A stretch of 64,000 bases of DNA, taken from contig JASBTZ010000008.1 in NCBI GenBank assembly GCA_030148165.1, positions 186,001 through 250,000 of the forward strand, in the 5' to 3' direction. Position 1 is the stretch's first letter; every line of letters starts with the position of its first letter. Under the pieces are notes generated by a model. It was not told the origin of the DNA and made no database searches. It saw only the letters and a list, made by a program, of their open reading frames with translations. This DNA is from Bacteroidota bacterium. GTDB taxonomy: Bacteria; Bacteroidota; Bacteroidia; Flavobacteriales_D; Crocinitomicaceae. The position numbers and the translations under genes are program-made. Shown one piece after another: positions 1-64,000 of the stretch.

Positions 1-409
1 TACGTCCCTTACCCTTTATACGTGCACCAAAAACATAGGTGTCGTTTCCGATATTAATTAAATTCAGAAATGCAGTTACTCCTTCCTGTATGTATCTCTT
101 AGACCATATCAGTTTTCCGTTATTGTCCGTTCGAACCACAATAGCCGTATCTGTATTCCTAAGACTTTCAACGCCAAAAATGAGAAAGTCGGAATTATCA
201 GCCTGAATAGCATTAATAAACTGGCAGGTGCCTTCATTCAAGTGATACCTTTTGTTCCAAACAGTATTTCCTTCTTGAGAAAATACAGCAAACAATCCAT
301 CAGAAGCCATTTGTCCGACAATATAGCTTAGCGCCTCATTGTCTTGAACAACAATATCCTTAAAATGAACTTCTTTGTCTTTGTTGTAGTGATTTAAGAA
401 AATAGACAT
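1..409 (-). CDS. Partial unknown beta-propeller-like protein (5' part)
   Basis: An open frame starts at the ATG complementary to 407-409 and runs off the left edge without a stop, giving about 136 residues. It opens MSIFLNHYNKDKEVHFKDIV with no signal peptide. The visible part repeats a pattern of a short hydrophobic strand, Gly and a polar turn (for example LIFGVESLRNTDTAIVVRTD and YVFGARIKG). This suggests blades of a beta-propeller of the kind that compares logged values. It lies 31 bases downstream of the 2026-residue gene on the same strand and is probably co-transcribed with it. I do not recognise the family; the propeller assignment is inferred from the strand pattern only. Confidence 0.6.
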   Translation of the reverse strand, partial: MSIFLNHYNKDKEVHFKDIVVQDNEALSYIVGQMASDGLFAVFSQEGNTVWNKRYHLNEGTCQFINAIQADNSDFLIFGVESLRNTDTAIVVRTDNNGKLIWSKRYIQEGVTAFLNLINIGNDTYVFGARIKGKGR

Positions 410-440
410 ATATCAATGGTTTGGCTTGTGTTCTTAATAA

Positions 441-3400
441 TTAAATAGTTGCATTTATTGTAAATGTGACCGGTATAGATTGTACAGTAACATACTGTTG
501 ACCATCCCATTCACGGTAATCAAATGTGAAAGCATAGTCTCCAGCAGGCATATTAAGTGAACCATCACTATTGGTCACAAATACCTCCCGTACATCTTTC
601 GAGAATATCGACTGATAATTACTTTCACTATCTCCATCTACTGAAAGGCGAATAGTGGTAGACATTTCTGAATCAGGTAATTTTGGATCATTAAATGGTT
701 CCGGGCATCGAATCCAAATTCCAAGCAAATTACCGCCTGTATCCGTATTCCGAACAATATTGAATTCATTACTTATTGCCGGATGCAAAGTACCTAACTT
801 AAATGCACCCTGTAAAACTCGTTCAATTAAATCAGCATAATCTTGTAGGAGATCATCATTTGAAGATGGAGGGATCATTCCTGACGCGAGTGTAACGTTT
901 ACGGAAGGAATAACTTTATTGACCTCAAAAATAGCCTCTTTCAAAACGGTTCCAGCTCCATCATCAGCTAGAATGTAACTGTTAACTTGTTCTTCGAACG
1001 TACCATAACGGGATGTTCTGAATGGATATCTATGAACCTCACGGGTGGTAGTCGGTGTTCCGGCATCTGCATCTCGCTGATATGTATTGCTGAAGATCGC
1101 CGTATAAAGTTTTAACGGTTCCAGTTCATTAATGTCAACTTGTGCGTTTACACTATTTTGATTCAAAGATTCCGGTGGGCAATCCGCCGGATCACTATTC
1201 TCAATAATGTTACCAATGGCTTGAATATCACTTCCTGCAATGGCAAAATCATCCAGTTGCCAGGTAAGGGATGGGACAGGTGGTGTTTGGGGTTCTATGG
1301 CATCTTGTATCAATACTTGCATATTCCCATTAACCTGACCATTATTAAATAATGGATCCCAATTTCCAAACATCGCGTATACGTATTGCTTTTTAAAGAA
1401 CAACAAGAGTCTGGGATCCTTGTAAAACAGTGGTTTTGCATTTAATAAATCACCGTCAGCATTAGGATAAGAACGTCTGTAATCCACATAATGCTGTAAC
1501 TTGCTGAGTTTATAGCTGTCTTCCTGGTCAGCATCCAACAAATTCTGATAATCCTCTCGTATTACCTCAGCATTTGTATCATCCAAATACTGATGGAAAT
1601 GACCAATTGGTCCTTTCGTACGGAATCCATAGTAGAATGTATTGCGATGGTTATTAGAACCACCTCCACTAACAGCTTCGTTTGTTTTAATTGCAATCGC
1701 GTAAGTTGTATTTGGGCGCCAGATTGGTTGAAAGGTCTTCTCTATAGCGTCCATCATACTTTGTGTCTCTGCATCAACTTCTGAAGCTCCCGGAATAGTT
1801 TGATTATAAGTGTAATCTTCATCTGTTAAGAAACACAACTTGAACAAATATGTACTACACAATCCTCGACAATTAATTATGTTATAACAACTTGTTTTCC
1901 CTGTTAATGTAACAGTTGAACCGTTACTTAAAGTTGCGTCAATTAAGAATGAGTAATTAGGACCTACTACTAGGTTGTCTTCATCATGTCTTAAATTAGA
2001 TAGTGATGTGATATCCGCCCAAGTAATTTCTGTAGGCGGAGCAAACTCAAATGTACAGTGGTATTTCCCTTCGTCGCTTATTGTGAATGTTAATTTAGAA
2101 GCCGTATTTGCAATTAGATTGTAAGTCACGGGGATTTTTCTTCCACCCGGGTACTGATAAAGTGCTGTATTCATGAATACACCATCATAAATAGGCTCTT
2201 CGTTGGTGCCATTTAATTGAAAAGAATGATTCAGTAAATCCTGATTAGTCACGAGCGTGTCGAAGAAAATCTCTAGTTGCTCGGCCTCCAAAGTTATTTC
2301 AGCATCACAAAGCTCTGGAATGGTAGTTCCCTGAGCACATTCACCATTTTTAATGACAATTTTGTCAACAAGGTTATCCGGATCCAAATACTGAACAACA
2401 GCATTGAGATCAGAAGCTGTAAACACATCCACTTGAGGTAATTGCTGTTCAATTACATCGATCCCAGATTCACTGCCCGAATCAATAACCAATTGATAAT
2501 ATTCAACAGTTACAGATTCAGCCATAGTAAACATTGTGAAATCAATACAGGCAACTGGTTCAGGGAATAATATTTCAAGACAATCCCCATCTTGTATTGC
2601 AATTGCAATGTTTTCACCGAGATGGGTCAAATTGGTTTGAACAATAGCAGCATCTTCTCCTTCAACATTAAATGTAATCTTCTTAAAGAAGTGTGGCTCG
2701 TTAGCTGTTACGGTAGCCAGATTCTTTGTTGAGAATGAACTTGATCTACCATCAACGGTGGATTTCATTCCTGGTGACTCAACTGTTGTGAAATCTTTAG
2801 TTTGTTCACGTCGTTCCTCTTTACGCCGAGGTAGATATTCGAATAAACTAACACAGCATTTTTCTCTTGGCTCCTCTTCACAAAAAATAGTTTCTGCGGT
2901 TACCCCATTATTTTCCGGAATAAATTCACCTGAAGCTTGAGTCATATAGCTCAAAGGAGTCTGAGCTAATAACCTGAGTTTATTGTATTTATTCGGTTCC
3001 TCAATTTGCCAGTATCCTTGTTTTAAATCGAGACTGTCAATGACAGCAGGATCGATAAACGGTAGATCATCCATAGGTGTTAATGCATCATAGATGTCAT
3101 ATTCTTCCCAACTATTACCTACTGGATCCCAGGCATAAATGAAGACGTCTTCGACTTTGAAATCATGTTTTACACGGGGTGTCTTTCCTTTCTGAGGAGC
3201 TATGTAACGAATATGATTGGCGCCACCGTTCTTTCCTATACGATCGGTACTCGCATTTCCATTTGGATTCATACCATTTTTAAAATCTACGTCAATGAAG
3301 GAATCCAATGGAATGATGTAGTCATCAAAACTGCCATTCCAAGCTGAAGAACTCGGAGGAGGAGGTACTGCAGCTGGATTTGAACTACCATGATAAAGAA

Positions 3401-6400
3401 GTCCTGAACTATTTTTAACGAAGTTAACCGCAAAGGTCTCCTTAGTTTGAATGTTCACTGCTTGAGCTGAACCTCCGGGATCATCTCTGTCTATTAGTCC
3501 AATTTCAGAAGTATCTACATTGTTATTGAGTTCCCATACCAATTCAATGTTTGCACAACGGTCTTTTCCTAGCACTTTGACACATACTTCAAGTCCTCCG
3601 GTGATAATAAATGGCTCTGGTGCTTCGGCTGCCAGCGATGCTCCGACACTGATACCAAATCCTAAACCGAAAATGCTTATTTCAACCCCACCGCCAAGGG
3701 CAATAGAACCTCCTAGTTGTTTTGGTTTGAACCCAACTTTAGCAGCAATATCTAAGTAAGCATATAGATAGACATATAATGGACCAAATTTCTTTTCTAA
3801 TTCAAACCTAGCACCTGCTCCTGTACGTATGCCGTATGCATTAAGCATGAAGTAGAAATAAACGTCGAACAGGTCGAACAACCTAACCTGAATTCGATAG
3901 CTTTCAGGTAAATCGCGACCAATATTGAGGTACCATGCTGACGAATCTTTAAAGAAAAAGCCAAGTTCAAGAACACCCTGGACTGTCGCAATACTTCCTG
4001 GATCTTTATCATCCGGAATAAGATAATTGACCCCAAGTGCAGCTTCTATTGATTCTCGAGTTATGACAATAAGAGCAAAGAATGGTGGGTCATTCGGATC
4101 ATTAAGCTTGATGCGTTCAGACAAGATCGCTGCCTGTCCCTGTAACATCAATAACTCGCGTAGTGAAAGCAACAAGAATATTTTGCTGGAAAACACCTTT
4201 CCTCCATCCGTTGCAGTTGCTAAAGAAACCCCAAGTCCAATTGCAAAACCTCCTATAGGATCAAATTTTGAAATCTGAACACCTTCCTTATAGTCGCTTT
4301 CTACTTTCGCCTTATAATACTTCCACCACGGTTCGGTTTCTGCTACACCTGCCGCATTCTTTGTTGCGACGAAGTGCTTTCCAAGAAGTCCCCTGAAACC
4401 ATAAAGTCCAAGACCCGTATTACCTAGTGGAATAGCCTTTGAAATTTCAACCTCGAGATCAATTATGAAATAGGGAACCTTCGGATTAAATCGCATTGCC
4501 GCTGACCCACCTATTCCGGCTTGTGGAAGATCAATACTAACACCACCGGCATATTCCGTTCCTGGCAGTCCCGGAGGAGGATCTTTCATCGATAAGAATC
4601 CTGCGATGATTACAGCTGCGTCTTTTGGATCTGCATCACCCGGGATAATAATATCAATTCGGATGCTCTCTATCCTGATAAATATGTCTAATGGCAGGGT
4701 GTCGTTATCAGTGCTGAAATACACCTGTATTCCTTTTCCTTTTGCTTCAACTCCCCCAGGATCGACCTTTACTCCTCCATCGAATCCAATGTATTTATAT
4801 TTGCGAAGTACATTTGTTCCTCCATTGTCATAATCCCGTTCAGTTGAACCTAGGTGTATAGCTGTTACTGATAATTCAACGGGAGGAAATTTTAGAGATA
4901 AAGCTTGTGGTAACTCTAAGCCTCCACCTTTTATTTCAAACTGTCCATCATCCCATATGATGATTTCCTGGAATTCTATTGCGGCTGGAAATAAACTTGA
5001 AATCGTTGAGTTTAGAAACTCCATTGTACCTGAAACAGAGAGATAAAAACGATCATCCTCACGGCCAATACCAGCTGAGGTTAAGTTAAATTGAAGGACA
5101 TTTGGTATAACGATTGGTATTCCATTGGGTTCAGAAGCAGTTAAGCTAAAATCACCCTCTTGCCCTATATGGATATCAATGTTTATTTCAGCATCATTCC
5201 CACTCCCATCCTCAAAACCAGGTATTTTTATAGTCCCACCGATATCGGAGCCAATTATAGAATTCTGCTGAAACTCAAGTGCAAACGACGTTAAACAAAA
5301 TTCAAAACCAGAACCGAATTTTCCGCAGATAAAAGGAGCGGGATCACCTGCCGTTTTTGCTTCCAATGCCAGAGTTCCAGAAATCCCACCTGTACCGACT
5401 AATAGGTTTTTAGCCAATAATTCACCTGTTGACCCAGGATCATCATGATTCCAAAATGCTGGAAACCCAATAGCCCCATCACCAATGAATACTCCAACAA
5501 AATCATCTGGTCTTCCATCTGCAATTGCTTCAGGTATATTTCTCTTTCTGCTAAGATCAATTTTCATGTTAGAAAATTGAAGAGTCAGTCCGGTATTCCC
5601 AATTTGAGAATAATCAAAATCTAAGTTTGAAGCATTAAAAAATTCAAATCCCTCTTCCGATGTATATTCTACTGAACCAATGTCAAAGGTTAAACGAGAC
5701 TTCGTTTTGTCTTCTTCAGGAATCGGTGCATTTTCATCAATTATATCTCCATTAATATCTAATGGAAGTAACATTGTTCTTGGAAACTCAAGTGCAATAT
5801 TAATGTCATCAATTCCAAAGTTAACTTTCGGAATAAAAAGGTTGATAAACTCACTAAAATCAAATTCCTGAACTAGACTTAAGAACAAGTCTTTTAGGTT
5901 GTCTAGAGCCTGGCTGATTCCTCCCTGATTTATATAATCTAATGCGAATTCAAGTATGCTAGCCGTTTGAATAGCTTCTAATAGCACATCCAAACGATTT
6001 GTGCCATTATCAACCGGCGGCACGGCTATTGATGTTCCGTATTTAGTGTTAAAATCGCTTATAAAGGTGCTTAGCGGGTTTGGACCGCTAATTAATGTGT
6101 CTAGTAGTGAATCGAAGATGTCTGCTTCCGAAATTTGAAATAATCGTTGAAGAATTTCAAAATATTCCTTAGGGTCTTCTGAAAATTGTGATAATTTTAA
6201 TCCAGGTAACAGATCAAGAATCTCGATTCTGTATGTCATTCTTATATCAAATGAGGTAGCTCCAGATGTTAGAACGTCAGGATTTAATAGAACTTTGATC
6301 CCATTTGTTCCAGGAATTTCAAATCCGAGCTCGACTAGAACAACTACTGTCAATTTATAGAAAGCAGAACTCCCGTTACGACTCTTATCAAAAATTAAAT

Positions 6401-6521
6401 TCCGGTACTTTACATCATTGAGTAAATCTCCAATATTATCCGATAAGCCCTGTAGGTTTGTTGGCACACGATCCAAAGGTAGAATTTCTGCGATCGACGG
6501 AAGATGCTCATTATTTGCCAT
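441..6521 (-). CDS. Giant beta-rich protein of unknown function (2026 aa)
   Basis: The frame has 2026 residues, no signal peptide (MANNEHLPSIAEILPLDRVP) and no lipobox. The N-terminal ~250 residues look helical. The middle, roughly residues 250-1100, is a long series of amphipathic beta strands rich in Gly and hydrophobic residues, with segments such as GLGLYGFRGLLGKHF and FGLGFGISVGASLAAEAPEP. These resemble the repetitive strands of DUF6603-type giant proteins, but that link is from memory and weak. The C-terminal third carries Ig-like or jelly-roll-like stretches and ends ...VTFTINATI without a T9SS sorting domain. It sits between a partial gene (31 bp downstream) and the metzincin gene (36 bp upstream), so the three are probably one operon. 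The function is unknown. The lack of a secretion signal together with the large size is compatible with cargo of a contractile injection system, but none is visible here. Confidence 0.75.
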   Translation of the reverse strand: MANNEHLPSIAEILPLDRVPTNLQGLSDNIGDLLNDVKYRNLIFDKSRNGSSAFYKLTVVVLVELGFEIPGTNGIKVLLNPDVLTSGATSFDIRMTYRIEILDLLPGLKLSQFSEDPKEYFEILQRLFQISEADIFDSLLDTLISGPNPLSTFISDFNTKYGTSIAVPPVDNGTNRLDVLLEAIQTASILEFALDYINQGGISQALDNLKDLFLSLVQEFDFSEFINLFIPKVNFGIDDINIALEFPRTMLLPLDINGDIIDENAPIPEEDKTKSRLTFDIGSVEYTSEEGFEFFNASNLDFDYSQIGNTGLTLQFSNMKIDLSRKRNIPEAIADGRPDDFVGVFIGDGAIGFPAFWNHDDPGSTGELLAKNLLVGTGGISGTLALEAKTAGDPAPFICGKFGSGFEFCLTSFALEFQQNSIIGSDIGGTIKIPGFEDGSGNDAEINIDIHIGQEGDFSLTASEPNGIPIVIPNVLQFNLTSAGIGREDDRFYLSVSGTMEFLNSTISSLFPAAIEFQEIIIWDDGQFEIKGGGLELPQALSLKFPPVELSVTAIHLGSTERDYDNGGTNVLRKYKYIGFDGGVKVDPGGVEAKGKGIQVYFSTDNDTLPLDIFIRIESIRIDIIIPGDADPKDAAVIIAGFLSMKDPPPGLPGTEYAGGVSIDLPQAGIGGSAAMRFNPKVPYFIIDLEVEISKAIPLGNTGLGLYGFRGLLGKHFVATKNAAGVAETEPWWKYYKAKVESDYKEGVQISKFDPIGGFAIGLGVSLATATDGGKVFSSKIFLLLSLRELLMLQGQAAILSERIKLNDPNDPPFFALIVITRESIEAALGVNYLIPDDKDPGSIATVQGVLELGFFFKDSSAWYLNIGRDLPESYRIQVRLFDLFDVYFYFMLNAYGIRTGAGARFELEKKFGPLYVYLYAYLDIAAKVGFKPKQLGGSIALGGGVEISIFGLGFGISVGASLAAEAPEPFIITGGLEVCVKVLGKDRCANIELVWELNNNVDTSEIGLIDRDDPGGSAQAVNIQTKETFAVNFVKNSSGLLYHGSSNPAAVPPPPSSSAWNGSFDDYIIPLDSFIDVDFKNGMNPNGNASTDRIGKNGGANHIRYIAPQKGKTPRVKHDFKVEDVFIYAWDPVGNSWEEYDIYDALTPMDDLPFIDPAVIDSLDLKQGYWQIEEPNKYNKLRLLAQTPLSYMTQASGEFIPENNGVTAETIFCEEEPREKCCVSLFEYLPRRKEERREQTKDFTTVESPGMKSTVDGRSSSFSTKNLATVTANEPHFFKKITFNVEGEDAAIVQTNLTHLGENIAIAIQDGDCLEILFPEPVACIDFTMFTMAESVTVEYYQLVIDSGSESGIDVIEQQLPQVDVFTASDLNAVVQYLDPDNLVDKIVIKNGECAQGTTIPELCDAEITLEAEQLEIFFDTLVTNQDLLNHSFQLNGTNEEPIYDGVFMNTALYQYPGGRKIPVTYNLIANTASKLTFTISDEGKYHCTFEFAPPTEITWADITSLSNLRHDEDNLVVGPNYSFLIDATLSNGSTVTLTGKTSCYNIINCRGLCSTYLFKLCFLTDEDYTYNQTIPGASEVDAETQSMMDAIEKTFQPIWRPNTTYAIAIKTNEAVSGGGSNNHRNTFYYGFRTKGPIGHFHQYLDDTNAEVIREDYQNLLDADQEDSYKLSKLQHYVDYRRSYPNADGDLLNAKPLFYKDPRLLLFFKKQYVYAMFGNWDPLFNNGQVNGNMQVLIQDAIEPQTPPVPSLTWQLDDFAIAGSDIQAIGNIIENSDPADCPPESLNQNSVNAQVDINELEPLKLYTAIFSNTYQRDADAGTPTTTREVHRYPFRTSRYGTFEEQVNSYILADDGAGTVLKEAIFEVNKVIPSVNVTLASGMIPPSSNDDLLQDYADLIERVLQGAFKLGTLHPAISNEFNIVRNTDTGGNLLGIWIRCPEPFNDPKLPDSEMSTTIRLSVDGDSESNYQSIFSKDVREVFVTNSDGSLNMPAGDYAFTFDYREWDGQQYVTVQSIPVTFTINATI

Positions 6522-6557
6522 ATTCAGTACTTTTAAAAATTGACATTCTATTATCTT

Positions 6558-9500
6558 TTAACCAGCGCTTAGTCCACCAATTATTTTTATTATTTCTTCT
6601 CTATTGTAATGGTTATTGTATCTAACTATACCTGGATATAAGACGTCACCGGGGTCAGCAAAAGGAGGATAATCTGTAATTTGTGAGTTAGGATCAGATA
6701 ATACGTGTGCTTCCCATAAGTCGACCCCTCTATTATTAATTGGATCACCACTGTGAATAGTTGGGTTTCCAGGCGTAGGGCAAGCGGCGGTTGGACCTCC
6801 TATTAAATTTACATCGGGTGTATCAGCATCATAATAATCGTAGAAATTTGGATAAGCCGTTCCTCCAGGGACAGGAAAGGGAATAGTCATATCGATATTA
6901 AATAATGGTTCATCATCAATAATATCATCTATTTCTAAAGCCGTAATTTTATCTTTCAAACTTGAACTTGCTCCTCCTGTTACAGCATCTTGAATCCGGA
7001 TAGGTGAACGATTTAATTCGATCAAATTATTTCCTTGAACCCAGCCCCAGAAAGTTAGATTTATTCCTCCTTCTCTAGGTGCTGTAGGGTTTCTTCTTGC
7101 ATCCATGGATGTGAAACTTGAGCCTACAGGAACATCTAGTTTATCATCCGTAACTATTAGTTCACAGTCTCCAGGATGGAGATTAGATTCATGAACAAAT
7201 CCAGCAAAAGATCGATCAAATTCATTATCTGTATTTGGCGTATCTGGTGGCGCTAAATGTTTGAAAAATAAAGCTGTGCCACCAAAAAAGCCACTTTCAT
7301 TTGTATATTCTTTCACGTGAAGCCATTGCTTCGTAGTTATGAAAACAAATCCCTTATCTGAATTGGTTAACGGTAAGAAGTTATTTTTACAATAATTAAT
7401 GTATTCATTTTCGAACGCGGGTTCCAATGCAGGCGTGTTGCTACTATCTAAGAAATTACTATCAGCTAGTGAAGAGTCGTCATCAGGTACTCCTGAAGCG
7501 AAACTCATTAGATTATATCGCCACCTGTAATCATTATGATATTCAGAATCGACTGCATTGCTAATATAAAGGGCAGCTAAAGCATATCCACCTTCTGGTG
7601 CTACGGTATGACCATTGGTTCCAGTATACTCCCGGCCATAGAAACAGTACCGATCATCAAGCCCCATTAAATGGCCAAATTCATGAGCAAATACATTTTT
7701 ATCTGATGCTGTTAAGATATCGTCACCATCTCTGTTTGGATCATTTTCCAGCGCAGGAGGATACTGACAATAAAAGAGTCCAGTTCTTCGCGAAGTTATA
7801 TGAGATCGTTGGCTGAATAAATCGCGTACAGCCGTGATTAACGATTGTCCTGGCGAAATATATGAGTAATGAGAAGGACAGGCTACGGAACAGGTAATGC
7901 CATCACTTGGTCCAGAACCTAAAGGTGGTTTTTCGGGTCTTATTCGTAGTCTTAACAGATTACTTGAACCCGGGTTGCCATCTGAATCGTCGGGGTAATC
8001 TTTGATGTCTTGAAGTGAATAAGGAAAATTTTTATAATTAACTGGTCCCAAATTCGGATCAGGGTCGTTAATTTGCCACATTCCACAATTCTTATGACTA
8101 TCCCAAACTAAATTGATATTCTCTATAACTGCGTCCCTTAGATTTCTAAGGTCTAGCCAAGTCATACCAATTCCTCTGGCGAAATGCATGTGGGCCTCAA
8201 TTCCTGCTTTTGGAATTGTTCCGCCAACCGGATATGGAACATTATATGTTGCGACATCACCAGGTTGAAGATGCACAATGTGACCACTACCCTGAGGAGT
8301 TGGAGACGCAAGTCTTATGATGTTCGCATTCTGAGATGCATCATGACTATCGTAGCAGATATAATGATAGATCGGTCCAAACCCTGTAATTTGATCAACG
8401 TCAACCAGTTCAACATTTCCTGAGGTTCCATTTAATACAAATCCCCTCAGTATTACCTTGAATCTAATAAACTGTTTATTGTTTGCATCAAGATAAACCC
8501 CATCATTTTTAAATGACATATAAACTCTCGAACCTTTAACTAAAGGGCTTCCACTTCCATCTAAAAATGTATCTTCATAAATATTGGTTAGCGCCGTCCA
8601 TTCAGCTGCTGTAAACCTGATTGAAGTAAAACCTGAGGTGAATTTCCTAATGATTCCAGCTGGTGGAATAACCGCTCCAGCTCGAGCTCTTGGATTTACT
8701 ATGAGGTTTCTAAGATTTGGTGTGTTGCCAGTACCAGGATCAGTAAAATCCTCAACTGCGTCTACAGCAAGCTGAAAGGGGCGAAGGGTACTTGTAGCTA
8801 CTCTATCAATAAAGGATGAAGCTCTTGAAACTTCGCTAAAAACATTGGCGTTATTCGGAACTAATGATACCTGATTAATCGGTCTGCCTGTTTCATCTGT
8901 ATCAAATCTTCTTGTTCGTGATTCATAGGCGTTTGCAAACAATGTATAAAACAAAGGCTGTCCAACATCATCATATTCGATCGCAAGCCCCGTGTCTGCA
9001 AGGTAGTCAAGGCCATCAGCTTGGGTATTGTTCCAATATGCTGATTCCCGACAAGTTCTTACTTGTAAATTAGTTGATTTCTGCGGATCCGTGGAATTAA
9101 GTTTAAGTGGAATTTGCATTCGATATTCGAACGGACACCAAAGATTATCTAGATATTCTAGATCTCTAAGATTGGGAGTAGTACCGTGAGTATAACCTGC
9201 ATCAAGCGGTGTTTTAGGTGGAGGGTCTTGTATTTCCTCTTGATTTTTTACTACAGTAATCGATATATGTTGAGCAATTGGAAAATTAGTTTTATTCGAT
9301 CCTAACAGCCCTTCAGAATGTAAATAATGTAATATTCTAAATTGAATTGGATCCGAATAATCGGTATTTTCTGGGCCGCTTAAGAAAGTGAATTTTGAAT
9401 CAGGATCTTCTAATAAATTAGCAGTTTTAATAGTTGATCGATTGAATTTTCCCGAATGGGCATATACTGAATAACAAGCACCGAAGTGTTGTGTTTTTTT

Positions 9501-10940
9501 AAATTCAAGATCCAACGTTACGAATTCATTCTGGTCAACATGTTGATCCGTAGGAAATGCCGAATAACCAGAGTCAACAACAAACACAGGGTATATTCTA
9601 TTTGGCAGCGATATTCCATTTTTAGATGACTTAACTTCTTGTATACCTGGATTAGTGTTCCATTCAATTCTTATATCTTTCAAGTGAGATATGGGAGCGA
9701 AAGTTTCATCGCCGAATTGGTGAAAGTAGTTATGGCTATTGCCTCTTTCATCAAGCAATTCTATATAGACCCGGTTTTTATTTTTGAATAGCTTTCCATT
9801 GATTCCTTCTCCTGTACCGAGCATTAATCTTTGGTAAATCTCTATTTGAGCCTGCTCTTCATAAGATGCTCCGGCAATAACATAATTCGAGCTGGGTACA
9901 CTTCTTGTTCCAACGGTATCATCATCCGCAGAGGCAATATCTGTCAGGTGTAGAACGTCGTGTGATGCATGCGCAAAATTGCCATAAAATGCAGCAGGGT
10001 CCATGAAGTTCAATGACTGTTCTGCTTGAGTTTCTTTTTCGAAATCAGATGTAACGCCAGCATCGAAATCTAATGACACCAGCCTGTTAACGGCCGCTTT
10101 TACTGAACCGCTGCTACTCGTGATACCGTTACCTATGATATCGCTTATCTTTGGCTCGAACCCCCTTCTGTCTTTTAAAATTTGTAAGCCATACATTACC
10201 ATCGTTCTGTTCTTGTTAGGTAAATGAACGGACCCAAATTCTTCCTGTTTAGGAAACAAACCAATAACATCACCTGCTGAAACAGAAAAACCGCTATATT
10301 TGGGCGCATCAACAGGTGAGTCATTATTCCACTCATAGTGAAAAATATCATCAAGAAAACTATCTGATGAAAGAATAAAGCCATCTGGATTGGTCGCGAT
10401 GAAATCATTAATTCCGCCTGGAGTGATCCCTATAATACTGCCTTTAGTGGGTAAAGTTCCACCGTTATCCAAGTTCGCTTGATTTGCAATAGCAATAATA
10501 TCAACTCCATTCGAAGGGAGGTCCGGACTAAGAATATCATCTTGATCAAACGTATTTGGACCCACGACCTGGGTAGCCATATGTACTAAACTTGATCTTA
10601 ATATCGATCGATATACGAAGTATTTGATTCTGGGATTTACTTCTGATTGAACAGCTGGCAAGAAAATCGCATCAACAAGTTGATTGACCCCATTGCCATC
10701 TTCTGTACCCGGTACTTCAATAAAAAATACCATTCCATCACAGATTGCATATGCTTTTGGATTCTGTGTTATGTTCTTCTTCGCGTAGTGCAATGATGCT
10801 GGACAAAAAGCATATTTAAGCTCATCTGTGTTGCCTACACCGTCTTCTACTGGCCCATAAGGCAATCCAAATAATGTTGAAACATGACCGGTCTGTTTAT
10901 GCATTAAGTGCAAGTCGGAGAAAAAATGAAAATCCGCCAT
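6558..10940 (-). CDS. Giant protein with metzincin-type zinc metallopeptidase domain (1460 aa)
   Basis: A zinc-binding motif HEFGHLMGLDD lies at about residues 1086-1096 (HExxHxxGxxD: H1086, catalytic E1087, H1090, D1096). About 50 residues on, RYNLMS (Met1145) fits the Met-turn that closes the metzincin active site. The domain therefore probably cleaves peptide bonds. The ~1000 residues before it are beta-rich and not recognised. They have no signal peptide: the protein opens MADFHFFSDLHLMHKQTG. The peptidase domain is followed by about 360 further residues with no sorting domain. It is the first gene of the putative minus-strand operon, with a 354-base divergent region upstream that contains a 13-base direct repeat. 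Such a protease without a standard export signal could be an intracellular or contact-delivered effector; that is inference. Confidence 0.8.
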   Translation of the reverse strand: MADFHFFSDLHLMHKQTGHVSTLFGLPYGPVEDGVGNTDELKYAFCPASLHYAKKNITQNPKAYAICDGMVFFIEVPGTEDGNGVNQLVDAIFLPAVQSEVNPRIKYFVYRSILRSSLVHMATQVVGPNTFDQDDILSPDLPSNGVDIIAIANQANLDNGGTLPTKGSIIGITPGGINDFIATNPDGFILSSDSFLDDIFHYEWNNDSPVDAPKYSGFSVSAGDVIGLFPKQEEFGSVHLPNKNRTMVMYGLQILKDRRGFEPKISDIIGNGITSSSGSVKAAVNRLVSLDFDAGVTSDFEKETQAEQSLNFMDPAAFYGNFAHASHDVLHLTDIASADDDTVGTRSVPSSNYVIAGASYEEQAQIEIYQRLMLGTGEGINGKLFKNKNRVYIELLDERGNSHNYFHQFGDETFAPISHLKDIRIEWNTNPGIQEVKSSKNGISLPNRIYPVFVVDSGYSAFPTDQHVDQNEFVTLDLEFKKTQHFGACYSVYAHSGKFNRSTIKTANLLEDPDSKFTFLSGPENTDYSDPIQFRILHYLHSEGLLGSNKTNFPIAQHISITVVKNQEEIQDPPPKTPLDAGYTHGTTPNLRDLEYLDNLWCPFEYRMQIPLKLNSTDPQKSTNLQVRTCRESAYWNNTQADGLDYLADTGLAIEYDDVGQPLFYTLFANAYESRTRRFDTDETGRPINQVSLVPNNANVFSEVSRASSFIDRVATSTLRPFQLAVDAVEDFTDPGTGNTPNLRNLIVNPRARAGAVIPPAGIIRKFTSGFTSIRFTAAEWTALTNIYEDTFLDGSGSPLVKGSRVYMSFKNDGVYLDANNKQFIRFKVILRGFVLNGTSGNVELVDVDQITGFGPIYHYICYDSHDASQNANIIRLASPTPQGSGHIVHLQPGDVATYNVPYPVGGTIPKAGIEAHMHFARGIGMTWLDLRNLRDAVIENINLVWDSHKNCGMWQINDPDPNLGPVNYKNFPYSLQDIKDYPDDSDGNPGSSNLLRLRIRPEKPPLGSGPSDGITCSVACPSHYSYISPGQSLITAVRDLFSQRSHITSRRTGLFYCQYPPALENDPNRDGDDILTASDKNVFAHEFGHLMGLDDRYCFYGREYTGTNGHTVAPEGGYALAALYISNAVDSEYHNDYRWRYNLMSFASGVPDDDSSLADSNFLDSSNTPALEPAFENEYINYCKNNFLPLTNSDKGFVFITTKQWLHVKEYTNESGFFGGTALFFKHLAPPDTPNTDNEFDRSFAGFVHESNLHPGDCELIVTDDKLDVPVGSSFTSMDARRNPTAPREGGINLTFWGWVQGNNLIELNRSPIRIQDAVTGGASSSLKDKITALEIDDIIDDEPLFNIDMTIPFPVPGGTAYPNFYDYYDADTPDVNLIGGPTAACPTPGNPTIHSGDPINNRGVDLWEAHVLSDPNSQITDYPPFADPGDVLYPGIVRYNNHYNREEIIKIIGGLSAG

Positions 10941-11294
10941 ATATGAATAGTGTTAGTATGGTTTAAATTCTAAGCCCCTGCTGAATTCGTCTTCAATATC
11001 GAGTGATAAAATGAACTGATAGGAATAGCTAAGTGAGTAATAATAATTAATTATTTTATTCAATAATTCAATTGATATTACTTTTTGAAAAAATTACGTA
11101 TTTACACGTAGAGCTTCTAAGTATTTACACGTATAAGAATGCTAACATTTTGTTAATCAGTCTTTTTTGGCATGATTTTGAAGGGTGATTTTACATAGTT
11201 TACAAAGTATTTATTGTATTGTTTTCATACCTTCATAATAAATTCTAATTGTCTTAGATAAAAAGAAAGCAAACTCAGTTATTTTGATAATCAA
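10941..11294. promoter_or_regulatory. Divergent intergenic region with 13-base direct repeat
   Basis: This region separates the start of the metzincin gene (minus) from the WG-like gene (plus), so it must hold both promoters. It is very AT-rich. GTATTTACACGTA occurs at 11098-11110 and again at 11121-11133, a 23-base repeat distance, close to two helical turns. The first copy is preceded by TAC, so TACGT appears at both ends of that unit. This looks like a tandem operator for a dimeric regulator. No clear TAnnTTTG promoter box was found, and the regulator is unknown. Confidence 0.45.
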
Positions 11295-12578
11295 ATGTTG
11301 AAGAGAAGATTCCTAGGAAAGAAAGTAATATTTAAACTTATTGTAGTGATGAGTTTAATCATATTCCATACGAATTTGTTTTCTCAAACAATTTTAAGGG
11401 AAGAGGGGGGATTCAAATTGTTGGGATTAAATAATGAAGTCGTTCTCGATCCAATTTATGACAGCATTTTCAACCTGAGTAAAATTAAAGAAACGGAGAT
11501 TAGATCAAAATTCTTTGTTTTTAAGAAGGCCGACAAATTTGGATATGCGATTTTAACAGATTCTTTAAATGAAAAAAAATGGGTAGTATCGGATGCAAAG
11601 TATGACAGTGTATTTTGGGAAGAAGAAGTTGGAGCCAGTAACAGAATTCTTGAAGATAGGTATAAGTACCGAAGCCTTATAAAACTCAAATCAAACGATT
11701 TGACCGGGTTTATAATACTTAATTGGAATTATGGAAAGGACCATATTGATGGTCATATCAAAGGAACTGGCATTAAATCTGTCGAGTTGTTGGAGCCAAA
11801 ATACGATGATGTCCTTATAGATAATATTCCAGTATTAATTCTTAACGGTAAAGTTGGATTGTACTTTTCGGATTCCAAAATAATAGAACCTCGATATGAC
11901 TCGATAAAGGCAGTGCAAATGCCAGGTAGCCGATATTATGTGTGGATTAAAGATAAATGTGGAATTGCAACAATAAACCAGCTTTCATTGCCTGTTCAAT
12001 ATAATAAATCGGATCTTGAAATTGAGGATAACCGGGTTATTATAAGAACCATTGGACAAGCATTTGAAATATTTAGATTCAGTGATTCAACTTATATATC
12101 TATCCTCTATAATGAGAGTAAATTGATTAATAGTGATTCAATTTTTATTAGCCCTTCCATAATAGAAATTGATGGGATTGAATACTTGAAAGTTGAAGTT
12201 TTTCCTACGAATTTGAAATCAAGGTTAGGATCAGATTATTGGATTCCATCAAAAATATTATTGGCTGACCCGAAATCAGGAGAGGTTAGACACGCTTTTG
12301 ACGAGCATGATCATTATTACATTTGGTCCTGTCAATACATTATATCCGTCGAACCCAAATCAAGTAGCAAGAAGAAAGTCCGACTTGAGATCACAAATCC
12401 GATCACTTCAAATTCGATTGCAAAATTCAAAGCTTGGTTAAACGAACCTGATTCATTTGTATCGATGATTGATATGGGGGAATATTGCCAAGTTAGCGTC
12501 ATGCAACAAAACGGTTCGATGAAAACTATGGGTTACTTATATTATAAAGATGATGAGTTTACTACAACCAGAAAATAA
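11295..12578 (+). CDS. Secreted WG-repeat-like protein
   Basis: The 427-residue protein begins with a basic stretch and a hydrophobic segment ending near FHTNLFSQ, a typical Bacteroidota signal peptide. The mature part contains units of the WG/KWG type: an aspartate-proline-rich turn with IYDSI or KYDDV, followed about 20-40 residues later by a K-x-GY/GL/GI strand. Examples are VLDPIYDSI...KFGYAIL, LLEPKYDDV...KVGLYF and IIEPRYDSI...KCGIA. The usual Trp of WG repeats is often replaced. The C-terminal half does not show clear repeats. Such proteins are usually extracytoplasmic and of unknown role. It is divergent from the giant-protein operon and has no co-directional neighbour close by. Confidence 0.65.
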   Translation: MLKRRFLGKKVIFKLIVVMSLIIFHTNLFSQTILREEGGFKLLGLNNEVVLDPIYDSIFNLSKIKETEIRSKFFVFKKADKFGYAILTDSLNEKKWVVSDAKYDSVFWEEEVGASNRILEDRYKYRSLIKLKSNDLTGFIILNWNYGKDHIDGHIKGTGIKSVELLEPKYDDVLIDNIPVLILNGKVGLYFSDSKIIEPRYDSIKAVQMPGSRYYVWIKDKCGIATINQLSLPVQYNKSDLEIEDNRVIIRTIGQAFEIFRFSDSTYISILYNESKLINSDSIFISPSIIEIDGIEYLKVEVFPTNLKSRLGSDYWIPSKILLADPKSGEVRHAFDEHDHYYIWSCQYIISVEPKSSSKKKVRLEITNPITSNSIAKFKAWLNEPDSFVSMIDMGEYCQVSVMQQNGSMKTMGYLYYKDDEFTTTRK

Positions 12579-12877
12579 CTAGTTAATATTGGGTTATTAT
12601 AAGTTCTATGCCGTATAGTAAGTACAATAGAATTAGTAATTGCATATAAGAAATTAGCCGGGATCTCCTTTAAGCAGGTTCGAGATAAAATTAAACACAA
12701 CATTATGAGATAAAATAATTAATTGAAATCTGATTATCACAGTCAATGTGCATTTACTTTGATGACTTAAGACACCTTATATATTTCACTAAAATCGACC
12801 TAGATAAATTAATGGAACCGGATATTGCATTAAATTGTCAGTTCATACCTTTTTAAACTAAATTTTTGCCCACTACC

Positions 12878-13561
12878 CTAGTTAAATACTATTTCTTGAT
12901 CAGATGATATTTTTGCAATCCCGCTGTGCAATGCATATATGAGAATATTAATACTGCTACTCGATCCAATTTTTTTAGAAATATTATAGCGATGATTTTC
13001 TACAGTACGTATACTAATATTAAGTTTTTTTGAAATTTCTGATCTACTTTCACCTTTACAAACCAATTTAAGAATAGCCAATTCTCTATCCGTAAATTTA
13101 ACTGCTGTAGAAGGGCAAGTTTGAATCTCTTTTGCTTCTAACATTGAATAAATTAATTCTCTTGGAAAATCCTCAGTAAAATAAAACCCTTGTTTCCAAA
13201 CTGCATGTATCGCGTCAATTAAATCGTCAATATCACACCCTTTTGAAAGAAAGCAATTCGTACCTTCAATAAACATATTCCGGATTAATTGAAGGTCATT
13301 GTGCATACTTAATACAATAATCTTTATTTGTGGGTATTTTTCTTTTATGAGTTTTAACGCATCCTGACCTGACATTATTGGCATATCGAGATCAAGAATT
13401 ATTACATCTATTGGGTGTCTTTTTAGTTCAAATAACAATTCATTGCCATTTGCTGCATTAAAAACAACATTAAGTCCTTCTTCATATATCAGGGAATCAG
13501 ATAGTGTTTTTCTAAAAATGGTATGATCATCGGCAATAGCAATCCTTAGGTTGTTTGGCAT
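12878..13561 (-). CDS. NarL/FixJ-family response regulator
   Basis: An N-terminal receiver domain carries the acidic pair in IADDH, the phospho-acceptor Asp in VIILDLDMPIMSG and the conserved Lys in FLSKGCD. It is followed by a LuxR-type helix-turn-helix (FTDRELAILKLVCKGESRSEISKKLNISIRTVENHR). A start at 13561 (MPNNLRIAIADDH) fits the family better than the upstream in-frame ATG at 13585, which would add eight residues. It should be a phosphorylation-controlled DNA-binding regulator. No partner kinase is adjacent. Overlapping palindromes lie 86-114 bases upstream, in the space shared with the divergent gene at 13722, and suggest autoregulation. Confidence 0.9.
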   Translation of the reverse strand: MPNNLRIAIADDHTIFRKTLSDSLIYEEGLNVVFNAANGNELLFELKRHPIDVIILDLDMPIMSGQDALKLIKEKYPQIKIIVLSMHNDLQLIRNMFIEGTNCFLSKGCDIDDLIDAIHAVWKQGFYFTEDFPRELIYSMLEAKEIQTCPSTAVKFTDRELAILKLVCKGESRSEISKKLNISIRTVENHRYNISKKIGSSSSINILIYALHSGIAKISSDQEIVFN

Positions 13562-13647
13562 TCTAGCAAATTTTGGAATAGGCAAATAAATAACGTTAAA
13601 AGAAGAAGATTATTACCAAGATATAAGATTTGCAATTACTTATCGAT

Positions 13648-13675
13648 ATGAGTAGTACTACTCATTGACAATGAG
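13648..13675. promoter_or_regulatory. Overlapping palindromes, candidate LuxR-type operator
   Basis: ATGAGTAGTACTACTCAT (13648-13665) is a perfect 18-base palindrome. It runs into CTCATTGACAATGAG (13661-13675), which has perfect 7-base arms around one base. The half-site TACTCAT fits the NarL heptamer pattern TACYYMT, here arranged back-to-back with a 4-base spacer. It lies between the divergent response regulator and the gene at 13722, so it could control both. Confidence 0.5.
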
Positions 13676-13721
13676 CTAATTATCAAGTACATTCGGTTCG
13701 ATTAAATATAAAAAGCAAATT

Positions 13722-14297
13722 ATGTCAAGAGTAAGATTAGAAATTGATGAAGTGAAAATATATAGGCCAAAAAAGAGATGGAAATTATATTTTGTGATAA
13801 TGACCGAACACCCAACGGATACTGACAAAATGATAATTTCAACACTTCCACAGGAACCTTTCAAGCTATCAAAACGTCATGAAAATGCATTTCAGTTCGA
13901 TACCGATCAATCTGGATCTGAAGGACTATTCATTTTAAGTAAAGATATTCCTTCCGACAGAGAGCTAAATGTTCATATATATTTGCGCCATACTCGTAAA
14001 TCAACTCGTGATCTTGGTGAAATATTGAAAGATGTTCAAGATGGCATAGGGGGTGATGCATTTGAAATTGTGACAGATATAGTTGGAACTACTACTGTCC
14101 CTTGGCTTGTAATAGCTAAGAAAGCCGTCCCTTTGGTAGGAAAGATATTAACGAAAATACCAGATCGCGATTTCGGATTTTTAAGTGCCTTTGAACGATT
14201 TGGAGATGAGTTCGATCAAGAGTATGAGATCGATAGAGAAAAGGATTTCACTGGAGATGCATCTTTGGTATATAGTTGGTCGATCGATGAAGGATAA
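13722..14297 (+). CDS. Unknown protein, possible C2-like/beta domain
   Basis: The 191-residue protein opens SRVRLEIDEVKIYRPKKRWKLYFVIMTEHP with no signal peptide. The first ~90 residues alternate hydrophobic and polar positions as in a beta sandwich. A central segment (about residues 115-145, TDIVGTTTVPWLVIAKKAVPLVGKI) is hydrophobic and cationic and could insert into or lie on a membrane. The C-terminus is acidic. I do not recognise the family. It faces away from the response regulator across the shared palindromic region and is followed at 42 bases by a small unknown gene and then the AbiV-like gene. Membership of a small defence or toxin-like unit is a guess from position. Confidence 0.6.
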   Translation: MSRVRLEIDEVKIYRPKKRWKLYFVIMTEHPTDTDKMIISTLPQEPFKLSKRHENAFQFDTDQSGSEGLFILSKDIPSDRELNVHIYLRHTRKSTRDLGEILKDVQDGIGGDAFEIVTDIVGTTTVPWLVIAKKAVPLVGKILTKIPDRDFGFLSAFERFGDEFDQEYEIDREKDFTGDASLVYSWSIDEG

Positions 14298-14339
14298 TCT
14301 ATAAAGCAGTAAAATGAATTTTATAAACTATAAGACATA

Positions 14340-14564
14340 ATGGGAAGAGATAAAAGAAAAGATGACATTCTATTTGATTGTTCAAATTACGATGAAAAAT
14401 ACTATGTCGCTAAATTGTATCCGGAAGCGTACAATGAGGTGATGGAATTTCTTGAATTAAAATGCAGAAGTAAAGACTTTTACCACTCGAATCATATGCA
14501 CGTTTATAGGCAAATAAAACAGGAACTCGGATACGAAATTCCTGTATCAACATCCTCTAGATAA
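14340..14564 (+). CDS. Small hypothetical protein (74 aa)
   Basis: This is a short polar protein, MGRDKRKDDILFDCSNYDEKY..., without a signal peptide or membrane segment. It is rich in Tyr, Lys and Asp/Glu and includes a His-rich patch (YHSNHMHVYRQIKQ). It lies 42 bases after the 13722 gene and 17 bases before the AbiV-like gene, all on the plus strand, so it probably belongs to the same transcript. I do not recognise a family. Its reality rests on the tight spacing and plausible composition. Confidence 0.5.
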   Translation: MGRDKRKDDILFDCSNYDEKYYVAKLYPEAYNEVMEFLELKCRSKDFYHSNHMHVYRQIKQELGYEIPVSTSSR

Positions 14565-14581
14565 AGTAATATTAATGTTGT

Positions 14582-15199
14582 ATGAACATTAATAAAAACA
14601 CTGATTTCAGAAGGGGGTGTATACTTGCACTTGATAATGCGAAAAAGCACCTAGCTGCTGCAAATGCTATTAAAAGCATCTCTTTTGGAATGGCTAATTC
14701 TCATCTAATTCTAGCAGGAGAAGAGGCAATTAAGGCAGATTTACTTGATAGAACTGCAGTTAATCCACAGTGGTTAGATGAGGGCATTGATGAATTCTTT
14801 AGAAATCATATTCATAAACATAAAGAGAGTTTAAAAACCCAGTTTATGGGTTTATTTATTGAGGAGGTATTTGAAAGAATCATATCTACTTCAGAAATCC
14901 TTAATCGCTCTAAATTAACTAAAGAAAAAAAAGCAAGATTAGTTGACAAATGGACAAACAAAACTTCTAAATATTTAAGTGAAATCGAGTCTTCAGTCGA
15001 CAAAAAATTGGAGCCAAATAAGACATGGTGGAATAATGCTAATAACAGTAAAAATTTAGGGTTTTACGTAGGAATAGTTAAAGATAAGGGTAACTGGATA
15101 GGACCATTTGATATTACTCAGGAACAATTCGAAAAAAGCCTTCAAGTTGTATCTCATTTCATTAATGACATTGAATTCCTCATAGAAACTGATAATTAA
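14582..15199 (+). CDS. AbiV-like abortive infection family protein
   Basis: The 205 residues match the general look of the AbiV family. An N-terminal helical segment (GCILALDNAKKHLAAANAIK...GMANSHLILAGEEAIKADLL) has the LAxEEaxKA-type helix. It is followed by an HKHKESLKTQFM stretch like the F-x-NHK-x-K region that follows in family members. AbiV proteins are associated with phage-resistance loci; the lactococcal prototype stops phage propagation by interfering with translation. The protein has no signal peptide and should be cytoplasmic. It is last in a possible three-gene plus-strand unit beginning at 13722. The family call is by pattern memory and needs a profile search. Confidence 0.6.
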   Translation: MNINKNTDFRRGCILALDNAKKHLAAANAIKSISFGMANSHLILAGEEAIKADLLDRTAVNPQWLDEGIDEFFRNHIHKHKESLKTQFMGLFIEEVFERIISTSEILNRSKLTKEKKARLVDKWTNKTSKYLSEIESSVDKKLEPNKTWWNNANNSKNLGFYVGIVKDKGNWIGPFDITQEQFEKSLQVVSHFINDIEFLIETDN

Positions 15200-15658
15200 T
15201 ATAAACCAGAGAGTTTTCATTTAGTTTAATCTTTTTATCGCTTTAACAAATCGTACGTCAAAAACACTAATATGTTCAGGATGCCTTATAGAGTATTTTA
15301 TCAAATCTTAGTTAAAAGATTTGTTTATAATCCTACTTTCCCGTAGAATATAATGCTAGTTGCCAGTAAAAGATACATCTATTAATGAAATAAAATAAAT
15401 ACTCATTTAAATTCTTGAATCATCGGTAGTTTATCAATAAACCTTACGAATAGATGAACCTACATGGCAGTGCAGATTATAAGGTTGGTTGTCACTGGCT
15501 TATGACGACACAATAAAGCACGGCTCTTCTGCGAAAGCAACAAAAGACAAGCAATTAAATTTAGTCGATAGCATTTATTCATCACGACATTGAAGTATTA
15601 GAAACGAAAACCTCAATGATGCCTCCAGAGGTTAAATATTTTGACATTTTACTTTAAA
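15200..15658. other. 459-base gap, no recognisable gene
   Basis: This AT-rich stretch lies between two convergent genes. A short frame on the plus strand around 15494-15592 (roughly GWLSLAYDDTIKHG... to a stop) could be a decayed fragment, but it has no start and no recognised match. No terminator with a clear stem and U-tract was found. Confidence 0.5.
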
Positions 15659-16093
15659 TCAGAAAAGACAGCAAGTCATAAATACTTCCTCTAGTTTTTT
15701 CTGAAGTTCATCAAAATCTTCACACGGAACAAGTACATCATTGCTTCCTCTCGTTAAGCGAACTCCCTTGGTGCCATCTGTTGTAGATTCGTATGGAGAA
15801 ATTTGCACACCACCAATCGTAACAGATCCGTCTGAAAAATCCCCATCAACACAAGCCTTCTTCTTAGCATCCTTCAAGGCATCCTCAAATTCTTCGTAAT
15901 ATTTACAACAAACTTGAATCTCATGAACATCACCAGTGCTAAAGGAAAAAATCATTTTAAGGGCAGGTCGGCCATCGCAGACCATGGACTTGCATTCAAC
16001 ATCAATGGTCATAGTTCCTGAAGGTATTGAAGGTCCAGTATCACATCCTGCTATAAATATCAGGGAAAGACATATAAAAATTGAAAATCTCAT
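15659..16093 (-). CDS. Cys-rich lipoprotein of unknown function
   Basis: The 144-residue product begins MRFSIFICLSLIFIAGCDTG, a lipoprotein signal with the lipobox Cys at residue 17. The mature part contains many cysteines (VECKSMVC, VCCKYYEE, KKACVDG, LVPCEDF and a terminal TCC). That implies disulfide bonds or metal binding outside the cytoplasm. It is not part of an operon: the plus-strand AbiV-like unit ends convergently 459 bases away and the next gene upstream is divergent. No family is recognised. Confidence 0.65.
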   Translation of the reverse strand: MRFSIFICLSLIFIAGCDTGPSIPSGTMTIDVECKSMVCDGRPALKMIFSFSTGDVHEIQVCCKYYEEFEDALKDAKKKACVDGDFSDGSVTIGGVQISPYESTTDGTKGVRLTRGSNDVLVPCEDFDELQKKLEEVFMTCCLF

Positions 16094-16247
16094 AATAGTA
16101 TGTGATATGTGTTAATTAATAAAGAGGTTATTAAATATAAAAAAAATCTCCAGGATTTCTCCTAGAGGATTTTTCGTTTTTTAGCTCCTTCTGATACCCA
16201 TATGGAATTGAGGGTTAATCAGGGCCAGGGGCTTTTACTTTGTCTTT

Positions 16248-16325
16248 GTGACCCCAAGCGGAGAAAGTTCAAACTTTTTGAACGATTTTGAGGCATTAAT
16301 TAAATTCTGATGTTCCTTATTAGGA
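16248..16325. repeat. Dispersed repeat, copy 1 (partner at 28304-28381)
   Basis: A stretch starting GTGACCCCAAGCGG and continuing through AAAGTTCAAACTTTTTG matches 28304-28381 over about 78 bases with scattered differences. It is a diverged dispersed intergenic repeat. It also contains a small internal inverted repeat (AAAGTT...AACTTT). Its nature is unknown; it could be the remnant of a mobile element or a regulatory repeat. Confidence 0.6.
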
Positions 16326-16477
16326 ACGCTAATAAGTCGAATGCAATTAAGTCCATTTACAACAAAGTTGAAGATGATAAAATAGGAATCAAGGTTCGAG
16401 TTATAGCACTATCACTACAAAAATATAGGAACTAATCAGGTAGCCATTCTTGAAAAAGAGGAACTCTGTCAATTAAC

Positions 16478-16560
16478 AGTGTCTCCATCAAATTCAGGGA
16501 TTTCCACGATAAATTTGGTTCCCATGCCTTCAGGGTCGTCCTTCCACGATAATGACCTTT
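16478..16560 (-). pseudogene. Remnant of a sensor histidine kinase C-terminus
   Basis: Read on the minus strand, this stretch encodes WKDDPEGMGTKFIVEIPEFD followed within a few residues by a stop. GxGTKFxVEIP is the usual end of a HATPase_c domain. No start or upstream kinase sequence is present: further upstream the frame breaks down and then meets the start of the plus-strand gene at 16609. It is therefore a truncated relic, perhaps of a kinase once paired with one of the nearby LuxR-type regulators. Confidence 0.4.
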
Positions 16561-16608
16561 AATCTGTCCAATCGATTTGAACAACAATAAATTGTATATT
16601 AGATAGGT

Positions 16609-17466
16609 ATGTCAATAATTATAAGAACCATAATAATACTGTTAGTGTGTCTGAGTTATACCAGCTCATATTCCCAGGAATCAAATGATACGAGTTATCT
16701 ATCTCTTCTTCCTTCTATCGTAGTTAAATGTGACTATAATAAGGAGCTTGGGTGGATTCAAGTGGCTTCTATAGAAGCTGAACTGCAAGTAAGCAACTGC
16801 CCGATTGACTCTATACACGTGATAGCGTTTGACACCACTAATAGTATTTCAGATACGATTTTCAATTTATTCAGTAATCAAGTTCAGATAAATCCAGATA
16901 AAAATGCTTGTTGGTTCCCAGGTTTATTAAAAGCAGAAATATCTATTTATCAAAATGGAAGCATTGTTTCATTGGACACCTTTAATATTCAGGTTTCACT
17001 ACTAGAATATTCAAAGAAGTGCGCATGTGGTTCCGGTAAAGATGGAACGAGCAATTCAGGAATTGTTGGATTTGGCAAAGCATCACTTGAGTATGATAAA
17101 AATCGAAAAAACGCTGAGAAGATAGGACTTAACAAAAAAAGGTACTCATCGGAATTCATTGAATACAACTACGACAATGGAAAAATTGTAAAAGTCGACA
17201 AATTGAACAGAACCAAAGGCAAATTTTATATTGATGAAACTCATTTATCAACTCGATTTAGTAGGAACAATAACTTTCCAGAAGCCAAGTATAATGTTAT
17301 AAAAAATGAAGGTAGTATCACAGTGCTCTCTGCAGAATGTCGTCGTGAAGATGGAGACCTAATGATTTGGAAAATAGTGATTCAGGGAAAGCGAATGGAC
17401 ATCACAGCATCTTGGTACCGAGACGGAGAGATAAGAACTACCTATTTAGTCATGTCAAAAAATTAA
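16609..17466 (+). CDS. Secreted hypothetical protein (285 aa)
   Basis: The N-terminus MSIIIRTIIILLVCLSYTSSYSQES is a signal peptide with cleavage probably after SYS. The mature protein begins with a beta-rich region (residues ~30-140) with two Cys residues. A glycine-rich turn, KCACGSGKDGTSNSG, follows, and then a polar beta-rich domain (~170-285). No sorting domain is present, so it is probably periplasmic. I do not recognise a family. No close neighbour suggests a role. Confidence 0.6.
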   Translation: MSIIIRTIIILLVCLSYTSSYSQESNDTSYLSLLPSIVVKCDYNKELGWIQVASIEAELQVSNCPIDSIHVIAFDTTNSISDTIFNLFSNQVQINPDKNACWFPGLLKAEISIYQNGSIVSLDTFNIQVSLLEYSKKCACGSGKDGTSNSGIVGFGKASLEYDKNRKNAEKIGLNKKRYSSEFIEYNYDNGKIVKVDKLNRTKGKFYIDETHLSTRFSRNNNFPEAKYNVIKNEGSITVLSAECRREDGDLMIWKIVIQGKRMDITASWYRDGEIRTTYLVMSKN

Positions 17467-17978
17467 TGTACTGATTAATTGATTTTCAGTCATCCATATC
17501 TCTGTCCAATAGTTCTTTCAAAGTATCTCGTATATTTAGCACTAACAGCCAATACACAATAGCCTTAATATAGAAATAGTTCAAATCGATTTTCAATGAA
17601 ACAAAACAAAGAAAGGATAGTAGTGGTAAGTAGCAGGGCTCAGTCTGGGCCTACAAATTAAATATTCCAACTGTAATTTGAGAAGTGATCAATTGTATTA
17701 ATGAAATAATAATCGCTTCAATTTTTGAAGATGAAACACGAGGTATATAATTCAAGACCCTACACATTGACAATATACTTGCATCCGGCCAATCACGATA
17801 CCCCAATTTTTGAGCTCCCAGGACAAACTCACTTTTTCCCGAATTCGTCAATTACATTCCCCTTATACATTTATAAAATGGTAGAATCAAATTGAACCCC
17901 TATGGACTTTTCTAAAGTGCTGTAAATTAGGTGAATTCACCTATTGACACGGACATTTATACTTCATAATTTCGGAGC
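17467..17978. other. 512-base gap; holds the regulator's upstream region
   Basis: No convincing gene was seen. The right end contains a perfect 16-base palindrome (17928-17943), listed separately, 35 bases before the LuxR-type gene. A 66-codon minus-strand frame (17651-17851) has no recognisable features and was not accepted. Confidence 0.5.
17928..17943. promoter_or_regulatory. Perfect 7-2-7 palindrome TAGGTGA-AT-TCACCTA
   Basis: TAGGTGAATTCACCTA is a perfect 16-base inverted repeat that ends 35 bases before the ATG of the LuxR-type regulator. The 7-2-7 layout is that of NarL/FixJ-class operators. The half-site TAGGTGA occurs twice more as direct repeats before the lanthipeptide operon (18640 and 18663). 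Autoregulation is likely. Confidence 0.55.
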
Positions 17979-18611
17979 ATGAAGATTTCATTGGCTAATA
18001 TTGGAGTATTTCATGATTATGAAATTATTCGAACAGGATTTTATTCATTTTTTATGAAGTATCAGGATAAATTTAATTTGTGCGCGGTTAGTGACACCTC
18101 TTTTTTGATTGAATTGGAATTAGAAAATCTAGATTTAATAATAGTACCATCTGCATTTTTTAAAGAAAAAAAATATAATCATCAACTGAAACGTGCTTTG
18201 GATATGAATGTACACATAATTGTATTGGGTGAATACTCAGATTCTGGAAGTATCAATTTTTTTCTAAGCTCCGGAGCTAAATGCTATCTTAAAGAGAATG
18301 AAAAATTGGATGTGATATATAGATCGATAAAAATTGTTTGTCAGGGAAGTTTATATTGTCCTTATGACATATCATTCAACACTTATAACCAAAAGTCACT
18401 AAAACCTACTTTCACAGAACGCGAATTAGAAGTGTTCAATTTGTTGAGACAAGAATTCACAAATCTACAAGTTGCCGAGAAGTTAGGTGTTCATCCTAAA
18501 ACTATTGAGTATCACAGAAAAAATATTATCGAAAAATGTGATGCAAAAAAACTATTAGGTGCATTGGATTACCTGATTACTCAAGGACACGTGCCTATTT
18601 CCAATCAGTGA
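17979..18611 (+). CDS. Atypical LuxR/NarL-family regulator of the lanthipeptide locus
   Basis: The 210-residue protein has a receiver-like N-terminal domain and a LuxR helix-turn-helix at the C-terminus (FTERELEVFNLLRQEF...VAEKLGVHPKTIEYHRKNIIEK). The receiver is degenerate. The acidic pair is reduced to FHDYE, and the strand that should carry the phospho-Asp reads LDLIIVPSAFF, with Pro57 where Asp is expected. Control by phosphorylation is therefore unlikely; ligand binding or expression level may matter instead. It lies 113 bases before the operon that encodes the five-domain set, LanA, LanC and LanB, with the shared TAGGTGA half-sites on both sides. It is the likely pathway-specific regulator. 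Confidence 0.8.
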   Translation: MKISLANIGVFHDYEIIRTGFYSFFMKYQDKFNLCAVSDTSFLIELELENLDLIIVPSAFFKEKKYNHQLKRALDMNVHIIVLGEYSDSGSINFFLSSGAKCYLKENEKLDVIYRSIKIVCQGSLYCPYDISFNTYNQKSLKPTFTERELEVFNLLRQEFTNLQVAEKLGVHPKTIEYHRKNIIEKCDAKKLLGALDYLITQGHVPISNQ

Positions 18612-18639
18612 TCAAAATATTGCACATTAGGGTTTGTCC

Positions 18640-18669
18640 TAGGTGATTTAGAATATTTTATATAGGTGA
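18640..18669. promoter_or_regulatory. Direct repeats of TAGGTGA before the lanthipeptide operon
   Basis: TAGGTGA occurs at 18640-18646 and 18663-18669, 23 bases apart. The second copy continues as GTGACTATCAC, a partial inverted repeat. They lie 55-84 bases before the first operon gene and match the half-site of the palindrome upstream of the regulator. They are candidate activator sites. Confidence 0.5.
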
Positions 18670-18723
18670 CTATCACATTTAAACTAATACATTGCTCCAT
18701 ATTACTCTCATTAATTAATTTAT

Positions 18724-19212
18724 ATGATGTTAAAATATACAAGCAATGGCCTTTCTTATTTAGATGAAGTTGGTAACAACAAGGTATTCACGAGCAACTC
18801 TCTAACATACGTTTTTAAACCTGAAATTGGGCAGCGAGTAAAATATACTGCTAATACAACTTCAACAAAGTTGAGTACGGCGAATACTAATATGGATGGT
18901 ACTGGAACTACTTATTCACTAATCACGGGAGCGACGACATACGGAACTTTAATTAAAACAATCACCATTAAAGGTGAGCAATCACTTAGTAGAGGCATGG
19001 TAAGGTTTTTTCTTAAAACAGAAAGCACTTATTCGATTGTAAATGAAATAGAAATTCCAGCAATACAAGAAACACAAGATCAATCGACTTTTGCGTTGTC
19101 TTTAAAAGTTGGATTTAGACTAGAGGCATCCTGGGAATTGGTTGCTACTACTCAAATTGGTAATAATATAATAGTTACAGTAGAAGGGTTAGATATTTCC
19201 TACCCTGCATAA
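18724..19212 (+). CDS. Single-domain member of the five-copy beta family
   Basis: The 162-residue protein has about 35 N-terminal residues of its own (TSNGLSYLDEVGNNKVFTSN). One copy of the ~130-residue domain seen in the next two genes follows: YTANTTSTKLSTANTNMDGTGT, then TLIKTITIKG, SRGMVRFFLK, EIEIPAI and a closing VEGLDISYPA. The domain pattern (ANTG.VxISTANSNLDGTGT...GTxIKxIxIKA...GMxRxFxxD) predicts an all-beta fold. No signal peptide is present. It is the first gene of the lanthipeptide operon. The function is unknown. Similar repeat sequences are, from memory, seen in phage-like structural proteins, but I cannot confirm that here. Confidence 0.7.
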   Translation: MMLKYTSNGLSYLDEVGNNKVFTSNSLTYVFKPEIGQRVKYTANTTSTKLSTANTNMDGTGTTYSLITGATTYGTLIKTITIKGEQSLSRGMVRFFLKTESTYSIVNEIEIPAIQETQDQSTFALSLKVGFRLEASWELVATTQIGNNIIVTVEGLDISYPA

Positions 19213-19231
19213 TTACAAAAAATAAATAAAT

Positions 19232-20050
19232 ATGGCAGCAGAAACTCATTACAGCGCGAATACGGGATTAGTAAAAATAAGTACCGCAAATTCTAATCTT
19301 GATGGAACTGGAACTCTTGGTAACGTAATTACTGGGGGTGACAATGGTACATTAATAAAGCGAGTAATAATCAAAGCAACAGATACTGGTTCAACCAGCA
19401 CGACAGAAGGAATGGTCAGATTATTTGTGTACGATGGTTCTAATACAAGATTGTTGACAGAAGTTGAAATACCAGCAATGGGGCAAAGTGCGACGAACCC
19501 TACATTTAGAAAAACAATTTTACTCGATTTTAAATTGGAAGCTAACTTTATTTTAAAAGCCTCAACGGAAAATGCAGAAACCTTTGTTGTTATAGCTGAA
19601 GGCCTAGATTTTAGCTATTACACATCTAGTGTGAGACCTGAAAGCACAAACTACACTGCTAATACAGGAGTTCAAGGTATTACATCTCAAAACTCAAATT
19701 TGGACGGATCAGGAACAGTTGCAACATTAGTTACTGCTACTTCATCTGGTTTTGATGGTTTAGCAATTTCAAGTATTACATTAAAAGCATATACCGCAGT
19801 GACAAGGGGAATGGTGCGATTGTTCGTACAAAATACAAGTACCGGAGCGGCTAATACATTCTTATTCAAAGAAATTCCTATAGTTCCTGTTGATCCAACA
19901 GGAACATTTGAATCATTTGAAATGAAGATAGAATTTCCTGATACTTTTCAAATTCAATCTGGTTACAAAATAGTTGCCAGCATTGAAACTGCAGCAGACC
20001 AATTCATCAATGGAATAGTAGATGCAATGGATTGGAAGTATCCAGCTTAA
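19232..20050 (+). CDS. Two-domain member of the five-copy beta family
   Basis: The 272 residues divide into two tandem copies of the domain, about residues 1-135 and 136-272. Each starts near Y(S/T)ANTG and carries SNLDGTGT or SNLDGSGT, a GMVRLFV strand, and a closing (A/D)xxDxxY motif (EGLDFSYY and DAMDWKYPA). There is no signal peptide, membrane segment or Cys cluster. It starts 19 bases after the single-domain gene and 11 bases before the next paralogue, so all three are co-transcribed with the precursor peptide. The duplication within and between genes indicates amplification of one module. The role is unknown: scaffold, binding partner or immunity are all possible. Confidence 0.75.
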   Translation: MAAETHYSANTGLVKISTANSNLDGTGTLGNVITGGDNGTLIKRVIIKATDTGSTSTTEGMVRLFVYDGSNTRLLTEVEIPAMGQSATNPTFRKTILLDFKLEANFILKASTENAETFVVIAEGLDFSYYTSSVRPESTNYTANTGVQGITSQNSNLDGSGTVATLVTATSSGFDGLAISSITLKAYTAVTRGMVRLFVQNTSTGAANTFLFKEIPIVPVDPTGTFESFEMKIEFPDTFQIQSGYKIVASIETAADQFINGIVDAMDWKYPA

Positions 20051-20061
20051 AAAAGGCAAAT

Positions 20062-20859
20062 ATGGCAGAAGAAACAAAATTTAAAGCCAGAACAGGCTTA
20101 GTCACAATCTCGACAGCAAACAGTAATTTGGACGGTACGGGAACCATGGGTACGCTGTTAACCGCAGGTAGCAATGGAACATATATTAAATCCATAATTA
20201 TTAAGGCACAAGAGGCTGTCTCAAAAGGAATGATCCGTTTATTCATCGATGATGGAAATGACCCTAAATTGTTTATGGAGGTTCCTGTTGAAAGATATGC
20301 GCAGGCTGGCTCAACAAAAACGTTCGAAAGGCATATTATATTAAATATGAAGTTACAGTCAGGATATATACTAAAAGTATCTACTGAAAACTCCAATATA
20401 TTCAATGTAATCGCCGAATCAAATGATTGGAGTTATAACACTACCGCTGTAAATAGCGATATGACTGAAAAAACATCATCTGTTGGAGCGAGCGGTGTAA
20501 GCACAGCAAATTCAAACTTAGATGGTACCGGGACATTGGCAACAATAATTTCGGCTGGTGCACCCGCCTCTTATAGCGGTTTGAGTATAAGCAACATCAC
20601 AATAAAGGCAACCTCGGGCACATCTACAGGCATGATACGGTTTTTTATCGAAGATGGAGCCAGTAACAAATATTTGTTTACTGAAGTATTAGTGCCTGAT
20701 ACAGACCGATCATCTGGATTGGATGAAAGTTACGAAAGAATTATAACTCTAATGGATGATCTAGATTTGCAAGCCGGTTATTCATTGATGGCATCAACTC
20801 AAATTGGTGATAATTTTGAGATTTCAGCAGATGGATTTGATTGGACTTATGCTCGTTAA
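20062..20859 (+). CDS. Second two-domain member of the five-copy beta family
   Basis: I chose the ATG at 20062 (MAEETKFKARTGLVTISTAN), because the upstream in-frame ATG at 20032 would overlap the preceding gene and add a non-family N-terminus. From 20062 the start aligns with MAAETHYSANTGLVKISTAN of the previous gene. The 265 residues form two domain copies with SNLDGTGT in each, GMIRLFIDDG and GMIRFFIEDG, and closings ESNDWSY and DGFDWTYAR. It ends 31 bases before the lanthipeptide precursor. As with its paralogues, no export signal is visible. Its closeness to the precursor suggests a role in maturation, sequestration or self-protection, which is inference. Confidence 0.75.
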   Translation: MAEETKFKARTGLVTISTANSNLDGTGTMGTLLTAGSNGTYIKSIIIKAQEAVSKGMIRLFIDDGNDPKLFMEVPVERYAQAGSTKTFERHIILNMKLQSGYILKVSTENSNIFNVIAESNDWSYNTTAVNSDMTEKTSSVGASGVSTANSNLDGTGTLATIISAGAPASYSGLSISNITIKATSGTSTGMIRFFIEDGASNKYLFTEVLVPDTDRSSGLDESYERIITLMDDLDLQAGYSLMASTQIGDNFEISADGFDWTYAR

Positions 20860-20890
20860 AATCGGATTAAATGAAAATAAATAATAGAAT

Positions 20891-21121
20891 ATGAAGACAA
20901 ATAAAATAAAAGTTGATCTTTCTTTGAACAAAAGAAATGTAGTTGATTTAGAAAATGATGAAATAGCCGGAATGGCAGGGTTCACAACCATGGGTTCATT
21001 ACGTTCACTCTTTAATACTGCTAATTGCGGTGTTACACCATTCCAAAGTGCATGCGCGGTTAAAGTTTCCAGAAATGTTGACGGGGATAATGACGCTGAA
21101 CAAAATTTGGGTTGTGACTAA
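20891..21121 (+). CDS. Class I lanthipeptide precursor (LanA-like)
   Basis: The 76-residue peptide opens with a Bacteroidota class I leader: KIKVDLSLNKRNVVDLENDE, like the L-x-LNK-x-x-V/I-x-x-L consensus. It ends in an AGMAG stretch (residues 26-30) where a leader peptidase could cut. The presumed core (31-76) has Cys46, Cys55 and Cys75, with Thr32, Thr33, Ser36, Ser39, Thr43, Thr49, Ser53 and Ser60 as dehydration sites. Up to three (methyl)lanthionine rings are therefore possible. The core ends in an unusual acidic, Ser/Thr-free tail (NVDGDNDAEQNLGCD). Its stop codon shares a base with the LanC start, which couples translation. Dehydration by the LanB and cyclisation by the LanC encoded just downstream are expected. 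Confidence 0.85.
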   Translation: MKTNKIKVDLSLNKRNVVDLENDEIAGMAGFTTMGSLRSLFNTANCGVTPFQSACAVKVSRNVDGDNDAEQNLGCD

Positions 21122-22317
21122 TGAATCTGATGGCTAAAGAAAATCAAGGGTCAAAAGAAATTGACTACAATCACTTACTTTCTGAGATTTCTAGCGTTTT
21201 GAGAAATGATAAAAGTCCTGGGCTTGGTCCAGGACTTTTATCAGGTAAGACGGGAATTGCTTTATTCCTGTTAAATTATTCAAATTTTAGCAAAGAATCG
21301 AGTAAGGATGTAGCCAGAGCAACCCAGTATATTACGGAAGTTTTCGATTCAATTAAAAAAGGATATAATTACCCCACTTTTTGCGATGGGATTAGTGGTT
21401 ATTTATGGTTTCTTGATTATCTGGCCAAAAAAGAGTTCTTAGATCAGGAAGACGTGTCCATAACAAACGAGCTCGAAACTTTGGTTGCTAATCAAATGAC
21501 TGAATCCTTAAAAGAAGGAAATATAGACTTTTTACACGGTCCCTTAGGTTTATCGGTATTTCATATAGCAAAATCAAATTCAAAGAATAAAATTCAAATT
21601 TTATCAGAATTTATTAATATTCTTGAATCCATCGCAAGGCCTGACACCAACGATTCACTAAAGTGGCTTGTCCCAATTGACGAAAAAGGAGGAACTGGCA
21701 TCAGTAATGGAATAGCACATGGTGCACCTGCAATTATTCTTGCTTTATCTAAATGCTCTGAAATTCCTGAATTGAGACAAAAATCTCTTTCCCTTTTAGA
21801 AAAAGCGGTTAGGAACTTTTATATTATCAAAAACAATCATAGAAACGAACAGAGATGGTTTCCCAATTTATTATATGAAACCGGAGAAATTGTCGAAGGA
21901 AATAGGTTGGCATGGTGTTATGGAGACCTATCGATTGCTTATTCTCTACTCGTTGCATCTGAACGTCTTCAAGACAATAAGCTAAAGGAACTATCACTTG
22001 AACTTCTAACAGAACTGAGTCATTTAAAAAGTCGTAAAGATAATACAATAGGAATTTGTCATGGATTTACCGGAATTTCATATTTGTTTTACAAGGCTTA
22101 CTCCCTAAGTAAAAAAGAAGAATTTAAATTGGCATCCGAATTTTGGATTAATCAAAATTTAATACATATTTCTCAAGAATTAGCCCGATTTAAATCAGGT
22201 GACAATTTAGATCTAAGCAAGACGAACCTAATTAACGGTTTTGCCGGGATTGGTTTAGTGATTCTGACTTTTATGCACCCTGAGATTTCTGACTGGGACG
22301 AGTGTCTCCTACTATAA
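21121..22317 (+). CDS. lanC: Lanthionine synthetase C-like cyclase
   Basis: The 398-residue protein shows the seven helical repeats of LanC, each with a short Gly-rich motif: GLLSGKTGIALFL, FCDGISGYLWFL, FLHGPLGLSVF, GIAHGAPAIILAL, WCYGDLSIAYSLL, GICHGFTGISYLF and NGFAGIGLVIL. The zinc ligands are Cys266 in WCYGD, Cys313 in ICHG and His314. The enzyme adds Cys thiols to dehydrated Ser/Thr in the precursor to make thioether rings in the cytoplasm. The ATG shares a base with the LanA stop. A second ATG at 21130 is an alternative start. LanB follows after 7 bases. The length and motifs look complete. Confidence 0.92.
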   Translation: MNLMAKENQGSKEIDYNHLLSEISSVLRNDKSPGLGPGLLSGKTGIALFLLNYSNFSKESSKDVARATQYITEVFDSIKKGYNYPTFCDGISGYLWFLDYLAKKEFLDQEDVSITNELETLVANQMTESLKEGNIDFLHGPLGLSVFHIAKSNSKNKIQILSEFINILESIARPDTNDSLKWLVPIDEKGGTGISNGIAHGAPAIILALSKCSEIPELRQKSLSLLEKAVRNFYIIKNNHRNEQRWFPNLLYETGEIVEGNRLAWCYGDLSIAYSLLVASERLQDNKLKELSLELLTELSHLKSRKDNTIGICHGFTGISYLFYKAYSLSKKEEFKLASEFWINQNLIHISQELARFKSGDNLDLSKTNLINGFAGIGLVILTFMHPEISDWDECLLL

Positions 22318-22324
22318 ATTTAAT

Positions 22325-25300
22325 ATGTTAGGATCTTTGGATTTAAATAGCCATCACTTCAATGATAAGCTAGTAATCAGACTACCGAAAAAATCAAGTG
22401 ACAATATTAATATTGACGAAAATCAATTACTTTCTTTCTATTCAGCCGATGATAATTTAGAAGCACTTTATCTAGCTTCTCCCAGTCTATATTATTCGCT
22501 CAAATCATTTTTATCTGGTAAAAACCATGATTCAAAAAAGACTGACAAACTGTTCCTATCATTATACAAGTATTACGTTAGGATGCAAACGAGGTGCACT
22601 CCTTTCGGACAATTTTCGGGATGTGGAGTCATAAACTGGGGCGACGTATCGTCATTAGATAAGATATTATGGAAAAAAAGAACTTGGCTAGATATTGAAG
22701 TTTTAAACCAAATCGCACATATTATTGAAAAATCCTTTGAAGGAAGAAAATTAAATTTTTACCCTAATACCACCAAGTATAAATTAAAGGAAGAAATCAG
22801 ATATATTGAAACATCCATTTTAGATGATAACACTCGAAAATATAATTTGGCAAGTGTGAAATCAAATGACTTCCTGGACTCGATACTTGACAAATGCAGT
22901 CATGGTCTATCCTATGCAGACTTGTTAGACGTTATTTGTGAATATGGTATATCTAGTGAAAAAGCCGAGCGATACATCGGGGAATTAATCAATATGCAAT
23001 TAATAATAAGTGAAGTCCGCCCTAACGTGATTGGCGAAGATTATACTAGCGTATTGATTAAGTCTCTACAAGAAAATTCAGTTAATTCAGAAAAATTGCA
23101 TGAATTATTTAGTTTGACTAGTCGAATCCTAAACTCAATAAATGCATTGGATGATAATCACACCAACGATATAGGTAGCTATATTTCTATAAAAGAAGAA
23201 CTAGAATCAAAATTAAAGATCAAAAAAAAGCACATTTTTAAAACGGACCTAATTCTCCAAAAGAATAGCGGAAGTATAGAGAAAAATATTCAAGAGAAAA
23301 TTGTAAACGCCATCGAATTTCTCAATTCAATTACGGAAAATGAAGTTGAAAAAAGACTAGATGATTTTAAGAATAAATTTGTCGAAAGATTTGAAGAAAA
23401 GGAAATACCGCTTGCGGTTGCGCTCGATTCTGAATTTGGCATTAGATATGGATTGTCAGGAGGAAAAAAAAACCCTTTACTAGATGAAATTTCATTTCCA
23501 ACAAATCAATCCAAGCAGGACTCCATTCAATTTGATAAGTATGCCAAATTTATCGTACAGAAAATTCATGAATCGATAGTATCCGGTGATAAATATGTAA
23601 CCTTAGATGAACTAAAAACGGAGAGAAAAAACCTCCTTTCGGATACGGTTTACGCTTTGTTCACCCTACTGCCGAACAATGAGGTTTTTATTAAACATGC
23701 TGGCGCAGGAACAATTTTAATTAGTCGATTTTCTCACAGTTCAGAAGAAATTAACGACCTCACGCAAGAAGTAGCCACAAATGAGAAAAGATTAAACAGT
23801 AATTCAATTATTGCTGATATTGGACACTTGCCTGGTAATAGAGCAGGTAATATCGTTTCAAGAAAATCAAGTACTGATTTTGAAATTCCCTATTTAACAA
23901 ATTCGCTCTTTTCGCCTGAAAAGCGCATTCATGTGGAGGATATAGGCTTGAAAATTAGAGATAATCGAATTATTCTAACCAATCGAAATGACAATAATGA
24001 AATTATTCCCAAACTAAATGCTGCTCATGAATACAGATATAGTGAATTACCAGTATATTCCTTTTTGTGTGATTTGCAATACCAAGGTGGAAATGAAATT
24101 GTTGTATACAATTGGAATATTTTCCATGAAGTCTTTAAATATGTTCCTCGAATCTACTATAAAGGAGTCATCATGTCTCCAGCAAGTTGGAAAATTGGAA
24201 TTAATGAATTAGAGGGCTACTTGAATAAAAAATCACAGGAATATAATTTTAAAAGTTGGAGGGAACAAAATCATATTTCTAGGTATATAACAATCAGTGA
24301 AGGCGATAACGAAATGCTAATAGATCTTGAAAACAAATTCAGTCAAGCATTATTTATAAATGAATTAAAAAGGAGAAAAGGCCTGATTATTTGCGAATCA
24401 CTACGTCATTCAGAAAATATTGAAGTAGCGAATAAAAACAATTTCGGGCCCAATGAAATAATTAGTTTCCTACAGCTATCAACATCGAACTCGAAGTTGA
24501 CTTTGGAAAACAAATTAGACACTATATATCCTAAAAGAGACTTTATTCCGGGAACCGAATGGGTTTATTTTAAAATAAGAGCAAACTTTGATTATATAGA
24601 CAATTTATTAATAAATACTGTACAAAATTTAGTCTCTGAATTAACTAATTTGAAGTTAATAAAAAAATGGTTTTTTATTAGATATGATCAGGGTGGTAGT
24701 CATTTAAGAATTCGATTTGAGCTCACCAAGCGAACTCATTTATATACTGTAGTGCAAACTGTTCGAAACTATTACGAAAGTGATTTAAATCTTGGAATGA
24801 TATCAAACATTTCAATAGATACGTATTCAAGAGAATTGGAAAGATACGGCATTCATTTAATTGAATTTGCTGAAGAGTTTTTCCATGTTGATAGTGAATC
24901 TATTACGAGGCTGCTAATTCGAATCAATGCTAATCAAGAGGTAAATCTTAGATGGAAAATTGCAATTAAATGCATAGCCGACTTATTGCATTCCTTTAAT
25001 TATAACAGGAAATCTTGTGAATCAATACTCAAGAAGTTATCTGACTCATTTTTCAGAGAACATAATGGTAATAAAGAACTAAAACTTCAAATAGACAGAA
25101 AATATAGGAAGCTTAAGCCGCATTTGCAGGACGCCATTAATAATAACCACTGGCCAACTGTTGACGAAAAGATTATGGAGATCTTGTCTTGGCGAAAAGA
25201 AAAACTAAAGGCCATATATGATAAATTGATTCTTGAAGTAAATGAATATCCAGAAATTCAATTAGATGATATTGTTGTAAGTTATATTCATATGACCATA

Positions 25301-25417
25301 AATAGGTTGTTAATTAGCAAGCAAAGGCGCAGCGAATTAATGATTTATTATTTCATGGCAAAGTTTTATCGCGAAGAAAATGCGAGAATCAAATACAGTA
25401 AAACAAATAATGCTTGA
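22325..25417 (+). CDS. lanB: Full-length class I lantibiotic dehydratase
   Basis: The 1030 residues cover both parts of a LanB. The N-terminal glutamylation domain includes the signature YYVRMQTRCTPFGQFSGCGV (around residues 84-103) and later HLPGNRAGNIVSR. The C-terminal elimination (SpaB-C/thiopeptide-type) domain starts near EWVYFKIRANFDYIDNLL and includes KWFFIRYDQGGSHLRIRFEL. The enzyme uses glutamyl-tRNA to activate Ser/Thr of the precursor and then eliminates glutamate to give dehydroamino acids. Both domains in one chain are typical of true class I lanthipeptide clusters, unlike the split form in thiopeptide-like loci. Its end overlaps the following oxygenase gene. No missing segment is evident. 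Confidence 0.92.
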   Translation: MLGSLDLNSHHFNDKLVIRLPKKSSDNINIDENQLLSFYSADDNLEALYLASPSLYYSLKSFLSGKNHDSKKTDKLFLSLYKYYVRMQTRCTPFGQFSGCGVINWGDVSSLDKILWKKRTWLDIEVLNQIAHIIEKSFEGRKLNFYPNTTKYKLKEEIRYIETSILDDNTRKYNLASVKSNDFLDSILDKCSHGLSYADLLDVICEYGISSEKAERYIGELINMQLIISEVRPNVIGEDYTSVLIKSLQENSVNSEKLHELFSLTSRILNSINALDDNHTNDIGSYISIKEELESKLKIKKKHIFKTDLILQKNSGSIEKNIQEKIVNAIEFLNSITENEVEKRLDDFKNKFVERFEEKEIPLAVALDSEFGIRYGLSGGKKNPLLDEISFPTNQSKQDSIQFDKYAKFIVQKIHESIVSGDKYVTLDELKTERKNLLSDTVYALFTLLPNNEVFIKHAGAGTILISRFSHSSEEINDLTQEVATNEKRLNSNSIIADIGHLPGNRAGNIVSRKSSTDFEIPYLTNSLFSPEKRIHVEDIGLKIRDNRIILTNRNDNNEIIPKLNAAHEYRYSELPVYSFLCDLQYQGGNEIVVYNWNIFHEVFKYVPRIYYKGVIMSPASWKIGINELEGYLNKKSQEYNFKSWREQNHISRYITISEGDNEMLIDLENKFSQALFINELKRRKGLIICESLRHSENIEVANKNNFGPNEIISFLQLSTSNSKLTLENKLDTIYPKRDFIPGTEWVYFKIRANFDYIDNLLINTVQNLVSELTNLKLIKKWFFIRYDQGGSHLRIRFELTKRTHLYTVVQTVRNYYESDLNLGMISNISIDTYSRELERYGIHLIEFAEEFFHVDSESITRLLIRINANQEVNLRWKIAIKCIADLLHSFNYNRKSCESILKKLSDSFFREHNGNKELKLQIDRKYRKLKPHLQDAINNNHWPTVDEKIMEILSWRKEKLKAIYDKLILEVNEYPEIQLDDIVVSYIHMTINRLLISKQRRSELMIYYFMAKFYREENARIKYSKTNNA

Positions 25418-26603
25418 TATGCGAAAAGCTGGACACACAATTGATAAATTGATTTATCCTATAACTTCCAATGAATTCTTTAATGAGTATTGGGAGAAAA
25501 AAACTCTTTATATAAAAAGAGAAGAAAAGAATTACTGGAAAGATGTATTGACTCCAAAAGAAGTCGATGACGCTCTTTGTTCATTAAATTTAAGACTGGG
25601 TGAAGTTTCTTTGACGAGGGCAGCTGGAAACGTAGAATCAGATAAGTATACTATTAAAGAAAAACTTATAGATGTAGTTAAGTTATTTCAGTATTATCAT
25701 AAAGGTTATACGATAATAATGAATCACATGGATCTGCGTATAAGAGGTTTAGCTGAATTGACTTCATCTCTGGCTAAAGAATTTTCAATGCCTCTTCAAA
25801 CCAATTTGTATTTGACACCCCAAAATTCACAGGGATTTAATACTCACTATGACACTCACTGTGTATTTATTCTTCAAGTGTCGGGATCAAAAAAATGGAG
25901 AATTTATAAACGGAAAGTGGAATTCCCAACTGACGAATACGCCCCTGAACAAGGCGAGTATTCGGATCAAATGCCAGTGGAAGAATTTCAACTTGAACCA
26001 GGCGACATAGCGTATATTCCGAGAGGTATTCCACATGACGCCTTAACTGTTACCGGTGAAGATTCATTACATATTACTTTGGGGGTATTATCATACAACT
26101 GGTATGACTTAATGGGTTGTGTTCTAGAAATTTCTCAATTACGAAACTCAAACTTTCGAAAAGCTCTACCAATAGGATTTGCCTTCAATCAACCCATTGA
26201 TGAAATTAATATTTCATATCGTGAATTAGTCAACAGTCTGAGTAGCGAGGCGTTTTTAAAGGAAGCTATGACGATGATGTCTGAAAAATTTATAAAATCC
26301 CGCAGATCAATTATCCATGGGCAATTAGCAGACAAGCCCACCTACTATGATAATCTCATTCTCAATCAATATTCAATATTCAATTTCGTCTATGAAGAAG
26401 ATTTTATACGAATTAATGTGACAGAAAGAACGATTGTTTTCCCTATTTCTTTTTATGATCAGATAAAATTCGTCTTAAGTGGAAATGAATTCACAATTGA
26501 CGAAATTCCGGGAAATCATGATCTAATTATTCGAATTCAGATAATTGATAAGTTAATAGACTATGGTCTTTTAAGAAAGGTGCCACAAGTAACTCATATA
26601 TAA
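25410..26603 (+). CDS. JmjC/cupin-type 2-oxoglutarate Fe(II) oxygenase
   Basis: I chose the ATG at 25410, which overlaps the LanB stop by eight bases; the ATG at 25380 would overlap more. The protein shows the JmjC pattern used by ribosomal-protein hydroxylases: FFNEYWEKKTLYIKR at the start, then FNTHYDTHCVFILQVSGSKKW with the metal ligands H146 and D148, and EPGDIAYIPRGIPHDA with the distal H209. Enzymes of this type hydroxylate side chains of proteins or peptides using O2 and 2-oxoglutarate. Coupling to LanB implies a tailoring step on the lanthipeptide, perhaps on the Asp-rich tail (compare the Asp hydroxylase of cinnamycin, a different family). The C-terminal third looks like a winged-helix dimerisation region. 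Confidence 0.8.
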   Translation: MLDMRKAGHTIDKLIYPITSNEFFNEYWEKKTLYIKREEKNYWKDVLTPKEVDDALCSLNLRLGEVSLTRAAGNVESDKYTIKEKLIDVVKLFQYYHKGYTIIMNHMDLRIRGLAELTSSLAKEFSMPLQTNLYLTPQNSQGFNTHYDTHCVFILQVSGSKKWRIYKRKVEFPTDEYAPEQGEYSDQMPVEEFQLEPGDIAYIPRGIPHDALTVTGEDSLHITLGVLSYNWYDLMGCVLEISQLRNSNFRKALPIGFAFNQPIDEINISYRELVNSLSSEAFLKEAMTMMSEKFIKSRRSIIHGQLADKPTYYDNLILNQYSIFNFVYEEDFIRINVTERTIVFPISFYDQIKFVLSGNEFTIDEIPGNHDLIIRIQIIDKLIDYGLLRKVPQVTHI

Positions 26604-26615
26604 GCTGTATTAAAA

Positions 26616-27896
26616 ATGAAATATATTTTTTTAATAAACTGCATTTTTATCTCTTTAGTAGCTAATGCAGACGATACAATTGTAAGAAGCTGGAACGGTA
26701 TTTATCAAGAAATCGAGGCTGCAAATATCCGAGGTTGCCATTTTAAATTATCAGCTTTTGTTAAAGTTTCTGGTAATAGTTCGGAATCAAAAATGCACTT
26801 ATTCCTAATTGGAAAAAATGCACGTGGTTGGGTTAAGCAACAATTCAGCGAACAACTACAAGCTAGTATAAATCAAGATTGGACTCAAGTTGTTGTTTCA
26901 GGCCAAATAAAAAATAGGATTAGTAAATTGAGAATTGGTATCTTAATCGAAAACGCTGGTGTTTATAAGATCGACAGTATCAATCTTCAATTTATCAATA
27001 ATTCTGGCAATTGGAAGTCAATTGAAATTGAGAATGGGAACTTCAATCTTGAATTAGAAAATTCCCCCTGGATCTTATTCGATAATGTTCGAGGATTTGA
27101 TTTTTCCGTGAAGTCCGATAGCTCTCGAAGAGGTTATTCAGTTTTATTGATTGACGGCAGTGATCACTATTCATTCGGAAAAAACCCCGCTTCTGGAAAT
27201 TTTATTAAGGTTAATAATATCAAGTTATATTATGAATCATATGGTCAAGGCAAACCACTTGTTTTGCTTCATGGAAACTCTCAAAGCATAAGGAATTTTG
27301 AAAATCAGATCCCAGTATTTTCAGAATATTTTAACGTAATCGTTGTAGATACAAGAGGTCACGGAAATTCTGGAATCAATGACGATAAACTAACTTATGA
27401 ATTGTTTGCTTCAGATGTTGAAGGATTATTGCTGAATTTAAAATTGGATTCTATCTATTTACTGGGATGGAGTGACGGCGGTAATACTGGTCTCATAATG
27501 GCGATGAACAATAAAATTAATATAGAAAAATTAGTGCTAATGGGAGCCAACCTATACAATCGCAGGGGATCTGTAAAACCATTGATAAATGTATTCTTAA
27601 AGGTGAAGCGCAGTAAACTTCGCAAAGCAGGGCAAAATACAACGATAGAATATAGGTTGATAAACTTGCTATTAGAGGAGCCAAACTTAGAAGCTGAAAA
27701 TTTAAAATTAGTTAATGCGCAAACTCTGGTCTTAGCAGGGGCAAATGACGTAATAAAACGAAAACACACGAAATTAATAAACAAGCACTTGCCTAATTCA
27801 AAGATGATAATCCTTGAAAATTCAAATCATTTAGCACCAGAGAATAACTCAAGGCATTTCAACAAAATTGTTTTAGACTTTTTAACAGGGAGCTAA
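26616..27896 (+). CDS. Secreted alpha/beta hydrolase with N-terminal beta domain
   Basis: A signal peptide (MKYIFLINCIFISLVANADD) is followed by a ~170-residue beta-rich region that resembles a carbohydrate-binding or jelly-roll module. An alpha/beta hydrolase domain then starts near KLYYESYGQGKPLVLLHGNS. The oxyanion HG, the nucleophile Ser in LLGWSDGGNTG, the strand Asp in LAGANDVI and the catalytic His in ENSNHLAPE are all visible. It lies 12 bases after the oxygenase and is probably the last gene of the lanthipeptide operon. It acts outside the cytoplasm, so it might hydrolyse or transfer an acyl group on the exported product, or serve in self-protection. The role is inferred. Confidence 0.8.
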   Translation: MKYIFLINCIFISLVANADDTIVRSWNGIYQEIEAANIRGCHFKLSAFVKVSGNSSESKMHLFLIGKNARGWVKQQFSEQLQASINQDWTQVVVSGQIKNRISKLRIGILIENAGVYKIDSINLQFINNSGNWKSIEIENGNFNLELENSPWILFDNVRGFDFSVKSDSSRRGYSVLLIDGSDHYSFGKNPASGNFIKVNNIKLYYESYGQGKPLVLLHGNSQSIRNFENQIPVFSEYFNVIVVDTRGHGNSGINDDKLTYELFASDVEGLLLNLKLDSIYLLGWSDGGNTGLIMAMNNKINIEKLVLMGANLYNRRGSVKPLINVFLKVKRSKLRKAGQNTTIEYRLINLLLEEPNLEAENLKLVNAQTLVLAGANDVIKRKHTKLINKHLPNSKMIILENSNHLAPENNSRHFNKIVLDFLTGS

Positions 27897-28239
27897 ATGT
27901 TGTTACTGTAATTAATACACCTTTTCACTTGAATATGTCAAATAAGGGTTTCTCATAGGAGCTGAAAACCGCTGAACTTAATATTTATATCAAGAGATAA
28001 TTTTAGTACGTATCTTCTCTTTTTGTTTCGTTCGTTCTCTTGCTTGGAAAACTTATTTTCAGATAAATCAAAAGAAACCGGGTTTTCATGTGTTCCTTTT
28101 ACTAGTGAAATGCCAAATTGACCGTGATATTATTTGAGTTGGAATTTTATAAATAATTAAATTCAATAAAAATCAAACTCTTTCAAAATCGCTGAAGCCA
28201 TTCCTATTAAGTATTTCAGAGAATTATATAAAATTTTAT

Positions 28240-28317
28240 CCGCTTGGGGTATTGGCAGAAAAAAGCGCCTATCTATTAATGGACGGAGCTTTCGGCAAGT
28301 TTCGTGACCCCAAGCGG
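28240..28317. repeat. 11-base inverted repeat CCGCTTGGGGT / ACCCCAAGCGG
   Basis: Perfect 11-base arms at 28240-28250 and 28307-28317 enclose 56 bases. The right arm is the conserved beginning of the dispersed repeat that also occurs at 16248, where the left arm is missing. It may be a terminal inverted repeat of a small element or a long hairpin. Confidence 0.55.
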
Positions 28318-28381
28318 AAAAAGTTCAAACTTTTTGGATGATTTTAGAACAGTTATCAAATTTTGATGCTCTTATAAGGAA
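28304..28381. repeat. Dispersed repeat, copy 2 (partner at 16248-16325)
   Basis: The stretch starts GTGACCCCAAGCGG, continues with AAAAAGTTCAAACTTTTTGG and then resembles copy 1 up to a shared AAGGAA/AGGAA-type end. The two copies differ at scattered positions, which suggests an old duplication. Both lie between genes. Confidence 0.6.
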
Positions 28382-28465
28382 GGCTTCTAACCGGAATTCA
28401 AATTAATTCTTTCGCAAGGAGAATAGCGGATTGCAGAATTTGGCGTCTAGATTCGACCTCTAGGT

Positions 28466-28590
28466 GGGTAACCTACGCCAACGTAAGGGCTCACCACAAA
28501 GATTGTTTTCTTAAATATAGATTTTCTTCTTGAGTATGATCTGTTGAACAAGGTAAGATTTCCCTTATGGGGCGTAGGTGATGTTAGCGG
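28466..28590 (-). other. attC-like recombination site of the methyltransferase cassette
   Basis: Outer TAACC (28469) and GTTAGCGG (28583-28590) flank two paired arm segments: CCTACGCC (28472-28479) with GGCGTAGG (28571-28578), and TAAGGG (28484-28489) with CCCTTA (28562-28567). This is an imperfect hairpin with the layout of an integron attC site. Read on the minus strand its first core is CCGCTAAC. That is the exact complement of the GTTAGCGG that starts the same cassette at 29356, as expected for a cassette and its own attC. Confidence 0.6.
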
Positions 28591-28614
28591 TATTCTTTAA
28601 TGGATAATCAATCA

Positions 28615-29307
28615 TTAGTCCTTTATCTTAAATACAAACCAGCATCTATCATTTCCGGCAGATCTTTTTTCGGTTAGTTTAAAACCACTTTTTGACATTA
28701 ATTCCAAAAACTCTTCCTTAGTCATTGAGCCTTTACATAAGGTTTTATTGTCGATTTCGGGATTTTTCAGCGGCTCATAAACAATTAGCCGAGCGTTAGG
28801 CTTCATAATGCGCTTTATGTCTATAAGGATACTGTCAGGGTACTTGAAATGATGTATAGCATCACGTACAACGACTTTGTTAAATTGGTTTGATGGTAAT
28901 TCCGTAGAATACTCAGTACCAATAACGACATTAAATTGATTGGTAACTTCGACTCCTTTAATCCTTTCACATTCTATTTTGATACTATCTAAATATTCGA
29001 ATCCTTCTGCATTAACATCATTCAGATAGAATACTACTGAATCGGAGAAAATCGAGTATGTCGCGGGAAAATACCCTTGAAAACTACCGATATCTGCAAC
29101 AGTATCATGAGGCTTAAGTTTGATAAATTCCAAATCATTTTCTATCCATAGTTTTACAGTATCCTTTGTGATAGAACCTGCTCTAAGTCTGTTCAACCTG
29201 AAACCTTGATTATTACATGTTTGTGTAAAGGCAAATGATGAAGCCAATAAAAAGATTGATACTAAAAAAAGCCGACGATTTGTTGTATGACAATAGGATG
29301 TCTGCAT
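28615..29307 (-). CDS. Exported SAM-dependent methyltransferase-like protein
   Basis: The 230-residue protein has a signal peptide (RRLFLVSIFLLASSFAFTQTC). A Rossmann methyltransferase domain follows, with motif I as DTVADIGSFQGYF (~residue 70), the acidic strand VVFYLNDVNAEG, the post-motif segment FNKVVVRDAIHHFKYPDSIL and the strand ARLIVYEPLKNPE. The export signal is odd because S-adenosylmethionine is cytoplasmic; the domain may be a non-catalytic binder. The gene lies alone between two attC-like sites on the minus strand, with 24 bases from its stop to the first and 42 from its start to the second. It therefore looks like the single gene of a mobile integron-type cassette. Confidence 0.75.
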   Translation of the reverse strand: MQTSYCHTTNRRLFLVSIFLLASSFAFTQTCNNQGFRLNRLRAGSITKDTVKLWIENDLEFIKLKPHDTVADIGSFQGYFPATYSIFSDSVVFYLNDVNAEGFEYLDSIKIECERIKGVEVTNQFNVVIGTEYSTELPSNQFNKVVVRDAIHHFKYPDSILIDIKRIMKPNARLIVYEPLKNPEIDNKTLCKGSMTKEEFLELMSKSGFKLTEKRSAGNDRCWFVFKIKD

Positions 29308-29348
29308 CTATATTGGAATAGTTATTCTTTGGTTACCTCTTTCAATTA

Positions 29349-29481
29349 CCGCTAACGTTTTGCGGCTACGCAACGGTGCAACGCGCAATCAATGTTGTTT
29401 TTCTAAGATAAGTTATTTGAGTGAGAAGGATTAATTATTCGAAGAATGAACTTGCACTGGAGCGTAGGTGCTGTTATAAGC
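29349..29481 (-). other. attC-like recombination site of the neighbouring cassette
   Basis: CCGCTAAC (29349-29356) and GTTATAAGC (29473-29481) form the outer cores. Inside, CTACGC (29366-29371) pairs with GCGTAG (29462-29467) and GTGCAA (29376-29381) with TTGCAC (29452-29457). This is a second attC-like folded site. On the minus strand it ends with GTTAGCGG, the start of the methyltransferase cassette. Its first core, GCTTATAAC, complements the GTTATAAGC that begins the next cassette at 29892. Confidence 0.6.
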
Positions 29482-29892
29482 AGCTTATTTCAACCACCGA
29501 ACTATTCCCATATTGCCTTTACTTTTTTCAGGAGCTAAAAAAGTAAAACAAAAAGAGCCCTTGCGCTTGTATAACATTACCACCTGTTATGAGCCACGTT
29601 TCGCGAATTCGAAGAACTCACTTCGTTCAAACAGCTCCGAATTCCAGGCTTCACTTAGGCTAACAGGTGCCGGTAATAACATACAAGGCGCCCTGTTTAC
29701 ATACTGCACTTCATATTAAGAGCAAGCTGCGAGAGCTTGCTCTTATATAAGTTAATAAAAAACAGCGTCTGTTTTTTACCGCTTAAGGCTCTTTTTAATA
29801 CTGGTAAGAGTGGTGTATTTTGAAGGTGGTTGTCCCGTTTTGCCTTTTCGGAAGCGGTTGTTTAACCGGCAAAACTACTCATTGCTTATAAC
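29473..29892 (-). other. Gene-poor integron-like cassette of nested inverted repeats
   Basis: The ends are GTTATAAGC (29473-29481) and GCTTATAAC (29884-29892). Nested inside are CAACCACC (29491) with GGTGGTTG (29825), AAAAAGAGCC (29550-29559) with GGCTCTTTTT (29787-29796), and GTTTTGCC (29837) with GGCAAAAC (29868). A long imperfect inverted repeat has arms 29563-29595 and 29658-29691. Two perfect hairpins also occur, at 29718-29744 (10-base stem) and 29757-29777 (9-base stem). No credible gene was found on either strand. It is probably a structured non-coding cassette or stacked recombination sites. Confidence 0.5.
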
Positions 29893-30331
29893 TTATTTAT
29901 ATACACTACAAAATAGTACATAACATGATAAATTGGAAGACTATGTACACATTTATACTTTATTCTAGTTAGGTTGTCGGACAACAGGCTTCAACACGAC
30001 TTCGCATTAAGCAGATTTAGAGGTATTTATCCGAATGAATTCGGATCAAGGTGAATGAATGGCGAATAGTGTTTTGCGGCAATACTATCGCCACACGTAT
30101 TTAATTATTATGTTTCAAGAAAACGAAAGTCCGTTAGATTGACTTTTATTGGAATAAGGCAGTGTTATATGAACTTCGGTGACTTGATTTTCAGTTTCGA
30201 TTCTAGATAGAATCATGTTCGGTTATCTGGAAGTCAGACTTGTATTTTTTCCTCTGGAATCTAACTCTCGTATCTTTTAATTCAAATTATTTAATCTATT
30301 TTAATCAAAAGACACCAAATCAGAGATTCTT
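29893..30331. other. Gap with two hairpins
   Basis: Two compact inverted repeats are visible. ATCCGAATGAATTCGGAT (30029-30046) has 7-base arms and a 4-base loop. TGGCGAATAGT (30060-30070) pairs with ACTATCGCCA (30083-30092) with one bulge. GTGTTATATG near 30164 resembles the cassette core sequences to the left. No gene was seen. The gap probably continues the integron-like region. Confidence 0.45.
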
Positions 30332-32152
30332 ATGCGTCTTCTAACAATTTACGTTTTATTACTTGTATCCTGTCATACGGTCTATTCACAACAAGGGACA
30401 AGTGAACAGCAATATACGATCAGTGCTTTGATCATTGATTCGATCAGCATGAAGCCAATGCCTTTCGTATCGGTTTATAAACTGCGCGATAAAAATGGAA
30501 CCATCAGTAATTTTAATGGAAACTTCGTTCTAGAAGGTGTTCTTTTGAACGATACCATTGTTTTTTCCTATACAGGTTACGAAAAAAAACACATTGCAGC
30601 AGTCGATGCAATCGAGCATGACACAATATCTCTACTTGCAGAAGCACAGCTAATTGATAAAGTAGTAGTTCTTGCTGATAATTCAATGCTTTATGATCTT
30701 ATATCGAAGTGCCAAAAAACAAAAATGCGTGATAAGCGAACAGCAAAAACATATTTGGAACTTCGCTCATTTCAAAGAAATAAACAAGTAGAACTTTACG
30801 AAGCATATTATAACGGCTCTTTCAAAGGGTTTGAAATTACAGGTCTTGAAATGAAGAACGCGAGATTAACATTTGCACCAATATCAAAAAGACTGATAAG
30901 TACTTCAGCAGATATAAGTACACAAATCGTCAAATATGACCTGTTCGGTGAAAGCAGCCTTTTTCCTTATAGTCCTTTTAATCTTGGAAAAAGAGAATTA
31001 AAGGCCATTTATAAATTGCATCTCCTTAAAAAGTACTACAATGACAACGATAGAACAATCTATGTAATCAATTTTGATCCACGCCATGATGATAACATTT
31101 TCTTCAACGGAACAGTCTGGATTGACTCTCTAAGCAATGAAATTGTCAAGGTAAAACTTGAAATTAAAGACACATTCCGTTATCCCTTTACATCTTTCTA
31201 TGGAAGCTTGAATGAAGTCAACAATGTTGATCTCTCTATTACCAGAACATATCAACATGGTAAAAAACACCAGATGCAACTTCAGTCTGTTAATTACAGT
31301 TACGCATACGATTATTCAAGGAAAGTTGATAGTATACTAGGTGGACAAAACATACCTGGTTTGGATTCTACATTCAGAGTTTCCGCAGAGGCCATACTTT
31401 ATATTTATGATTATGAACATAAATTCATACTGCCTTACTTCAATTTTACAGAATCCAGATTTACCGATTTTATAAAGATGAACGCAATACAAGATAACCC
31501 GGCATTCTGGCACTGCCTTAGAGAGTTTAAAGCCAGTTCAGATCAAGCTAAAAATGAACTTTTCATGTCAGATAGTACAAATGTATCTGGGAAGGTGTTA
31601 TTGGGGTCGAAAGCAAATAAGTTTCAGGGTAATTGGAGCAGTTTGAATTTTCTACCAGGAGAATACATCAATTGGCATAAGGCTAAGCGTGTACGTTTGT
31701 GGGACCTCGGAAAGCGTGTGACCCCACGTGATTCAACCGTAGAAATAATTGATTACTATAATTTGGATGTTCAAATTTTTCTCGATGTCAACGAAGTTTG
31801 CGATTCTATTCAGGTAATTACCAGGACAATGTTTGACCCATTCAACACCTATTACAGGTATCCGATGACCGTAGAATCAGATGCATTCGTTAATATCTAT
31901 TTCGACCTAATGGAAATACAGCGGCGCAAGCTTGACGCGCAAATTCGAAAGTGTGGCAATAATACCGTCAAAATAGGAAGGACATATAATAAGTTCATCG
32001 AAGATTCAAAATCGCTTGCATTTAAATACTTCAGAGCTGTTGATAGGGGAACGAATAGAGAAGAATTAAAATGGTGGAATGATCTGGTATTAAAGGAACT
32101 GGATATTGATAACTTTGCCATTTACGGACTGTATGAAGCTCCCTCAGAATAG
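30332..32152 (+). CDS. Exported protein with carboxypeptidase-regulatory-like domain
   Basis: The 606-residue protein begins with a signal peptide (MRLLTIYVLLLVSCHTVYSQQ). It is followed by a CarboxypepD_reg-like (CNA-B type) domain at about residues 28-95 (ALIIDSISMKPMPFVSVYKL ... FSYTGYEKKHI). This domain is typical of Bacteroidota envelope proteins. The remaining ~500 residues include long beta-strand stretches such as DGTVWIDSLSNEIVKVKLEI-type lipoprotein-localisation-like folds (WIDSLSNEIVKVKLEIKD) and a polar C-terminus with aromatic and charged residues. It is similar in organisation to DUF5686-type proteins but lacks a clear barrel. It stands alone, followed by a terminator-like hairpin. 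The role is unknown, probably at the envelope. Confidence 0.65.
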   Translation: MRLLTIYVLLLVSCHTVYSQQGTSEQQYTISALIIDSISMKPMPFVSVYKLRDKNGTISNFNGNFVLEGVLLNDTIVFSYTGYEKKHIAAVDAIEHDTISLLAEAQLIDKVVVLADNSMLYDLISKCQKTKMRDKRTAKTYLELRSFQRNKQVELYEAYYNGSFKGFEITGLEMKNARLTFAPISKRLISTSADISTQIVKYDLFGESSLFPYSPFNLGKRELKAIYKLHLLKKYYNDNDRTIYVINFDPRHDDNIFFNGTVWIDSLSNEIVKVKLEIKDTFRYPFTSFYGSLNEVNNVDLSITRTYQHGKKHQMQLQSVNYSYAYDYSRKVDSILGGQNIPGLDSTFRVSAEAILYIYDYEHKFILPYFNFTESRFTDFIKMNAIQDNPAFWHCLREFKASSDQAKNELFMSDSTNVSGKVLLGSKANKFQGNWSSLNFLPGEYINWHKAKRVRLWDLGKRVTPRDSTVEIIDYYNLDVQIFLDVNEVCDSIQVITRTMFDPFNTYYRYPMTVESDAFVNIYFDLMEIQRRKLDAQIRKCGNNTVKIGRTYNKFIEDSKSLAFKYFRAVDRGTNREELKWWNDLVLKELDIDNFAIYGLYEAPSE

Positions 32153-32288
32153 ATAGCTTCATCCTGAAGCATATATACTATAGTAAAAATGACCACAATA
32201 GGATTCAAACCTTGTATAGAAAGATGTGGCTTTCTGCAAAATAATACATCCCCGCATCCATCCCCCGAGCGAAAACGGATAAAAAGCA

Positions 32289-32322
32289 AAAACCCTTGAA
32301 AGCTAATGCTACCAAGGGTTTT
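32289..32322. terminator. Terminator-like hairpin
   Basis: AAAACCCTTG (32289-32298) and CAAGGGTTTT (32313-32322) form a perfect 10-base stem with a 14-base loop and T/A-rich flanks on both sides. It could end transcription of the 30332 gene and of the minus-strand HTH gene. Confidence 0.65.
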
Positions 32323-32545
32323 CTATTCCTCCAGCCATAGAGGCGTATCTTTGTTGGCGGTCTGGACGGGAAACCATCTAGAACGCTGTGTCTCTTTATT
32401 TATAAGGAATAACGACTATGTCAATTTACTCAGGTGACAGAATAGGTGACATAAATATCAGTCCGTATTATTACAATTTGAAAGAACAATTCTAGGGCTA
32501 AGATACTGAATTGATGTAGAAAATAGAAGTAAACAGTACTAAATA
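32323..32545. other. Remainder of the gap before the small HTH gene
   Basis: No gene was recognised. AGGTGACA occurs twice 12 bases apart (32432-32439 and 32444-32451), about one helical turn, and may be a binding site. A partly palindromic TCTGGA...TCTAGA segment lies near 32363-32386. Confidence 0.35.
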
Positions 32546-32737
32546 TTATAGCTTCAATGAGGATTCTACTTCCTCTTTATTTAAGCCCATGTAATCGCAG
32601 AATTCTGAGATGGAGATCAGTTGATGCTTGTCTTTGTTTAGGCTCTCTTTAATGCGCTGAATAATGAGTCTGCAGTGTCTTTGGCTAAGACCTGTGAGGA
32701 TGGCTACATCTTTTGGGTATATCACGACTCTTTTCAT
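32546..32737 (-). CDS. Small HTH DNA-binding protein
   Basis: The 63 residues MKRVVIYPKDVAILTGLSQRHCRLIIQRIKESLNKD... read as a helix-turn-helix of the excisionase/MerR-like or phage-regulator type: PKDVAILTGLS is the first helix and turn, and RHCRLIIQRIKES the recognition helix. A second short helical segment (SISEFCDYMGLNKEEVE) follows. The protein is cytoplasmic and complete. Two copies of ATCCATAC lie 5-24 bases upstream of its start and may be its own operator. It is divergent from the small-gene set beginning at 32960 and may regulate it. Confidence 0.7.
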   Translation of the reverse strand: MKRVVIYPKDVAILTGLSQRHCRLIIQRIKESLNKDKHQLISISEFCDYMGLNKEEVESSLKL

Positions 32738-32742
32738 ACACT

Positions 32743-32761
32743 ATCCATACTTGATCCATAC
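32743..32761. promoter_or_regulatory. Direct repeat ATCCATAC x2
   Basis: ATCCATAC is present at 32743-32750 and 32754-32761, an 11-base repeat distance (one helical turn), just upstream of the small HTH gene. It is followed by TATGGA (32768-32773), a partial inverted copy of the same site. This is a candidate operator. Confidence 0.4.
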
Positions 32762-32959
32762 ATGTGCTATGGAGTTGGTATCTACAAAAATACACTTCAA
32801 AAGTGGTGTTTCAATGGACTAATTCGGTGCAAAACGGTTGTTTAATTATGATACGGATACGCTGATTTTGAGGACTTAAAACAAAGCTCAACATTTGTCT
32901 TGCATGCTGGTGAAATGGTCGACCAGAAAACGGACCTATTAATGCAAACGACATGTATC

Positions 32960-33709
32960 ATGGCAAGACAAAAAGGTATAATCAAATTGACAGGTAAAGT
33001 AGGCGATTTATCGTTCTACAAGTCTAAAGATGGCTACCTCGCTCGTGAGAAAGGAGGAGTTGAAGCAGACCGAATCAAGAATGATCCGGCGTTCGTGAGA
33101 ACCCGAGAGAATGGTAAGGAATTCGGAACATCTGCAAGCTCTGGGAAGTTGTTGAGAGATTCTATTCGAACTATGATGCAAAATGCATCGGATGGGCGTG
33201 TGACTTCACGACTTACCAAGATCATGACTCAGATTAAAAACATGGATCCGACAAGTGTACGTGGAGAGAGAAATGTGGGGGTTGGAATTGCTCAAGCAGG
33301 AGCTCTAGAGCTTTTGAAAGGGTTCAACTTCAACAAGCAAGCTGTGCTTGGTTCGATCCTGTTTAATCCTTATGCGGTAAACGTTGGTACGGGTGAAATC
33401 ACCTTGGACAACTTTGTTCCATTAAATGAAGTAAGTGCGCCTGCTGGTGCCACACACATCACATTGCGTGGAGCATGGGCGAAGATCGATTTTGCAACTG
33501 GTGAAGCGGATGTTCAAGAAACAAACGCTGTTAACTTATTGCTAGACGCGACTTCTTCCAACGTTGTTCTGACTCCTGCAGCTGCGGCAGCAGGTACAGG
33601 AAATGATCTGTTCCTTCTCATGTTGGAGTTCTTCCAGGAAGTGAATGGTGCGCAGTATGTTCTTAAGAACGGTGCGTACAACGCTCTGAGCATTGTCGAA
33701 GCACAATAA
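32960..33709 (+). CDS. Conserved Bacteroidota hypothetical protein (MARQKG type)
   Basis: I chose the ATG at 32960, since MARQKGIIKLTGKVGDLSFYKSKDGYLAREKGGV is the start seen in the family as I remember it; the in-frame ATG at 32900 adds 20 unlike residues. The 249-residue protein opens with a basic N-terminus. A helical part (RTRENGKEFGTSASSGKLLRDSI) and a C-terminal beta-rich half with an Ala-rich turn (TPAAAAAGTG) follow. There is no signal peptide. It precedes a run of small genes. The function is unknown. The fold looks compatible with a phage tail-tube-like or DNA-binding role, but this is not established. Confidence 0.7.
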   Translation: MARQKGIIKLTGKVGDLSFYKSKDGYLAREKGGVEADRIKNDPAFVRTRENGKEFGTSASSGKLLRDSIRTMMQNASDGRVTSRLTKIMTQIKNMDPTSVRGERNVGVGIAQAGALELLKGFNFNKQAVLGSILFNPYAVNVGTGEITLDNFVPLNEVSAPAGATHITLRGAWAKIDFATGEADVQETNAVNLLLDATSSNVVLTPAAAAAGTGNDLFLLMLEFFQEVNGAQYVLKNGAYNALSIVEAQ

Positions 33710-33716
33710 GAAAGTT

Positions 33717-33995
33717 ATGGCTAACGGTAAGTTTAAAGACAAGCTAAAGTCCTTCTTCACAAGATGTGGAGCTGAGACACCACCTTTCTTCAAGAAGCTT
33801 CGCACAATCGGATTGATGGTAGCAGCTGCAGGAACTGCGGTTGTTGCTGCTCCGATTGCTCTCCCTGCAGCAGTTGTTACAATTGGTGGATACCTCATCG
33901 TAGGTGGAACCGTAGCAACGGCAGTAAGTCAGGCAGCGATTGACGACTCGGAAGATTGTCCACTTGAGGATTCCCCATCCGGTTCAGGGGATTAG
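33717..33995 (+). CDS. Small membrane protein
   Basis: Using the ATG 7 bases after the preceding stop gives 92 residues: a basic, Phe-rich N-terminus (MANGKFKDKLKSFFTRCG), one or two hydrophobic segments (IGLMVAAAGTAVVAAPIALPAAVVTIGGYLIVGG) and a short acidic tail (DDSEDCPLEDSPSGSGD). The longer start at 33693 overlaps the previous gene. It looks like a small inner-membrane protein or holin-like protein. It is co-directional with the genes on both sides. No family was recognised. Confidence 0.6.
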   Translation: MANGKFKDKLKSFFTRCGAETPPFFKKLRTIGLMVAAAGTAVVAAPIALPAAVVTIGGYLIVGGTVATAVSQAAIDDSEDCPLEDSPSGSGD

Positions 33996-34019
33996 AATTG
34001 AGAACCCAAAAAGTTAATC

Positions 34020-34051
34020 GGTTCGCCCTGGTTGCTAAACCAAGGCGAACC
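34020..34051 (+). promoter_or_regulatory. Hairpin ending at the start codon of the next gene
   Basis: GGTTCGCCCTGGTT (34020-34033) pairs with AACCAAGGCGAACC (34038-34051) with one mismatch and a 4-base loop. The ATG of the next gene follows directly at 34052. In mRNA this stem would sit where a ribosome binds, so it may control translation. It has no U-tract and so is less likely to be a terminator. Confidence 0.5.
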
Positions 34052-34330
34052 ATGTTTCAAATTGAAATGGAAAATAGTTCGAAAGAAGAAATTCAGATAA
34101 ATGTAGCACTCAAGCCACGATTCAAGGCAGGATCTGACTTGAGTAATCGCGTGAATTCGGTTGAAGCTTCGGTGAAACGCAGACCTCGCTTTAAAGCAGG
34201 ATCAGAGTTGAGTGGTAAGGTGAATCTAACCATCAACGTGGATCATGAAACTACTGCGGAAGAAGAGATCTTGACTTTATCGCTAAAACTATCTGAAGAA
34301 GCTTTGGAAGTTCCAGACACAGAAGCTTAA
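34052..34330 (+). CDS. Small protein with two PRFKAGSDLS repeats
   Basis: From the ATG at 34052 the protein has 92 residues. An upstream TTG start at 33998 is possible, but the hairpin argues for the ATG. It carries two copies of a repeat, KPRFKAGSDLSNRVNSVE and RPRFKAGSELSGKVNLTI, separated by a short linker, then an acidic tail. A third copy occurs in the gene at 34551. At DNA level the copies differ mainly at third codon positions while the residues stay the same, so the motif is under selection. It has no signal peptide. I do not recognise the family. Confidence 0.7.
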   Translation: MFQIEMENSSKEEIQINVALKPRFKAGSDLSNRVNSVEASVKRRPRFKAGSELSGKVNLTINVDHETTAEEEILTLSLKLSEEALEVPDTEA

Positions 34331-34341
34331 AAAGAGATCCA

Positions 34342-34524
34342 ATGCAAATACATCATCATGATCACACAACCGCATTAGGCACAGTAACCGGAACGGTGTT
34401 CACCGTTGCTGCGAACATTGATTCGCACGATTATGCAAAGACTGTGATTCTCGCAGGAGTTGGAGCGATTGTGAGTTTTGCAGTGAGTATGCTACTAAAG
34501 TGGATTTGGAAGAAATTAAATTGA
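34342..34524 (+). CDS. Small His-rich membrane protein (60 aa)
   Basis: The sequence is MQIHHHDHTTALGTVTGTVFTVAANIDSHDYAKTVILAGVGAIVSFAVSMLLKWIWKKLN. It has a His-rich N-terminus (IHHHDH) and two hydrophobic segments with a basic, Trp-rich C-terminus (LLKWIWKKLN), as in small inner-membrane or holin-like proteins. It starts 11 bases after the previous stop and precedes the second PRFKAGSDLS gene, which ties it to the same set. No family was recognised. Confidence 0.6.
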   Translation: MQIHHHDHTTALGTVTGTVFTVAANIDSHDYAKTVILAGVGAIVSFAVSMLLKWIWKKLN

Positions 34525-34550
34525 TTGTTTAACCCTAAAAAATTGAAGAA

Positions 34551-34748
34551 ATGACAAAGTCAAAATCTTTAAACCTGAAAGTAAAAGCGTGCAGACCACG
34601 TTTTAAAGCAGGTTCGGATCTGTCATCAAAAGTTAATCGCGTGGAGATTATCGTAAACGAGACAGAGCAGTTGGATGCGGATCGAGAGTGTATCGATACC
34701 GAATTGAACTGGGAGACTGAAGCTGAGTTGGCCGACTGTGGTCAGTAA
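34551..34748 (+). CDS. Small protein with one PRFKAGSDLS repeat
   Basis: The 65-residue protein reads MTKSKSLNLKVKACRPRFKAGSDLSSKVNRVEIIV and ends in an acidic tail. The core CRPRFKAGSDLSSKVNRVE is the third copy of the motif found twice in the gene at 34052. A basic repeat followed by an acidic tail is common to both proteins. It is the last gene before a strong terminator (34770-34801). The small genes from 32960 to 34748 are probably one transcript. The function is unknown. Confidence 0.7.
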   Translation: MTKSKSLNLKVKACRPRFKAGSDLSSKVNRVEIIVNETEQLDADRECIDTELNWETEAELADCGQ

Positions 34749-34769
34749 TTTGGCTTGATTTAAGTTCAG

Positions 34770-34801
34770 CGCCCGTTAGCCTTTGCTAGCGGGCGTTTTT
34801 T
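34770..34801 (+). terminator. Rho-independent terminator
   Basis: CGCCCGTTAGC (34770-34780) pairs with GCTAGCGGGCG (34785-34795), one G-U pair, followed by six T. It ends the small-gene set. The stem overlaps the last codons of the minus-strand SymE-like gene. Confidence 0.85.
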
Positions 34802-34967
34802 CATTCGTGATAATCAGTTTACCTTCCTGAACAATGATGTTTACCACATCGCCTGTATTAAAACCTGCATTTTCAAACCACTTACCTGCTAGGCGCAGTT
34901 CCGGAACTCTAGCATAGTTCCATCTTCGTTGTTGCATTTTTTCTGAAATCGTTAGTTTTCTTTCCAT
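34776..34967 (-). CDS. SymE-like toxin-family protein
   Basis: The 63-residue protein contains YARVPELRLAGKWFENAGFNTGDVVNIIVQEGKLIIT. This fits the SymE_toxin/AbrB-like swapped-hairpin pattern (P-x-LRL-x-G-x-W-L-x-x-AGF-x-x-G-x-x-V-x-x-x-V-x-x-G-x-L-x-I). SymE is an endonuclease-like toxin induced in SOS and held back by an antisense RNA in E. coli; in many bacteria the family is of unknown action. No antisense RNA is evident here. Its final codons are inside the terminator stem of the convergent operon, so the tail NEKTPASKG is partly dictated by that structure. It is cytoplasmic and complete. Confidence 0.75.
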   Translation of the reverse strand: MERKLTISEKMQQRRWNYARVPELRLAGKWFENAGFNTGDVVNIIVQEGKLIITNEKTPASKG

Positions 34968-35220
34968 CGTCTTTCTGTCATTAATTATTAATCACGCGCA
35001 GAGGACTGCCGCCGCATTGCGTAAGCAACCAGAAGTGCGAAAGGTGCGACGATGAACAAGGTTTTTGGGAAAAATACTACCCGCAGGGTTGGAGATTTTT
35101 TACAAAACCCTTTGGGGCTTGACCTTGGACAGCTAGAACCTTTGGACTATTTTTGATTTGGCAATGTGATGGAAGGTGGTCTATTGAATCTACATCCTAT
35201 CAACTATTAATAAATAGATT

Positions 35221-37299
35221 ATGACAACAGATATCTTGGATGAGATGGATTTACCATACTCAAGTGATAAGGAAAGTCTCGAAACGATTTCAAATAATAA
35301 GTTGAAACCATTTTTTGATGTAGAAAAATTTGAGATTAGAGATGAAAAGGAACGTGACAAGGGAATTGATCTTAGTATTGAAGCAAAGAAGTTAAATGCT
35401 AAAGGACAAGTAGTCTATACCAATTTTAGGTTTGTGGTACAATTAAAAGCTACTTCTATAGATCGGATGAATGAAGATGGTTCAATTAGTTTATCAATTA
35501 GAACAAGTAACATAAATTACCTTCTTAATAATGGTATGCCAGCATACTATGTTTTATTTGATGCCACAAACAATCTATTCTATGTTAAGCATCTGAATGA
35601 ATTTATTCAGGAATTAGAGAAATCTAAACCAGATTGGGTTAAACAGGAAAACCACACGATTAGATTTCATCAGAAATTAACGGATGACTTTCTTGATCAA
35701 ATGCATGAAGATACGCTATCAAGAGGTGTCTTAAATCGTACGATAAATGAAAAAATACTTTGGAGTGGTAGTGGGTCAAGACTTGACTCTTCAATTTCGA
35801 TACATGGCAATTTGGAAGTTACAGACGATAAAGACGTACAGACACTGATAGAAGAAGTTGGATTTCATTTGATTAATGAAGGAAGATGGAATGAAATATT
35901 ATCGATGCATAACAATATTTCAGGTCGATTATCAAGCTCTAAGTTGTATAACTTAATTCTCGGTACGGCAAATTATTATTCCGGAAACCTAATGGACGCA
36001 ATTTCTTTTTTCAGAAAAGTAAAATTGGCAGAAGGTGATCTCGAAGAATCTTTAGTAAAACACCTCAAATATTTGGAGGTTTCCGCTAAACGAATAGTGG
36101 GAATTTTTAATGAAGAAGAATATGAAGAAAGTATCACCGAATTAATTGGAGAAGATGACTTAGGATTGCATGCGCTTATGGAAAAGTGTAGAATGGACAT
36201 ATTTAAAGCAGAAAAAAGTGAGATTGCAGATGCACATATCAATTATATAAACAAACTTGACGAGATAATTAGGAACGAAAAATCAAGTATTGGAGTTAAA
36301 TTGAATGCAGGAGCGGAAAAAATTCTATTTCTAGGATTATATAATAACCTCAGATTCGTCACATCGGTTTCAGCAATAAATGGGCATGAAGCAAATAATC
36401 CTCCAAATGCTGAAATGAGAGCAGAATTAGCCGTGTTAATGATTCAAGGCAACGCGAATTGGTACAAAGAGGTTCTTGCTTTAAAAGACGATGCAAAAGC
36501 GGCTAAAAATTGGTTTGCCTATTACACAATTCTATTGAATGAGGTCCAGATTAGGTATAAATTTTATGTCTATGCATCTCAGGTAAAAGTCAGAAAGGAA
36601 TTGCCAGAATTCCCCAAGGTTGACATGCCCGACAAAGAGGAAACAATGAATGTATTATTACCGATGTTGGATGAAGCAGAAGCCTATTTCAATAAAGTCG
36701 GGCATATTCAAAACATAAGTGCTGTATTAGCATGCAGATATGAAATCATCCATTTCATGGACAAAGAAGATGATGCTGATGAAATACTTAAAAGATTAGA
36801 GCATATTGTAGAAACTTATGATGTAAAGGAGCAAAGAGAAAAGCTAAATTTCCTAAAAGTAAACGGTCCAACGCATGCCATAAATGAAAAACACATGGAA
36901 GAAACTGTTGGAAAAGCTGAAAAGATTTTTCAGGAAATAGAGCTTTTCCGAAACAAAATGATTGAACTTGATGAAAAGGAAAATCAACAGGAGTTACCAC
37001 AAATTGAAGAAAGTTATATAATTCAACTTTTTCCGATAGGGTATTTTAAATTCCCACAGAATAAAAAGGAAGTTGTGTTTGACATATTACGTGCTGGTGA
37101 CAATGCTAAAATTGCGTGTGACAATATTTTTTCCATTGGTGCTATACCTGTCGTCAATATATATTACAGCAAAATCGAACAAGAAGGATTTTTAGATGGT
37201 AAAATGGCCGATGCCGGATTTGATAGTTGGAAAAACCTATATCGAGTCAGAAAGGAATTTTTTGATCATGGGTTCCATAGAGTTGAATTGCAAAATTAA
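35221..37299 (+). CDS. DUF4365 (PD-D/ExK-like) protein with helical repeat C-terminus
   Basis: The first ~190 residues match the DUF4365 layout. After LPYSSDKESLETISNNKLKPFFD comes KGIDLSIEAKK... and then FRFVVQLKATS: an Asp in GIDL and Gln-x-Lys in QLK, the usual acidic and Lys positions of a PD-(D/E)xK nuclease core. The remaining 500 residues are helical and repeat-like, probably TPR-type (for example IFNEEEYEESITELIG and YYSGNLMDAISFFRKVKLA). The architecture of a nuclease-like domain plus helical repeat sensor is common among anti-phage proteins. No methylase or toxin partner is adjacent. The base composition (~35% GC) is like its surroundings. A defence role is inferred. Confidence 0.7.
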   Translation: MTTDILDEMDLPYSSDKESLETISNNKLKPFFDVEKFEIRDEKERDKGIDLSIEAKKLNAKGQVVYTNFRFVVQLKATSIDRMNEDGSISLSIRTSNINYLLNNGMPAYYVLFDATNNLFYVKHLNEFIQELEKSKPDWVKQENHTIRFHQKLTDDFLDQMHEDTLSRGVLNRTINEKILWSGSGSRLDSSISIHGNLEVTDDKDVQTLIEEVGFHLINEGRWNEILSMHNNISGRLSSSKLYNLILGTANYYSGNLMDAISFFRKVKLAEGDLEESLVKHLKYLEVSAKRIVGIFNEEEYEESITELIGEDDLGLHALMEKCRMDIFKAEKSEIADAHINYINKLDEIIRNEKSSIGVKLNAGAEKILFLGLYNNLRFVTSVSAINGHEANNPPNAEMRAELAVLMIQGNANWYKEVLALKDDAKAAKNWFAYYTILLNEVQIRYKFYVYASQVKVRKELPEFPKVDMPDKEETMNVLLPMLDEAEAYFNKVGHIQNISAVLACRYEIIHFMDKEDDADEILKRLEHIVETYDVKEQREKLNFLKVNGPTHAINEKHMEETVGKAEKIFQEIELFRNKMIELDEKENQQELPQIEESYIIQLFPIGYFKFPQNKKEVVFDILRAGDNAKIACDNIFSIGAIPVVNIYYSKIEQEGFLDGKMADAGFDSWKNLYRVRKEFFDHGFHRVELQN

Positions 37300-38056
37300 A
37301 CCTTAAATAGTATTCGAGTTTAAAAGGAAAAACAGCCCTGAGCCAGTGTCGGAAAAACTGAAGGGTGAAGCGACCTTGAGGAGTGGAAACCTGAAGTGTG
37401 GGTGCAAGAGAAGAGAAGTAGAAAGTAGCGAAAGCGGATTGATACTGAACGGAACGCCGCGAGCCGTCGTGCGAGTTGAGCGAGGGTGAGGAGTGGAAAG
37501 TATGAAGGCTTTCAGCCGGAATACGTAAACGACCTATGTAGAAAGGGGACAAACGGAGTATGCGAGGCTTGGCAACTGCACTACACAAGTGAACGACGAT
37601 TTTTTTATAGCGGGGACACTGCCGGAGGGAGAAGGTTGGCAAAAAATGAGGAGATAAACGCAGCCCGAGCGATTTAGCAGGCGAGCCTAACAATAAGCAG
37701 CGAGGGATGTAAGTAAGGGTATGAGGAACGAAATACCTTTACTACAGACCAAGTAGCTGCGACTGAGAGACGCACAGAGCGTGATGAGTAAAACAAGTGA
37801 AGTGAACACTCTTTGTAAAAGTGTGTGAACGAACGGTATATGCAAGTGCATAACGGTATCGGCGTTTAGCCTTATTGTGGTTTACCTTCACTTGCAGATA
37901 TGTTTTGCGAATAAAGTGAGTACGGAACGAAGACCGATTTTCCTGTTTCATTCAATAATCATAAGATAGGATTTCAATTTTCTTGGAAATTAGAATTGTT
38001 ATGAATGTGTTAAAGACTGATTTGACTAAAAGTTTTGATTTTAATTTTTTACATTA
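37300..38056. other. 757-base gap with purine-rich, GC-richer block
   Basis: Between about 37320 and 37760 the plus strand is strongly purine-rich and richer in G+C than the flanks. Frames of 148 codons (minus) and 63 codons (plus) here look like random translations, so I see no gene. The right part (37800-37950) has small hairpin-like segments (for example CTTTGTAAAAG). It may be a structured non-coding RNA, a decayed element or an acquired fragment; I cannot tell which. Confidence 0.4.
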
Positions 38057-38470
38057 GTGGAGATGAAAAGATTTGCTGCGGCAATATTGATGGTGTTTTT
38101 TCTAGTCGGTGTGATCGGCTTGAAGTATGATGCGCACTATTGTGGTGGTGAATTAGTTTCAGATAATTTATCCTTTATTCCTAAAGATTTAAGTTGTGGA
38201 ATGAAAGGAATGGATCAAGATCGATCAGACAACGATTTGAGTTTTGGTAAGCATTGTTGTGATAATAAGCATCTAAGCTTTCAAATCGATGATGATTACA
38301 ATGATTATCAAGTTCAAGACTTCGGTACTAATGTAGTTGCGGTTATTCCACCAGCTGCTCTCGAATTGTCCATAGTTGAATTCTCCAATGTTGATTACAA
38401 TTTCATTGGATATTCTCCGCCCCCTATTGAACGAGATATCATCGTTCTCAATCAAACATTCTTAATTTGA
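38057..38470 (+). CDS. HYC_CC_PP family protein
   Basis: The 137-residue protein has an N-terminal membrane/signal segment (MKRFAAAILMVFFLVGVIGLKY). It then shows the three motifs that name the family: AHYCGGEL (HYC), KHCCDNK (CC) and YSPPPIERD (PP). These small exported proteins occur beside copper and heavy-metal efflux genes in Bacteroidota and may bind metal through the Cys/His residues. Here it is the first gene of a plus-strand metal-resistance region and is followed by a hairpin terminator. An ATG at 38063 is an alternative start. The match to the motif set is clear. Confidence 0.85.
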   Translation: MEMKRFAAAILMVFFLVGVIGLKYDAHYCGGELVSDNLSFIPKDLSCGMKGMDQDRSDNDLSFGKHCCDNKHLSFQIDDDYNDYQVQDFGTNVVAVIPPAALELSIVEFSNVDYNFIGYSPPPIERDIIVLNQTFLI

Positions 38471-38477
38471 TTATAGT

Positions 38478-38505
38478 GCCTTAAACCGATCGGTTTGGGC
38501 TTTTT
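38478..38505 (+). terminator. Hairpin terminator after HYC_CC_PP gene
   Basis: GCCTTAAACC (38478-38487) pairs with GGTTTGGGC (38492-38500), with one bulge, followed by TTTTT. It partly separates the HYC_CC_PP gene from the downstream genes. Confidence 0.6.
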
Positions 38506-38606
38506 GTGCTTCTGCACAATTAATATTCTCACAAAGAACTTCACTCTCATTGTGTTTAGTGTCTATTGTGAAAAATCAACTAATTCAACACAATAAATTA
38601 TTTCTA

Positions 38607-39110
38607 ATGAAATCTATTAAAGTGCTAATAATCTGTTTAATTCTAATCCAATTGACGCCGAGTCAATTGAGTGCACAAAACATTCCATCCATGCAATTAA
38701 AGAGTGTAGATGGCCAGGAAAAAAGTACAGACGAGGTTTTTTCATCCGGACAACCAATTTTATTGGTTTTTTGGGCTACATGGTGCAACCACACGTCGAC
38801 AGGATTGACAACAATTCAAGATGACTATCTAATTGATTGGATTGATACTTATAACCTAAAAGTTATCGCTGTATCAGTCGATGATGTAAAAACTTCGAAT
38901 CGGGCTATCACGGTTGCTAATACAAACGGATGGGATTTTGAGGTTTATCTCGATATTAACGGTGATTTTCGACGTGCCATGGGCGTGAATAATGCTCCTC
39001 ATGTTTTTCTTCTCAATTCGGAAGGAGAGATTATCTGGCAGCAGAATGCCTATATGGATGGAGATGAGGACCGAATAGAACAATTACTAGAAGAAGTATC
39101 AAAAGATTAG
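38607..39110 (+). CDS. TlpA-like thioredoxin-fold protein with one Cys
   Basis: I chose the ATG at 38607 (MKSIKVLIICLILIQLTPSQLSAQ), since the earlier in-frame ATG at 38550 has no signal peptide and this one does. The mature 145 residues have the TlpA/redoxin fold: LLVFWATWCNHTSTGLTTIQ and, later, NAPHVFLLNSEGEIIWQQ with the conserved cis-Pro replaced by Ala-Pro. The active site reads WCNHTS instead of WCxxC, so the second Cys is missing. Disulfide exchange needs the pair, so the protein probably acts by a single-Cys mechanism or as a carrier. It starts the tightly packed metal operon, 4 bases before CusA. Confidence 0.8.
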   Translation: MKSIKVLIICLILIQLTPSQLSAQNIPSMQLKSVDGQEKSTDEVFSSGQPILLVFWATWCNHTSTGLTTIQDDYLIDWIDTYNLKVIAVSVDDVKTSNRAITVANTNGWDFEVYLDINGDFRRAMGVNNAPHVFLLNSEGEIIWQQNAYMDGDEDRIEQLLEEVSKD

Positions 39111-39114
39111 AAAG

Positions 39115-42100
39115 ATGTTAAACGGTATTGTAAAGTTTTTCCTGGACAACAAGCTGGTCGCGTGGATTCTCCTGGTTCTTTTTATTGTGTGGGGCCTTAC
39201 TACTGCCCCTTTTAGCACGGATACAGAGCTAATTCCACGTGACCCTGTTGCAGTAGATGCTATTCCCGATATTGGAGAAAATCAGCAAATAGTATTCACG
39301 AAATGGATGGGAAGATCTCCTCAGGATGTAGAAGATCAAATCACATATCCATTAACCTCAACATTACTAGGCATACCCGGAGTAAAGAGTGTTCGGAGTA
39401 ATTCTATGTTTGGATTTTCCAGTATTTATTTAATATTTGAGGAAGATGTTGAATTTTACTGGAGTAGAAGTCGAATTCTAGAAAAATTAAATTCTCTTCC
39501 AGCCAATTTACTCCCTCCCGATGTTCAGCCAACTTTAGGGCCGGATGCCACTGCATTAGGACAGGTTTTTTGGTACACACTGGAAGGCAGAGACAGTTTG
39601 GGAAATGCTACCGGCGGATGGGATTTGGATGAATTACGTTCTATCCAAGATTTTTATGTTAAATATGGATTACAATCAGCTTCAGGAGTATCAGAGGTAG
39701 CCTCGATTGGAGGTTTTGTACGTGAATATCAAGTTGATGTAGATCCTGAAAAAATGCGTACATACGATGTAAGCATGCAACAGATGATGAAGGCCATCAA
39801 AGAATCAAATCTTGATGTCGGCGCACAGACCTTGGAAATCAATCTTGCGGAATATTTCGTGCGTGGACTAGGATATGTAAAGAAACTGGAAGACATTGAG
39901 GCGTGCGTAGTTAAGGTAGAAAATAATATTCCGGTTCGAATTAAAGATTTGGCCAATGTACATCTAGGACCTGCTACTCGAAGGGGAATACTAGATAAAT
40001 CAGGCGCGCCTGCTGTAGGAGGTGTGGTTGTAGCAAGATATGGAGCCAATCCTCTTGAAGTTATCAGCAACGTGAAAGAGAAGATAGCAGAAATTGAAGC
40101 AGGACTCCCAACGAAGACATTGAAGGATGGTACCGTTTCTAAAGTTACAATTGTGCCATTTTATGATCGAACAAAGTTAATTAAGGAAACAATAGGAACA
40201 TTAGAAGAGGCGCTCACGCTCGAAGTACTTATTACGATAATAGTCGTGATCCTCATGCTTATGCATCTTAAATCGTCTTTACTTATCAGTGCTTCGCTAC
40301 CTGTTGCAGTGCTTATGTGTTTTATTGCAATGCGATATTTTGGTGTTGATGCAAACATTGTAGCGTTGTCAGGTATAGCTATTGCGGTAGGGACAATGGT
40401 AGATATGGGAATTGTTCTCACGGAAAGTATGGTTACTCAGATGAAAGTAGCCCCTCCTGAACAGCCATTGAAAACAACGATTTATCTTGCCACGACTGAG
40501 GTTGCATCTGCGGTGGTTACCGCGGTGGCAACTACAATTGTTAGTTTCTTGCCTGTGTTCACAATGGTAGCAGCAGAAGGAAAGCTATTCAGACCTTTAG
40601 CGTTTACTAAGACATTCGCTTTATTATCATCAATTCTTTTGGCAATTACAATAATACCACCGTTAGCTGAAACATTATTCCGATTTAAGCAAAAAGGTAA
40701 AATGGCCAGTTATTTCTCGAATGGAGCACTTGTATGTCTATCAATGATCTTGTTGTTTACCTCCTATCCGTTTTTTGGATTATTTGGTTTAGTTGTAGGG
40801 TTTAGCGGATTGATTTCAACCTATGCGAAGGATAAAAAATCAGAGGTGTGGTTAACGAAATTCGAGTATGCTAAAAATATTGTCTATGCGATAATCGTGG
40901 CGTGGCTATTAGCTAAGGTATGGATGCCCTTAGGAGTTGAAAAAAGTCTTTTCACGAATTTCATATTTGTCGGACTAATAATAGGTTTGCTACTAGGTTT
41001 TTTCTTCGTCATTATTCATTTTTACGAACGAATTCTCCGTGCAGTACTTCGATTCAAGTATATTTTTATCGGTGTAGTAATTCTCATTCTGTTTGGAGGT
41101 TATCGAGTATTCAAAAATACGGGACAGGAATTTATGCCTGCACTGGATGAAGGATCTTTTTTGTTGATGCCAACATCCATGCCACATGCCGGAATGGAAA
41201 TGAATGAAGCCAACCTTAGGTTACTGGATATGTCAGTTTCGTCAATACCGGAAGTCGAAATGGTAGTTGGAAAGGCCGGTAGGGTTGAAAGTTCTTTGGA
41301 TCCTGCTCCGATGTCAATGTATGAAAATATTATCTCCTACAAATCAGAATACAAGACAGATGAAGATGGTCACCGCGTTCGCTACAAAGTAGATGGCAAT
41401 GAGCAATATGTAAGGGATGCTAAAGGCGACTTAATACCGGATCCGAAAGGAAAGTACTACAGACAATGGAGAGATCATATTCATTCGCCCGATGACATAT
41501 GGGATGAAATTGTTAAAGCGACCAATATACCTGGATTAACTTCTGCTCCTAAATTGCAGCCTATCGAAACTCGCCTCGTAATGTTGCAAACTGGTATGAG
41601 AGCACCAATGGGAATAAAAGTAAAAGGACCCACTCTTGAATCAATAGAAGAATTTGGTCTTCAACTCGAAATGTTCCTGAAAGAGGTCAAAGGCGTTAAA
41701 AAATCTGCTGTATTCGCCGATAGAATTGTAGGTAAACCTTATTTACTACTGGATATTAAAAGAGATGAAATCAGTCGATATGGTTTGTCAGTAATTGATG
41801 TTCAAAATCAAATTCAAACGGCAATCGGTGGAATGGTGATGACTACAACAGTTGAAGGTAGAGAACGTTATGGTATTCGAATAAGATACCCTTTGGAATT
41901 ACGTAATGATCCTGAAAAGATTAATACGATCTATTTAAAAACTCCTTCAGGTTCACAAATACCTCTTGGTGATGTAGTAGATGTGAAATATGAACAAGGA
42001 CCTCAATCTATCAAGAGTGAAGATGGTTTTCTCACCGGTTACGTACTATTTGACAAAGAAGATGGTTACTCAGAAGTTGATGTTGTTAATGCTGCACAGC

Positions 42101-42804
42101 AATATTTGAATAGTAAAATACAAGAAAACAAATTAGTAGTACCCCCAGGTATTTCCTATCGGTTTGCTGGAAACTATGAGCAGCAATTAAGAGCCAATTC
42201 AAGATTAGCCATTGTAATTCCGATAGCACTAATATTGATCTTTTTAATCCTTTATTTTCAATTCAAATCTGTGATGACTTCTTTGTTCGTGTTTACAGGA
42301 GTATTCATTGCTTTTGCGGGCGGCTTCATCATGATCTGGTTATATGGTCAAGAGTGGTTTATGAATTTTGAACTGTTTGGCACTAACATGAGGGATCTTT
42401 TTCAGATGCATCCTATTCATTTAAGCGTTGCTGTTTGGGTCGGTTTTCTTGCGTTGTTCGGAATTGCAACAGATGATGGCGTGTTGGTTGGAACTTTTTT
42501 AAAGGACAGTTTTAAGAGAAATAAACCTGAAACGATAGCTGAAATTAGAGATGCGGTAGTTGAAGGAGGTAAACGAAGGGTGAAGCCTGCGATGATGACT
42601 ACAGCCACTACTATTCTAGCTTTGCTTCCTGTGCTCTCTTCGACTGGTAAAGGTGCGGATATCATGCTCCCAATGGCTATACCATCGTTCGGAGGAATGG
42701 TACTCAACATGATAACAATGTTTACGGTTCCGGTGCTTTATAGTTTATGGAAAGAAACCAGCTTAAAGTGGGATAAATCGGAATTTAAAAAGAAATGGTT
42801 ATGA
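39115..42804 (+). CDS. cusA: CusA/CzcA-family RND heavy-metal efflux pump
   Basis: The 1229 residues have the HAE-RND layout: an N-terminal membrane helix, DVEDQITYPLTSTLLGIPGVKSVRSNS in the first porter domain, four-helix segments including LEVLITIIVVILMLMHLKSSLLI, and GNYEQQLRANSRLAIVIPIALI with FGIATDDGVLVGTFLKD in the second half. It is about 180 residues longer than the E. coli protein. The extra stretches are a membrane/linker region (~530-640) and a charged insertion near YKSEYKTDEDGHRVRYKV, common in Bacteroidota members. The pump uses the proton gradient to move Cu(I)/Ag(I) or other metals from periplasm to outside. CusC-like and CusB-like partners follow directly. Confidence 0.9.
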   Translation: MLNGIVKFFLDNKLVAWILLVLFIVWGLTTAPFSTDTELIPRDPVAVDAIPDIGENQQIVFTKWMGRSPQDVEDQITYPLTSTLLGIPGVKSVRSNSMFGFSSIYLIFEEDVEFYWSRSRILEKLNSLPANLLPPDVQPTLGPDATALGQVFWYTLEGRDSLGNATGGWDLDELRSIQDFYVKYGLQSASGVSEVASIGGFVREYQVDVDPEKMRTYDVSMQQMMKAIKESNLDVGAQTLEINLAEYFVRGLGYVKKLEDIEACVVKVENNIPVRIKDLANVHLGPATRRGILDKSGAPAVGGVVVARYGANPLEVISNVKEKIAEIEAGLPTKTLKDGTVSKVTIVPFYDRTKLIKETIGTLEEALTLEVLITIIVVILMLMHLKSSLLISASLPVAVLMCFIAMRYFGVDANIVALSGIAIAVGTMVDMGIVLTESMVTQMKVAPPEQPLKTTIYLATTEVASAVVTAVATTIVSFLPVFTMVAAEGKLFRPLAFTKTFALLSSILLAITIIPPLAETLFRFKQKGKMASYFSNGALVCLSMILLFTSYPFFGLFGLVVGFSGLISTYAKDKKSEVWLTKFEYAKNIVYAIIVAWLLAKVWMPLGVEKSLFTNFIFVGLIIGLLLGFFFVIIHFYERILRAVLRFKYIFIGVVILILFGGYRVFKNTGQEFMPALDEGSFLLMPTSMPHAGMEMNEANLRLLDMSVSSIPEVEMVVGKAGRVESSLDPAPMSMYENIISYKSEYKTDEDGHRVRYKVDGNEQYVRDAKGDLIPDPKGKYYRQWRDHIHSPDDIWDEIVKATNIPGLTSAPKLQPIETRLVMLQTGMRAPMGIKVKGPTLESIEEFGLQLEMFLKEVKGVKKSAVFADRIVGKPYLLLDIKRDEISRYGLSVIDVQNQIQTAIGGMVMTTTVEGRERYGIRIRYPLELRNDPEKINTIYLKTPSGSQIPLGDVVDVKYEQGPQSIKSEDGFLTGYVLFDKEDGYSEVDVVNAAQQYLNSKIQENKLVVPPGISYRFAGNYEQQLRANSRLAIVIPIALILIFLILYFQFKSVMTSLFVFTGVFIAFAGGFIMIWLYGQEWFMNFELFGTNMRDLFQMHPIHLSVAVWVGFLALFGIATDDGVLVGTFLKDSFKRNKPETIAEIRDAVVEGGKRRVKPAMMTTATTILALLPVLSSTGKGADIMLPMAIPSFGGMVLNMITMFTVPVLYSLWKETSLKWDKSEFKKKWL

Positions 42805-44036
42805 GAAGAATAACGTTTGTATTAATACTAATTGGATCAAGTTGTGTTGGCAGTCTTCATGCACAACCTCTCGATTCGATATTAATGTTGGTTGTAGAAA
42901 ATAACGCCGAACTAAAAAGCTTGAAACTTGAGTTTGAAGCCGAATTAATGAAAGCAGACCAGGTGAGTCAGTTAGCGGATCCGCAAATTGGAGTTGGAGT
43001 GCCCGTTCTTCGACCGGAAACTCGTTTAGGTCCACAGATTATGATGGTATCAGCTAGTCAGATGTTTCCGTGGTTTGGAACTTTGAAGGCAAAGGGAGAC
43101 GTCGTTGTTAGTATGTCAAAGGTAAAATATGAGCGCATAGAAGCTGAACGATTAGTGCTTTTCAATAAGGTTAAAATTGCCTATTACAAAATTCAATATT
43201 TAAGTGAAAAGGAACTAATTCTTCAAGACGTCCTTGTGCAATTACATGCGATGAAAAATATTTCGCTTGCTAAAGTTGAGGCGGGCCAAGCATCTTCTGC
43301 TAATGTTCTTAGAGTTCAATTAAAGATTGACGAATTGAACAGTATGATTGAAAAGATAGAACAGGAAAAGCAGAAGGAATATGCTATTATAAATGAATTA
43401 ACAATACAACCTTGGACAACGGTTATTGTTCCAGACGGGGAATTTAATTTACCTGTTATTTCGTTTGATCTTGGTACATATCAGAATAAGATTCAAGCGG
43501 AATTTCCAATGATACGTATGCTTGATTTACAAAAAGAAGTGTCTCAGGAAAGACTAACGGTAAATCAAAAAATGGGTGCGCCAAAGATTGGAATAGGTTT
43601 GGATTATGCACTAGTTAACGAAAGAAGTGACATGGATCCATTGTATAACGGAAGAGATATACTGGTTCCTAAATTGATGTTGACAATTCCTATTTACAGA
43701 AAGGCATATAAAGCAAAGGAGCAGGAAGAACTTTTTGTTCAACAAGCTCTAGATTATTCTAAGGAACAACTCATAACGGAACTTCTATCCTTGCTTTTGC
43801 AATTTAAAGCAGATTATGATAATGCTGTAATCGATAATGAATTATCAATACAACAAATCGAGACATCAAATTTAGCATATAACATATTACTGGCTGATTA
43901 TAGTTCGGGAGGAAGGGGTTTTGATGATCTTCTTCAAGTTCAGATGGAACTGTTGAATTATCAATTAAAAGAAAAACAAAGCTTGTTATCTGCTAAGATA
44001 GCAGTTTCGAATATTGAGCGAATAACTGATTATTAA
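42795..44036 (+). CDS. cusC: TolC-family outer membrane efflux protein (CusC-like)
   Basis: The 413-residue protein has a signal peptide (MRRITFVLILIGSSCVGSLHAQ, with ATGs at 42795 and 42801) and the repeated long coiled helices of outer membrane factors, seen in two halves (KAKGDVVVSMSKVKYERIEAERLVLFN and ALDYSKEQLITELLSLLLQFKADY). It also has a LADPQIGVGVPV segment characteristic of the family. It forms the trimeric channel of the RND pump encoded upstream, whose end it overlaps by 10 bases. The CusB-like adaptor follows 10 bases downstream. Confidence 0.87.
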   Translation: MVMRRITFVLILIGSSCVGSLHAQPLDSILMLVVENNAELKSLKLEFEAELMKADQVSQLADPQIGVGVPVLRPETRLGPQIMMVSASQMFPWFGTLKAKGDVVVSMSKVKYERIEAERLVLFNKVKIAYYKIQYLSEKELILQDVLVQLHAMKNISLAKVEAGQASSANVLRVQLKIDELNSMIEKIEQEKQKEYAIINELTIQPWTTVIVPDGEFNLPVISFDLGTYQNKIQAEFPMIRMLDLQKEVSQERLTVNQKMGAPKIGIGLDYALVNERSDMDPLYNGRDILVPKLMLTIPIYRKAYKAKEQEELFVQQALDYSKEQLITELLSLLLQFKADYDNAVIDNELSIQQIETSNLAYNILLADYSSGGRGFDDLLQVQMELLNYQLKEKQSLLSAKIAVSNIERITDY

Positions 44037-44046
44037 AAATATAGTT

Positions 44047-45822
44047 ATGAAAAGACAAATAATAATACCCATAATAACAGCGATTGTTGGAATATTTATT
44101 GGATTCTTGATTTTTTCTGGTTCTACCAATGAAGTAATGGAACAAAATACAGAGGAAAAAGCGCAAATCTGGACTTGTTCTATGCATCCACAAATCCGAA
44201 AAACCGAACCCGGTGATTGTCCGATTTGCGGAATGGATCTAATACCACTTGACGAAAGTGCAGGAGATAACCCACTTGTATTTCAAATGTCTGATGATGC
44301 TGTACGTATCGCGAACATTGAGACTACCGTGGTTGGTGTCGGCAATGAGTCCTCTGGTGTTTTAACATTATCAGGGAGATTAACTACTGATGAAACAACT
44401 GCATCCAGTTTAGTGACACATATTCCAGGTAGAATAGAAAAGTTGTTTGTGAGTTTTACTGGAGATCGCGTATACAAAGGACAGAAAATAGCACAGATCT
44501 ACTCTGCCAATTTGATTAGTGCACAAGGAGAATTATTCGAAGCGTATAAGATCAAGGATACACATCCGGAATTGTTGGAGGCAGCTAAAAACAAGTTGCG
44601 TTATTGGAAGATTCCAGAAAGTGAAATCAATACAATATTGAAGAGCGGTGTAACGAGAGAATATTTTAACATCTACGCTGAACACAATGGTGTAGTTACA
44701 AAGAGAAAAGTAAGTGTCGGTGATTATCTGATGCAAGGCGGTGTTCTCTTTGACCTTCAAAATCTAAATTCTTTATGGGCCGTTTTCGACGTTTATGAAA
44801 AAGATCTGGAGGCTATAAAAGTTGGTGAGGAAATAATGTTTACAACACCAGCTTTAAAAGGAAAGACCTTTTCGTCGAAAATAGTCTTTATCGATCCACT
44901 GATCAATCCTTCAACGCGAACAACTTCAGTACGATTAGAAGTTTCAAACACGAGTAATTTGCTGAAACCTGAAATGTTTATCACTGGAACACTTCATGGT
45001 AAATCTTTGGATTCGCGGAAGCAAATATTTGTTCCAAAGAGTGCTGTTTTATGGACGGGAGAACGCTCAGTTGTTTACGTTAAATTACCTGGTACTGATA
45101 TCCCTTCTTTCGAATATAGAGAGATTCTATTAGGTAGTTCTTCAGGTAAACAATATGAAGTGTTAGAAGGTTTAACACAAGGTGATGAAGTTGTGACCAA
45201 TGGAGCTTTTGTAATAGATGCTTCCGCACAGTTGAATAATCGAAGTAGCATGATGAATCGAAATCTTTTAGGGGTAGAAACTTCTAAGTCAGCCATCAGC
45301 ACTCCTGATTTTTCAAAAGAAACTCCTGCTACATTCAAAAAACAACTCAATGTTGTGGTAAGCACTTATTTGAACTTGAAAGATGCTTTGGTTGAATCGA
45401 AGAGCAACGAAGCCAAAACATTTGCGGAGCAAATGGAGAAAGAAACGGCTCGGGTAGATATGAAGCAGCTGAAAGGCGAAGCACACATGTATTGGATGGA
45501 AAAGGTTGATAAAATGAATGAGGCTATCAAATTGATCAATTCAGGTAAGAATATCGACCTTCAAAGGGCATCTTTTGATGAGTTGTCCGTTGAGCTTATT
45601 AGTTCTGCTCAGGCATTCGGTCTGACTGAAGACAAGCTCTATGTTCAGTACTGTCCAATGGCTGATAATAACAAAGGTGCGTATTGGTTAAGTAATCAAA
45701 CTAAAATTCGAAATCCTTATTTCGGAGATCAAATGTTGACATGTGGAGAGATTAAAGACAGTATTAGGGAAAGAAAAGTTCAATCAGTTAAACCCGCTTC
45801 GATGCAGGGGCATAATCATTAA
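44047..45822 (+). CDS. cusB: CusB-like RND periplasmic adaptor with HMBD and DUF3347
   Basis: The 591-residue protein starts with a membrane anchor. A heavy-metal-binding domain follows (WTCSMHPQIRKTEPGDCPICGMDL; C44, M46, H47, C58, C61), then the membrane-fusion barrel and lipoyl parts (GRIEKLFVSFTGDRVYKGQKI and GEEIMFTTPALKGKTFSSKI). A C-terminal DUF3347 domain (FKKQLNVVVSTYLNLKDALV ... YVQYCPMADNNKGAYWLS) completes it. It links the RND pump to its outer channel, and the metal-binding domains may pass Cu(I) to CusA. The DUF3347 fusion is a Bacteroidota feature, also found here as a separate lipoprotein (50057). It ends 19 bases before the next ATG. Confidence 0.9.
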   Translation: MKRQIIIPIITAIVGIFIGFLIFSGSTNEVMEQNTEEKAQIWTCSMHPQIRKTEPGDCPICGMDLIPLDESAGDNPLVFQMSDDAVRIANIETTVVGVGNESSGVLTLSGRLTTDETTASSLVTHIPGRIEKLFVSFTGDRVYKGQKIAQIYSANLISAQGELFEAYKIKDTHPELLEAAKNKLRYWKIPESEINTILKSGVTREYFNIYAEHNGVVTKRKVSVGDYLMQGGVLFDLQNLNSLWAVFDVYEKDLEAIKVGEEIMFTTPALKGKTFSSKIVFIDPLINPSTRTTSVRLEVSNTSNLLKPEMFITGTLHGKSLDSRKQIFVPKSAVLWTGERSVVYVKLPGTDIPSFEYREILLGSSSGKQYEVLEGLTQGDEVVTNGAFVIDASAQLNNRSSMMNRNLLGVETSKSAISTPDFSKETPATFKKQLNVVVSTYLNLKDALVESKSNEAKTFAEQMEKETARVDMKQLKGEAHMYWMEKVDKMNEAIKLINSGKNIDLQRASFDELSVELISSAQAFGLTEDKLYVQYCPMADNNKGAYWLSNQTKIRNPYFGDQMLTCGEIKDSIRERKVQSVKPASMQGHNH

Positions 45823-45841
45823 TAATTTAAAAATTAAAGCA

Positions 45842-46186
45842 ATGAAAAAAACAATTTTAAGTGTATTCTCCTTCCTTTTTATTGGGATGGGCGTAAAGGC
45901 ACAACAACTTGAAACAACGACATTCACAGTTTATGGTAATTGTGGAATGTGTGAACGAACAATTGAAGGAGCCCTTGGAGAAAAAGACGGAGTGACTGAG
46001 GCCGATTGGGATCGAGAAACGCATCAAATGACTATTACATATGATCCCAAAAAGATCAGTATCGATGAGGTGAAAGAGAAAATAACTGCTAAAGGTTATG
46101 ACACTGATACACATCGTGCCACTGACAAAGCTTACAATGGGTTACCTGGTTGTTGTAAGTACGAAAGACCGGAAACAAAAGAATAA
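45842..46186 (+). CDS. Exported HMA-domain metal-binding protein
   Basis: I chose the ATG at 45842, 19 bases after the CusB stop, because it gives a signal peptide (MKKTILSVFSFLFIGMGVKAQQ); the earlier frame start at 45743 lies inside CusB. The mature protein is an HMA domain with metal-binding loop YGNCGMCERTIE (CxxC) and the pattern VTEADWDRETHQMTITYDPKKISIDEVKEKI, then a Cys-containing tail (LPGCCKYERPE). Outside the cytoplasm it would act as a periplasmic Cu(I) chaperone or buffer between the pump components. Confidence 0.87.
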   Translation: MKKTILSVFSFLFIGMGVKAQQLETTTFTVYGNCGMCERTIEGALGEKDGVTEADWDRETHQMTITYDPKKISIDEVKEKITAKGYDTDTHRATDKAYNGLPGCCKYERPETKE

Positions 46187-46206
46187 TTAATCAAATACAT
46201 AGTACC

Positions 46207-46425
46207 ATGAAAAAATCAATTTTTATAGGCCTTTTAATAGCTGGAAGTTCACTTCTTTTTGCAACAGGCTGTTCGAATACAACCAGCGATGACATGCATC
46301 ATGACGATACAGAACACATGCACTCCACCGAATATGCGTGCCCAATGAAATGTGAAGGAGAAAAAACGTATGAAGAACCGGGGTCTTGTCCTAAATGCGG
46401 GATGGATCTGGTAGAGAAAAAATAA
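46207..46425 (+). CDS. Metal-binding (HMBD) lipoprotein
   Basis: The 72-residue protein has a lipoprotein signal with lipobox LLFATGC (C22), a His/Met/Asp-rich linker (DDMHHDDTEHMHSTEY) and one heavy-metal-binding domain (YACPMKCEGEKTYEEPGSCPKCGMDL), the same type as in the CusB N-terminus. It should sit on the outer or inner membrane facing the periplasm and bind copper. It starts 20 bases after the HMA protein gene and is followed by a hairpin. Confidence 0.87.
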   Translation: MKKSIFIGLLIAGSSLLFATGCSNTTSDDMHHDDTEHMHSTEYACPMKCEGEKTYEEPGSCPKCGMDLVEKK

Positions 46426-46486
46426 TAATTGGTTGGGCCTCCGAGCGTTTTTAATTTAATTTTTTCATAGCTCTACAGGAGGCTCC

Positions 46487-46518
46487 AAAGCTCCGGGTAT
46501 TCATTTATCCGGAGCTTT
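46487..46518. terminator. Hairpin between metal-binding lipoprotein and TlpA genes
   Basis: AAAGCTCCGG (46487-46496) and CCGGAGCTTT (46509-46518) form a perfect 10-base stem with a 12-base loop. It is followed by A rather than T, so it is either a weak terminator or an RNA processing/stability element inside the operon. Confidence 0.55.
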
Positions 46519-46536
46519 AACCAGGAACTTTGACAA

Positions 46537-47655
46537 ATGAGATTACAACAATTATTTACCGTTTATATTTTTTGCACGCTAAGTTTAATGATGAGTGCGC
46601 AGACGAAGAATGTCTCACATGACGGAAAATTTCAGATTTCAGGCACTTCAGATTTATCTATTGATGTTGTAAAACTATTGCGTTATGAAGATGGGAAATT
46701 ATTTCCATTTGATTCTGTCAAGCCAAACAATGGATCATTTTTATTTCAAGGAAATATTAAAGCTCCTGAGGTTTATTATCTTGAATTCGATTCGAATTTC
46801 AAACTGCCGATCTTTGTTGAATCTTCTGAGATGAGTATTATAGTTGAAGGATTTGCATCTGACAGTTGTTTTGTTTCCGGATCACGTATTCATGATGAAT
46901 GGCTTTCTAAGCGGAACATTATTCGAACTTATGATATTCTGCTGGATACAATTCGAAACCAATATTATAAAGCCAAATCGGAAGGAAATGATTCACTAAA
47001 GGAAGTACTATCTAACAAGTTTGATTCTCTTGAATTGGATAAGGAAGCAGCAATTGATAGTATAATCAGTATCAATACTAAATCCTATGTTTCGCCCTAC
47101 TTGGTAGTAAAATATAAGATGTATAGTGGAGATCCTACCAAACTAGAGATGTATAGAAATCTATTCGATAGTTCAATATTAAGCTCGCCTTATATTGCCC
47201 TGATTGATCAAAGGATTGAAAAATTGAATCTAACGAAGGTGGGGAACCAAATTCCAAGTTTTACATTACCTGATACTACTGGTAAATTAATATCAATTGA
47301 AGATTTCAGAGGACAGTATGTTTTGATCGATTTCTGGGCATCTTGGTGCGGACCTTGTAGGCGAGAAAATCCAAATATAGTGTCAGCCTATAACAAGTTT
47401 AAGGATGTTGGATTCACAGTTCTCGGTGTTTCTCTTGACAAAGAGGGCGATTCTTGGCTCAAGGCGATTAATAAAGATGAACTCGAATGGACACAACTAA
47501 GTGATTTGAAAGGATGGAACAACGAAGTTGCATATATGTTTGGAGTCCGAAGTATTCCATTCTCAATTCTTATAAATCCGGAAGGTGTTGTTGTTGCAAA
47601 GGGTCTTCATGGTGAAGACCTACATTTGGAGTTGAAAAAATACCTAAACAAATGA
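46537..47655 (+). CDS. TlpA-family thiol-disulfide protein with DUF4369
   Basis: The 372-residue protein has a signal peptide (MRLQQLFTVYIFCTLSLMMSAQ) and an N-terminal DUF4369 domain (FQISGTSDLSIDVVKLLRYE...FLFQGNIKAPEVYYLEF). A middle helical region and a C-terminal AhpC/TSA-TlpA domain follow, with FTLPDTTGKLISIEDFRGQYVLIDFWASWCGPCRRENP (WCGPC active site). It is probably a periplasmic reductant for Cys-containing metal proteins or for cytochromes. Unlike the 38607 gene product, both active Cys are intact. It overlaps the next gene by 4 bases. Confidence 0.87.
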   Translation: MRLQQLFTVYIFCTLSLMMSAQTKNVSHDGKFQISGTSDLSIDVVKLLRYEDGKLFPFDSVKPNNGSFLFQGNIKAPEVYYLEFDSNFKLPIFVESSEMSIIVEGFASDSCFVSGSRIHDEWLSKRNIIRTYDILLDTIRNQYYKAKSEGNDSLKEVLSNKFDSLELDKEAAIDSIISINTKSYVSPYLVVKYKMYSGDPTKLEMYRNLFDSSILSSPYIALIDQRIEKLNLTKVGNQIPSFTLPDTTGKLISIEDFRGQYVLIDFWASWCGPCRRENPNIVSAYNKFKDVGFTVLGVSLDKEGDSWLKAINKDELEWTQLSDLKGWNNEVAYMFGVRSIPFSILINPEGVVVAKGLHGEDLHLELKKYLNK

Positions 47656-48212
47656 CAAAGGAATTCAATATCAAAGGTATGATCTGTTCACGTTGTGTGA
47701 AGGTTTTAAAATCAGACTTCGCAGCAAATGGAATTGAGGTATTAGAAGTTGAATTGGGAAGAATTAAGCTTGACTATAATCCGGCTAAAATAGGCATATC
47801 TTTGATTGAGAAAATATTGATAGAGAACGAGTTTGAAGTAATTCACGATCAATCAGAAATTTTGGCGGAAAAAACGAAAAAATGGATTATCAATTTTATT
47901 TGGGAGACGGAAAACGCAGGTAAACTGTCTTCATTTTTGTCTGTTAAATTAAAAGTCAATTATTCCGCACTAAGCAAGAATTTTTCGAAACAATTCGGAA
48001 AGACTATTGAACGGTACTCAACACTTTTAAAAATTGAAAGAGTTAAGGAGTTAATTGATACGGGCAAGTATAATTTTAGTGAAATTTCACTTTTACTGGG
48101 TTATCAAAATCAGTCTGCACTTTCTAGGCAATTCAAACGTGAAACCGGATTAAGTATGCAGGAATACAGATTGAATAAATCGAGTAAAAGAATACCGCTC
48201 GATAGAATATGA
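47652..48212 (+). CDS. HMA-domain/AraC fusion transcription regulator
   Basis: The N-terminal ~65 residues form an HMA-like domain with the metal loop IKGMICSRCVKVL (CxxC, residues 12-15). A linker and an AraC-type pair of helix-turn-helices follow: FSKQFGKTIERYSTLLKIERVKEL and FSEISLLLGYQNQSALSRQFKRETGLSMQEYR. This is a one-protein metal sensor: copper or another thiophilic ion bound by CxxC could change DNA binding. It lacks the extra dimerisation domain of most AraC proteins. It overlaps the TlpA gene by 4 bases and sits in the middle of the metal region, so it is the likely regulator of it. Confidence 0.85.
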   Translation: MTKEFNIKGMICSRCVKVLKSDFAANGIEVLEVELGRIKLDYNPAKIGISLIEKILIENEFEVIHDQSEILAEKTKKWIINFIWETENAGKLSSFLSVKLKVNYSALSKNFSKQFGKTIERYSTLLKIERVKELIDTGKYNFSEISLLLGYQNQSALSRQFKRETGLSMQEYRLNKSSKRIPLDRI

Positions 48213-48288
48213 TATTCATTAACCATGATATGGTAAGCACATTAAAACGAGTATGTTTATTATTAGATGAATTTAAAAATTAAAAGTT

Positions 48289-48507
48289 ATGTGGCACTAT
48301 GAAGGACATCATTTTTGGGGTATGCATTGGTTTTGGTGGATTATCTGGATTGTTTTAATCATTTGGATATTTGCAATACCATGGGATATTCCAGGACAAC
48401 GAACAAAGAAAGAAAGTCCATTGGATATTGCCAAAAGACGATATGCTGCTGGTGAAATCACCTTAGAGGAGTATGAAACTATTAAAAAGCAATTAGAAAA
48501 TAAGTAA
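48289..48507 (+). CDS. SHOCT-domain small membrane protein
   Basis: The 72-residue protein has a His/Trp-rich N-terminus (MWHYEGHHFWGMHWFWW), one hydrophobic membrane segment (WIIWIVLIIWIFAIPW) and a C-terminal SHOCT motif (SPLDIAKRRYAAGEITLEEYETIKKQL). SHOCT domains are short helical pairs that often follow membrane segments and mediate oligomerisation. The His/Trp/Met residues may bind copper. It is followed at 19 bases by a DUF2933-like gene. Confidence 0.85.
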   Translation: MWHYEGHHFWGMHWFWWIIWIVLIIWIFAIPWDIPGQRTKKESPLDIAKRRYAAGEITLEEYETIKKQLENK

Positions 48508-48526
48508 CCTTTAAAAACAAAATAAA

Positions 48527-48721
48527 ATGAAAATAAAGCACTTACTTTGGATGTTGGTTGGATGCGGACTCCCGATACTTCTGATATTTTTTGCTCCGGC
48601 AATCGGGCTTAATGACAACATATCATTGCTGATTTTCATTATTGCCATGTTTGCATGTCATTTATTAATGCCGATGCATCATCATGGAGGGCACAAACAT
48701 GAATCAACAGATAATCAATAA
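48527..48721 (+). CDS. DUF2933-like small membrane protein
   Basis: The 64-residue protein has two hydrophobic segments (LLWMLVGCGLPILLIFFAPAIG and ISLLIFIIAMFACHLLMPM) and a His-rich C-terminus (HHHGGHKHESTD). The layout fits DUF2933, small proteins found with copper and heavy-metal efflux genes. It probably binds metal at the membrane. Co-transcription with both neighbours is likely from the short gaps. Confidence 0.75.
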   Translation: MKIKHLLWMLVGCGLPILLIFFAPAIGLNDNISLLIFIIAMFACHLLMPMHHHGGHKHESTDNQ

Positions 48722-48742
48722 TAATCACTTAAACTGAAAAAG

Positions 48743-49018
48743 ATGAATCACATTAATGTAAAGAAATTCGGACTTGCATTTGGATTAACAGGAGCACTGC
48801 TCTATCTCGGATGCATGATTTTAATGCTAACTGTTGGACATGATGGAACAGTTAAGTTTTTCAACAGCATATTACATGGAGTGGATGTATCCTCTATTGT
48901 TCGTATGGAGGTCCCGATTTGGGAAGCCTTAATTGGTATCATAGAAATATTTGTTCTAGGCTGGCTGGTAGGAGCTTGCATAGCCGGATTTTATAACGCT
49001 TCAATAAAAGGAAAATAA
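48743..49018 (+). CDS. DUF5676-family membrane protein
   Basis: The 91-residue protein starts MNHINVKKFGLAFGLTGALLYLGC and has two membrane helices, the second as IWEALIGIIEIFVLGWLVGACIAGFYNASIK. This matches the DUF5676 pattern (K-x-x-G-x-AxGxT-x-x-LY-x-GC ... G-x-x-x-x-GW-x-x-G-x-x-x-G-x-x-YN). Members occur next to metal transport genes. The function is not known. It ends 2 bases before the universal stress gene start. Confidence 0.8.
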   Translation: MNHINVKKFGLAFGLTGALLYLGCMILMLTVGHDGTVKFFNSILHGVDVSSIVRMEVPIWEALIGIIEIFVLGWLVGACIAGFYNASIKGK

Positions 49019-49020
49019 TC

Positions 49021-49854
49021 ATGAAAAAAATACTCGTACCGACAGATTTTTCAGATTGCGCAAGAGCAGCGGAAAACATAGCACTTGATATAGCGAAAAA
49101 AGCTAATGCAGAAATTCATTTTCTGCATTTAATCTTGACTCCACTCGACTGGGTGAAGCTTCCAAAAGAGAAGGAAAAGAACTTTCCGGAAGTTCTTGCA
49201 AAGATAGGAACAGCAAATGCTGAATTAGGTGAATTAAAGCGAAAAGCAGAGAAATTAGGATTACCGTGTGAGGTTCATATAAACTATGATCACGGACGTG
49301 ATGAGATTTGCGATCACATCAAACATCATAATCATGATTTTGTAGTAATGGGATCGCATGGAACAAAAGGAGTTCGGGAATTATTGGGATCCAACACCCA
49401 AAAAGTTGTTCGTTATGCCGAAGTCCCTGTTTTAGTAGTGAAAGAAAATACATCATTTAGTAATTTGAACAAGATTCTATTTGCTTCTGATTTTGCGGAT
49501 CATGCAATTAAGCCTTTTGGAAAGGTGGCTGAGTTCGCTCGTTTTATGCAAGCTGAAATAGTAGCTCTCTACGTTAACGTTCCGGGAAGATTTCTGGAAA
49601 CGGATGAAATTGATGAGAGGATGGCGAAGTTTATTGGCAACTTTAGTGATGTAAATTGTTCCGCCCATCATTATGATGCACTTTCAATTGAGCGAGGGAT
49701 CATTAAATTCTCGGAAAAGGTAGATTCTGAAATTATTGCAATTGCCACTCATGGGGACAGAGGAATCTTTAATCTATTTTCTTCCAGCATTACTGAAAAA
49801 CTGGTCAATCATTCAACAAGTCCGGTTTTATGTATTAACATGAATAGTCTATGA
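49021..49854 (+). CDS. Universal stress protein, two UspA domains
   Basis: The 277 residues hold two tandem UspA domains. The first (1-~142) begins KKILVPTDFSDCARAAENIAL and carries VVMGSHGTKGVRELLGSNTQKVV, a G-x2-G-x9-G-type nucleotide-binding loop. The second (~147-277) starts NKILFASDFADHAIKPFGKV and has ATHGDRGIFNLFSSSITEKL, where the loop is less canonical. It is a cytoplasmic protein linked to stress survival. It overlaps the small gene that follows by 4 bases, so translation is coupled. Confidence 0.9.
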   Translation: MKKILVPTDFSDCARAAENIALDIAKKANAEIHFLHLILTPLDWVKLPKEKEKNFPEVLAKIGTANAELGELKRKAEKLGLPCEVHINYDHGRDEICDHIKHHNHDFVVMGSHGTKGVRELLGSNTQKVVRYAEVPVLVVKENTSFSNLNKILFASDFADHAIKPFGKVAEFARFMQAEIVALYVNVPGRFLETDEIDERMAKFIGNFSDVNCSAHHYDALSIERGIIKFSEKVDSEIIAIATHGDRGIFNLFSSSITEKLVNHSTSPVLCINMNSL

Positions 49855-50060
49855 AGAAACTACAACAATTGACAAAGGAAATAAGCGATCTTACATTGAA
49901 AATCGAGCAGGAATACCCTGAATTGTATCGTTATTTGGACGAGAATCCGATAACCATTCCATGTTGCGATCATCCAGAGGTTACCACTAAGAATTTCTCT
50001 GATTATCTCGATAGTCTTAGAAGTCTTCTTAATACACACATTGAAAACCAAGGAAGATGA
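49851..50060 (+). CDS. Small conserved-looking protein (69 aa)
   Basis: The sequence is MKKLQQLTKEISDLTLKIEQEYPELYRYLDENPITIPCCDHPEVTTKNFSDYLDSLRSLL and continues a few residues. It is a helical, acidic protein with a Pro-Cys-Cys-Asp-His centre (IPCCDHPEV), which could bind metal. It overlaps the genes on both sides by 4 bases, and this tight packing supports it being a real gene. I do not recognise a named family. Confidence 0.7.
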   Translation: MKKLQQLTKEISDLTLKIEQEYPELYRYLDENPITIPCCDHPEVTTKNFSDYLDSLRSLLNTHIENQGR

Positions 50061-50737
50061 AGAACAAGTTAATATACTTCATGCTAATTTCACTATTTTA
50101 TGCTTGCGGAACAGGAGACGATAAGGAACAACCAGAGAACGACGTGCCGGATCATACGATTCACAATGATCTTCGAGATAATTTTTCCCATCAGGGCATT
50201 GTAATTCTTCAAGTCTCTTACAAAACGAATGAGGAATTGAAGGAACGATTTCAGAACATTCTGAATGCCTATTTAAATTTATCTGGTGCAGTGTTGTCGG
50301 AAACTGATGTGGATAGCGCTATTGAAGAAATGATCAATGAAGTGCAAAAAATAAATCCTTCCGAATTTTCAGATAAGGCAAGTGAAGCATGGAAACAACA
50401 TCAAGAACTCTACCTGAAGAATCTTTCGGAGATGAAGCACATTTCAGGGATGGACGATAAACGCGCTTATTTGGGGCACTTGTCAGAGATCATTTACTGC
50501 ACTTTAAAAAGTTTCGAATTCAATTCGGTAAAAGTCTATGTCAATTTCTGTGCTGATGTTTTTAACAACAACGGAGCTTATTGGATTAGCACATCTGAAG
50601 AAATAGAAAACCCTTATGGCGATGCGTATCAAGAATGCGGTAAACACAAGGAAATAATAAACGTGGGAGAAGTTCCTAAAATTCAGAAACCTGAACCTCA
50701 CAAAGAAAATCAAATGCCTGCAGGACATAATCATTAA
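50057..50737 (+). CDS. DUF3347-containing lipoprotein
   Basis: The 226-residue protein has a lipoprotein signal (MKNKLIYFMLISLFYAC, Cys17) and a DUF3347 domain (LKERFQNILNAYLNLSGAVLSE ... VKVYVNFCADVFNNNGAYWISTSEEIENPYGD). It ends in a His-rich tail (PHKENQMPAGHNH). The closing AGHNH-type tail resembles that of the CusB-like protein (MQGHNH), which also carries DUF3347. It is therefore probably a free-standing metal-binding partner of the RND system in the envelope. Confidence 0.85.
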   Translation: MKNKLIYFMLISLFYACGTGDDKEQPENDVPDHTIHNDLRDNFSHQGIVILQVSYKTNEELKERFQNILNAYLNLSGAVLSETDVDSAIEEMINEVQKINPSEFSDKASEAWKQHQELYLKNLSEMKHISGMDDKRAYLGHLSEIIYCTLKSFEFNSVKVYVNFCADVFNNNGAYWISTSEEIENPYGDAYQECGKHKEIINVGEVPKIQKPEPHKENQMPAGHNH

Positions 50738-50738
50738 T

Positions 50739-51593
50739 ATGGTGAGAGCAAAAAACATATTGATCACTAAGGCTTCAGGTAAAAGCGTTCCATTTCATGA
50801 AGACAAATTTCGGCGCTCACTATCCAGATCAGGTGCACCAAATGATCTTATTGATTCTGTTGTAAATAAAATAAAGGCCGAACTTAAAGATGGAATGACG
50901 ACTAAGGAATTGTATAAATCAGCTTTCAATTTGTTGCGTAAAAGCTCGCGACCATCAGCAGCACGCTATAAATTGAAAAAAGCAATTTATGAATTAGGTC
51001 CTTCAGGTTTCCCCTTTGAAAAATATATAGGTGCGATACTTGCCTATGAAGGTTTTGACACAAAAGTTGGTGTAATCGTTCGGGGTAAATGCGTCAATCA
51101 TGAGGTCGATGTAGTTGCCGAAAAAGATGACCAACATTTCATGGTGGAGTGTAAATTTCATCACAAGCAAGGAATAAATTGTAATGTTAAAATCCCATTG
51201 TATATAAAATCAAGGTTTCTGGATGTGCAAGAACAGTGGCAGAAACGCAAAGGGCATGAAACCAAGTTTCATCAAGGTTGGATCTTCACGAATACACGCT
51301 TTACGACAGATGCAATTAAGTTCGGTAATTGTGCGGGGCTGCAATTAGTAGGATGGAATTATCCAAAAGATGGAAGCTTGAATCAACGCATCGATGAGTC
51401 CGGATTGCACCCGCTTACGTGTTTGACTACAATTTCCATTGCTGAAAAACAGAAGTTACTGAATGAGAATGTTGTCTTGTGCATGGAACTATGTGACAAA
51501 CCCAATTTATTAAAAACGGTAGGCATCGATGAAACGAGACATAATAAAATACTGAACGAAGCACATGAATTGTGCGGTATGAAAAACGAATGA
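50739..51593 (+). CDS. ATP-cone plus Mrr-like restriction-endonuclease-fold protein
   Basis: Residues 1-~90 form an ATP-cone domain (ILITKASGKSVPFHEDKFRRSLSRSGAP...TTKELYKSAFNLLRKSS), a nucleotide-sensing module known from ribonucleotide reductase and NrdR. Residues ~95-215 match an Mrr-like endonuclease core: FEKYIGAILAYEGFDTKVG, then NHEVDVVAEKDDQHFMVECKFH, with the D-x21-ExK arrangement (E and K in VECKFH). A C-terminal helix-hairpin-like tail follows. It might act on damaged or foreign DNA under control of nucleotides. Its position inside the metal/stress operon is the odd part. It overlaps the next gene by 4 bases. Confidence 0.85.
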   Translation: MVRAKNILITKASGKSVPFHEDKFRRSLSRSGAPNDLIDSVVNKIKAELKDGMTTKELYKSAFNLLRKSSRPSAARYKLKKAIYELGPSGFPFEKYIGAILAYEGFDTKVGVIVRGKCVNHEVDVVAEKDDQHFMVECKFHHKQGINCNVKIPLYIKSRFLDVQEQWQKRKGHETKFHQGWIFTNTRFTTDAIKFGNCAGLQLVGWNYPKDGSLNQRIDESGLHPLTCLTTISIAEKQKLLNENVVLCMELCDKPNLLKTVGIDETRHNKILNEAHELCGMKNE

Positions 51594-53005
51594 TCATGAA
51601 TGATAAAATTACAATTCACTTTTTAGGTGCTGCTGGCACGGTAACAGGCTCTAAATATCTAATAGACACGGGCGATAAGAAGATCATGGTTGATTGTGGT
51701 TTATTTCAGGGATTGAAAAAATTGCGAGTTCTAAATTGGGACTATTTGCCAGTTAATGTTGAAGAGATTGATGCCGTACTACTGACACACGGTCACATGG
51801 ATCACACAGGCTATTTACCCAAACTTGTAAAGATGGGATTCAACAATTCCATTTTGGGTACATCTCCAACTTTGGACATTGCAGCCATCATTTTGCGGGA
51901 TAGTGCAAAAATTCAGGAAGAGGATGCAGAAAGGGCTAATAAGGAAGGGTTTACCAAACATTCCCCAGCTGAGCCCTTGTATGATCTAATTGATGCCGAA
52001 AAGGCAATTGAACATTTTGAATCTGTTCCTGAAGGAGAATGGATGGATTTGTTCGAGGGCATTAGGGTAAGATTCCAATATAACGGTCATATTGTCGGAG
52101 CCACCTTTATTGAATTAGATATTTACGGGAAACGATTCGTTTTTTCCGGTGACATTGGTAGAAAAGAAGATCTATTGATGCGTCCTCCTAAGAAGCCTGA
52201 AAAGGCTGACGTGTTATTTGTTGAAAGTACGTATGGAAATCGATTACACAAAAAAGAGGATCTTGAAACTAAATTGAAAGACATCATCCTTCACACAGTA
52301 GAAAAGGGTGGGACTTTAATTATACCAAGCTTCGCCGTTGAGCGAACACAAACTTTAATGTACCTGCTGTGGCAATTACGTGAGAAAGGAGAAATCCCGG
52401 CAATCCCGATGATCATGGACAGTCCAATGGGAGCGAACGTTTTGAATGTCTTCCATCAGCATCGTGATTGGCATAAGCTACCAATTGATGATTGCACAAA
52501 AATGTGCCACACATTCCGCATTGTAAAGGACTTTAAAGAAACCTGGGAGGTTATTGGTAACAAAAATCCAAAGATCGTTATTGCTGGTAGCGGTATGATA
52601 AGCGGTGGACGAGTGTTGACTTATCTTCAGCAATACCTTAGAAAACCAGAGACTTCTGTTTTATTAGCTGGATTTCAAGCAGAAGGGACAAGAGGACGAG
52701 CAATGCTCGATGGTGCATCTGAGTTGAAAATTTATGGAAAATACTATGAAGTAAAGGCGGAAGTTTTTAATCTTCAAGTATTATCAGCCCACGCAGATCA
52801 GGTAGAATTACTGGATTGGATGAGCGACATTAAAGTTGAACCAGAACGAATATTCATTACGCATGGTGAGTCTCATTCCGCAGATATGTTCCGAGTCAAA
52901 ATCAAAGACGTATATGGGTGGGATTGTACAATACCTGAATTGTACGAAATTGATGAAATTCCTTTGGAAGAATCTGCTGAAAAGAAAGTGGATCAATCCC
53001 ATTAA
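51590..53005 (+). CDS. Beta-CASP metallo-beta-lactamase-fold RNA-processing-type hydrolase
   Basis: I used the ATG at 51590 (MIMNDKITIHFLGAAGTVTGSKYLI), which overlaps the previous stop by 4 bases. The protein has the metal-binding motif THGHMDHTGYLPKL, the second-site FSGDIGRKEDLL, the beta-CASP domain (ESTYGNRLH ... IPSFAVERTQTLMYLLW) and an RMMBL C-terminal motif (LSAHADQVELLDWM). This is the layout of the YSH1/CPSF-73-like nuclease family (ribonuclease-like). It should be a Zn-dependent phosphodiesterase in the cytoplasm. Similar genes are common beside universal stress and metal genes in bacteria. The substrate is unknown. Confidence 0.9.
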   Translation: MIMNDKITIHFLGAAGTVTGSKYLIDTGDKKIMVDCGLFQGLKKLRVLNWDYLPVNVEEIDAVLLTHGHMDHTGYLPKLVKMGFNNSILGTSPTLDIAAIILRDSAKIQEEDAERANKEGFTKHSPAEPLYDLIDAEKAIEHFESVPEGEWMDLFEGIRVRFQYNGHIVGATFIELDIYGKRFVFSGDIGRKEDLLMRPPKKPEKADVLFVESTYGNRLHKKEDLETKLKDIILHTVEKGGTLIIPSFAVERTQTLMYLLWQLREKGEIPAIPMIMDSPMGANVLNVFHQHRDWHKLPIDDCTKMCHTFRIVKDFKETWEVIGNKNPKIVIAGSGMISGGRVLTYLQQYLRKPETSVLLAGFQAEGTRGRAMLDGASELKIYGKYYEVKAEVFNLQVLSAHADQVELLDWMSDIKVEPERIFITHGESHSADMFRVKIKDVYGWDCTIPELYEIDEIPLEESAEKKVDQSH

Positions 53006-53024
53006 CTTATTGAAGGATAATTCG

Positions 53025-53564
53025 ATGAAGCATAAGGAAATTATTACGAATTGGAATGTTATAACCGGTGGACCTTGCACGGGAAAAACGACGGTTGTGG
53101 AGTTATTAGCATCTAAAGGCTATAAAACAACGATCGAACACGCCAGACATTACATCGACACGCAAAAGATCAAAGGGAAAACGGTTGAAGAAATCAAAGA
53201 AAATAAAGAGCAATTTCAGCGCGGGGTGTTAAATATGCAAATTGAACAGGAGGCAGAACTAGACCCGGGAGACATTGTCTTTTTGGATAGAGCACTCCCT
53301 GATGCGATGGCTTATTATCAATTTTTAGGTCTTGAATATGATGAACGACTGGTTGAACAGTGTAACAAATATTGTTACAATAAGGTGTTTATTCTTGATC
53401 GCTTACCATTGATAAACGACTATGCTCGACTGGAGGATGAAGAAGAACAGATTCGAATTCACAATCTAATTATTTCTGTTTACGAAACATTTCCTTGTCC
53501 GATTGTTCATGTTCCGGTTATACCACCAGATGATCGGGTTAACTTCATACTAGAAAATATTTAA
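53025..53564 (+). CDS. AAA_28-type P-loop ATPase/kinase-like protein
   Basis: I used the ATG at 53025 (MKHKEIITNWNVITGGPCTGKTT). The in-frame ATG at 52836 lies inside the upstream gene and adds a segment of unrelated sequence. The P-loop is GGPCTGKTT (15-23), with TTIEHARHYID as the E-x-x-R motif and DIVFLDRALPDAMAYYQFLG as the Walker B-like DR segment, as in AAA_28/NadR-like kinases. The function is probably phosphotransfer or nucleotide-dependent regulation. It starts 19 bases after the beta-CASP stop and 7 bases before CopB. Confidence 0.8.
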   Translation: MKHKEIITNWNVITGGPCTGKTTVVELLASKGYKTTIEHARHYIDTQKIKGKTVEEIKENKEQFQRGVLNMQIEQEAELDPGDIVFLDRALPDAMAYYQFLGLEYDERLVEQCNKYCYNKVFILDRLPLINDYARLEDEEEQIRIHNLIISVYETFPCPIVHVPVIPPDDRVNFILENI

Positions 53565-53571
53565 TATAAAA

Positions 53572-55617
53572 ATGGATCACGATAAACATAATCACGCAGA
53601 GCACATGGATCATAGTAAAATGAATCATGACATGATGGATCACTCTAGTCATAATCCTCCACACGGACACATGGGGCATGATCATCATAAGATGATGATT
53701 CAAGATTTTAAAAGGCGATTTTGGGTAGCCACTTTGCTGACATTACCCGTATTGCTTTTATCTCCGATGATACAGAGTTGGATCGGTGTTGATTGGAGCT
53801 TTAAGGGTGATAACATCGTTTTGTTTGCTCTTTCAAGTATAATATTCTTTTTTGGAGGATGGCCATTTCTGAAAGGCTTAGGTAGTGAATTAAAAAAGAA
53901 GACCCCTGGAATGATGACCCTGATAGCTATTGCTATTTCAGCGGCCTATTTTTATAGTGTAGCGGTAATTTTTGGATTCGTTGGAAAAACGTTCTTTTGG
54001 GAATTGGCGACTCTTATCGATGTAATGTTGCTTGGGCATTGGTTAGAAATGCGATCAGTTTTAGGTGCAAGTAAGGCATTGGAAGCGTTAGCAGCGTTAA
54101 TGCCTAACGAGGCCAATTTGGTTCACGGAGATCATACGATGAAGGTTAAGGTTAGTGAATTGAAAAAGGACGATATCATTTTAATAAAACCGGGTGAAAA
54201 AGTGCCGGCTGACGGACAGATCATTGAAGGTGAAAGCGATCTGAACGAGAGTATGCTTACAGGTGAAAGTATGCCTGTACGCAAATCAATCGATGAAGAG
54301 GTAATTGGAGGTTCGATAAATGGAAGTGGTGTTATTAAAGTGAAAGTAAAGGGCATTGGTGAAGACACCTATCTATCCAAGGTGATAACGATGGTTCAGT
54401 CTGCACAAAAGCAAAAGTCCAAAACACAACGCTTAGCGGATGTAGCGGCAAAATGGTTAACTGTCATTGCATTGGTTATCGGTTTCGGAACATTTTTTAC
54501 GTGGCTTGCCATGGGCAAAGAACTTTCCTTCGCGTTGGAAAGAATGGTTACTGTGATGGTAATTTGCTGTCCACATGCATTAGGGTTGGCTGTTCCATTG
54601 GTAGCAGCTATATCGACTAGTATATCTGCTAAAAATGGACTCTTAATTAGAAATAGAACTGCATTTGAAAGCGCACGCAAAATTTCTACCATCGTATTTG
54701 ATAAGACCGGAACACTAACAAAGGGTTCTCACGAAGTGACGAGAATTGTTGTTTTGGATCCAAGTTATACAGAAGAAACTCTTTTAAAAACCGCAACTGC
54801 TGTGGAAAGTCAATCAGAACATCATATTTCCAAGGGGCTGGTAAGGAAGATGAAGGAACGAAATCTTGAATACCCAGCTGTATCTGATTTCAAATATCAC
54901 GCAGGAGTTGGTGTCAGTGGTATTGTTGAAGGAAAGAAAGTGCAGGCAGGAGGTTATGTATTATTAAAGAATCTCAATATTGATGCTCCGGATGATGCAG
55001 ACGAATCTGTAGAAACGAAAATATTCACCATAGTAGAAGGTAAACTTATCGGTTACATCACTTTTGCTGATCAAATCAGAGAAAGCTCGTATGGCGCAAT
55101 AAAAGTACTTCAGGATAAAGGAATCAAGTGTTCTTTATTAACCGGAGATAACATGAAGGTTGCTCAATCTGTAGCAGCTGAATTACACCTGGACAATTAT
55201 ATGGCGGAAGTTCTACCTGATCAGAAACAGAATAAAATCAAAGAACTTCAGGAGAAAGGTGAATTTGTTGCGATGACCGGTGATGGTGTCAATGATGCAC
55301 CTGCACTTGCACAATCAAACGTAGGAATTGCTATTGGTTCCGGAACTGATGTTGCTGCAGAGACAGCGGATATTGTATTGGTAGATAGTGACCCTAAAGA
55401 CATTGCCAATTTGATCCTATTTGGAAGAGCCACCTACCGTAAAATGGTTCAAAACCTTGTTTGGGCAACTGGTTATAATCTAGTCGCCTTGCCTCTTGCC
55501 ACGGGTTTTATTCCGGGATTAATGATCAGTCCTGCGTTTGGTGCGGCATTAATGGCTGTGAGTACAATTATTTGTGCGGTTAATGCACAGTTATTAAAAT
55601 CCAGTATGACCACATAA
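53572..55617 (+). CDS. copB: CopB-type copper-translocating P-type ATPase
   Basis: The 681-residue protein starts with a His/Met-rich cytoplasmic segment (HDKHNHAEHMDHSKMNHD). It then shows P1B transmembrane helices, the TGES-like motif (MLTGESMPV), the ion-site motif CPH in ICCPHALGLA (C333-P334-H335), DKTGTLTKG (Asp377) and GDGVNDAPAL. CPH instead of CPC marks the CopB subgroup, which exports Cu(II)/Cu(I)/Ag(I). It moves metal from cytoplasm to periplasm, where the RND pump encoded upstream takes over. The Na/K-type transporter gene begins directly at its stop. Confidence 0.92.
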   Translation: MDHDKHNHAEHMDHSKMNHDMMDHSSHNPPHGHMGHDHHKMMIQDFKRRFWVATLLTLPVLLLSPMIQSWIGVDWSFKGDNIVLFALSSIIFFFGGWPFLKGLGSELKKKTPGMMTLIAIAISAAYFYSVAVIFGFVGKTFFWELATLIDVMLLGHWLEMRSVLGASKALEALAALMPNEANLVHGDHTMKVKVSELKKDDIILIKPGEKVPADGQIIEGESDLNESMLTGESMPVRKSIDEEVIGGSINGSGVIKVKVKGIGEDTYLSKVITMVQSAQKQKSKTQRLADVAAKWLTVIALVIGFGTFFTWLAMGKELSFALERMVTVMVICCPHALGLAVPLVAAISTSISAKNGLLIRNRTAFESARKISTIVFDKTGTLTKGSHEVTRIVVLDPSYTEETLLKTATAVESQSEHHISKGLVRKMKERNLEYPAVSDFKYHAGVGVSGIVEGKKVQAGGYVLLKNLNIDAPDDADESVETKIFTIVEGKLIGYITFADQIRESSYGAIKVLQDKGIKCSLLTGDNMKVAQSVAAELHLDNYMAEVLPDQKQNKIKELQEKGEFVAMTGDGVNDAPALAQSNVGIAIGSGTDVAAETADIVLVDSDPKDIANLILFGRATYRKMVQNLVWATGYNLVALPLATGFIPGLMISPAFGAALMAVSTIICAVNAQLLKSSMTT

Positions 55618-57354
55618 ATGGAGTACGTTAGAAAGAGTTTTAATTTTCTAAATCTACTTGTTTCTATCTCTGTCATAGTTACGCTTATTTGGTGGCATGG
55701 ATTTATCTATCAGCCGCACAAATTAAATCCTCATATTCTCTACCTCAATGCTTGCTTTGGATTTTATCTACTTCAATTTGCGTTTCGAGGGTATATATCA
55801 GGAGATTTTAGTGCTTATCTGACACGATATCGAGGTGAATTTCTTTTATTCATCCTGCTCATTATTGAGTGGATACTAACATTGACTACAGATTTTTCAT
55901 TAATCAAACTTCTTTCCGACTCGACCGATCTTGAAAATCATGATCATCTGTACATGCTGATACTTCATGTATGGCTTTTAATCTTTGTTGGAATCGAACT
56001 TGGAAAGGCTACTAGTCGAAACACCATTTGGAAGTTGTCACCTCCAATTCTATTTATACTATCTTTTTTGGTGATCATCATTGTTGGAAGCTCTTTACTT
56101 ATGCTTCCTGAAATGACGATAAATAAGCAAGGTTTATCTTTTCAGGATGCACTTTTCACTTCAATAAGCGCGAATTGTGTTACAGGATTAACAGTAGTCG
56201 ATACTGCAACCTATTTTTCAATGAAAGGTAAGGTCCTAATCTTGATTCTAATACAATTAGGTGGACTAAATATAATTGCCTTTGCAACTTATTTCATTTC
56301 ATTCTTTCGGAAGAGTGTGCAGGGTACAAGAAATGTTTCAGCGTTAAAAGAATTGCTGCATACTGATCAACTTGAAGATACCAAGCAAATGGTCAAAATG
56401 GTAATCGTTACCACATTAATCATAGAATTTATAGGTGCCATTGTTCTTTACAATCAATGGGGTGATATTGAATTTTCTAATGGCGCTGAGAAAATGTTTT
56501 TTTCAATATTCCATTCAGTGTCCGCTTTTAATAATGCTGGATTTACTCTGTTTACTGATGGTTTTACCAATCCACTTCTTGATCAATCATTCAATATTCA
56601 TCTTACGATTGCAATACTGGTTATACTTGGTGGGCTAGGTTTTACGGTTCTATCCGATTCGTACGGAACCATAAGAAACAGATTTCGAATTAAGTTAGAA
56701 CTACAAAGTAAAATTGCATTGAATAGTAGTCTGGTGCTTCTGTTCATTGGTATGACCTTATTTTATTCGATTGAAAGTGGAAATACCTTGAATAACGAAT
56801 CATATTCTGGAAACTTAATTACCTCATTTTTTCAATCCGTAACAGCAAGAACAGCTGGGTTTAACACGGTTCCTTTTGAAGAGGTGAGCTTAGCAGGATT
56901 AATCCTAATTATGGTTTTAATGTTTATTGGAGCATCCTCAGGATCAACTGGAGGTGGAATTAAAACATCTACATTTACGGTGATTCTATTTGCGATAATA
57001 AAAAGAAGGCAACGACTTAGCAACTATGGAAACTCGTTCTTGACAATGGTTCTCGTCAAAAAAGCTCTTTACATTTGTATTTATTCATTGGGAGTGATTT
57101 CAGTTTCCATTTTTATACTCTACATGGTAGAACCCGATAAACAATTAGTTGATTTATGCTTTGAAGAGATATCGGCGTTTGGAACAGTTGGACTTTCAAC
57201 AAGTATTACTCCTGACCTCTCAATAGCAGGTAAAAGTGTGATAATGATAAGTATGTTCATTGGTCGTATAGGACCTCTGGCATTGGCATATTCTTTAATA
57301 CGAACAGTAAAACCTATTGACAATAAAGCGGAAAGTGGTTTGATGTTAGGGTAA
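55618..57354 (+). CDS. TrkH-family potassium/cation uptake protein
   Basis: The 578-residue protein has about 10 membrane helices and the repeated selectivity-loop region of TrkH/KtrB. These include SISANCVTGLTVVDTAT, SVSAFNNAGFTLFTDGF, ARTAGFNTVPFEEV with SSGSTGGGIKTSTF, and EEISAFGTVGLST. It transports K+ (or Na+) across the inner membrane. The usual cytoplasmic TrkA/KtrA partner is not in the window. It starts immediately after the CopB stop codon (TAA then ATG), so it ends the long metal/stress operon. The N-terminal ~150 residues form additional membrane segments. Confidence 0.9.
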   Translation: MEYVRKSFNFLNLLVSISVIVTLIWWHGFIYQPHKLNPHILYLNACFGFYLLQFAFRGYISGDFSAYLTRYRGEFLLFILLIIEWILTLTTDFSLIKLLSDSTDLENHDHLYMLILHVWLLIFVGIELGKATSRNTIWKLSPPILFILSFLVIIIVGSSLLMLPEMTINKQGLSFQDALFTSISANCVTGLTVVDTATYFSMKGKVLILILIQLGGLNIIAFATYFISFFRKSVQGTRNVSALKELLHTDQLEDTKQMVKMVIVTTLIIEFIGAIVLYNQWGDIEFSNGAEKMFFSIFHSVSAFNNAGFTLFTDGFTNPLLDQSFNIHLTIAILVILGGLGFTVLSDSYGTIRNRFRIKLELQSKIALNSSLVLLFIGMTLFYSIESGNTLNNESYSGNLITSFFQSVTARTAGFNTVPFEEVSLAGLILIMVLMFIGASSGSTGGGIKTSTFTVILFAIIKRRQRLSNYGNSFLTMVLVKKALYICIYSLGVISVSIFILYMVEPDKQLVDLCFEEISAFGTVGLSTSITPDLSIAGKSVIMISMFIGRIGPLALAYSLIRTVKPIDNKAESGLMLG

Positions 57355-57458
57355 CTACTAAATATTCAGGTTTTTAGGAATACAATAAATGATGCCATTC
57401 TGATTTTATCAACTGATTGTAGTTGAGTACATTGAGGCGAACCTTATAAATAAATATT

Positions 57459-59498
57459 ATGCAAAAAATCGGACTATTTTTAATAGCAATTCTTACCTCC
57501 GCAATTTCATTTTCACAATGCTCAGTTGGAGAAGTAGAAGTAACAATGGTTGTTAATACTGATGATTATGGATACGAAGGATACTGGCAATTAATCCCTA
57601 CAGGTAATGCCTGTGGTACAGGAACAATCGCTGAAGGTGGTAACACCGCTGTTGGATGTAGTGGAGCAGGACTTCAAAACCAAACACCTGGAGGCTATGC
57701 GAATAACCAAACGTTTAATGAAGGACCGTGGTGTTTACTGGATGGTCAGCAGTATGATCTGGTTTACACTGATGACTGGGGAGATGGTGGTTTTACTTTC
57801 GAAATTTATGTGAATGGTTATCAAATAGAGACATTCGATGGTATCGGTTTGGGTGCTACATTTACCTTTACTGCACAAGAACCACCAGCATATGACCTAA
57901 GCGTGTTCAAATCCAATCTGTACAGTTATGTCGAAATTGGAAATTATAATTTGAATGCACATGTATTTAATGGAGGAACTACTACAATTACATCTTATGA
58001 TCTTAATTATACTGTAAATGGCGGTGCTATAAATACACATAACGTAACTGGAACTAGTCTGGCTAATTACATGGATGAAGATGTTGCACATAGCATTCCT
58101 CTCAATATTCCTACGAACGGTGTCTATACTGTGAAAATATGGGCTGATAACCTCAATTCAGGTAATGCAGATCTTTACAATTTAAATGATACACTTATAG
58201 TTTATGTTGAAGCAGGGCCAGGAAGGCCGAATTACCTTGACGGATATATTAACGCTTCTGTGACTATCGATCAAGTGGCAAGCTCAGCAAACTCTGTAAA
58301 TGATCCTACAGATCTTGATTTTCATCCGGTGCTTACGAATAAGGAACTTTGGGTGATTAATCGTGGAACAGAAAATAGTGGAGGTAGTACAGTTACAATT
58401 TATGATGCTGGAGAACCAACACAAACATCAGTATATAAGCAAGATGGCAATGCTTGGCATTTTATGTCGTTACCAACAGGACTAGCATTTAGTAGAAACG
58501 GAAATTGGGCAAGTTCACCGGGTGTATACGACGCCAATCATAATGGTGGGGCGGCATTTACAGGCCCGTCTCTTTGGTCAAGTAATATGGGGATTTATGC
58601 ACAACCTTCAGGTGGAAATGGAAGTCACTTGGATATGCTTCATTTAAGCCCCTATTCTCAAGGGATTGCATCCGAAGATGATAACGTGTTTTGGGTGACG
58701 GATGGCTATACCAACGATATTGTACGATATGATTTTGCGGAAGATCATGGACCAGGTAATTCATTCCATGGTGATGCTATTGTTCACAGATTTTCGGATG
58801 ATGCAATTGCAAAGGATCCAAACAACGTGATTGTTAGTCATCTTGTTTTAGATAAGGACAAACAGTGGTTATATGTTGTAGATCACGGTGGACAACGTGT
58901 TTTTAGAATTGATATTACAACAGGGGCTGATATGGGTGGTACTCCAAACTATCCAATGAATGAACCCATTGCTGAGTATGCAGAATACACCGGATATACA
59001 CAAGAATTGGTAGTGAGTGGATTAGATAAGCCAGCAGGAATCGATGTGATCGAGGATAGAATGATCGTGAGTGAGTATCAAACAGGTGAAATTATTATTT
59101 ATGATATATCTACAATTCCCGCAGTTGAATTGGAAAGAATTAGTACAGGGTTGAACAGTGTACAGGGGATTAAAATAGGACCAGATGGAAGAATTTGGTT
59201 CGTTGATGGAAATTCGGATGGTGTATATAAGATAGAGACTGCTGACCTTAATGTCAATGAATTATCTGTAGACATCAATGTTTATCCAAATCCAAATGCA
59301 GGTTCTTTCATGGTGCACACAGGAACTTTGATTGAAGGAATTATTGAAGTAAGAGATGTGAATGGCAAATTGTTGAAAGAGATCGAAATTGATGGTGATT
59401 CTTCTGAAGTAAAACTGGACGTTGAATCAGGAATCTATTTTGTTTCGATATCTACTGAAAAGGGAAGGTCTTCAGTTAAAAAGATTTACGTGAAATAA
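57459..59498 (+). CDS. T9SS-exported beta-propeller protein
   Basis: The 679 residues comprise a signal peptide (MQKIGLFLIAILTSAISFSQC), an N-terminal beta domain with a Gly/Asn-rich segment (YTDDWGDGGFTFEIYVNG), and a domain with CARDB-like strands (~150-260). An NHL/SMP-30-type propeller follows, with NELWVINRGT, WLYVVDHGGQRVFRID and MIVSEYQTGEIIIYDIS. A type IX sorting domain ends the protein (YPNPNAGSFMV ... ESGIYFVSISTEKGRSSVKKIYVK). It is therefore transported to the cell surface. It stands alone and is followed by a clear terminator. The role is unknown. Confidence 0.87.
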   Translation: MQKIGLFLIAILTSAISFSQCSVGEVEVTMVVNTDDYGYEGYWQLIPTGNACGTGTIAEGGNTAVGCSGAGLQNQTPGGYANNQTFNEGPWCLLDGQQYDLVYTDDWGDGGFTFEIYVNGYQIETFDGIGLGATFTFTAQEPPAYDLSVFKSNLYSYVEIGNYNLNAHVFNGGTTTITSYDLNYTVNGGAINTHNVTGTSLANYMDEDVAHSIPLNIPTNGVYTVKIWADNLNSGNADLYNLNDTLIVYVEAGPGRPNYLDGYINASVTIDQVASSANSVNDPTDLDFHPVLTNKELWVINRGTENSGGSTVTIYDAGEPTQTSVYKQDGNAWHFMSLPTGLAFSRNGNWASSPGVYDANHNGGAAFTGPSLWSSNMGIYAQPSGGNGSHLDMLHLSPYSQGIASEDDNVFWVTDGYTNDIVRYDFAEDHGPGNSFHGDAIVHRFSDDAIAKDPNNVIVSHLVLDKDKQWLYVVDHGGQRVFRIDITTGADMGGTPNYPMNEPIAEYAEYTGYTQELVVSGLDKPAGIDVIEDRMIVSEYQTGEIIIYDISTIPAVELERISTGLNSVQGIKIGPDGRIWFVDGNSDGVYKIETADLNVNELSVDINVYPNPNAGSFMVHTGTLIEGIIEVRDVNGKLLKEIEIDGDSSEVKLDVESGIYFVSISTEKGRSSVKKIYVK

Positions 59499-59517
59499 TA
59501 AACTAGAAAATGAAGAT

Positions 59518-59550
59518 AAAGGCGGTTCTATTTGAGAATCGCCTTTTTTT
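59518..59550 (+). terminator. Rho-independent terminator after the propeller gene
   Basis: AGGCGGTTCT pairs with AGAATCGCCTT (59520-59545 region), with one G-U pair and a 5-base loop, followed by seven T. A strong terminator. Confidence 0.85.
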
Positions 59551-59710
59551 GATATTTAATTTATTTTGTCAGTCACAACTTTTTAAAGGCAATCGTGAAC
59601 GCGGAAATCAAAAACGATTTTCCTTTCATAATTGGAATAATGAACATAGTCACAAGAAAAGTTAGATGACACTAACAAATTTTATTAGATTTACATTCAA
59701 ATCGTTTATA

Positions 59711-60907
59711 ATGTTTAAAATTCAACTGTTTTTACTGCTAGCTTTCTCCATGATTGTTGTGATTCTAGGGTGCGATAAAATAATGCCCAATGCACCTGAA
59801 GATTTTGAAGTCCTTGATGGGCCAATCGAAGGATTGACTCAGGAAGAATTGAATAGGTTTGGAAAAGGTGACGAGGCTTTTGGTGAAGTGTTTACTTCGG
59901 AGAATGGTTTAGGACCAATTTTCGTAGCCAACCAATGTGCCAGTTGTCATGCTGGTGATGGTAAAGGGACACCATTTGTTCAGTTTACAAGATTTGGTCA
60001 AAGTGACTCAACGGGAAATCAATTTTTGAATTTTGGTGGACCCCAATTACAACATAAGGCATTACCGGGGTACTCGCCAGAAGTCTTACCAGGTGGAGCA
60101 CCTTCTACAATGTTAATCGCGCCTGCAGTATCGGGTCTAGGTTATTTGGATGCAGTTGAAGACGCATTTCTCATTGCACTATCGGATCCGAATGATGCTA
60201 ACGGAGATGGAATTAGCGGTAGGCCACATTATAATAATGTTCCATCTTATGTGATTTTTAGACCAAATTCTATAGAATCCAATGGAAAATATATCTGTCG
60301 ATTTGGCAAGAAGGGTGCAGCGTACGATTTATTGCACCAGACATCCGGGGCATACAATCAAGATATGGGGATCACTTCTTTATTCGAACCTATTGATCCA
60401 TATACCGGATTAGAAGTTGACCCTGAAGTTAGCATTGAAACCATTAATAATGTAGTTTTTTATTTGAAAACCCTTAAAGCTCCAATTCAACGCGATGTGA
60501 ATGATCCAGATGTGATCGCTGGAAAAAACTTATTTAACCAGATCGATTGTGCGAAATGTCATACACCTACCTTACAAACAGGATATTCGCCGATAAGCGT
60601 TCTTTCATATCAAGAATTTTCACCTTATACCGATCTTCTTTTACATGATATGGGTCCAGAGTTGGACGATGGATACACTGAGGGGTTCGCTCTGACTTCC
60701 GAATGGAAAACACCTGCACTTTGGGGGTTGGGCTTATCAAAGGATTCACAAGGCGGTGTTTATTATCTTATGCATGATGGCAGGGCGTTGAGTATCGAAC
60801 AAGCTATTGAACTGCATGGAGGTGAAGCCAGTAATTCAAGGTCACTTTACAACCAATTATCCCCGACGGAAAAGCTACAATTACTGAGGTTTCTAGAATC
60901 ATTGTAG
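59711..60907 (+). CDS. Diheme oxidoreductase (DUF1111-like) lipoprotein
   Basis: I chose the ATG at 59711 because it yields a lipoprotein signal (MFKIQLFLLLAFSMIVVILGC, Cys21); the in-frame ATG at 59666 adds 15 residues. Two c-type heme sites are visible: NQCASCHAGDG (C76, H80) and IDCAKCHTPT (C280). The sequence around them (GLGPIFVANQC, GEASNSRSLYNQLSP) fits the di-heme oxidoreductase family (DHOR/DUF1111), often linked to electron transfer or peroxidase-like reactions. It begins a group with a Rieske protein and a porin, and the Rieske gene starts after one base. Confidence 0.87.
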   Translation: MFKIQLFLLLAFSMIVVILGCDKIMPNAPEDFEVLDGPIEGLTQEELNRFGKGDEAFGEVFTSENGLGPIFVANQCASCHAGDGKGTPFVQFTRFGQSDSTGNQFLNFGGPQLQHKALPGYSPEVLPGGAPSTMLIAPAVSGLGYLDAVEDAFLIALSDPNDANGDGISGRPHYNNVPSYVIFRPNSIESNGKYICRFGKKGAAYDLLHQTSGAYNQDMGITSLFEPIDPYTGLEVDPEVSIETINNVVFYLKTLKAPIQRDVNDPDVIAGKNLFNQIDCAKCHTPTLQTGYSPISVLSYQEFSPYTDLLLHDMGPELDDGYTEGFALTSEWKTPALWGLGLSKDSQGGVYYLMHDGRALSIEQAIELHGGEASNSRSLYNQLSPTEKLQLLRFLESL

Positions 60908-60908
60908 G

Positions 60909-61346
60909 ATGAGAAGAAGAGAATTTATTAAGACTTGTTGTTTCGGAACAGGCGCAGTATTAATTGCGAGTAGCGCACAATCTTGCGGGATTAATTATTA
61001 TGCAAATTATACGCGATCAAACTCTAATTTGATAGTTCCAAAATCGGAGTTTTGGAAATTTAAAAATGACAAGAAAATTAATCGATCCTTTGTACTTCTG
61101 GATGGTGGACAAGAAGGTTTTCCGATTTGTCTGCAAAAAATCGGTGATGATAATTACCTCGCTTCTTTATTGAAATGCACACATCGCGGATGTGAATTAA
61201 ATGTAGGAGGAGGAATTTATTCTTGTCCATGTCATGGAAGTGAATTCTCATTAAACGGGGAAGTTTTAGAGGGACCAGCTGACACTAATTTAAAAACATA
61301 TCAAACAAAAACTGATGATAAAAATGTTTTCATACTCAACGCTTAA
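60909..61346 (+). CDS. Rieske [2Fe-2S] protein
   Basis: The 145-residue protein has a twin-arginine-like signal (MRRREFIKTCCFGTGAVLIASSAQ), with a possible lipobox Cys at SAQSC. The Rieske motifs are CTHRGC (C90, H92) and CPCHGSEF (C106, H109). Export in folded form would fit the Tat signal. It is probably an electron-transfer subunit in the periplasm, with the diheme protein and porin encoded on either side. Its end overlaps the porin start, so the three genes are co-transcribed. Confidence 0.88.
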   Translation: MRRREFIKTCCFGTGAVLIASSAQSCGINYYANYTRSNSNLIVPKSEFWKFKNDKKINRSFVLLDGGQEGFPICLQKIGDDNYLASLLKCTHRGCELNVGGGIYSCPCHGSEFSLNGEVLEGPADTNLKTYQTKTDDKNVFILNA

Positions 61347-62562
61347 AATTTCAATTAGCATTTTCTTTTTGAGTTTAAGCAGCGTGAATTACGCTCAAAA
61401 AGATACGCTCATTACAAGAGCTCCGGCGGATACAAGTTTTTATAAATTAAATATGGATGCTGTTTATAACAGGCCATTTCTAAATATCAAAAAAGTGCCA
61501 GTTGCCTTTGGAGGCTATTTAGAAGCAAACTCAATTTATTCTACAACAGATGGTGTAACTGAAGGTTTATCTTTTCAAGCAAGAAGATTAACACTGTTTA
61601 TGTCTGCTTCGATCACAAAAAGAATTTCATTCCTTTCAGAATTTGAATATGAAGACGGGACAAAAGAAATCGGAATAGAGTTCGCGGCGATGGATATATC
61701 CTTTCACCCTTTACTAAATTTAAGAGGCGGCATAGTGATGAATCCAATTGGAGGATTTAATCAGAATCACGATGGTCCAAAATGGGAGTTTATTGAACGT
61801 CCTGATGAAGCCGTAGAAATGTTACCTGCAACATGGTCGAATGTTGGTTTTGGTCTGTTTGGTAAGGCATATAAAGGAAATTGGATATTCGGTTATGAGG
61901 CTTATCTGACGAATGGATTTGATGATTCTGTCATAGACAACGATCATAATAAAACCTTCATGCCAGCGAGCAAGGAAAACAAATCTAGGTTTGAGGAAAG
62001 TAACAATGGGATACCGTTATTATCTGGTAAAATTGCTCTTAAGAATCGCAAAATTGGCGAAATTGGATTGTCGTATATGGGTGGTGTTTATAACACGTTT
62101 AGGGAAGAGGGACTTATTGTCGATGATAAGAGAAGATTGGATGTGCTTGCGGTTGATTTTAATACTACACTACCTAAGATCGGAACTTATATTGTAGGTG
62201 AAGCATCTTATACCATGATTGACGTTCCAGGGACATATACTCAGCAGTATGGCAATAAACAATGGGGCATGTTTATAGATATTGTTCAGCCAATTTTAAG
62301 ACGAAAGATTTTGGATTGGAACGATGCTTCTTTAAACCTCGCGGCGCGTTTGGATTATTTAGACTGGAATGTTGGTGTATTCAACGAATCGAATACCAAT
62401 ATAGGTGAAGATAGACTTTCGATCACACCGGCTATCAGTTTTAGACCTTCAAAGCAAACGGTATTAAGACTGAATTACCGCTATTCCTGGGATACTGATA
62501 TACTAATGAATCCAAAGGTGCGTACGGCGACCTGGTTATTTGGTTTTAGTACATATTTTTAA
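61324..62562 (+). CDS. Outer membrane porin-like beta-barrel protein
   Basis: From the ATG at 61324 the 412-residue protein has a signal peptide (MFSYSTLKISISIFFLSLSSVNYAQ). A series of amphipathic beta strands ends in an aromatic residue (FGFSTYF), typical of outer-membrane barrels. Features such as GGYLEANSIYSTTDGVTEGLSFQARRLTLFM, RGGIVMNPIGGFNQNHD and FRPSKQTVLRLNYRYSW match phosphate-selective porin O/P-like proteins of Bacteroidota. It overlaps the Rieske gene by about 23 bases and ends convergently on the P-type ATPase gene, with a 4-base overlap of the two ends. The substrate is not known; anions or metal complexes are possible. Confidence 0.8.
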   Translation: MFSYSTLKISISIFFLSLSSVNYAQKDTLITRAPADTSFYKLNMDAVYNRPFLNIKKVPVAFGGYLEANSIYSTTDGVTEGLSFQARRLTLFMSASITKRISFLSEFEYEDGTKEIGIEFAAMDISFHPLLNLRGGIVMNPIGGFNQNHDGPKWEFIERPDEAVEMLPATWSNVGFGLFGKAYKGNWIFGYEAYLTNGFDDSVIDNDHNKTFMPASKENKSRFEESNNGIPLLSGKIALKNRKIGEIGLSYMGGVYNTFREEGLIVDDKRRLDVLAVDFNTTLPKIGTYIVGEASYTMIDVPGTYTQQYGNKQWGMFIDIVQPILRRKILDWNDASLNLAARLDYLDWNVGVFNESNTNIGEDRLSITPAISFRPSKQTVLRLNYRYSWDTDILMNPKVRTATWLFGFSTYF

Positions 62563-64000
62563 AACCTCATGCGCTGAATTCGAACAGCGTTAAGAATAGC
62601 TAAAAGAGCAACACCGACATCCGCAAATACGGCTTCCCACATGGTTGCTAGACCTCCTGCTCCAAGAATCAGAACAACAAACTTAATGCCGAAGGCCAGA
62701 ATTATGTTTTGTAAAACAATTTTTTTTGTGGTTTTTCCTATTCTAATAGCCGTTGCAATCTTTGAAGGTTGATCCGTTTGAATAATGACATCAGCAGTTT
62801 CAATGGCCGCATCGCTACCCAATCCTCCCATAGCCATCCCAACGTCTGCTAATGCGATCACTGGTGCATCATTAATGCCATCACCTACAAAAATGACAGT
62901 CTTATTTTGATCTTTGAGCTTTTGTAATTCGTTCACCTTATCTGCGGGTAATAAATTTCCTTTAGCCTGATCAATATTTAATTCCTTCGCTACTTGATCC
63001 ACTACACTTTGTTTATCTCCTGAAAGCATTACTACGGTTTTGATACCTTCTTTGTAAAGTTGATTAATTGCATCATATGAATCTTCTTTGATAGTATCAG
63101 CGATTGAGATATAGCCAGAAAACTTATTATTTATACTCACCAAGACAATCGTATTAGAAATGGATTCCAGAGATTCATCAAACTCAACACCAAATTTGCG
63201 TAATAGCTTTGCGTTTCCTGCTAGAACGTCTTTATTATCTATCCGTCCTTTCAAGCCATGACCGGGTATTTCTTCAACATGATCCGCTTTGTAATTACCA
63301 ATTCCATTTTGATTATATGCAACTATAGCCAGGGATATGGGATGGGATGAATATGATTCCAATTCACTAACAATTCCAATAAATTCTTCTTTATTTAGTT
63401 CTGTATTGACCTCAACTACTTCAAAAACACCTTTGGTTAAAGTGCCTGTCTTGTCCATCACAACAGTATCTACCTTTACCAAAAGGTCGAGGTAATTGGC
63501 ACCTTTAATTAAAATACCATTTCGGGATGCAGCTCCCAGTCCTCCGAAATAACCAAGAGGAATAGATATTACTAATGCACATGGGCAGGAAATAACCAGA
63601 AAAATAAGAGCTCGATATAACCAGTCTCTAAAAACATAATCTTCAACGAAGAAATAAGGAGCGAATGTGAGGATAGTTGCCAACCCAACGACAATTGGTG
63701 TGTAAACTTTGGCAAATTTCGAGATAAAACGCTGAGTTGGTGCTTTTCTACCAGCTGCTTCCTGGACCAGTTTTAGTATCTTGGATAGTTTGGTATCGCT
63801 GTATTCAGCAGTTACTTTAATTGTACATACCTCATTCAAATTTATCATTCCGGCTAGTACTGATTCACCTTGTGAAATGTCACTCGGCATAGATTCACCA
63901 GTTAAAGAAGATGTGTTAAAGGACGCTCGATTTGACAACAACTCTCCGTCCAAGGCTACCTTTTCACCTGCTCTTATTTGAACAACCTGACCGATTTTAA
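62559..64000 (-). CDS. Zn/Cd/Pb-type P1B ATPase (partial, 3' part)
   Basis: The frame runs off the right edge; the visible C-terminal part is about 480 residues. It has TGESMP near the edge (SLTGESMPSDIS), the CPC ion motif in ISCPCALVISIPLGYFGG, DKTGTLTKG, the HP-locus segment in SYSSHPISLA and GDGINDAPVIA. The CPCALVISxPLGYFGG form is that of ZntA/CadA-like ATPases, so export of Zn(II), Cd(II) or Pb(II) is likely. It ends convergent with the porin. Its 5' end and any N-terminal HMA domain lie outside the window. Confidence 0.87.
   Translation of the reverse strand, partial: KIGQVVQIRAGEKVALDGELLSNRASFNTSSLTGESMPSDISQGESVLAGMINLNEVCTIKVTAEYSDTKLSKILKLVQEAAGRKAPTQRFISKFAKVYTPIVVGLATILTFAPYFFVEDYVFRDWLYRALIFLVISCPCALVISIPLGYFGGLGAASRNGILIKGANYLDLLVKVDTVVMDKTGTLTKGVFEVVEVNTELNKEEFIGIVSELESYSSHPISLAIVAYNQNGIGNYKADHVEEIPGHGLKGRIDNKDVLAGNAKLLRKFGVEFDESLESISNTIVLVSINNKFSGYISIADTIKEDSYDAINQLYKEGIKTVVMLSGDKQSVVDQVAKELNIDQAKGNLLPADKVNELQKLKDQNKTVIFVGDGINDAPVIALADVGMAMGGLGSDAAIETADVIIQTDQPSKIATAIRIGKTTKKIVLQNIILAFGIKFVVLILGAGGLATMWEAVFADVGVALLAILNAVRIQRMRF

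Follow-up and report, generated by a model that had tools for sequence, protein, structure and literature searches.

Class I lanthipeptides with LxLxKx5L leaders are known from Bacteroidota, and the pinensins are class I products of the same phylum (PMC7268733). A second RiPP chemistry, grasp-with-spasm, is represented by graspetides of branch 5 (TIGR04192/TIGR04193; PMC8939145). JmjC enzymes also occur in RiPP operons; BipG is a JmjC ornithine hydroxylase of a RiPP pathway (PMC12707348), and PF08007 homologues in RiPP-like contexts have been published (PMC12710340). XepA and YomS are lytic-cassette proteins of phage origin, described as pentameric beta proteins, and XepA has two domains (PMC6834076). 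Our comparisons with these systems refer to the cited passages of those reports. In the window, which is the whole 64,000-nucleotide stretch of DNA that was analysed, positions 18724-27896 read as one operon with tightly packed genes. Three beta proteins are followed by LanA, LanC, LanB, a JmjC oxygenase and a hydrolase, and a LuxR-type regulator stands in front (Table 1).

Table 1. Predicted features of the locus, in window positions.
Feature	Position	Strand	Details
LuxR/NarL-type regulator	17979..18611	+	GerE HTH, PF00196, E=5.3e-11
beta1, N-terminal extension and one phage-type jelly-roll module	18724..19212	+	module at residues 35-158
beta2, two modules	19232..20050	+	modules at residues 1-127 and 135-268
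beta3, two modules	20062..20859	+	ATG 20062 preferred; ORF reaches back to TTG 20032
LanA precursor	20891..21121	+	76 aa; leader LSLNKRNVVDL; Cys46, Cys55, Cys75
LanC cyclase	21121..22317	+	PF05147, E=7.3e-41; zinc motifs WCYG at 265 and CHG at 313
LanB dehydratase	22325..25417	+	PF04738, E=6.4e-101, and PF14028, E=1.7e-58; TIGR03891
JmjC Fe(II)/2-oxoglutarate oxygenase	25380..26603	+	PF08007, E=1.6e-27
alpha/beta hydrolase, apparently exported, with an extra N-terminal region	26616..27896	+	PF00561 at residues 213-311, E=1.1e-17

The gaps from beta1 through beta2 and beta3 to LanA are 19, 11 and 31 bases on the same strand, counting beta3 from its ATG. This codon (MAEET...) is most likely the true start, as in the relatives of beta3, rather than the upstream TTG. 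The start of the JmjC gene is ambiguous (25380, 25410 or 25419). Scans of the window with Rfam and for tRNA genes gave no hits, and a strict Bacteroidota promoter pattern had no match in 17401-18724. The initial annotation had listed LanC, a two-domain LanB, a JmjC oxygenase, an exported hydrolase and an atypical LuxR regulator, and all of them were found; the signal-like N terminus of the hydrolase was judged by eye. The regulator has Pro at the phospho-acceptor position of its receiver domain, which is Asp in the four regulators aligned with it.

LanA, LanB and LanC are a class I lanthipeptide set of the usual Bacteroidota kind. The LanB domains, the LanC zinc ligands and a leader-bearing LanA are all present, and the assignment as a class I locus is supported. 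The leader motif, the zinc-ligand LanC and LanB are shared with the described LxLxKx5L lanthipeptides; in contrast to them (PMC7268733, passages cited), the leader reads GMAGF instead of a GG site, the genome has no C39 match, and a beta triplet and JmjC are added. A double-glycine leader with a C39 transporter is frequent in this class but does not define it. The C39 profile had no match in the window's genome and was positive in 8 of 14 control genomes. Pinensins have class I chemistry in common with the window, but their LanB is split, whereas the window LanB, the only copy in its genome, is one 1030-aa chain with both the glutamylation and elimination domains; the locus is thus not of the pinensin type, and the passages cited make no mention of a beta triplet for pinensins (PMC7268733). 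The earlier figures of three core Cys and at most eight dehydrations are valid provided that the leader stops near Gly30, since eight Ser/Thr lie downstream of this residue. LanA itself matched no Pfam or NCBIfam family.

LanA-like ORFs are also present in three other LanB/LanC loci with beta proteins (L135, L137 and L133). L135 and L137 carry the leader motif unaltered; in L133, one candidate has Ser replacing the motif Lys and a second is exact. Conservation of LanA beside lanB and lanC, on which the earlier reading had been staked, was therefore observed. The order beta-beta-beta-LanA-LanC-LanB-JmjC was found again in a named Bacteroidia MAG (L135), which argues that the locus is not a chance assembly. 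LanB, used as the query in a scan of named genomes for close homologues, gave no match. A LanB homologue was found in 2 of 59 other relatives, at loci (L009 and L010) that have a LanA-like ORF, LanB and LanC without modules. L009 has a C39 ABC transporter. At the edge of L010 are HlyD and a partial ABC gene, and the stretch examined there contains no C39.

The iron triad of the JmjC protein is present (H156-x-D158 and H219; HYD at 156, PRGIPH at 214), and the protein is 40% identical to the JmjC of L135. Within the class, 13 of 294 other genomes have a homologue, and LanB adjoins JmjC in one of 14 such regions scanned (L122). JmjC was found in two of the four lanthipeptide loci among the module cassettes and in none of 27 background LanB loci, a set from which G146, already known to carry JmjC, had been excluded. 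BipG and other JmjC RiPP oxygenases likewise stand in RiPP operons (PMC12707348, PMC12710340, passages cited); BipG serves biphenomycin biosynthesis (PMC12707348), whereas the window JmjC accompanies LanB/LanC. Because JmjC tailoring of RiPPs is already in print, the enzyme is less odd than first thought. The view that the combination is unknown from described loci stands as far as it could be searched; the beta proteins, however, are not incidental to it.

The window beta proteins hold five copies (1+2+2) of one jelly-roll module. Beta1 is 44% identical to residues 5-131 of beta2, and a two-domain model of beta2 reached pLDDT 85.7 and pTM 0.84. No Pfam or PHROGs family matched any of 55 modules scanned. 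Kinship with phages is evident from a tblastn match to Pam2 (3e-19), and Pam2_55 of this Pseudanabaena phage is 32-46% identical to the five window modules. In IMG/VR, relatives were encoded in 291 of 331 stretches. Exactly one copy was present in each of 138 viral loci, some from the same contig, in scans of the best 80 of 142 and the best 80 of 291 with up to 8 kb on each side. The single phage module (Pam2_55; gene 23 of Rhodobacter phage RcKvothe) is the same module by sequence, but phages have one module in one gene, whereas the window has five in three genes of a RiPP operon. A hydrophobic-x-Tyr C-terminal end is found in 39 of 48 Bacteroidota modules versus 0 of 33 others. Protein P0003 on its own had no match in viral contigs or plasmids. 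A weak module match in G250, with E=4.7e-5 over 51 positions of a 759-aa frame, is probably due to chance and does not enter the locus counts below.

Jelly rolls are very common, and the module fold is of a kind often found in ring-forming proteins. Most of its structural matches were near the level that the tool calls unspecific, and a PDB sequence search gave one match (E=0.49). One structural match was XepA, with Z 8.1 and an rmsd of 2.6 over 97 residues, tied with unrelated rows of similar Z. A possible likeness to the two-domain XepA would be one of fold rather than of shown sequence kinship (PMC6834076, passages cited). This match raises the alternative that the triplet disturbs the membrane, as XepA/YomS of lytic cassettes would, so that a peptide without an exporter leaves the cell. 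In two annotated Rhodobacter phages, a lone gene lies between the module and holin, and endolysin follows, which fits this reading. However, the phage neighbours that could be named were mostly tail genes in a survey of 27 loci and 74 proteins, covering same-strand neighbours at -1, +1 and +2; 193 PHROGs families, including head and unknown ones, matched at least one neighbour. The C39 profile, which is home-made, had no match in the window's genome, in five of eight other module-cassette genomes, mostly MAGs in which absences may be gaps, or in any of ten cassette loci. It was also unmatched in 25 of 37 background RiPP loci (Fisher p=0.046), so the absence is weak evidence, and the argument from a missing exporter to phage-like release was demoted from its place as main explanation. 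We consider release unlikely.

By sequence, the beta proteins are kin to a phage protein, and their genes recur as a set. RiPP enzymes were found beside nine of ten further multi-module loci versus none of 21 single-module bacterial loci (Fisher p=5e-7), where the loci had already been seen when they were grouped by module number, L137/L138 come from one MAG, L136/L139 are close kin and the 21 may include prophages. None of the 138 viral loci had RiPP enzymes beside the module. Phages seldom hold such enzymes, and single-module loci are often in phages. All ten further loci are titled Bacteroidota, which, with the fitting leader motif, indirectly supports the Bacteroidota host proposed at the outset. 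Three of the nine have LanB/LanC, one in the window's gene order including JmjC, and six have grasp-with-spasm enzymes; the same beta proteins thus precede the chemistry of the branch 5 graspetides (PMC8939145, passages cited). The window's own genome had no TIGR04193 maturase match and does not belong to that type. With the window, there are ten loci in nine genomes, and one MAG carries both chemistries, one at each locus (L137 and L138). Several loci deviate in detail. L146 has modules without recognised RiPP enzymes; L140, L143 and L146 have a shorter set with modules not sorted by position; and L133 has LanB before the triplet, not behind it. The beta2 frame of L136 is broken, and L139 beta1 has no common start codon.

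The triplet was absent from all 37 background RiPP loci, and the ten SPASM_w_grasp loci among them have none of the modules. The other 27 are LanB loci, of which eight were positive with the LanC profile, so that this control does not consist of lanthipeptides alone. Among the 37 stretches, two overlap each other (L287 and L318), and two were shortened by contig ends to less than 13 kb. The triplet was found in none of 298 other genomes of the order. Its absence from relatives, and the occurrence of the module outside Bacteroidota as a single gene, often in phages, would suit a prophage remnant or an unrelated block that lies by chance beside RiPP genes. This explanation is largely contradicted by the recurrent arrangement, in which the 1+2+2 set precedes a gene for a short peptide at seven further loci that cover both chemistries. 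Moreover, no phage genes were seen around the loci by eye (the PHROGs scan covered P0010-P0012), and L137 adjoins genes that look like Obg and adenylate kinase. We regard such hitch-hiking as extremely improbable.

On the module tree (128 columns, bootstrap not settled, with fragments standing for L139 beta1 and the first L136 beta2 module), position labels cluster, with 10 changes versus 45.2 in shuffles and none of 200 shuffles as low. The Bacteroidota modules group together and separately from the single ones. In the tree built from eight triplets, chemistry requires three changes, of which at least two are forced. Four precursors of one triplet clade, two per chemistry, begin with MKKKEK[LI]K in differing codons, a start found in none of 16,994 ATG frames in 39 background loci, although the motif was chosen after inspection. 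The triplet thus seems to stay fixed while the chemistry can be exchanged, because the tree switches at least twice and precursors of both chemistries in that one clade share this start. The shared start could reflect recombination near the beta3 end rather than binding.

We propose that the operon makes a class I lanthipeptide with the phage-type beta triplet as its constant intracellular ring or scaffold companion, and we assign this reading a probability of about 0.4. From family membership and intact motifs, LanB would dehydrate core Ser/Thr, LanC would add Cys to give up to three thioether rings, and JmjC would hydroxylate a side chain, most likely Arg or Lys. A phage-type module would have been domesticated and duplicated to the five copies of beta1-3. 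These proteins may form an oligomeric ring or scaffold inside the cell that holds the precursor, possibly via its N-terminal leader, or the modified product, and then hands it over. The downstream enzymes (LanB/LanC with or without JmjC, or ATP-grasp/SPASM) would be swapped while the triplet stays. The sequences show that the beta proteins are homologous to phage modules, that the 1+2+2 set recurs with two RiPP chemistries and that these switch; we infer the phage-to-cell direction, oligomeric assembly, peptide binding and carrier role. As the putative function of the triplet we favour a ring inside the cell, or a carrier, for the precursor or its product. A bolder version is rather doubtful, in which a five-module, phage-derived cytosolic ring, perhaps a pseudo-pentamer, recognises the precursor N terminus whatever the chemistry, with lanthipeptide and graspetide enzymes as interchangeable cargo loaders. 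The modifying enzymes are what define RiPP systems, and a protein set that persists while they change would add another axis of organisation, one independent of chemistry. It would also mean that natural-product biosynthesis has recruited a structural module of phage type. The modules offer a search handle, and tools keyed on known families are expected to miss them because those scanned match no such family.

The tail-gene context of the phage homologues, and an extra C-terminal domain on beta2 in L136, L137 and L139, would also be consistent with a targeting role, in which the modules retain tail-fibre-like binding and, after their release, deliver the peptide to a ligand on the surface of competing cells. 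However, no signal peptide was seen by eye on beta2 and beta3, no secretion route was seen for the beta proteins, and neither a known ligand nor a Pfam or PHROGs family points to such binding; we consider targeting decidedly unlikely. Sequence kinship with widespread phage modules, together with a gene for HEPN_AbiV that lies 2.8 kb before the regulator, could instead suggest that the RiPP acts on or senses phages, with the triplet serving as a sensor or decoy that looks like the phage module. This is improbable, since the Bacteroidota modules are a group of their own and not a mimic of any one phage, and four locus proteins (P0001, P0003, P0008 and P0009) had no PADLOC match.

Elsewhere in the window, a DUF4365 protein at 35221-37299 matched PDC-M02A, the sole PADLOC match among ten window proteins.

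The initial annotation had described a lanthipeptide locus of unusual gene content, and this content was borne out. The eight genes of the operon overlap slightly or are spaced by at most 31 bases, and a LuxR/NarL-type regulator lies upstream. The receiver domain of this regulator has Pro at the position of the phospho-acceptor Asp in the four regulators aligned with it. Pfam identified LANC_like in LanC, Lant_dehydr_N and Lant_dehydr_C within the single LanB chain, JmjC_2 in the JmjC protein, and Abhydrolase_1 in the last, apparently exported gene product. The three beta proteins and LanA matched no Pfam family above the cut-off and no NCBIfam family.

Coordinates of features in the window and in the comparison loci
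Source	Coordinates	Strand	Feature
Window	441-6521	-	Giant ORF, 2026 aa, adjacent to the next; no Pfam match
Window	6558-10940	-	Giant ORF, 1460 aa; no Pfam or PADLOC match
Window	14582-15199		HEPN_AbiV protein upstream of the operon (PF18728, E=1.3e-18); no PADLOC match
Window	17979-18611		LuxR/NarL-type regulator
Window	18724-27896	+	beta1, beta2, beta3, lanA, lanC, lanB, jmjC, alpha/beta hydrolase
Window	39115-45822		RND heavy-metal-type efflux set in series: AcrB family, outer membrane efflux protein, HlyD/HMBD protein
L009 (LanB locus of a relative)	10743-11951		LanC-like protein, WSYG and CRG instead of WCYG and CHG
L012 (phage Pam2)	12381-13178		Gene whose database entry bears a neurotoxin name
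L133 (multi-module)	7280-9025		S41-family peptidase near LanB/LanC
L134 (multi-module)	8678-9319		Response regulator, divergent, directly upstream of beta1
L137 (multi-module)	15412-17202		S41-family peptidase near LanB/LanC
L143 (multi-module)	8829-9431		Response regulator, divergent, directly upstream of beta1

LanC carries the zinc motifs WCYG and CHG, and LanB is the only one in its genome. LanA contains three cysteines (Cys46, Cys55, and Cys75) and eight Ser/Thr residues after Gly30. Its leader sequence LSLNKRNVVDL matches LxLxKx5L, the motif described for leaders of class I precursors in Bacteroidetes; many such leaders have a GG ending and accompany a C39 protease (PMC7268733). The LanA leader reads GMAGF. 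C39 had no match in the genome of the window, while 8 of 14 control genomes were positive. LanB homologues occur in 2 of 59 other relatives, at loci without modules (L009 and L010). The lanthipeptide genes themselves are a further class I set of an already known type. LanB, LanC, and JmjC would act as their families do. In L009, the zinc ligands of the tabulated LanC-like protein look lost, judging from its motifs; a second LanC-like gene adjoins it, and the locus also has two LSLNK precursors and two mutually similar exported proteins of ~370-390 aa. The window has its alpha/beta hydrolase where L133 and L137 have S41-family peptidases.

Beta1, beta2, and beta3 consist of five copies of one module of ~127 residues (one, two, and two copies, respectively), which are mutually 29-51% identical. 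When the module alignment was searched against 84,980 species genomes, 31 loci were recovered. Ten are Bacteroidota by title and have two-module genes, and the other 21 are single-module. The 1+2+2 triplet is found in seven loci (L133-L139), a 1+2 pair in L140 and L143, and a lone two-module gene in L146; the beta2 frame of L136 is broken, and beta1 of L139 lacks a common start codon. RiPP maturases adjoin the modules in 9 of the 10 multi-module loci vs 0 of the 21 single-module loci (Fisher p=5e-7, with the grouping chosen post hoc on loci already seen). Three loci (L133, L135, and L137) have LanB and LanC, with LanB preceding the triplet in L133. Six (L134, L136, L138, L139, L140, and L143) have the graspetide pair GwsG and GwsS, assigned in L143 from BLAST alone. 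SPASM_w_grasp (TIGR04193) exceeded the NCBIfam cut-off in the first five of these. GRASP_w_spasm (TIGR04192) passed its cut-off in L134 and L136 but fell short of it in L138, L139, and L140; the ATP-grasp gene of L139 is split over two frames. L135 keeps the gene order of the window as far as JmjC, at identities of 34% (LanB), 31% (LanC), 40% (JmjC), and 51% (modules). The lanthipeptide locus L137 and the graspetide locus L138 belong to the same MAG. Beta2 of L136, L137, and L139 has an extra C-terminal domain of ~150 residues, which in L137 and L139 matched no Pfam family above the cut-off. Counting L134, L143, and the window, a response regulator may be a recurring neighbour.

The module tree separated 33 single-module rows from 48 Bacteroidota rows (support 99/100). 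In the loci with a triplet, eight in all, the first modules grouped with beta1 (95/92), and the second modules formed a group of their own (97/95). Over the full set of labels, 10 changes were required (minimum 7), compared with 45.2 in shuffles. No sorting by position was seen for the modules of L140, L143, and L146. The triplet is thus inherited as a set and not built afresh from phages each time. On the concatenated-module tree of the eight loci, the distribution of lanthipeptide and graspetide chemistry requires three changes, and well-supported branches force at least two of them. The precursors of L134, L135, L137, and L138, two per chemistry, start with MKKKEK[LI]K in differing codons. 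This motif, picked after inspection, began no other of the 4,109 ATG frames at cassette loci and none of 16,994 in 39 background loci. The first precursor residues in these loci follow the triplet rather than the enzymes; an alternative account of the common start is recombination close to the end of beta3.

The triplet is a rare accessory. Modules occurred in the window's genome and weakly in one other of 395 genomes sampled from the phylum, and solely in the window's genome among 299 from the order. In a same-sized phylum sample, with matching genome identifiers where compared, LanB was present in 34 of 394 others and TIGR04193 above the cut-off in 11 of 395. Modules were found in 0 of 27 background LanB loci and 0 of 10 background SPASM_w_grasp loci. 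None of the 10 cassette loci has C39, but neither do 25 of the 37 loci in the background set (p=0.046), and 3 of 8 other cassette genomes have it on different contigs. Since C39 is also absent from most background loci and present in those three genomes, the missing export gene is not special.

A relative in Pseudanabaena phage Pam2 adjoins an annotated tail fibre gene; the neurotoxin name borne by the tabulated gene of this phage is very likely an automatic misannotation. In two Rhodobacter phages, the module comes one gene after the GTA TIM-barrel-like protein and one gene before the holin. In two IMG/VR scans, 142 of 170 and 291 of 331 pattern-matching stretches proved to contain relatives. 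With the best 80 of each set kept, each of 138 viral loci (up to 8 kb each side) carried a single module, always within one gene, and BLAST found no LanB, LanC, JmjC, C39-ABC, GwsG, or GwsS match in them. Among 74 proteins neighbouring viral modules, phrog_863 (tail fibre assembly) matched 12, several tail families matched 2-5 each, head and unknown families also matched, and some proteins had no family match. The modules themselves (55 compared) had no match in PHROGs or Pfam. One Pannonibacter genome has five single-module loci (L147, L148, L150, L151, and L154), perhaps several prophages.

The predicted structure of one module is all-beta (pLDDT 88), and its named viral matches in Foldseek include uncultured Caudovirales proteins. 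The top VIA-align match was a trimeric phage cement protein (Z 9.7; 10.8 with the second module of beta2), followed by nucleoplasmin-type cores and a virus turret protein, with XepA lower. Many of the matched proteins form rings, and XepA and YomS are pentamers (PMC6834076), but these similarities are modest, and a fold of this kind is common. We favour, at a probability of about 0.4 for the whole account, a triplet that would form an intracellular oligomer binding the precursor or product. Less favoured than this oligomer are a part in peptide release similar to that of XepA, a function in targeting, and service as a phage decoy or sensor. Dependence on partner proteins has been described for other graspetides, with proteins of other kinds (PMC13097080), and the sections covered of the graspetide survey PMC8939145 mention neither phage nor jelly roll. 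The literature searched, with subscription journals mostly missing, yielded no paper bringing together lanthipeptides, RiPP precursors, and tail fibres and none naming grasp-with-spasm, and to that extent the association of the triplet with RiPP enzymes is new to print.

The JmjC protein has the iron-site residues H156-x-D158 and H219. BipG is a JmjC ornithine hydroxylase of biphenomycin biosynthesis (PMC12707348), and PF08007 homologues were found in RiPP-like contexts (PMC12710340). In the literature searched, two papers mention both lanthipeptides and JmjC, and their passages covered do not describe the combination present in the window. Among regions around JmjC homologues, the JmjC gene of L122 adjoins a LanB in split form and an ABC transporter with C39. 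That of L123 adjoins two ABC genes of LanT-like type, of which one includes C39, and short precursors that we take to be NHLP-like. In L126, L127, L129, and L130, inspection by eye places the homologues amid genes resembling sulfotransferase, asparagine-synthase, and ABC genes, in a mix varying by locus, perhaps another peptide-tailoring context.
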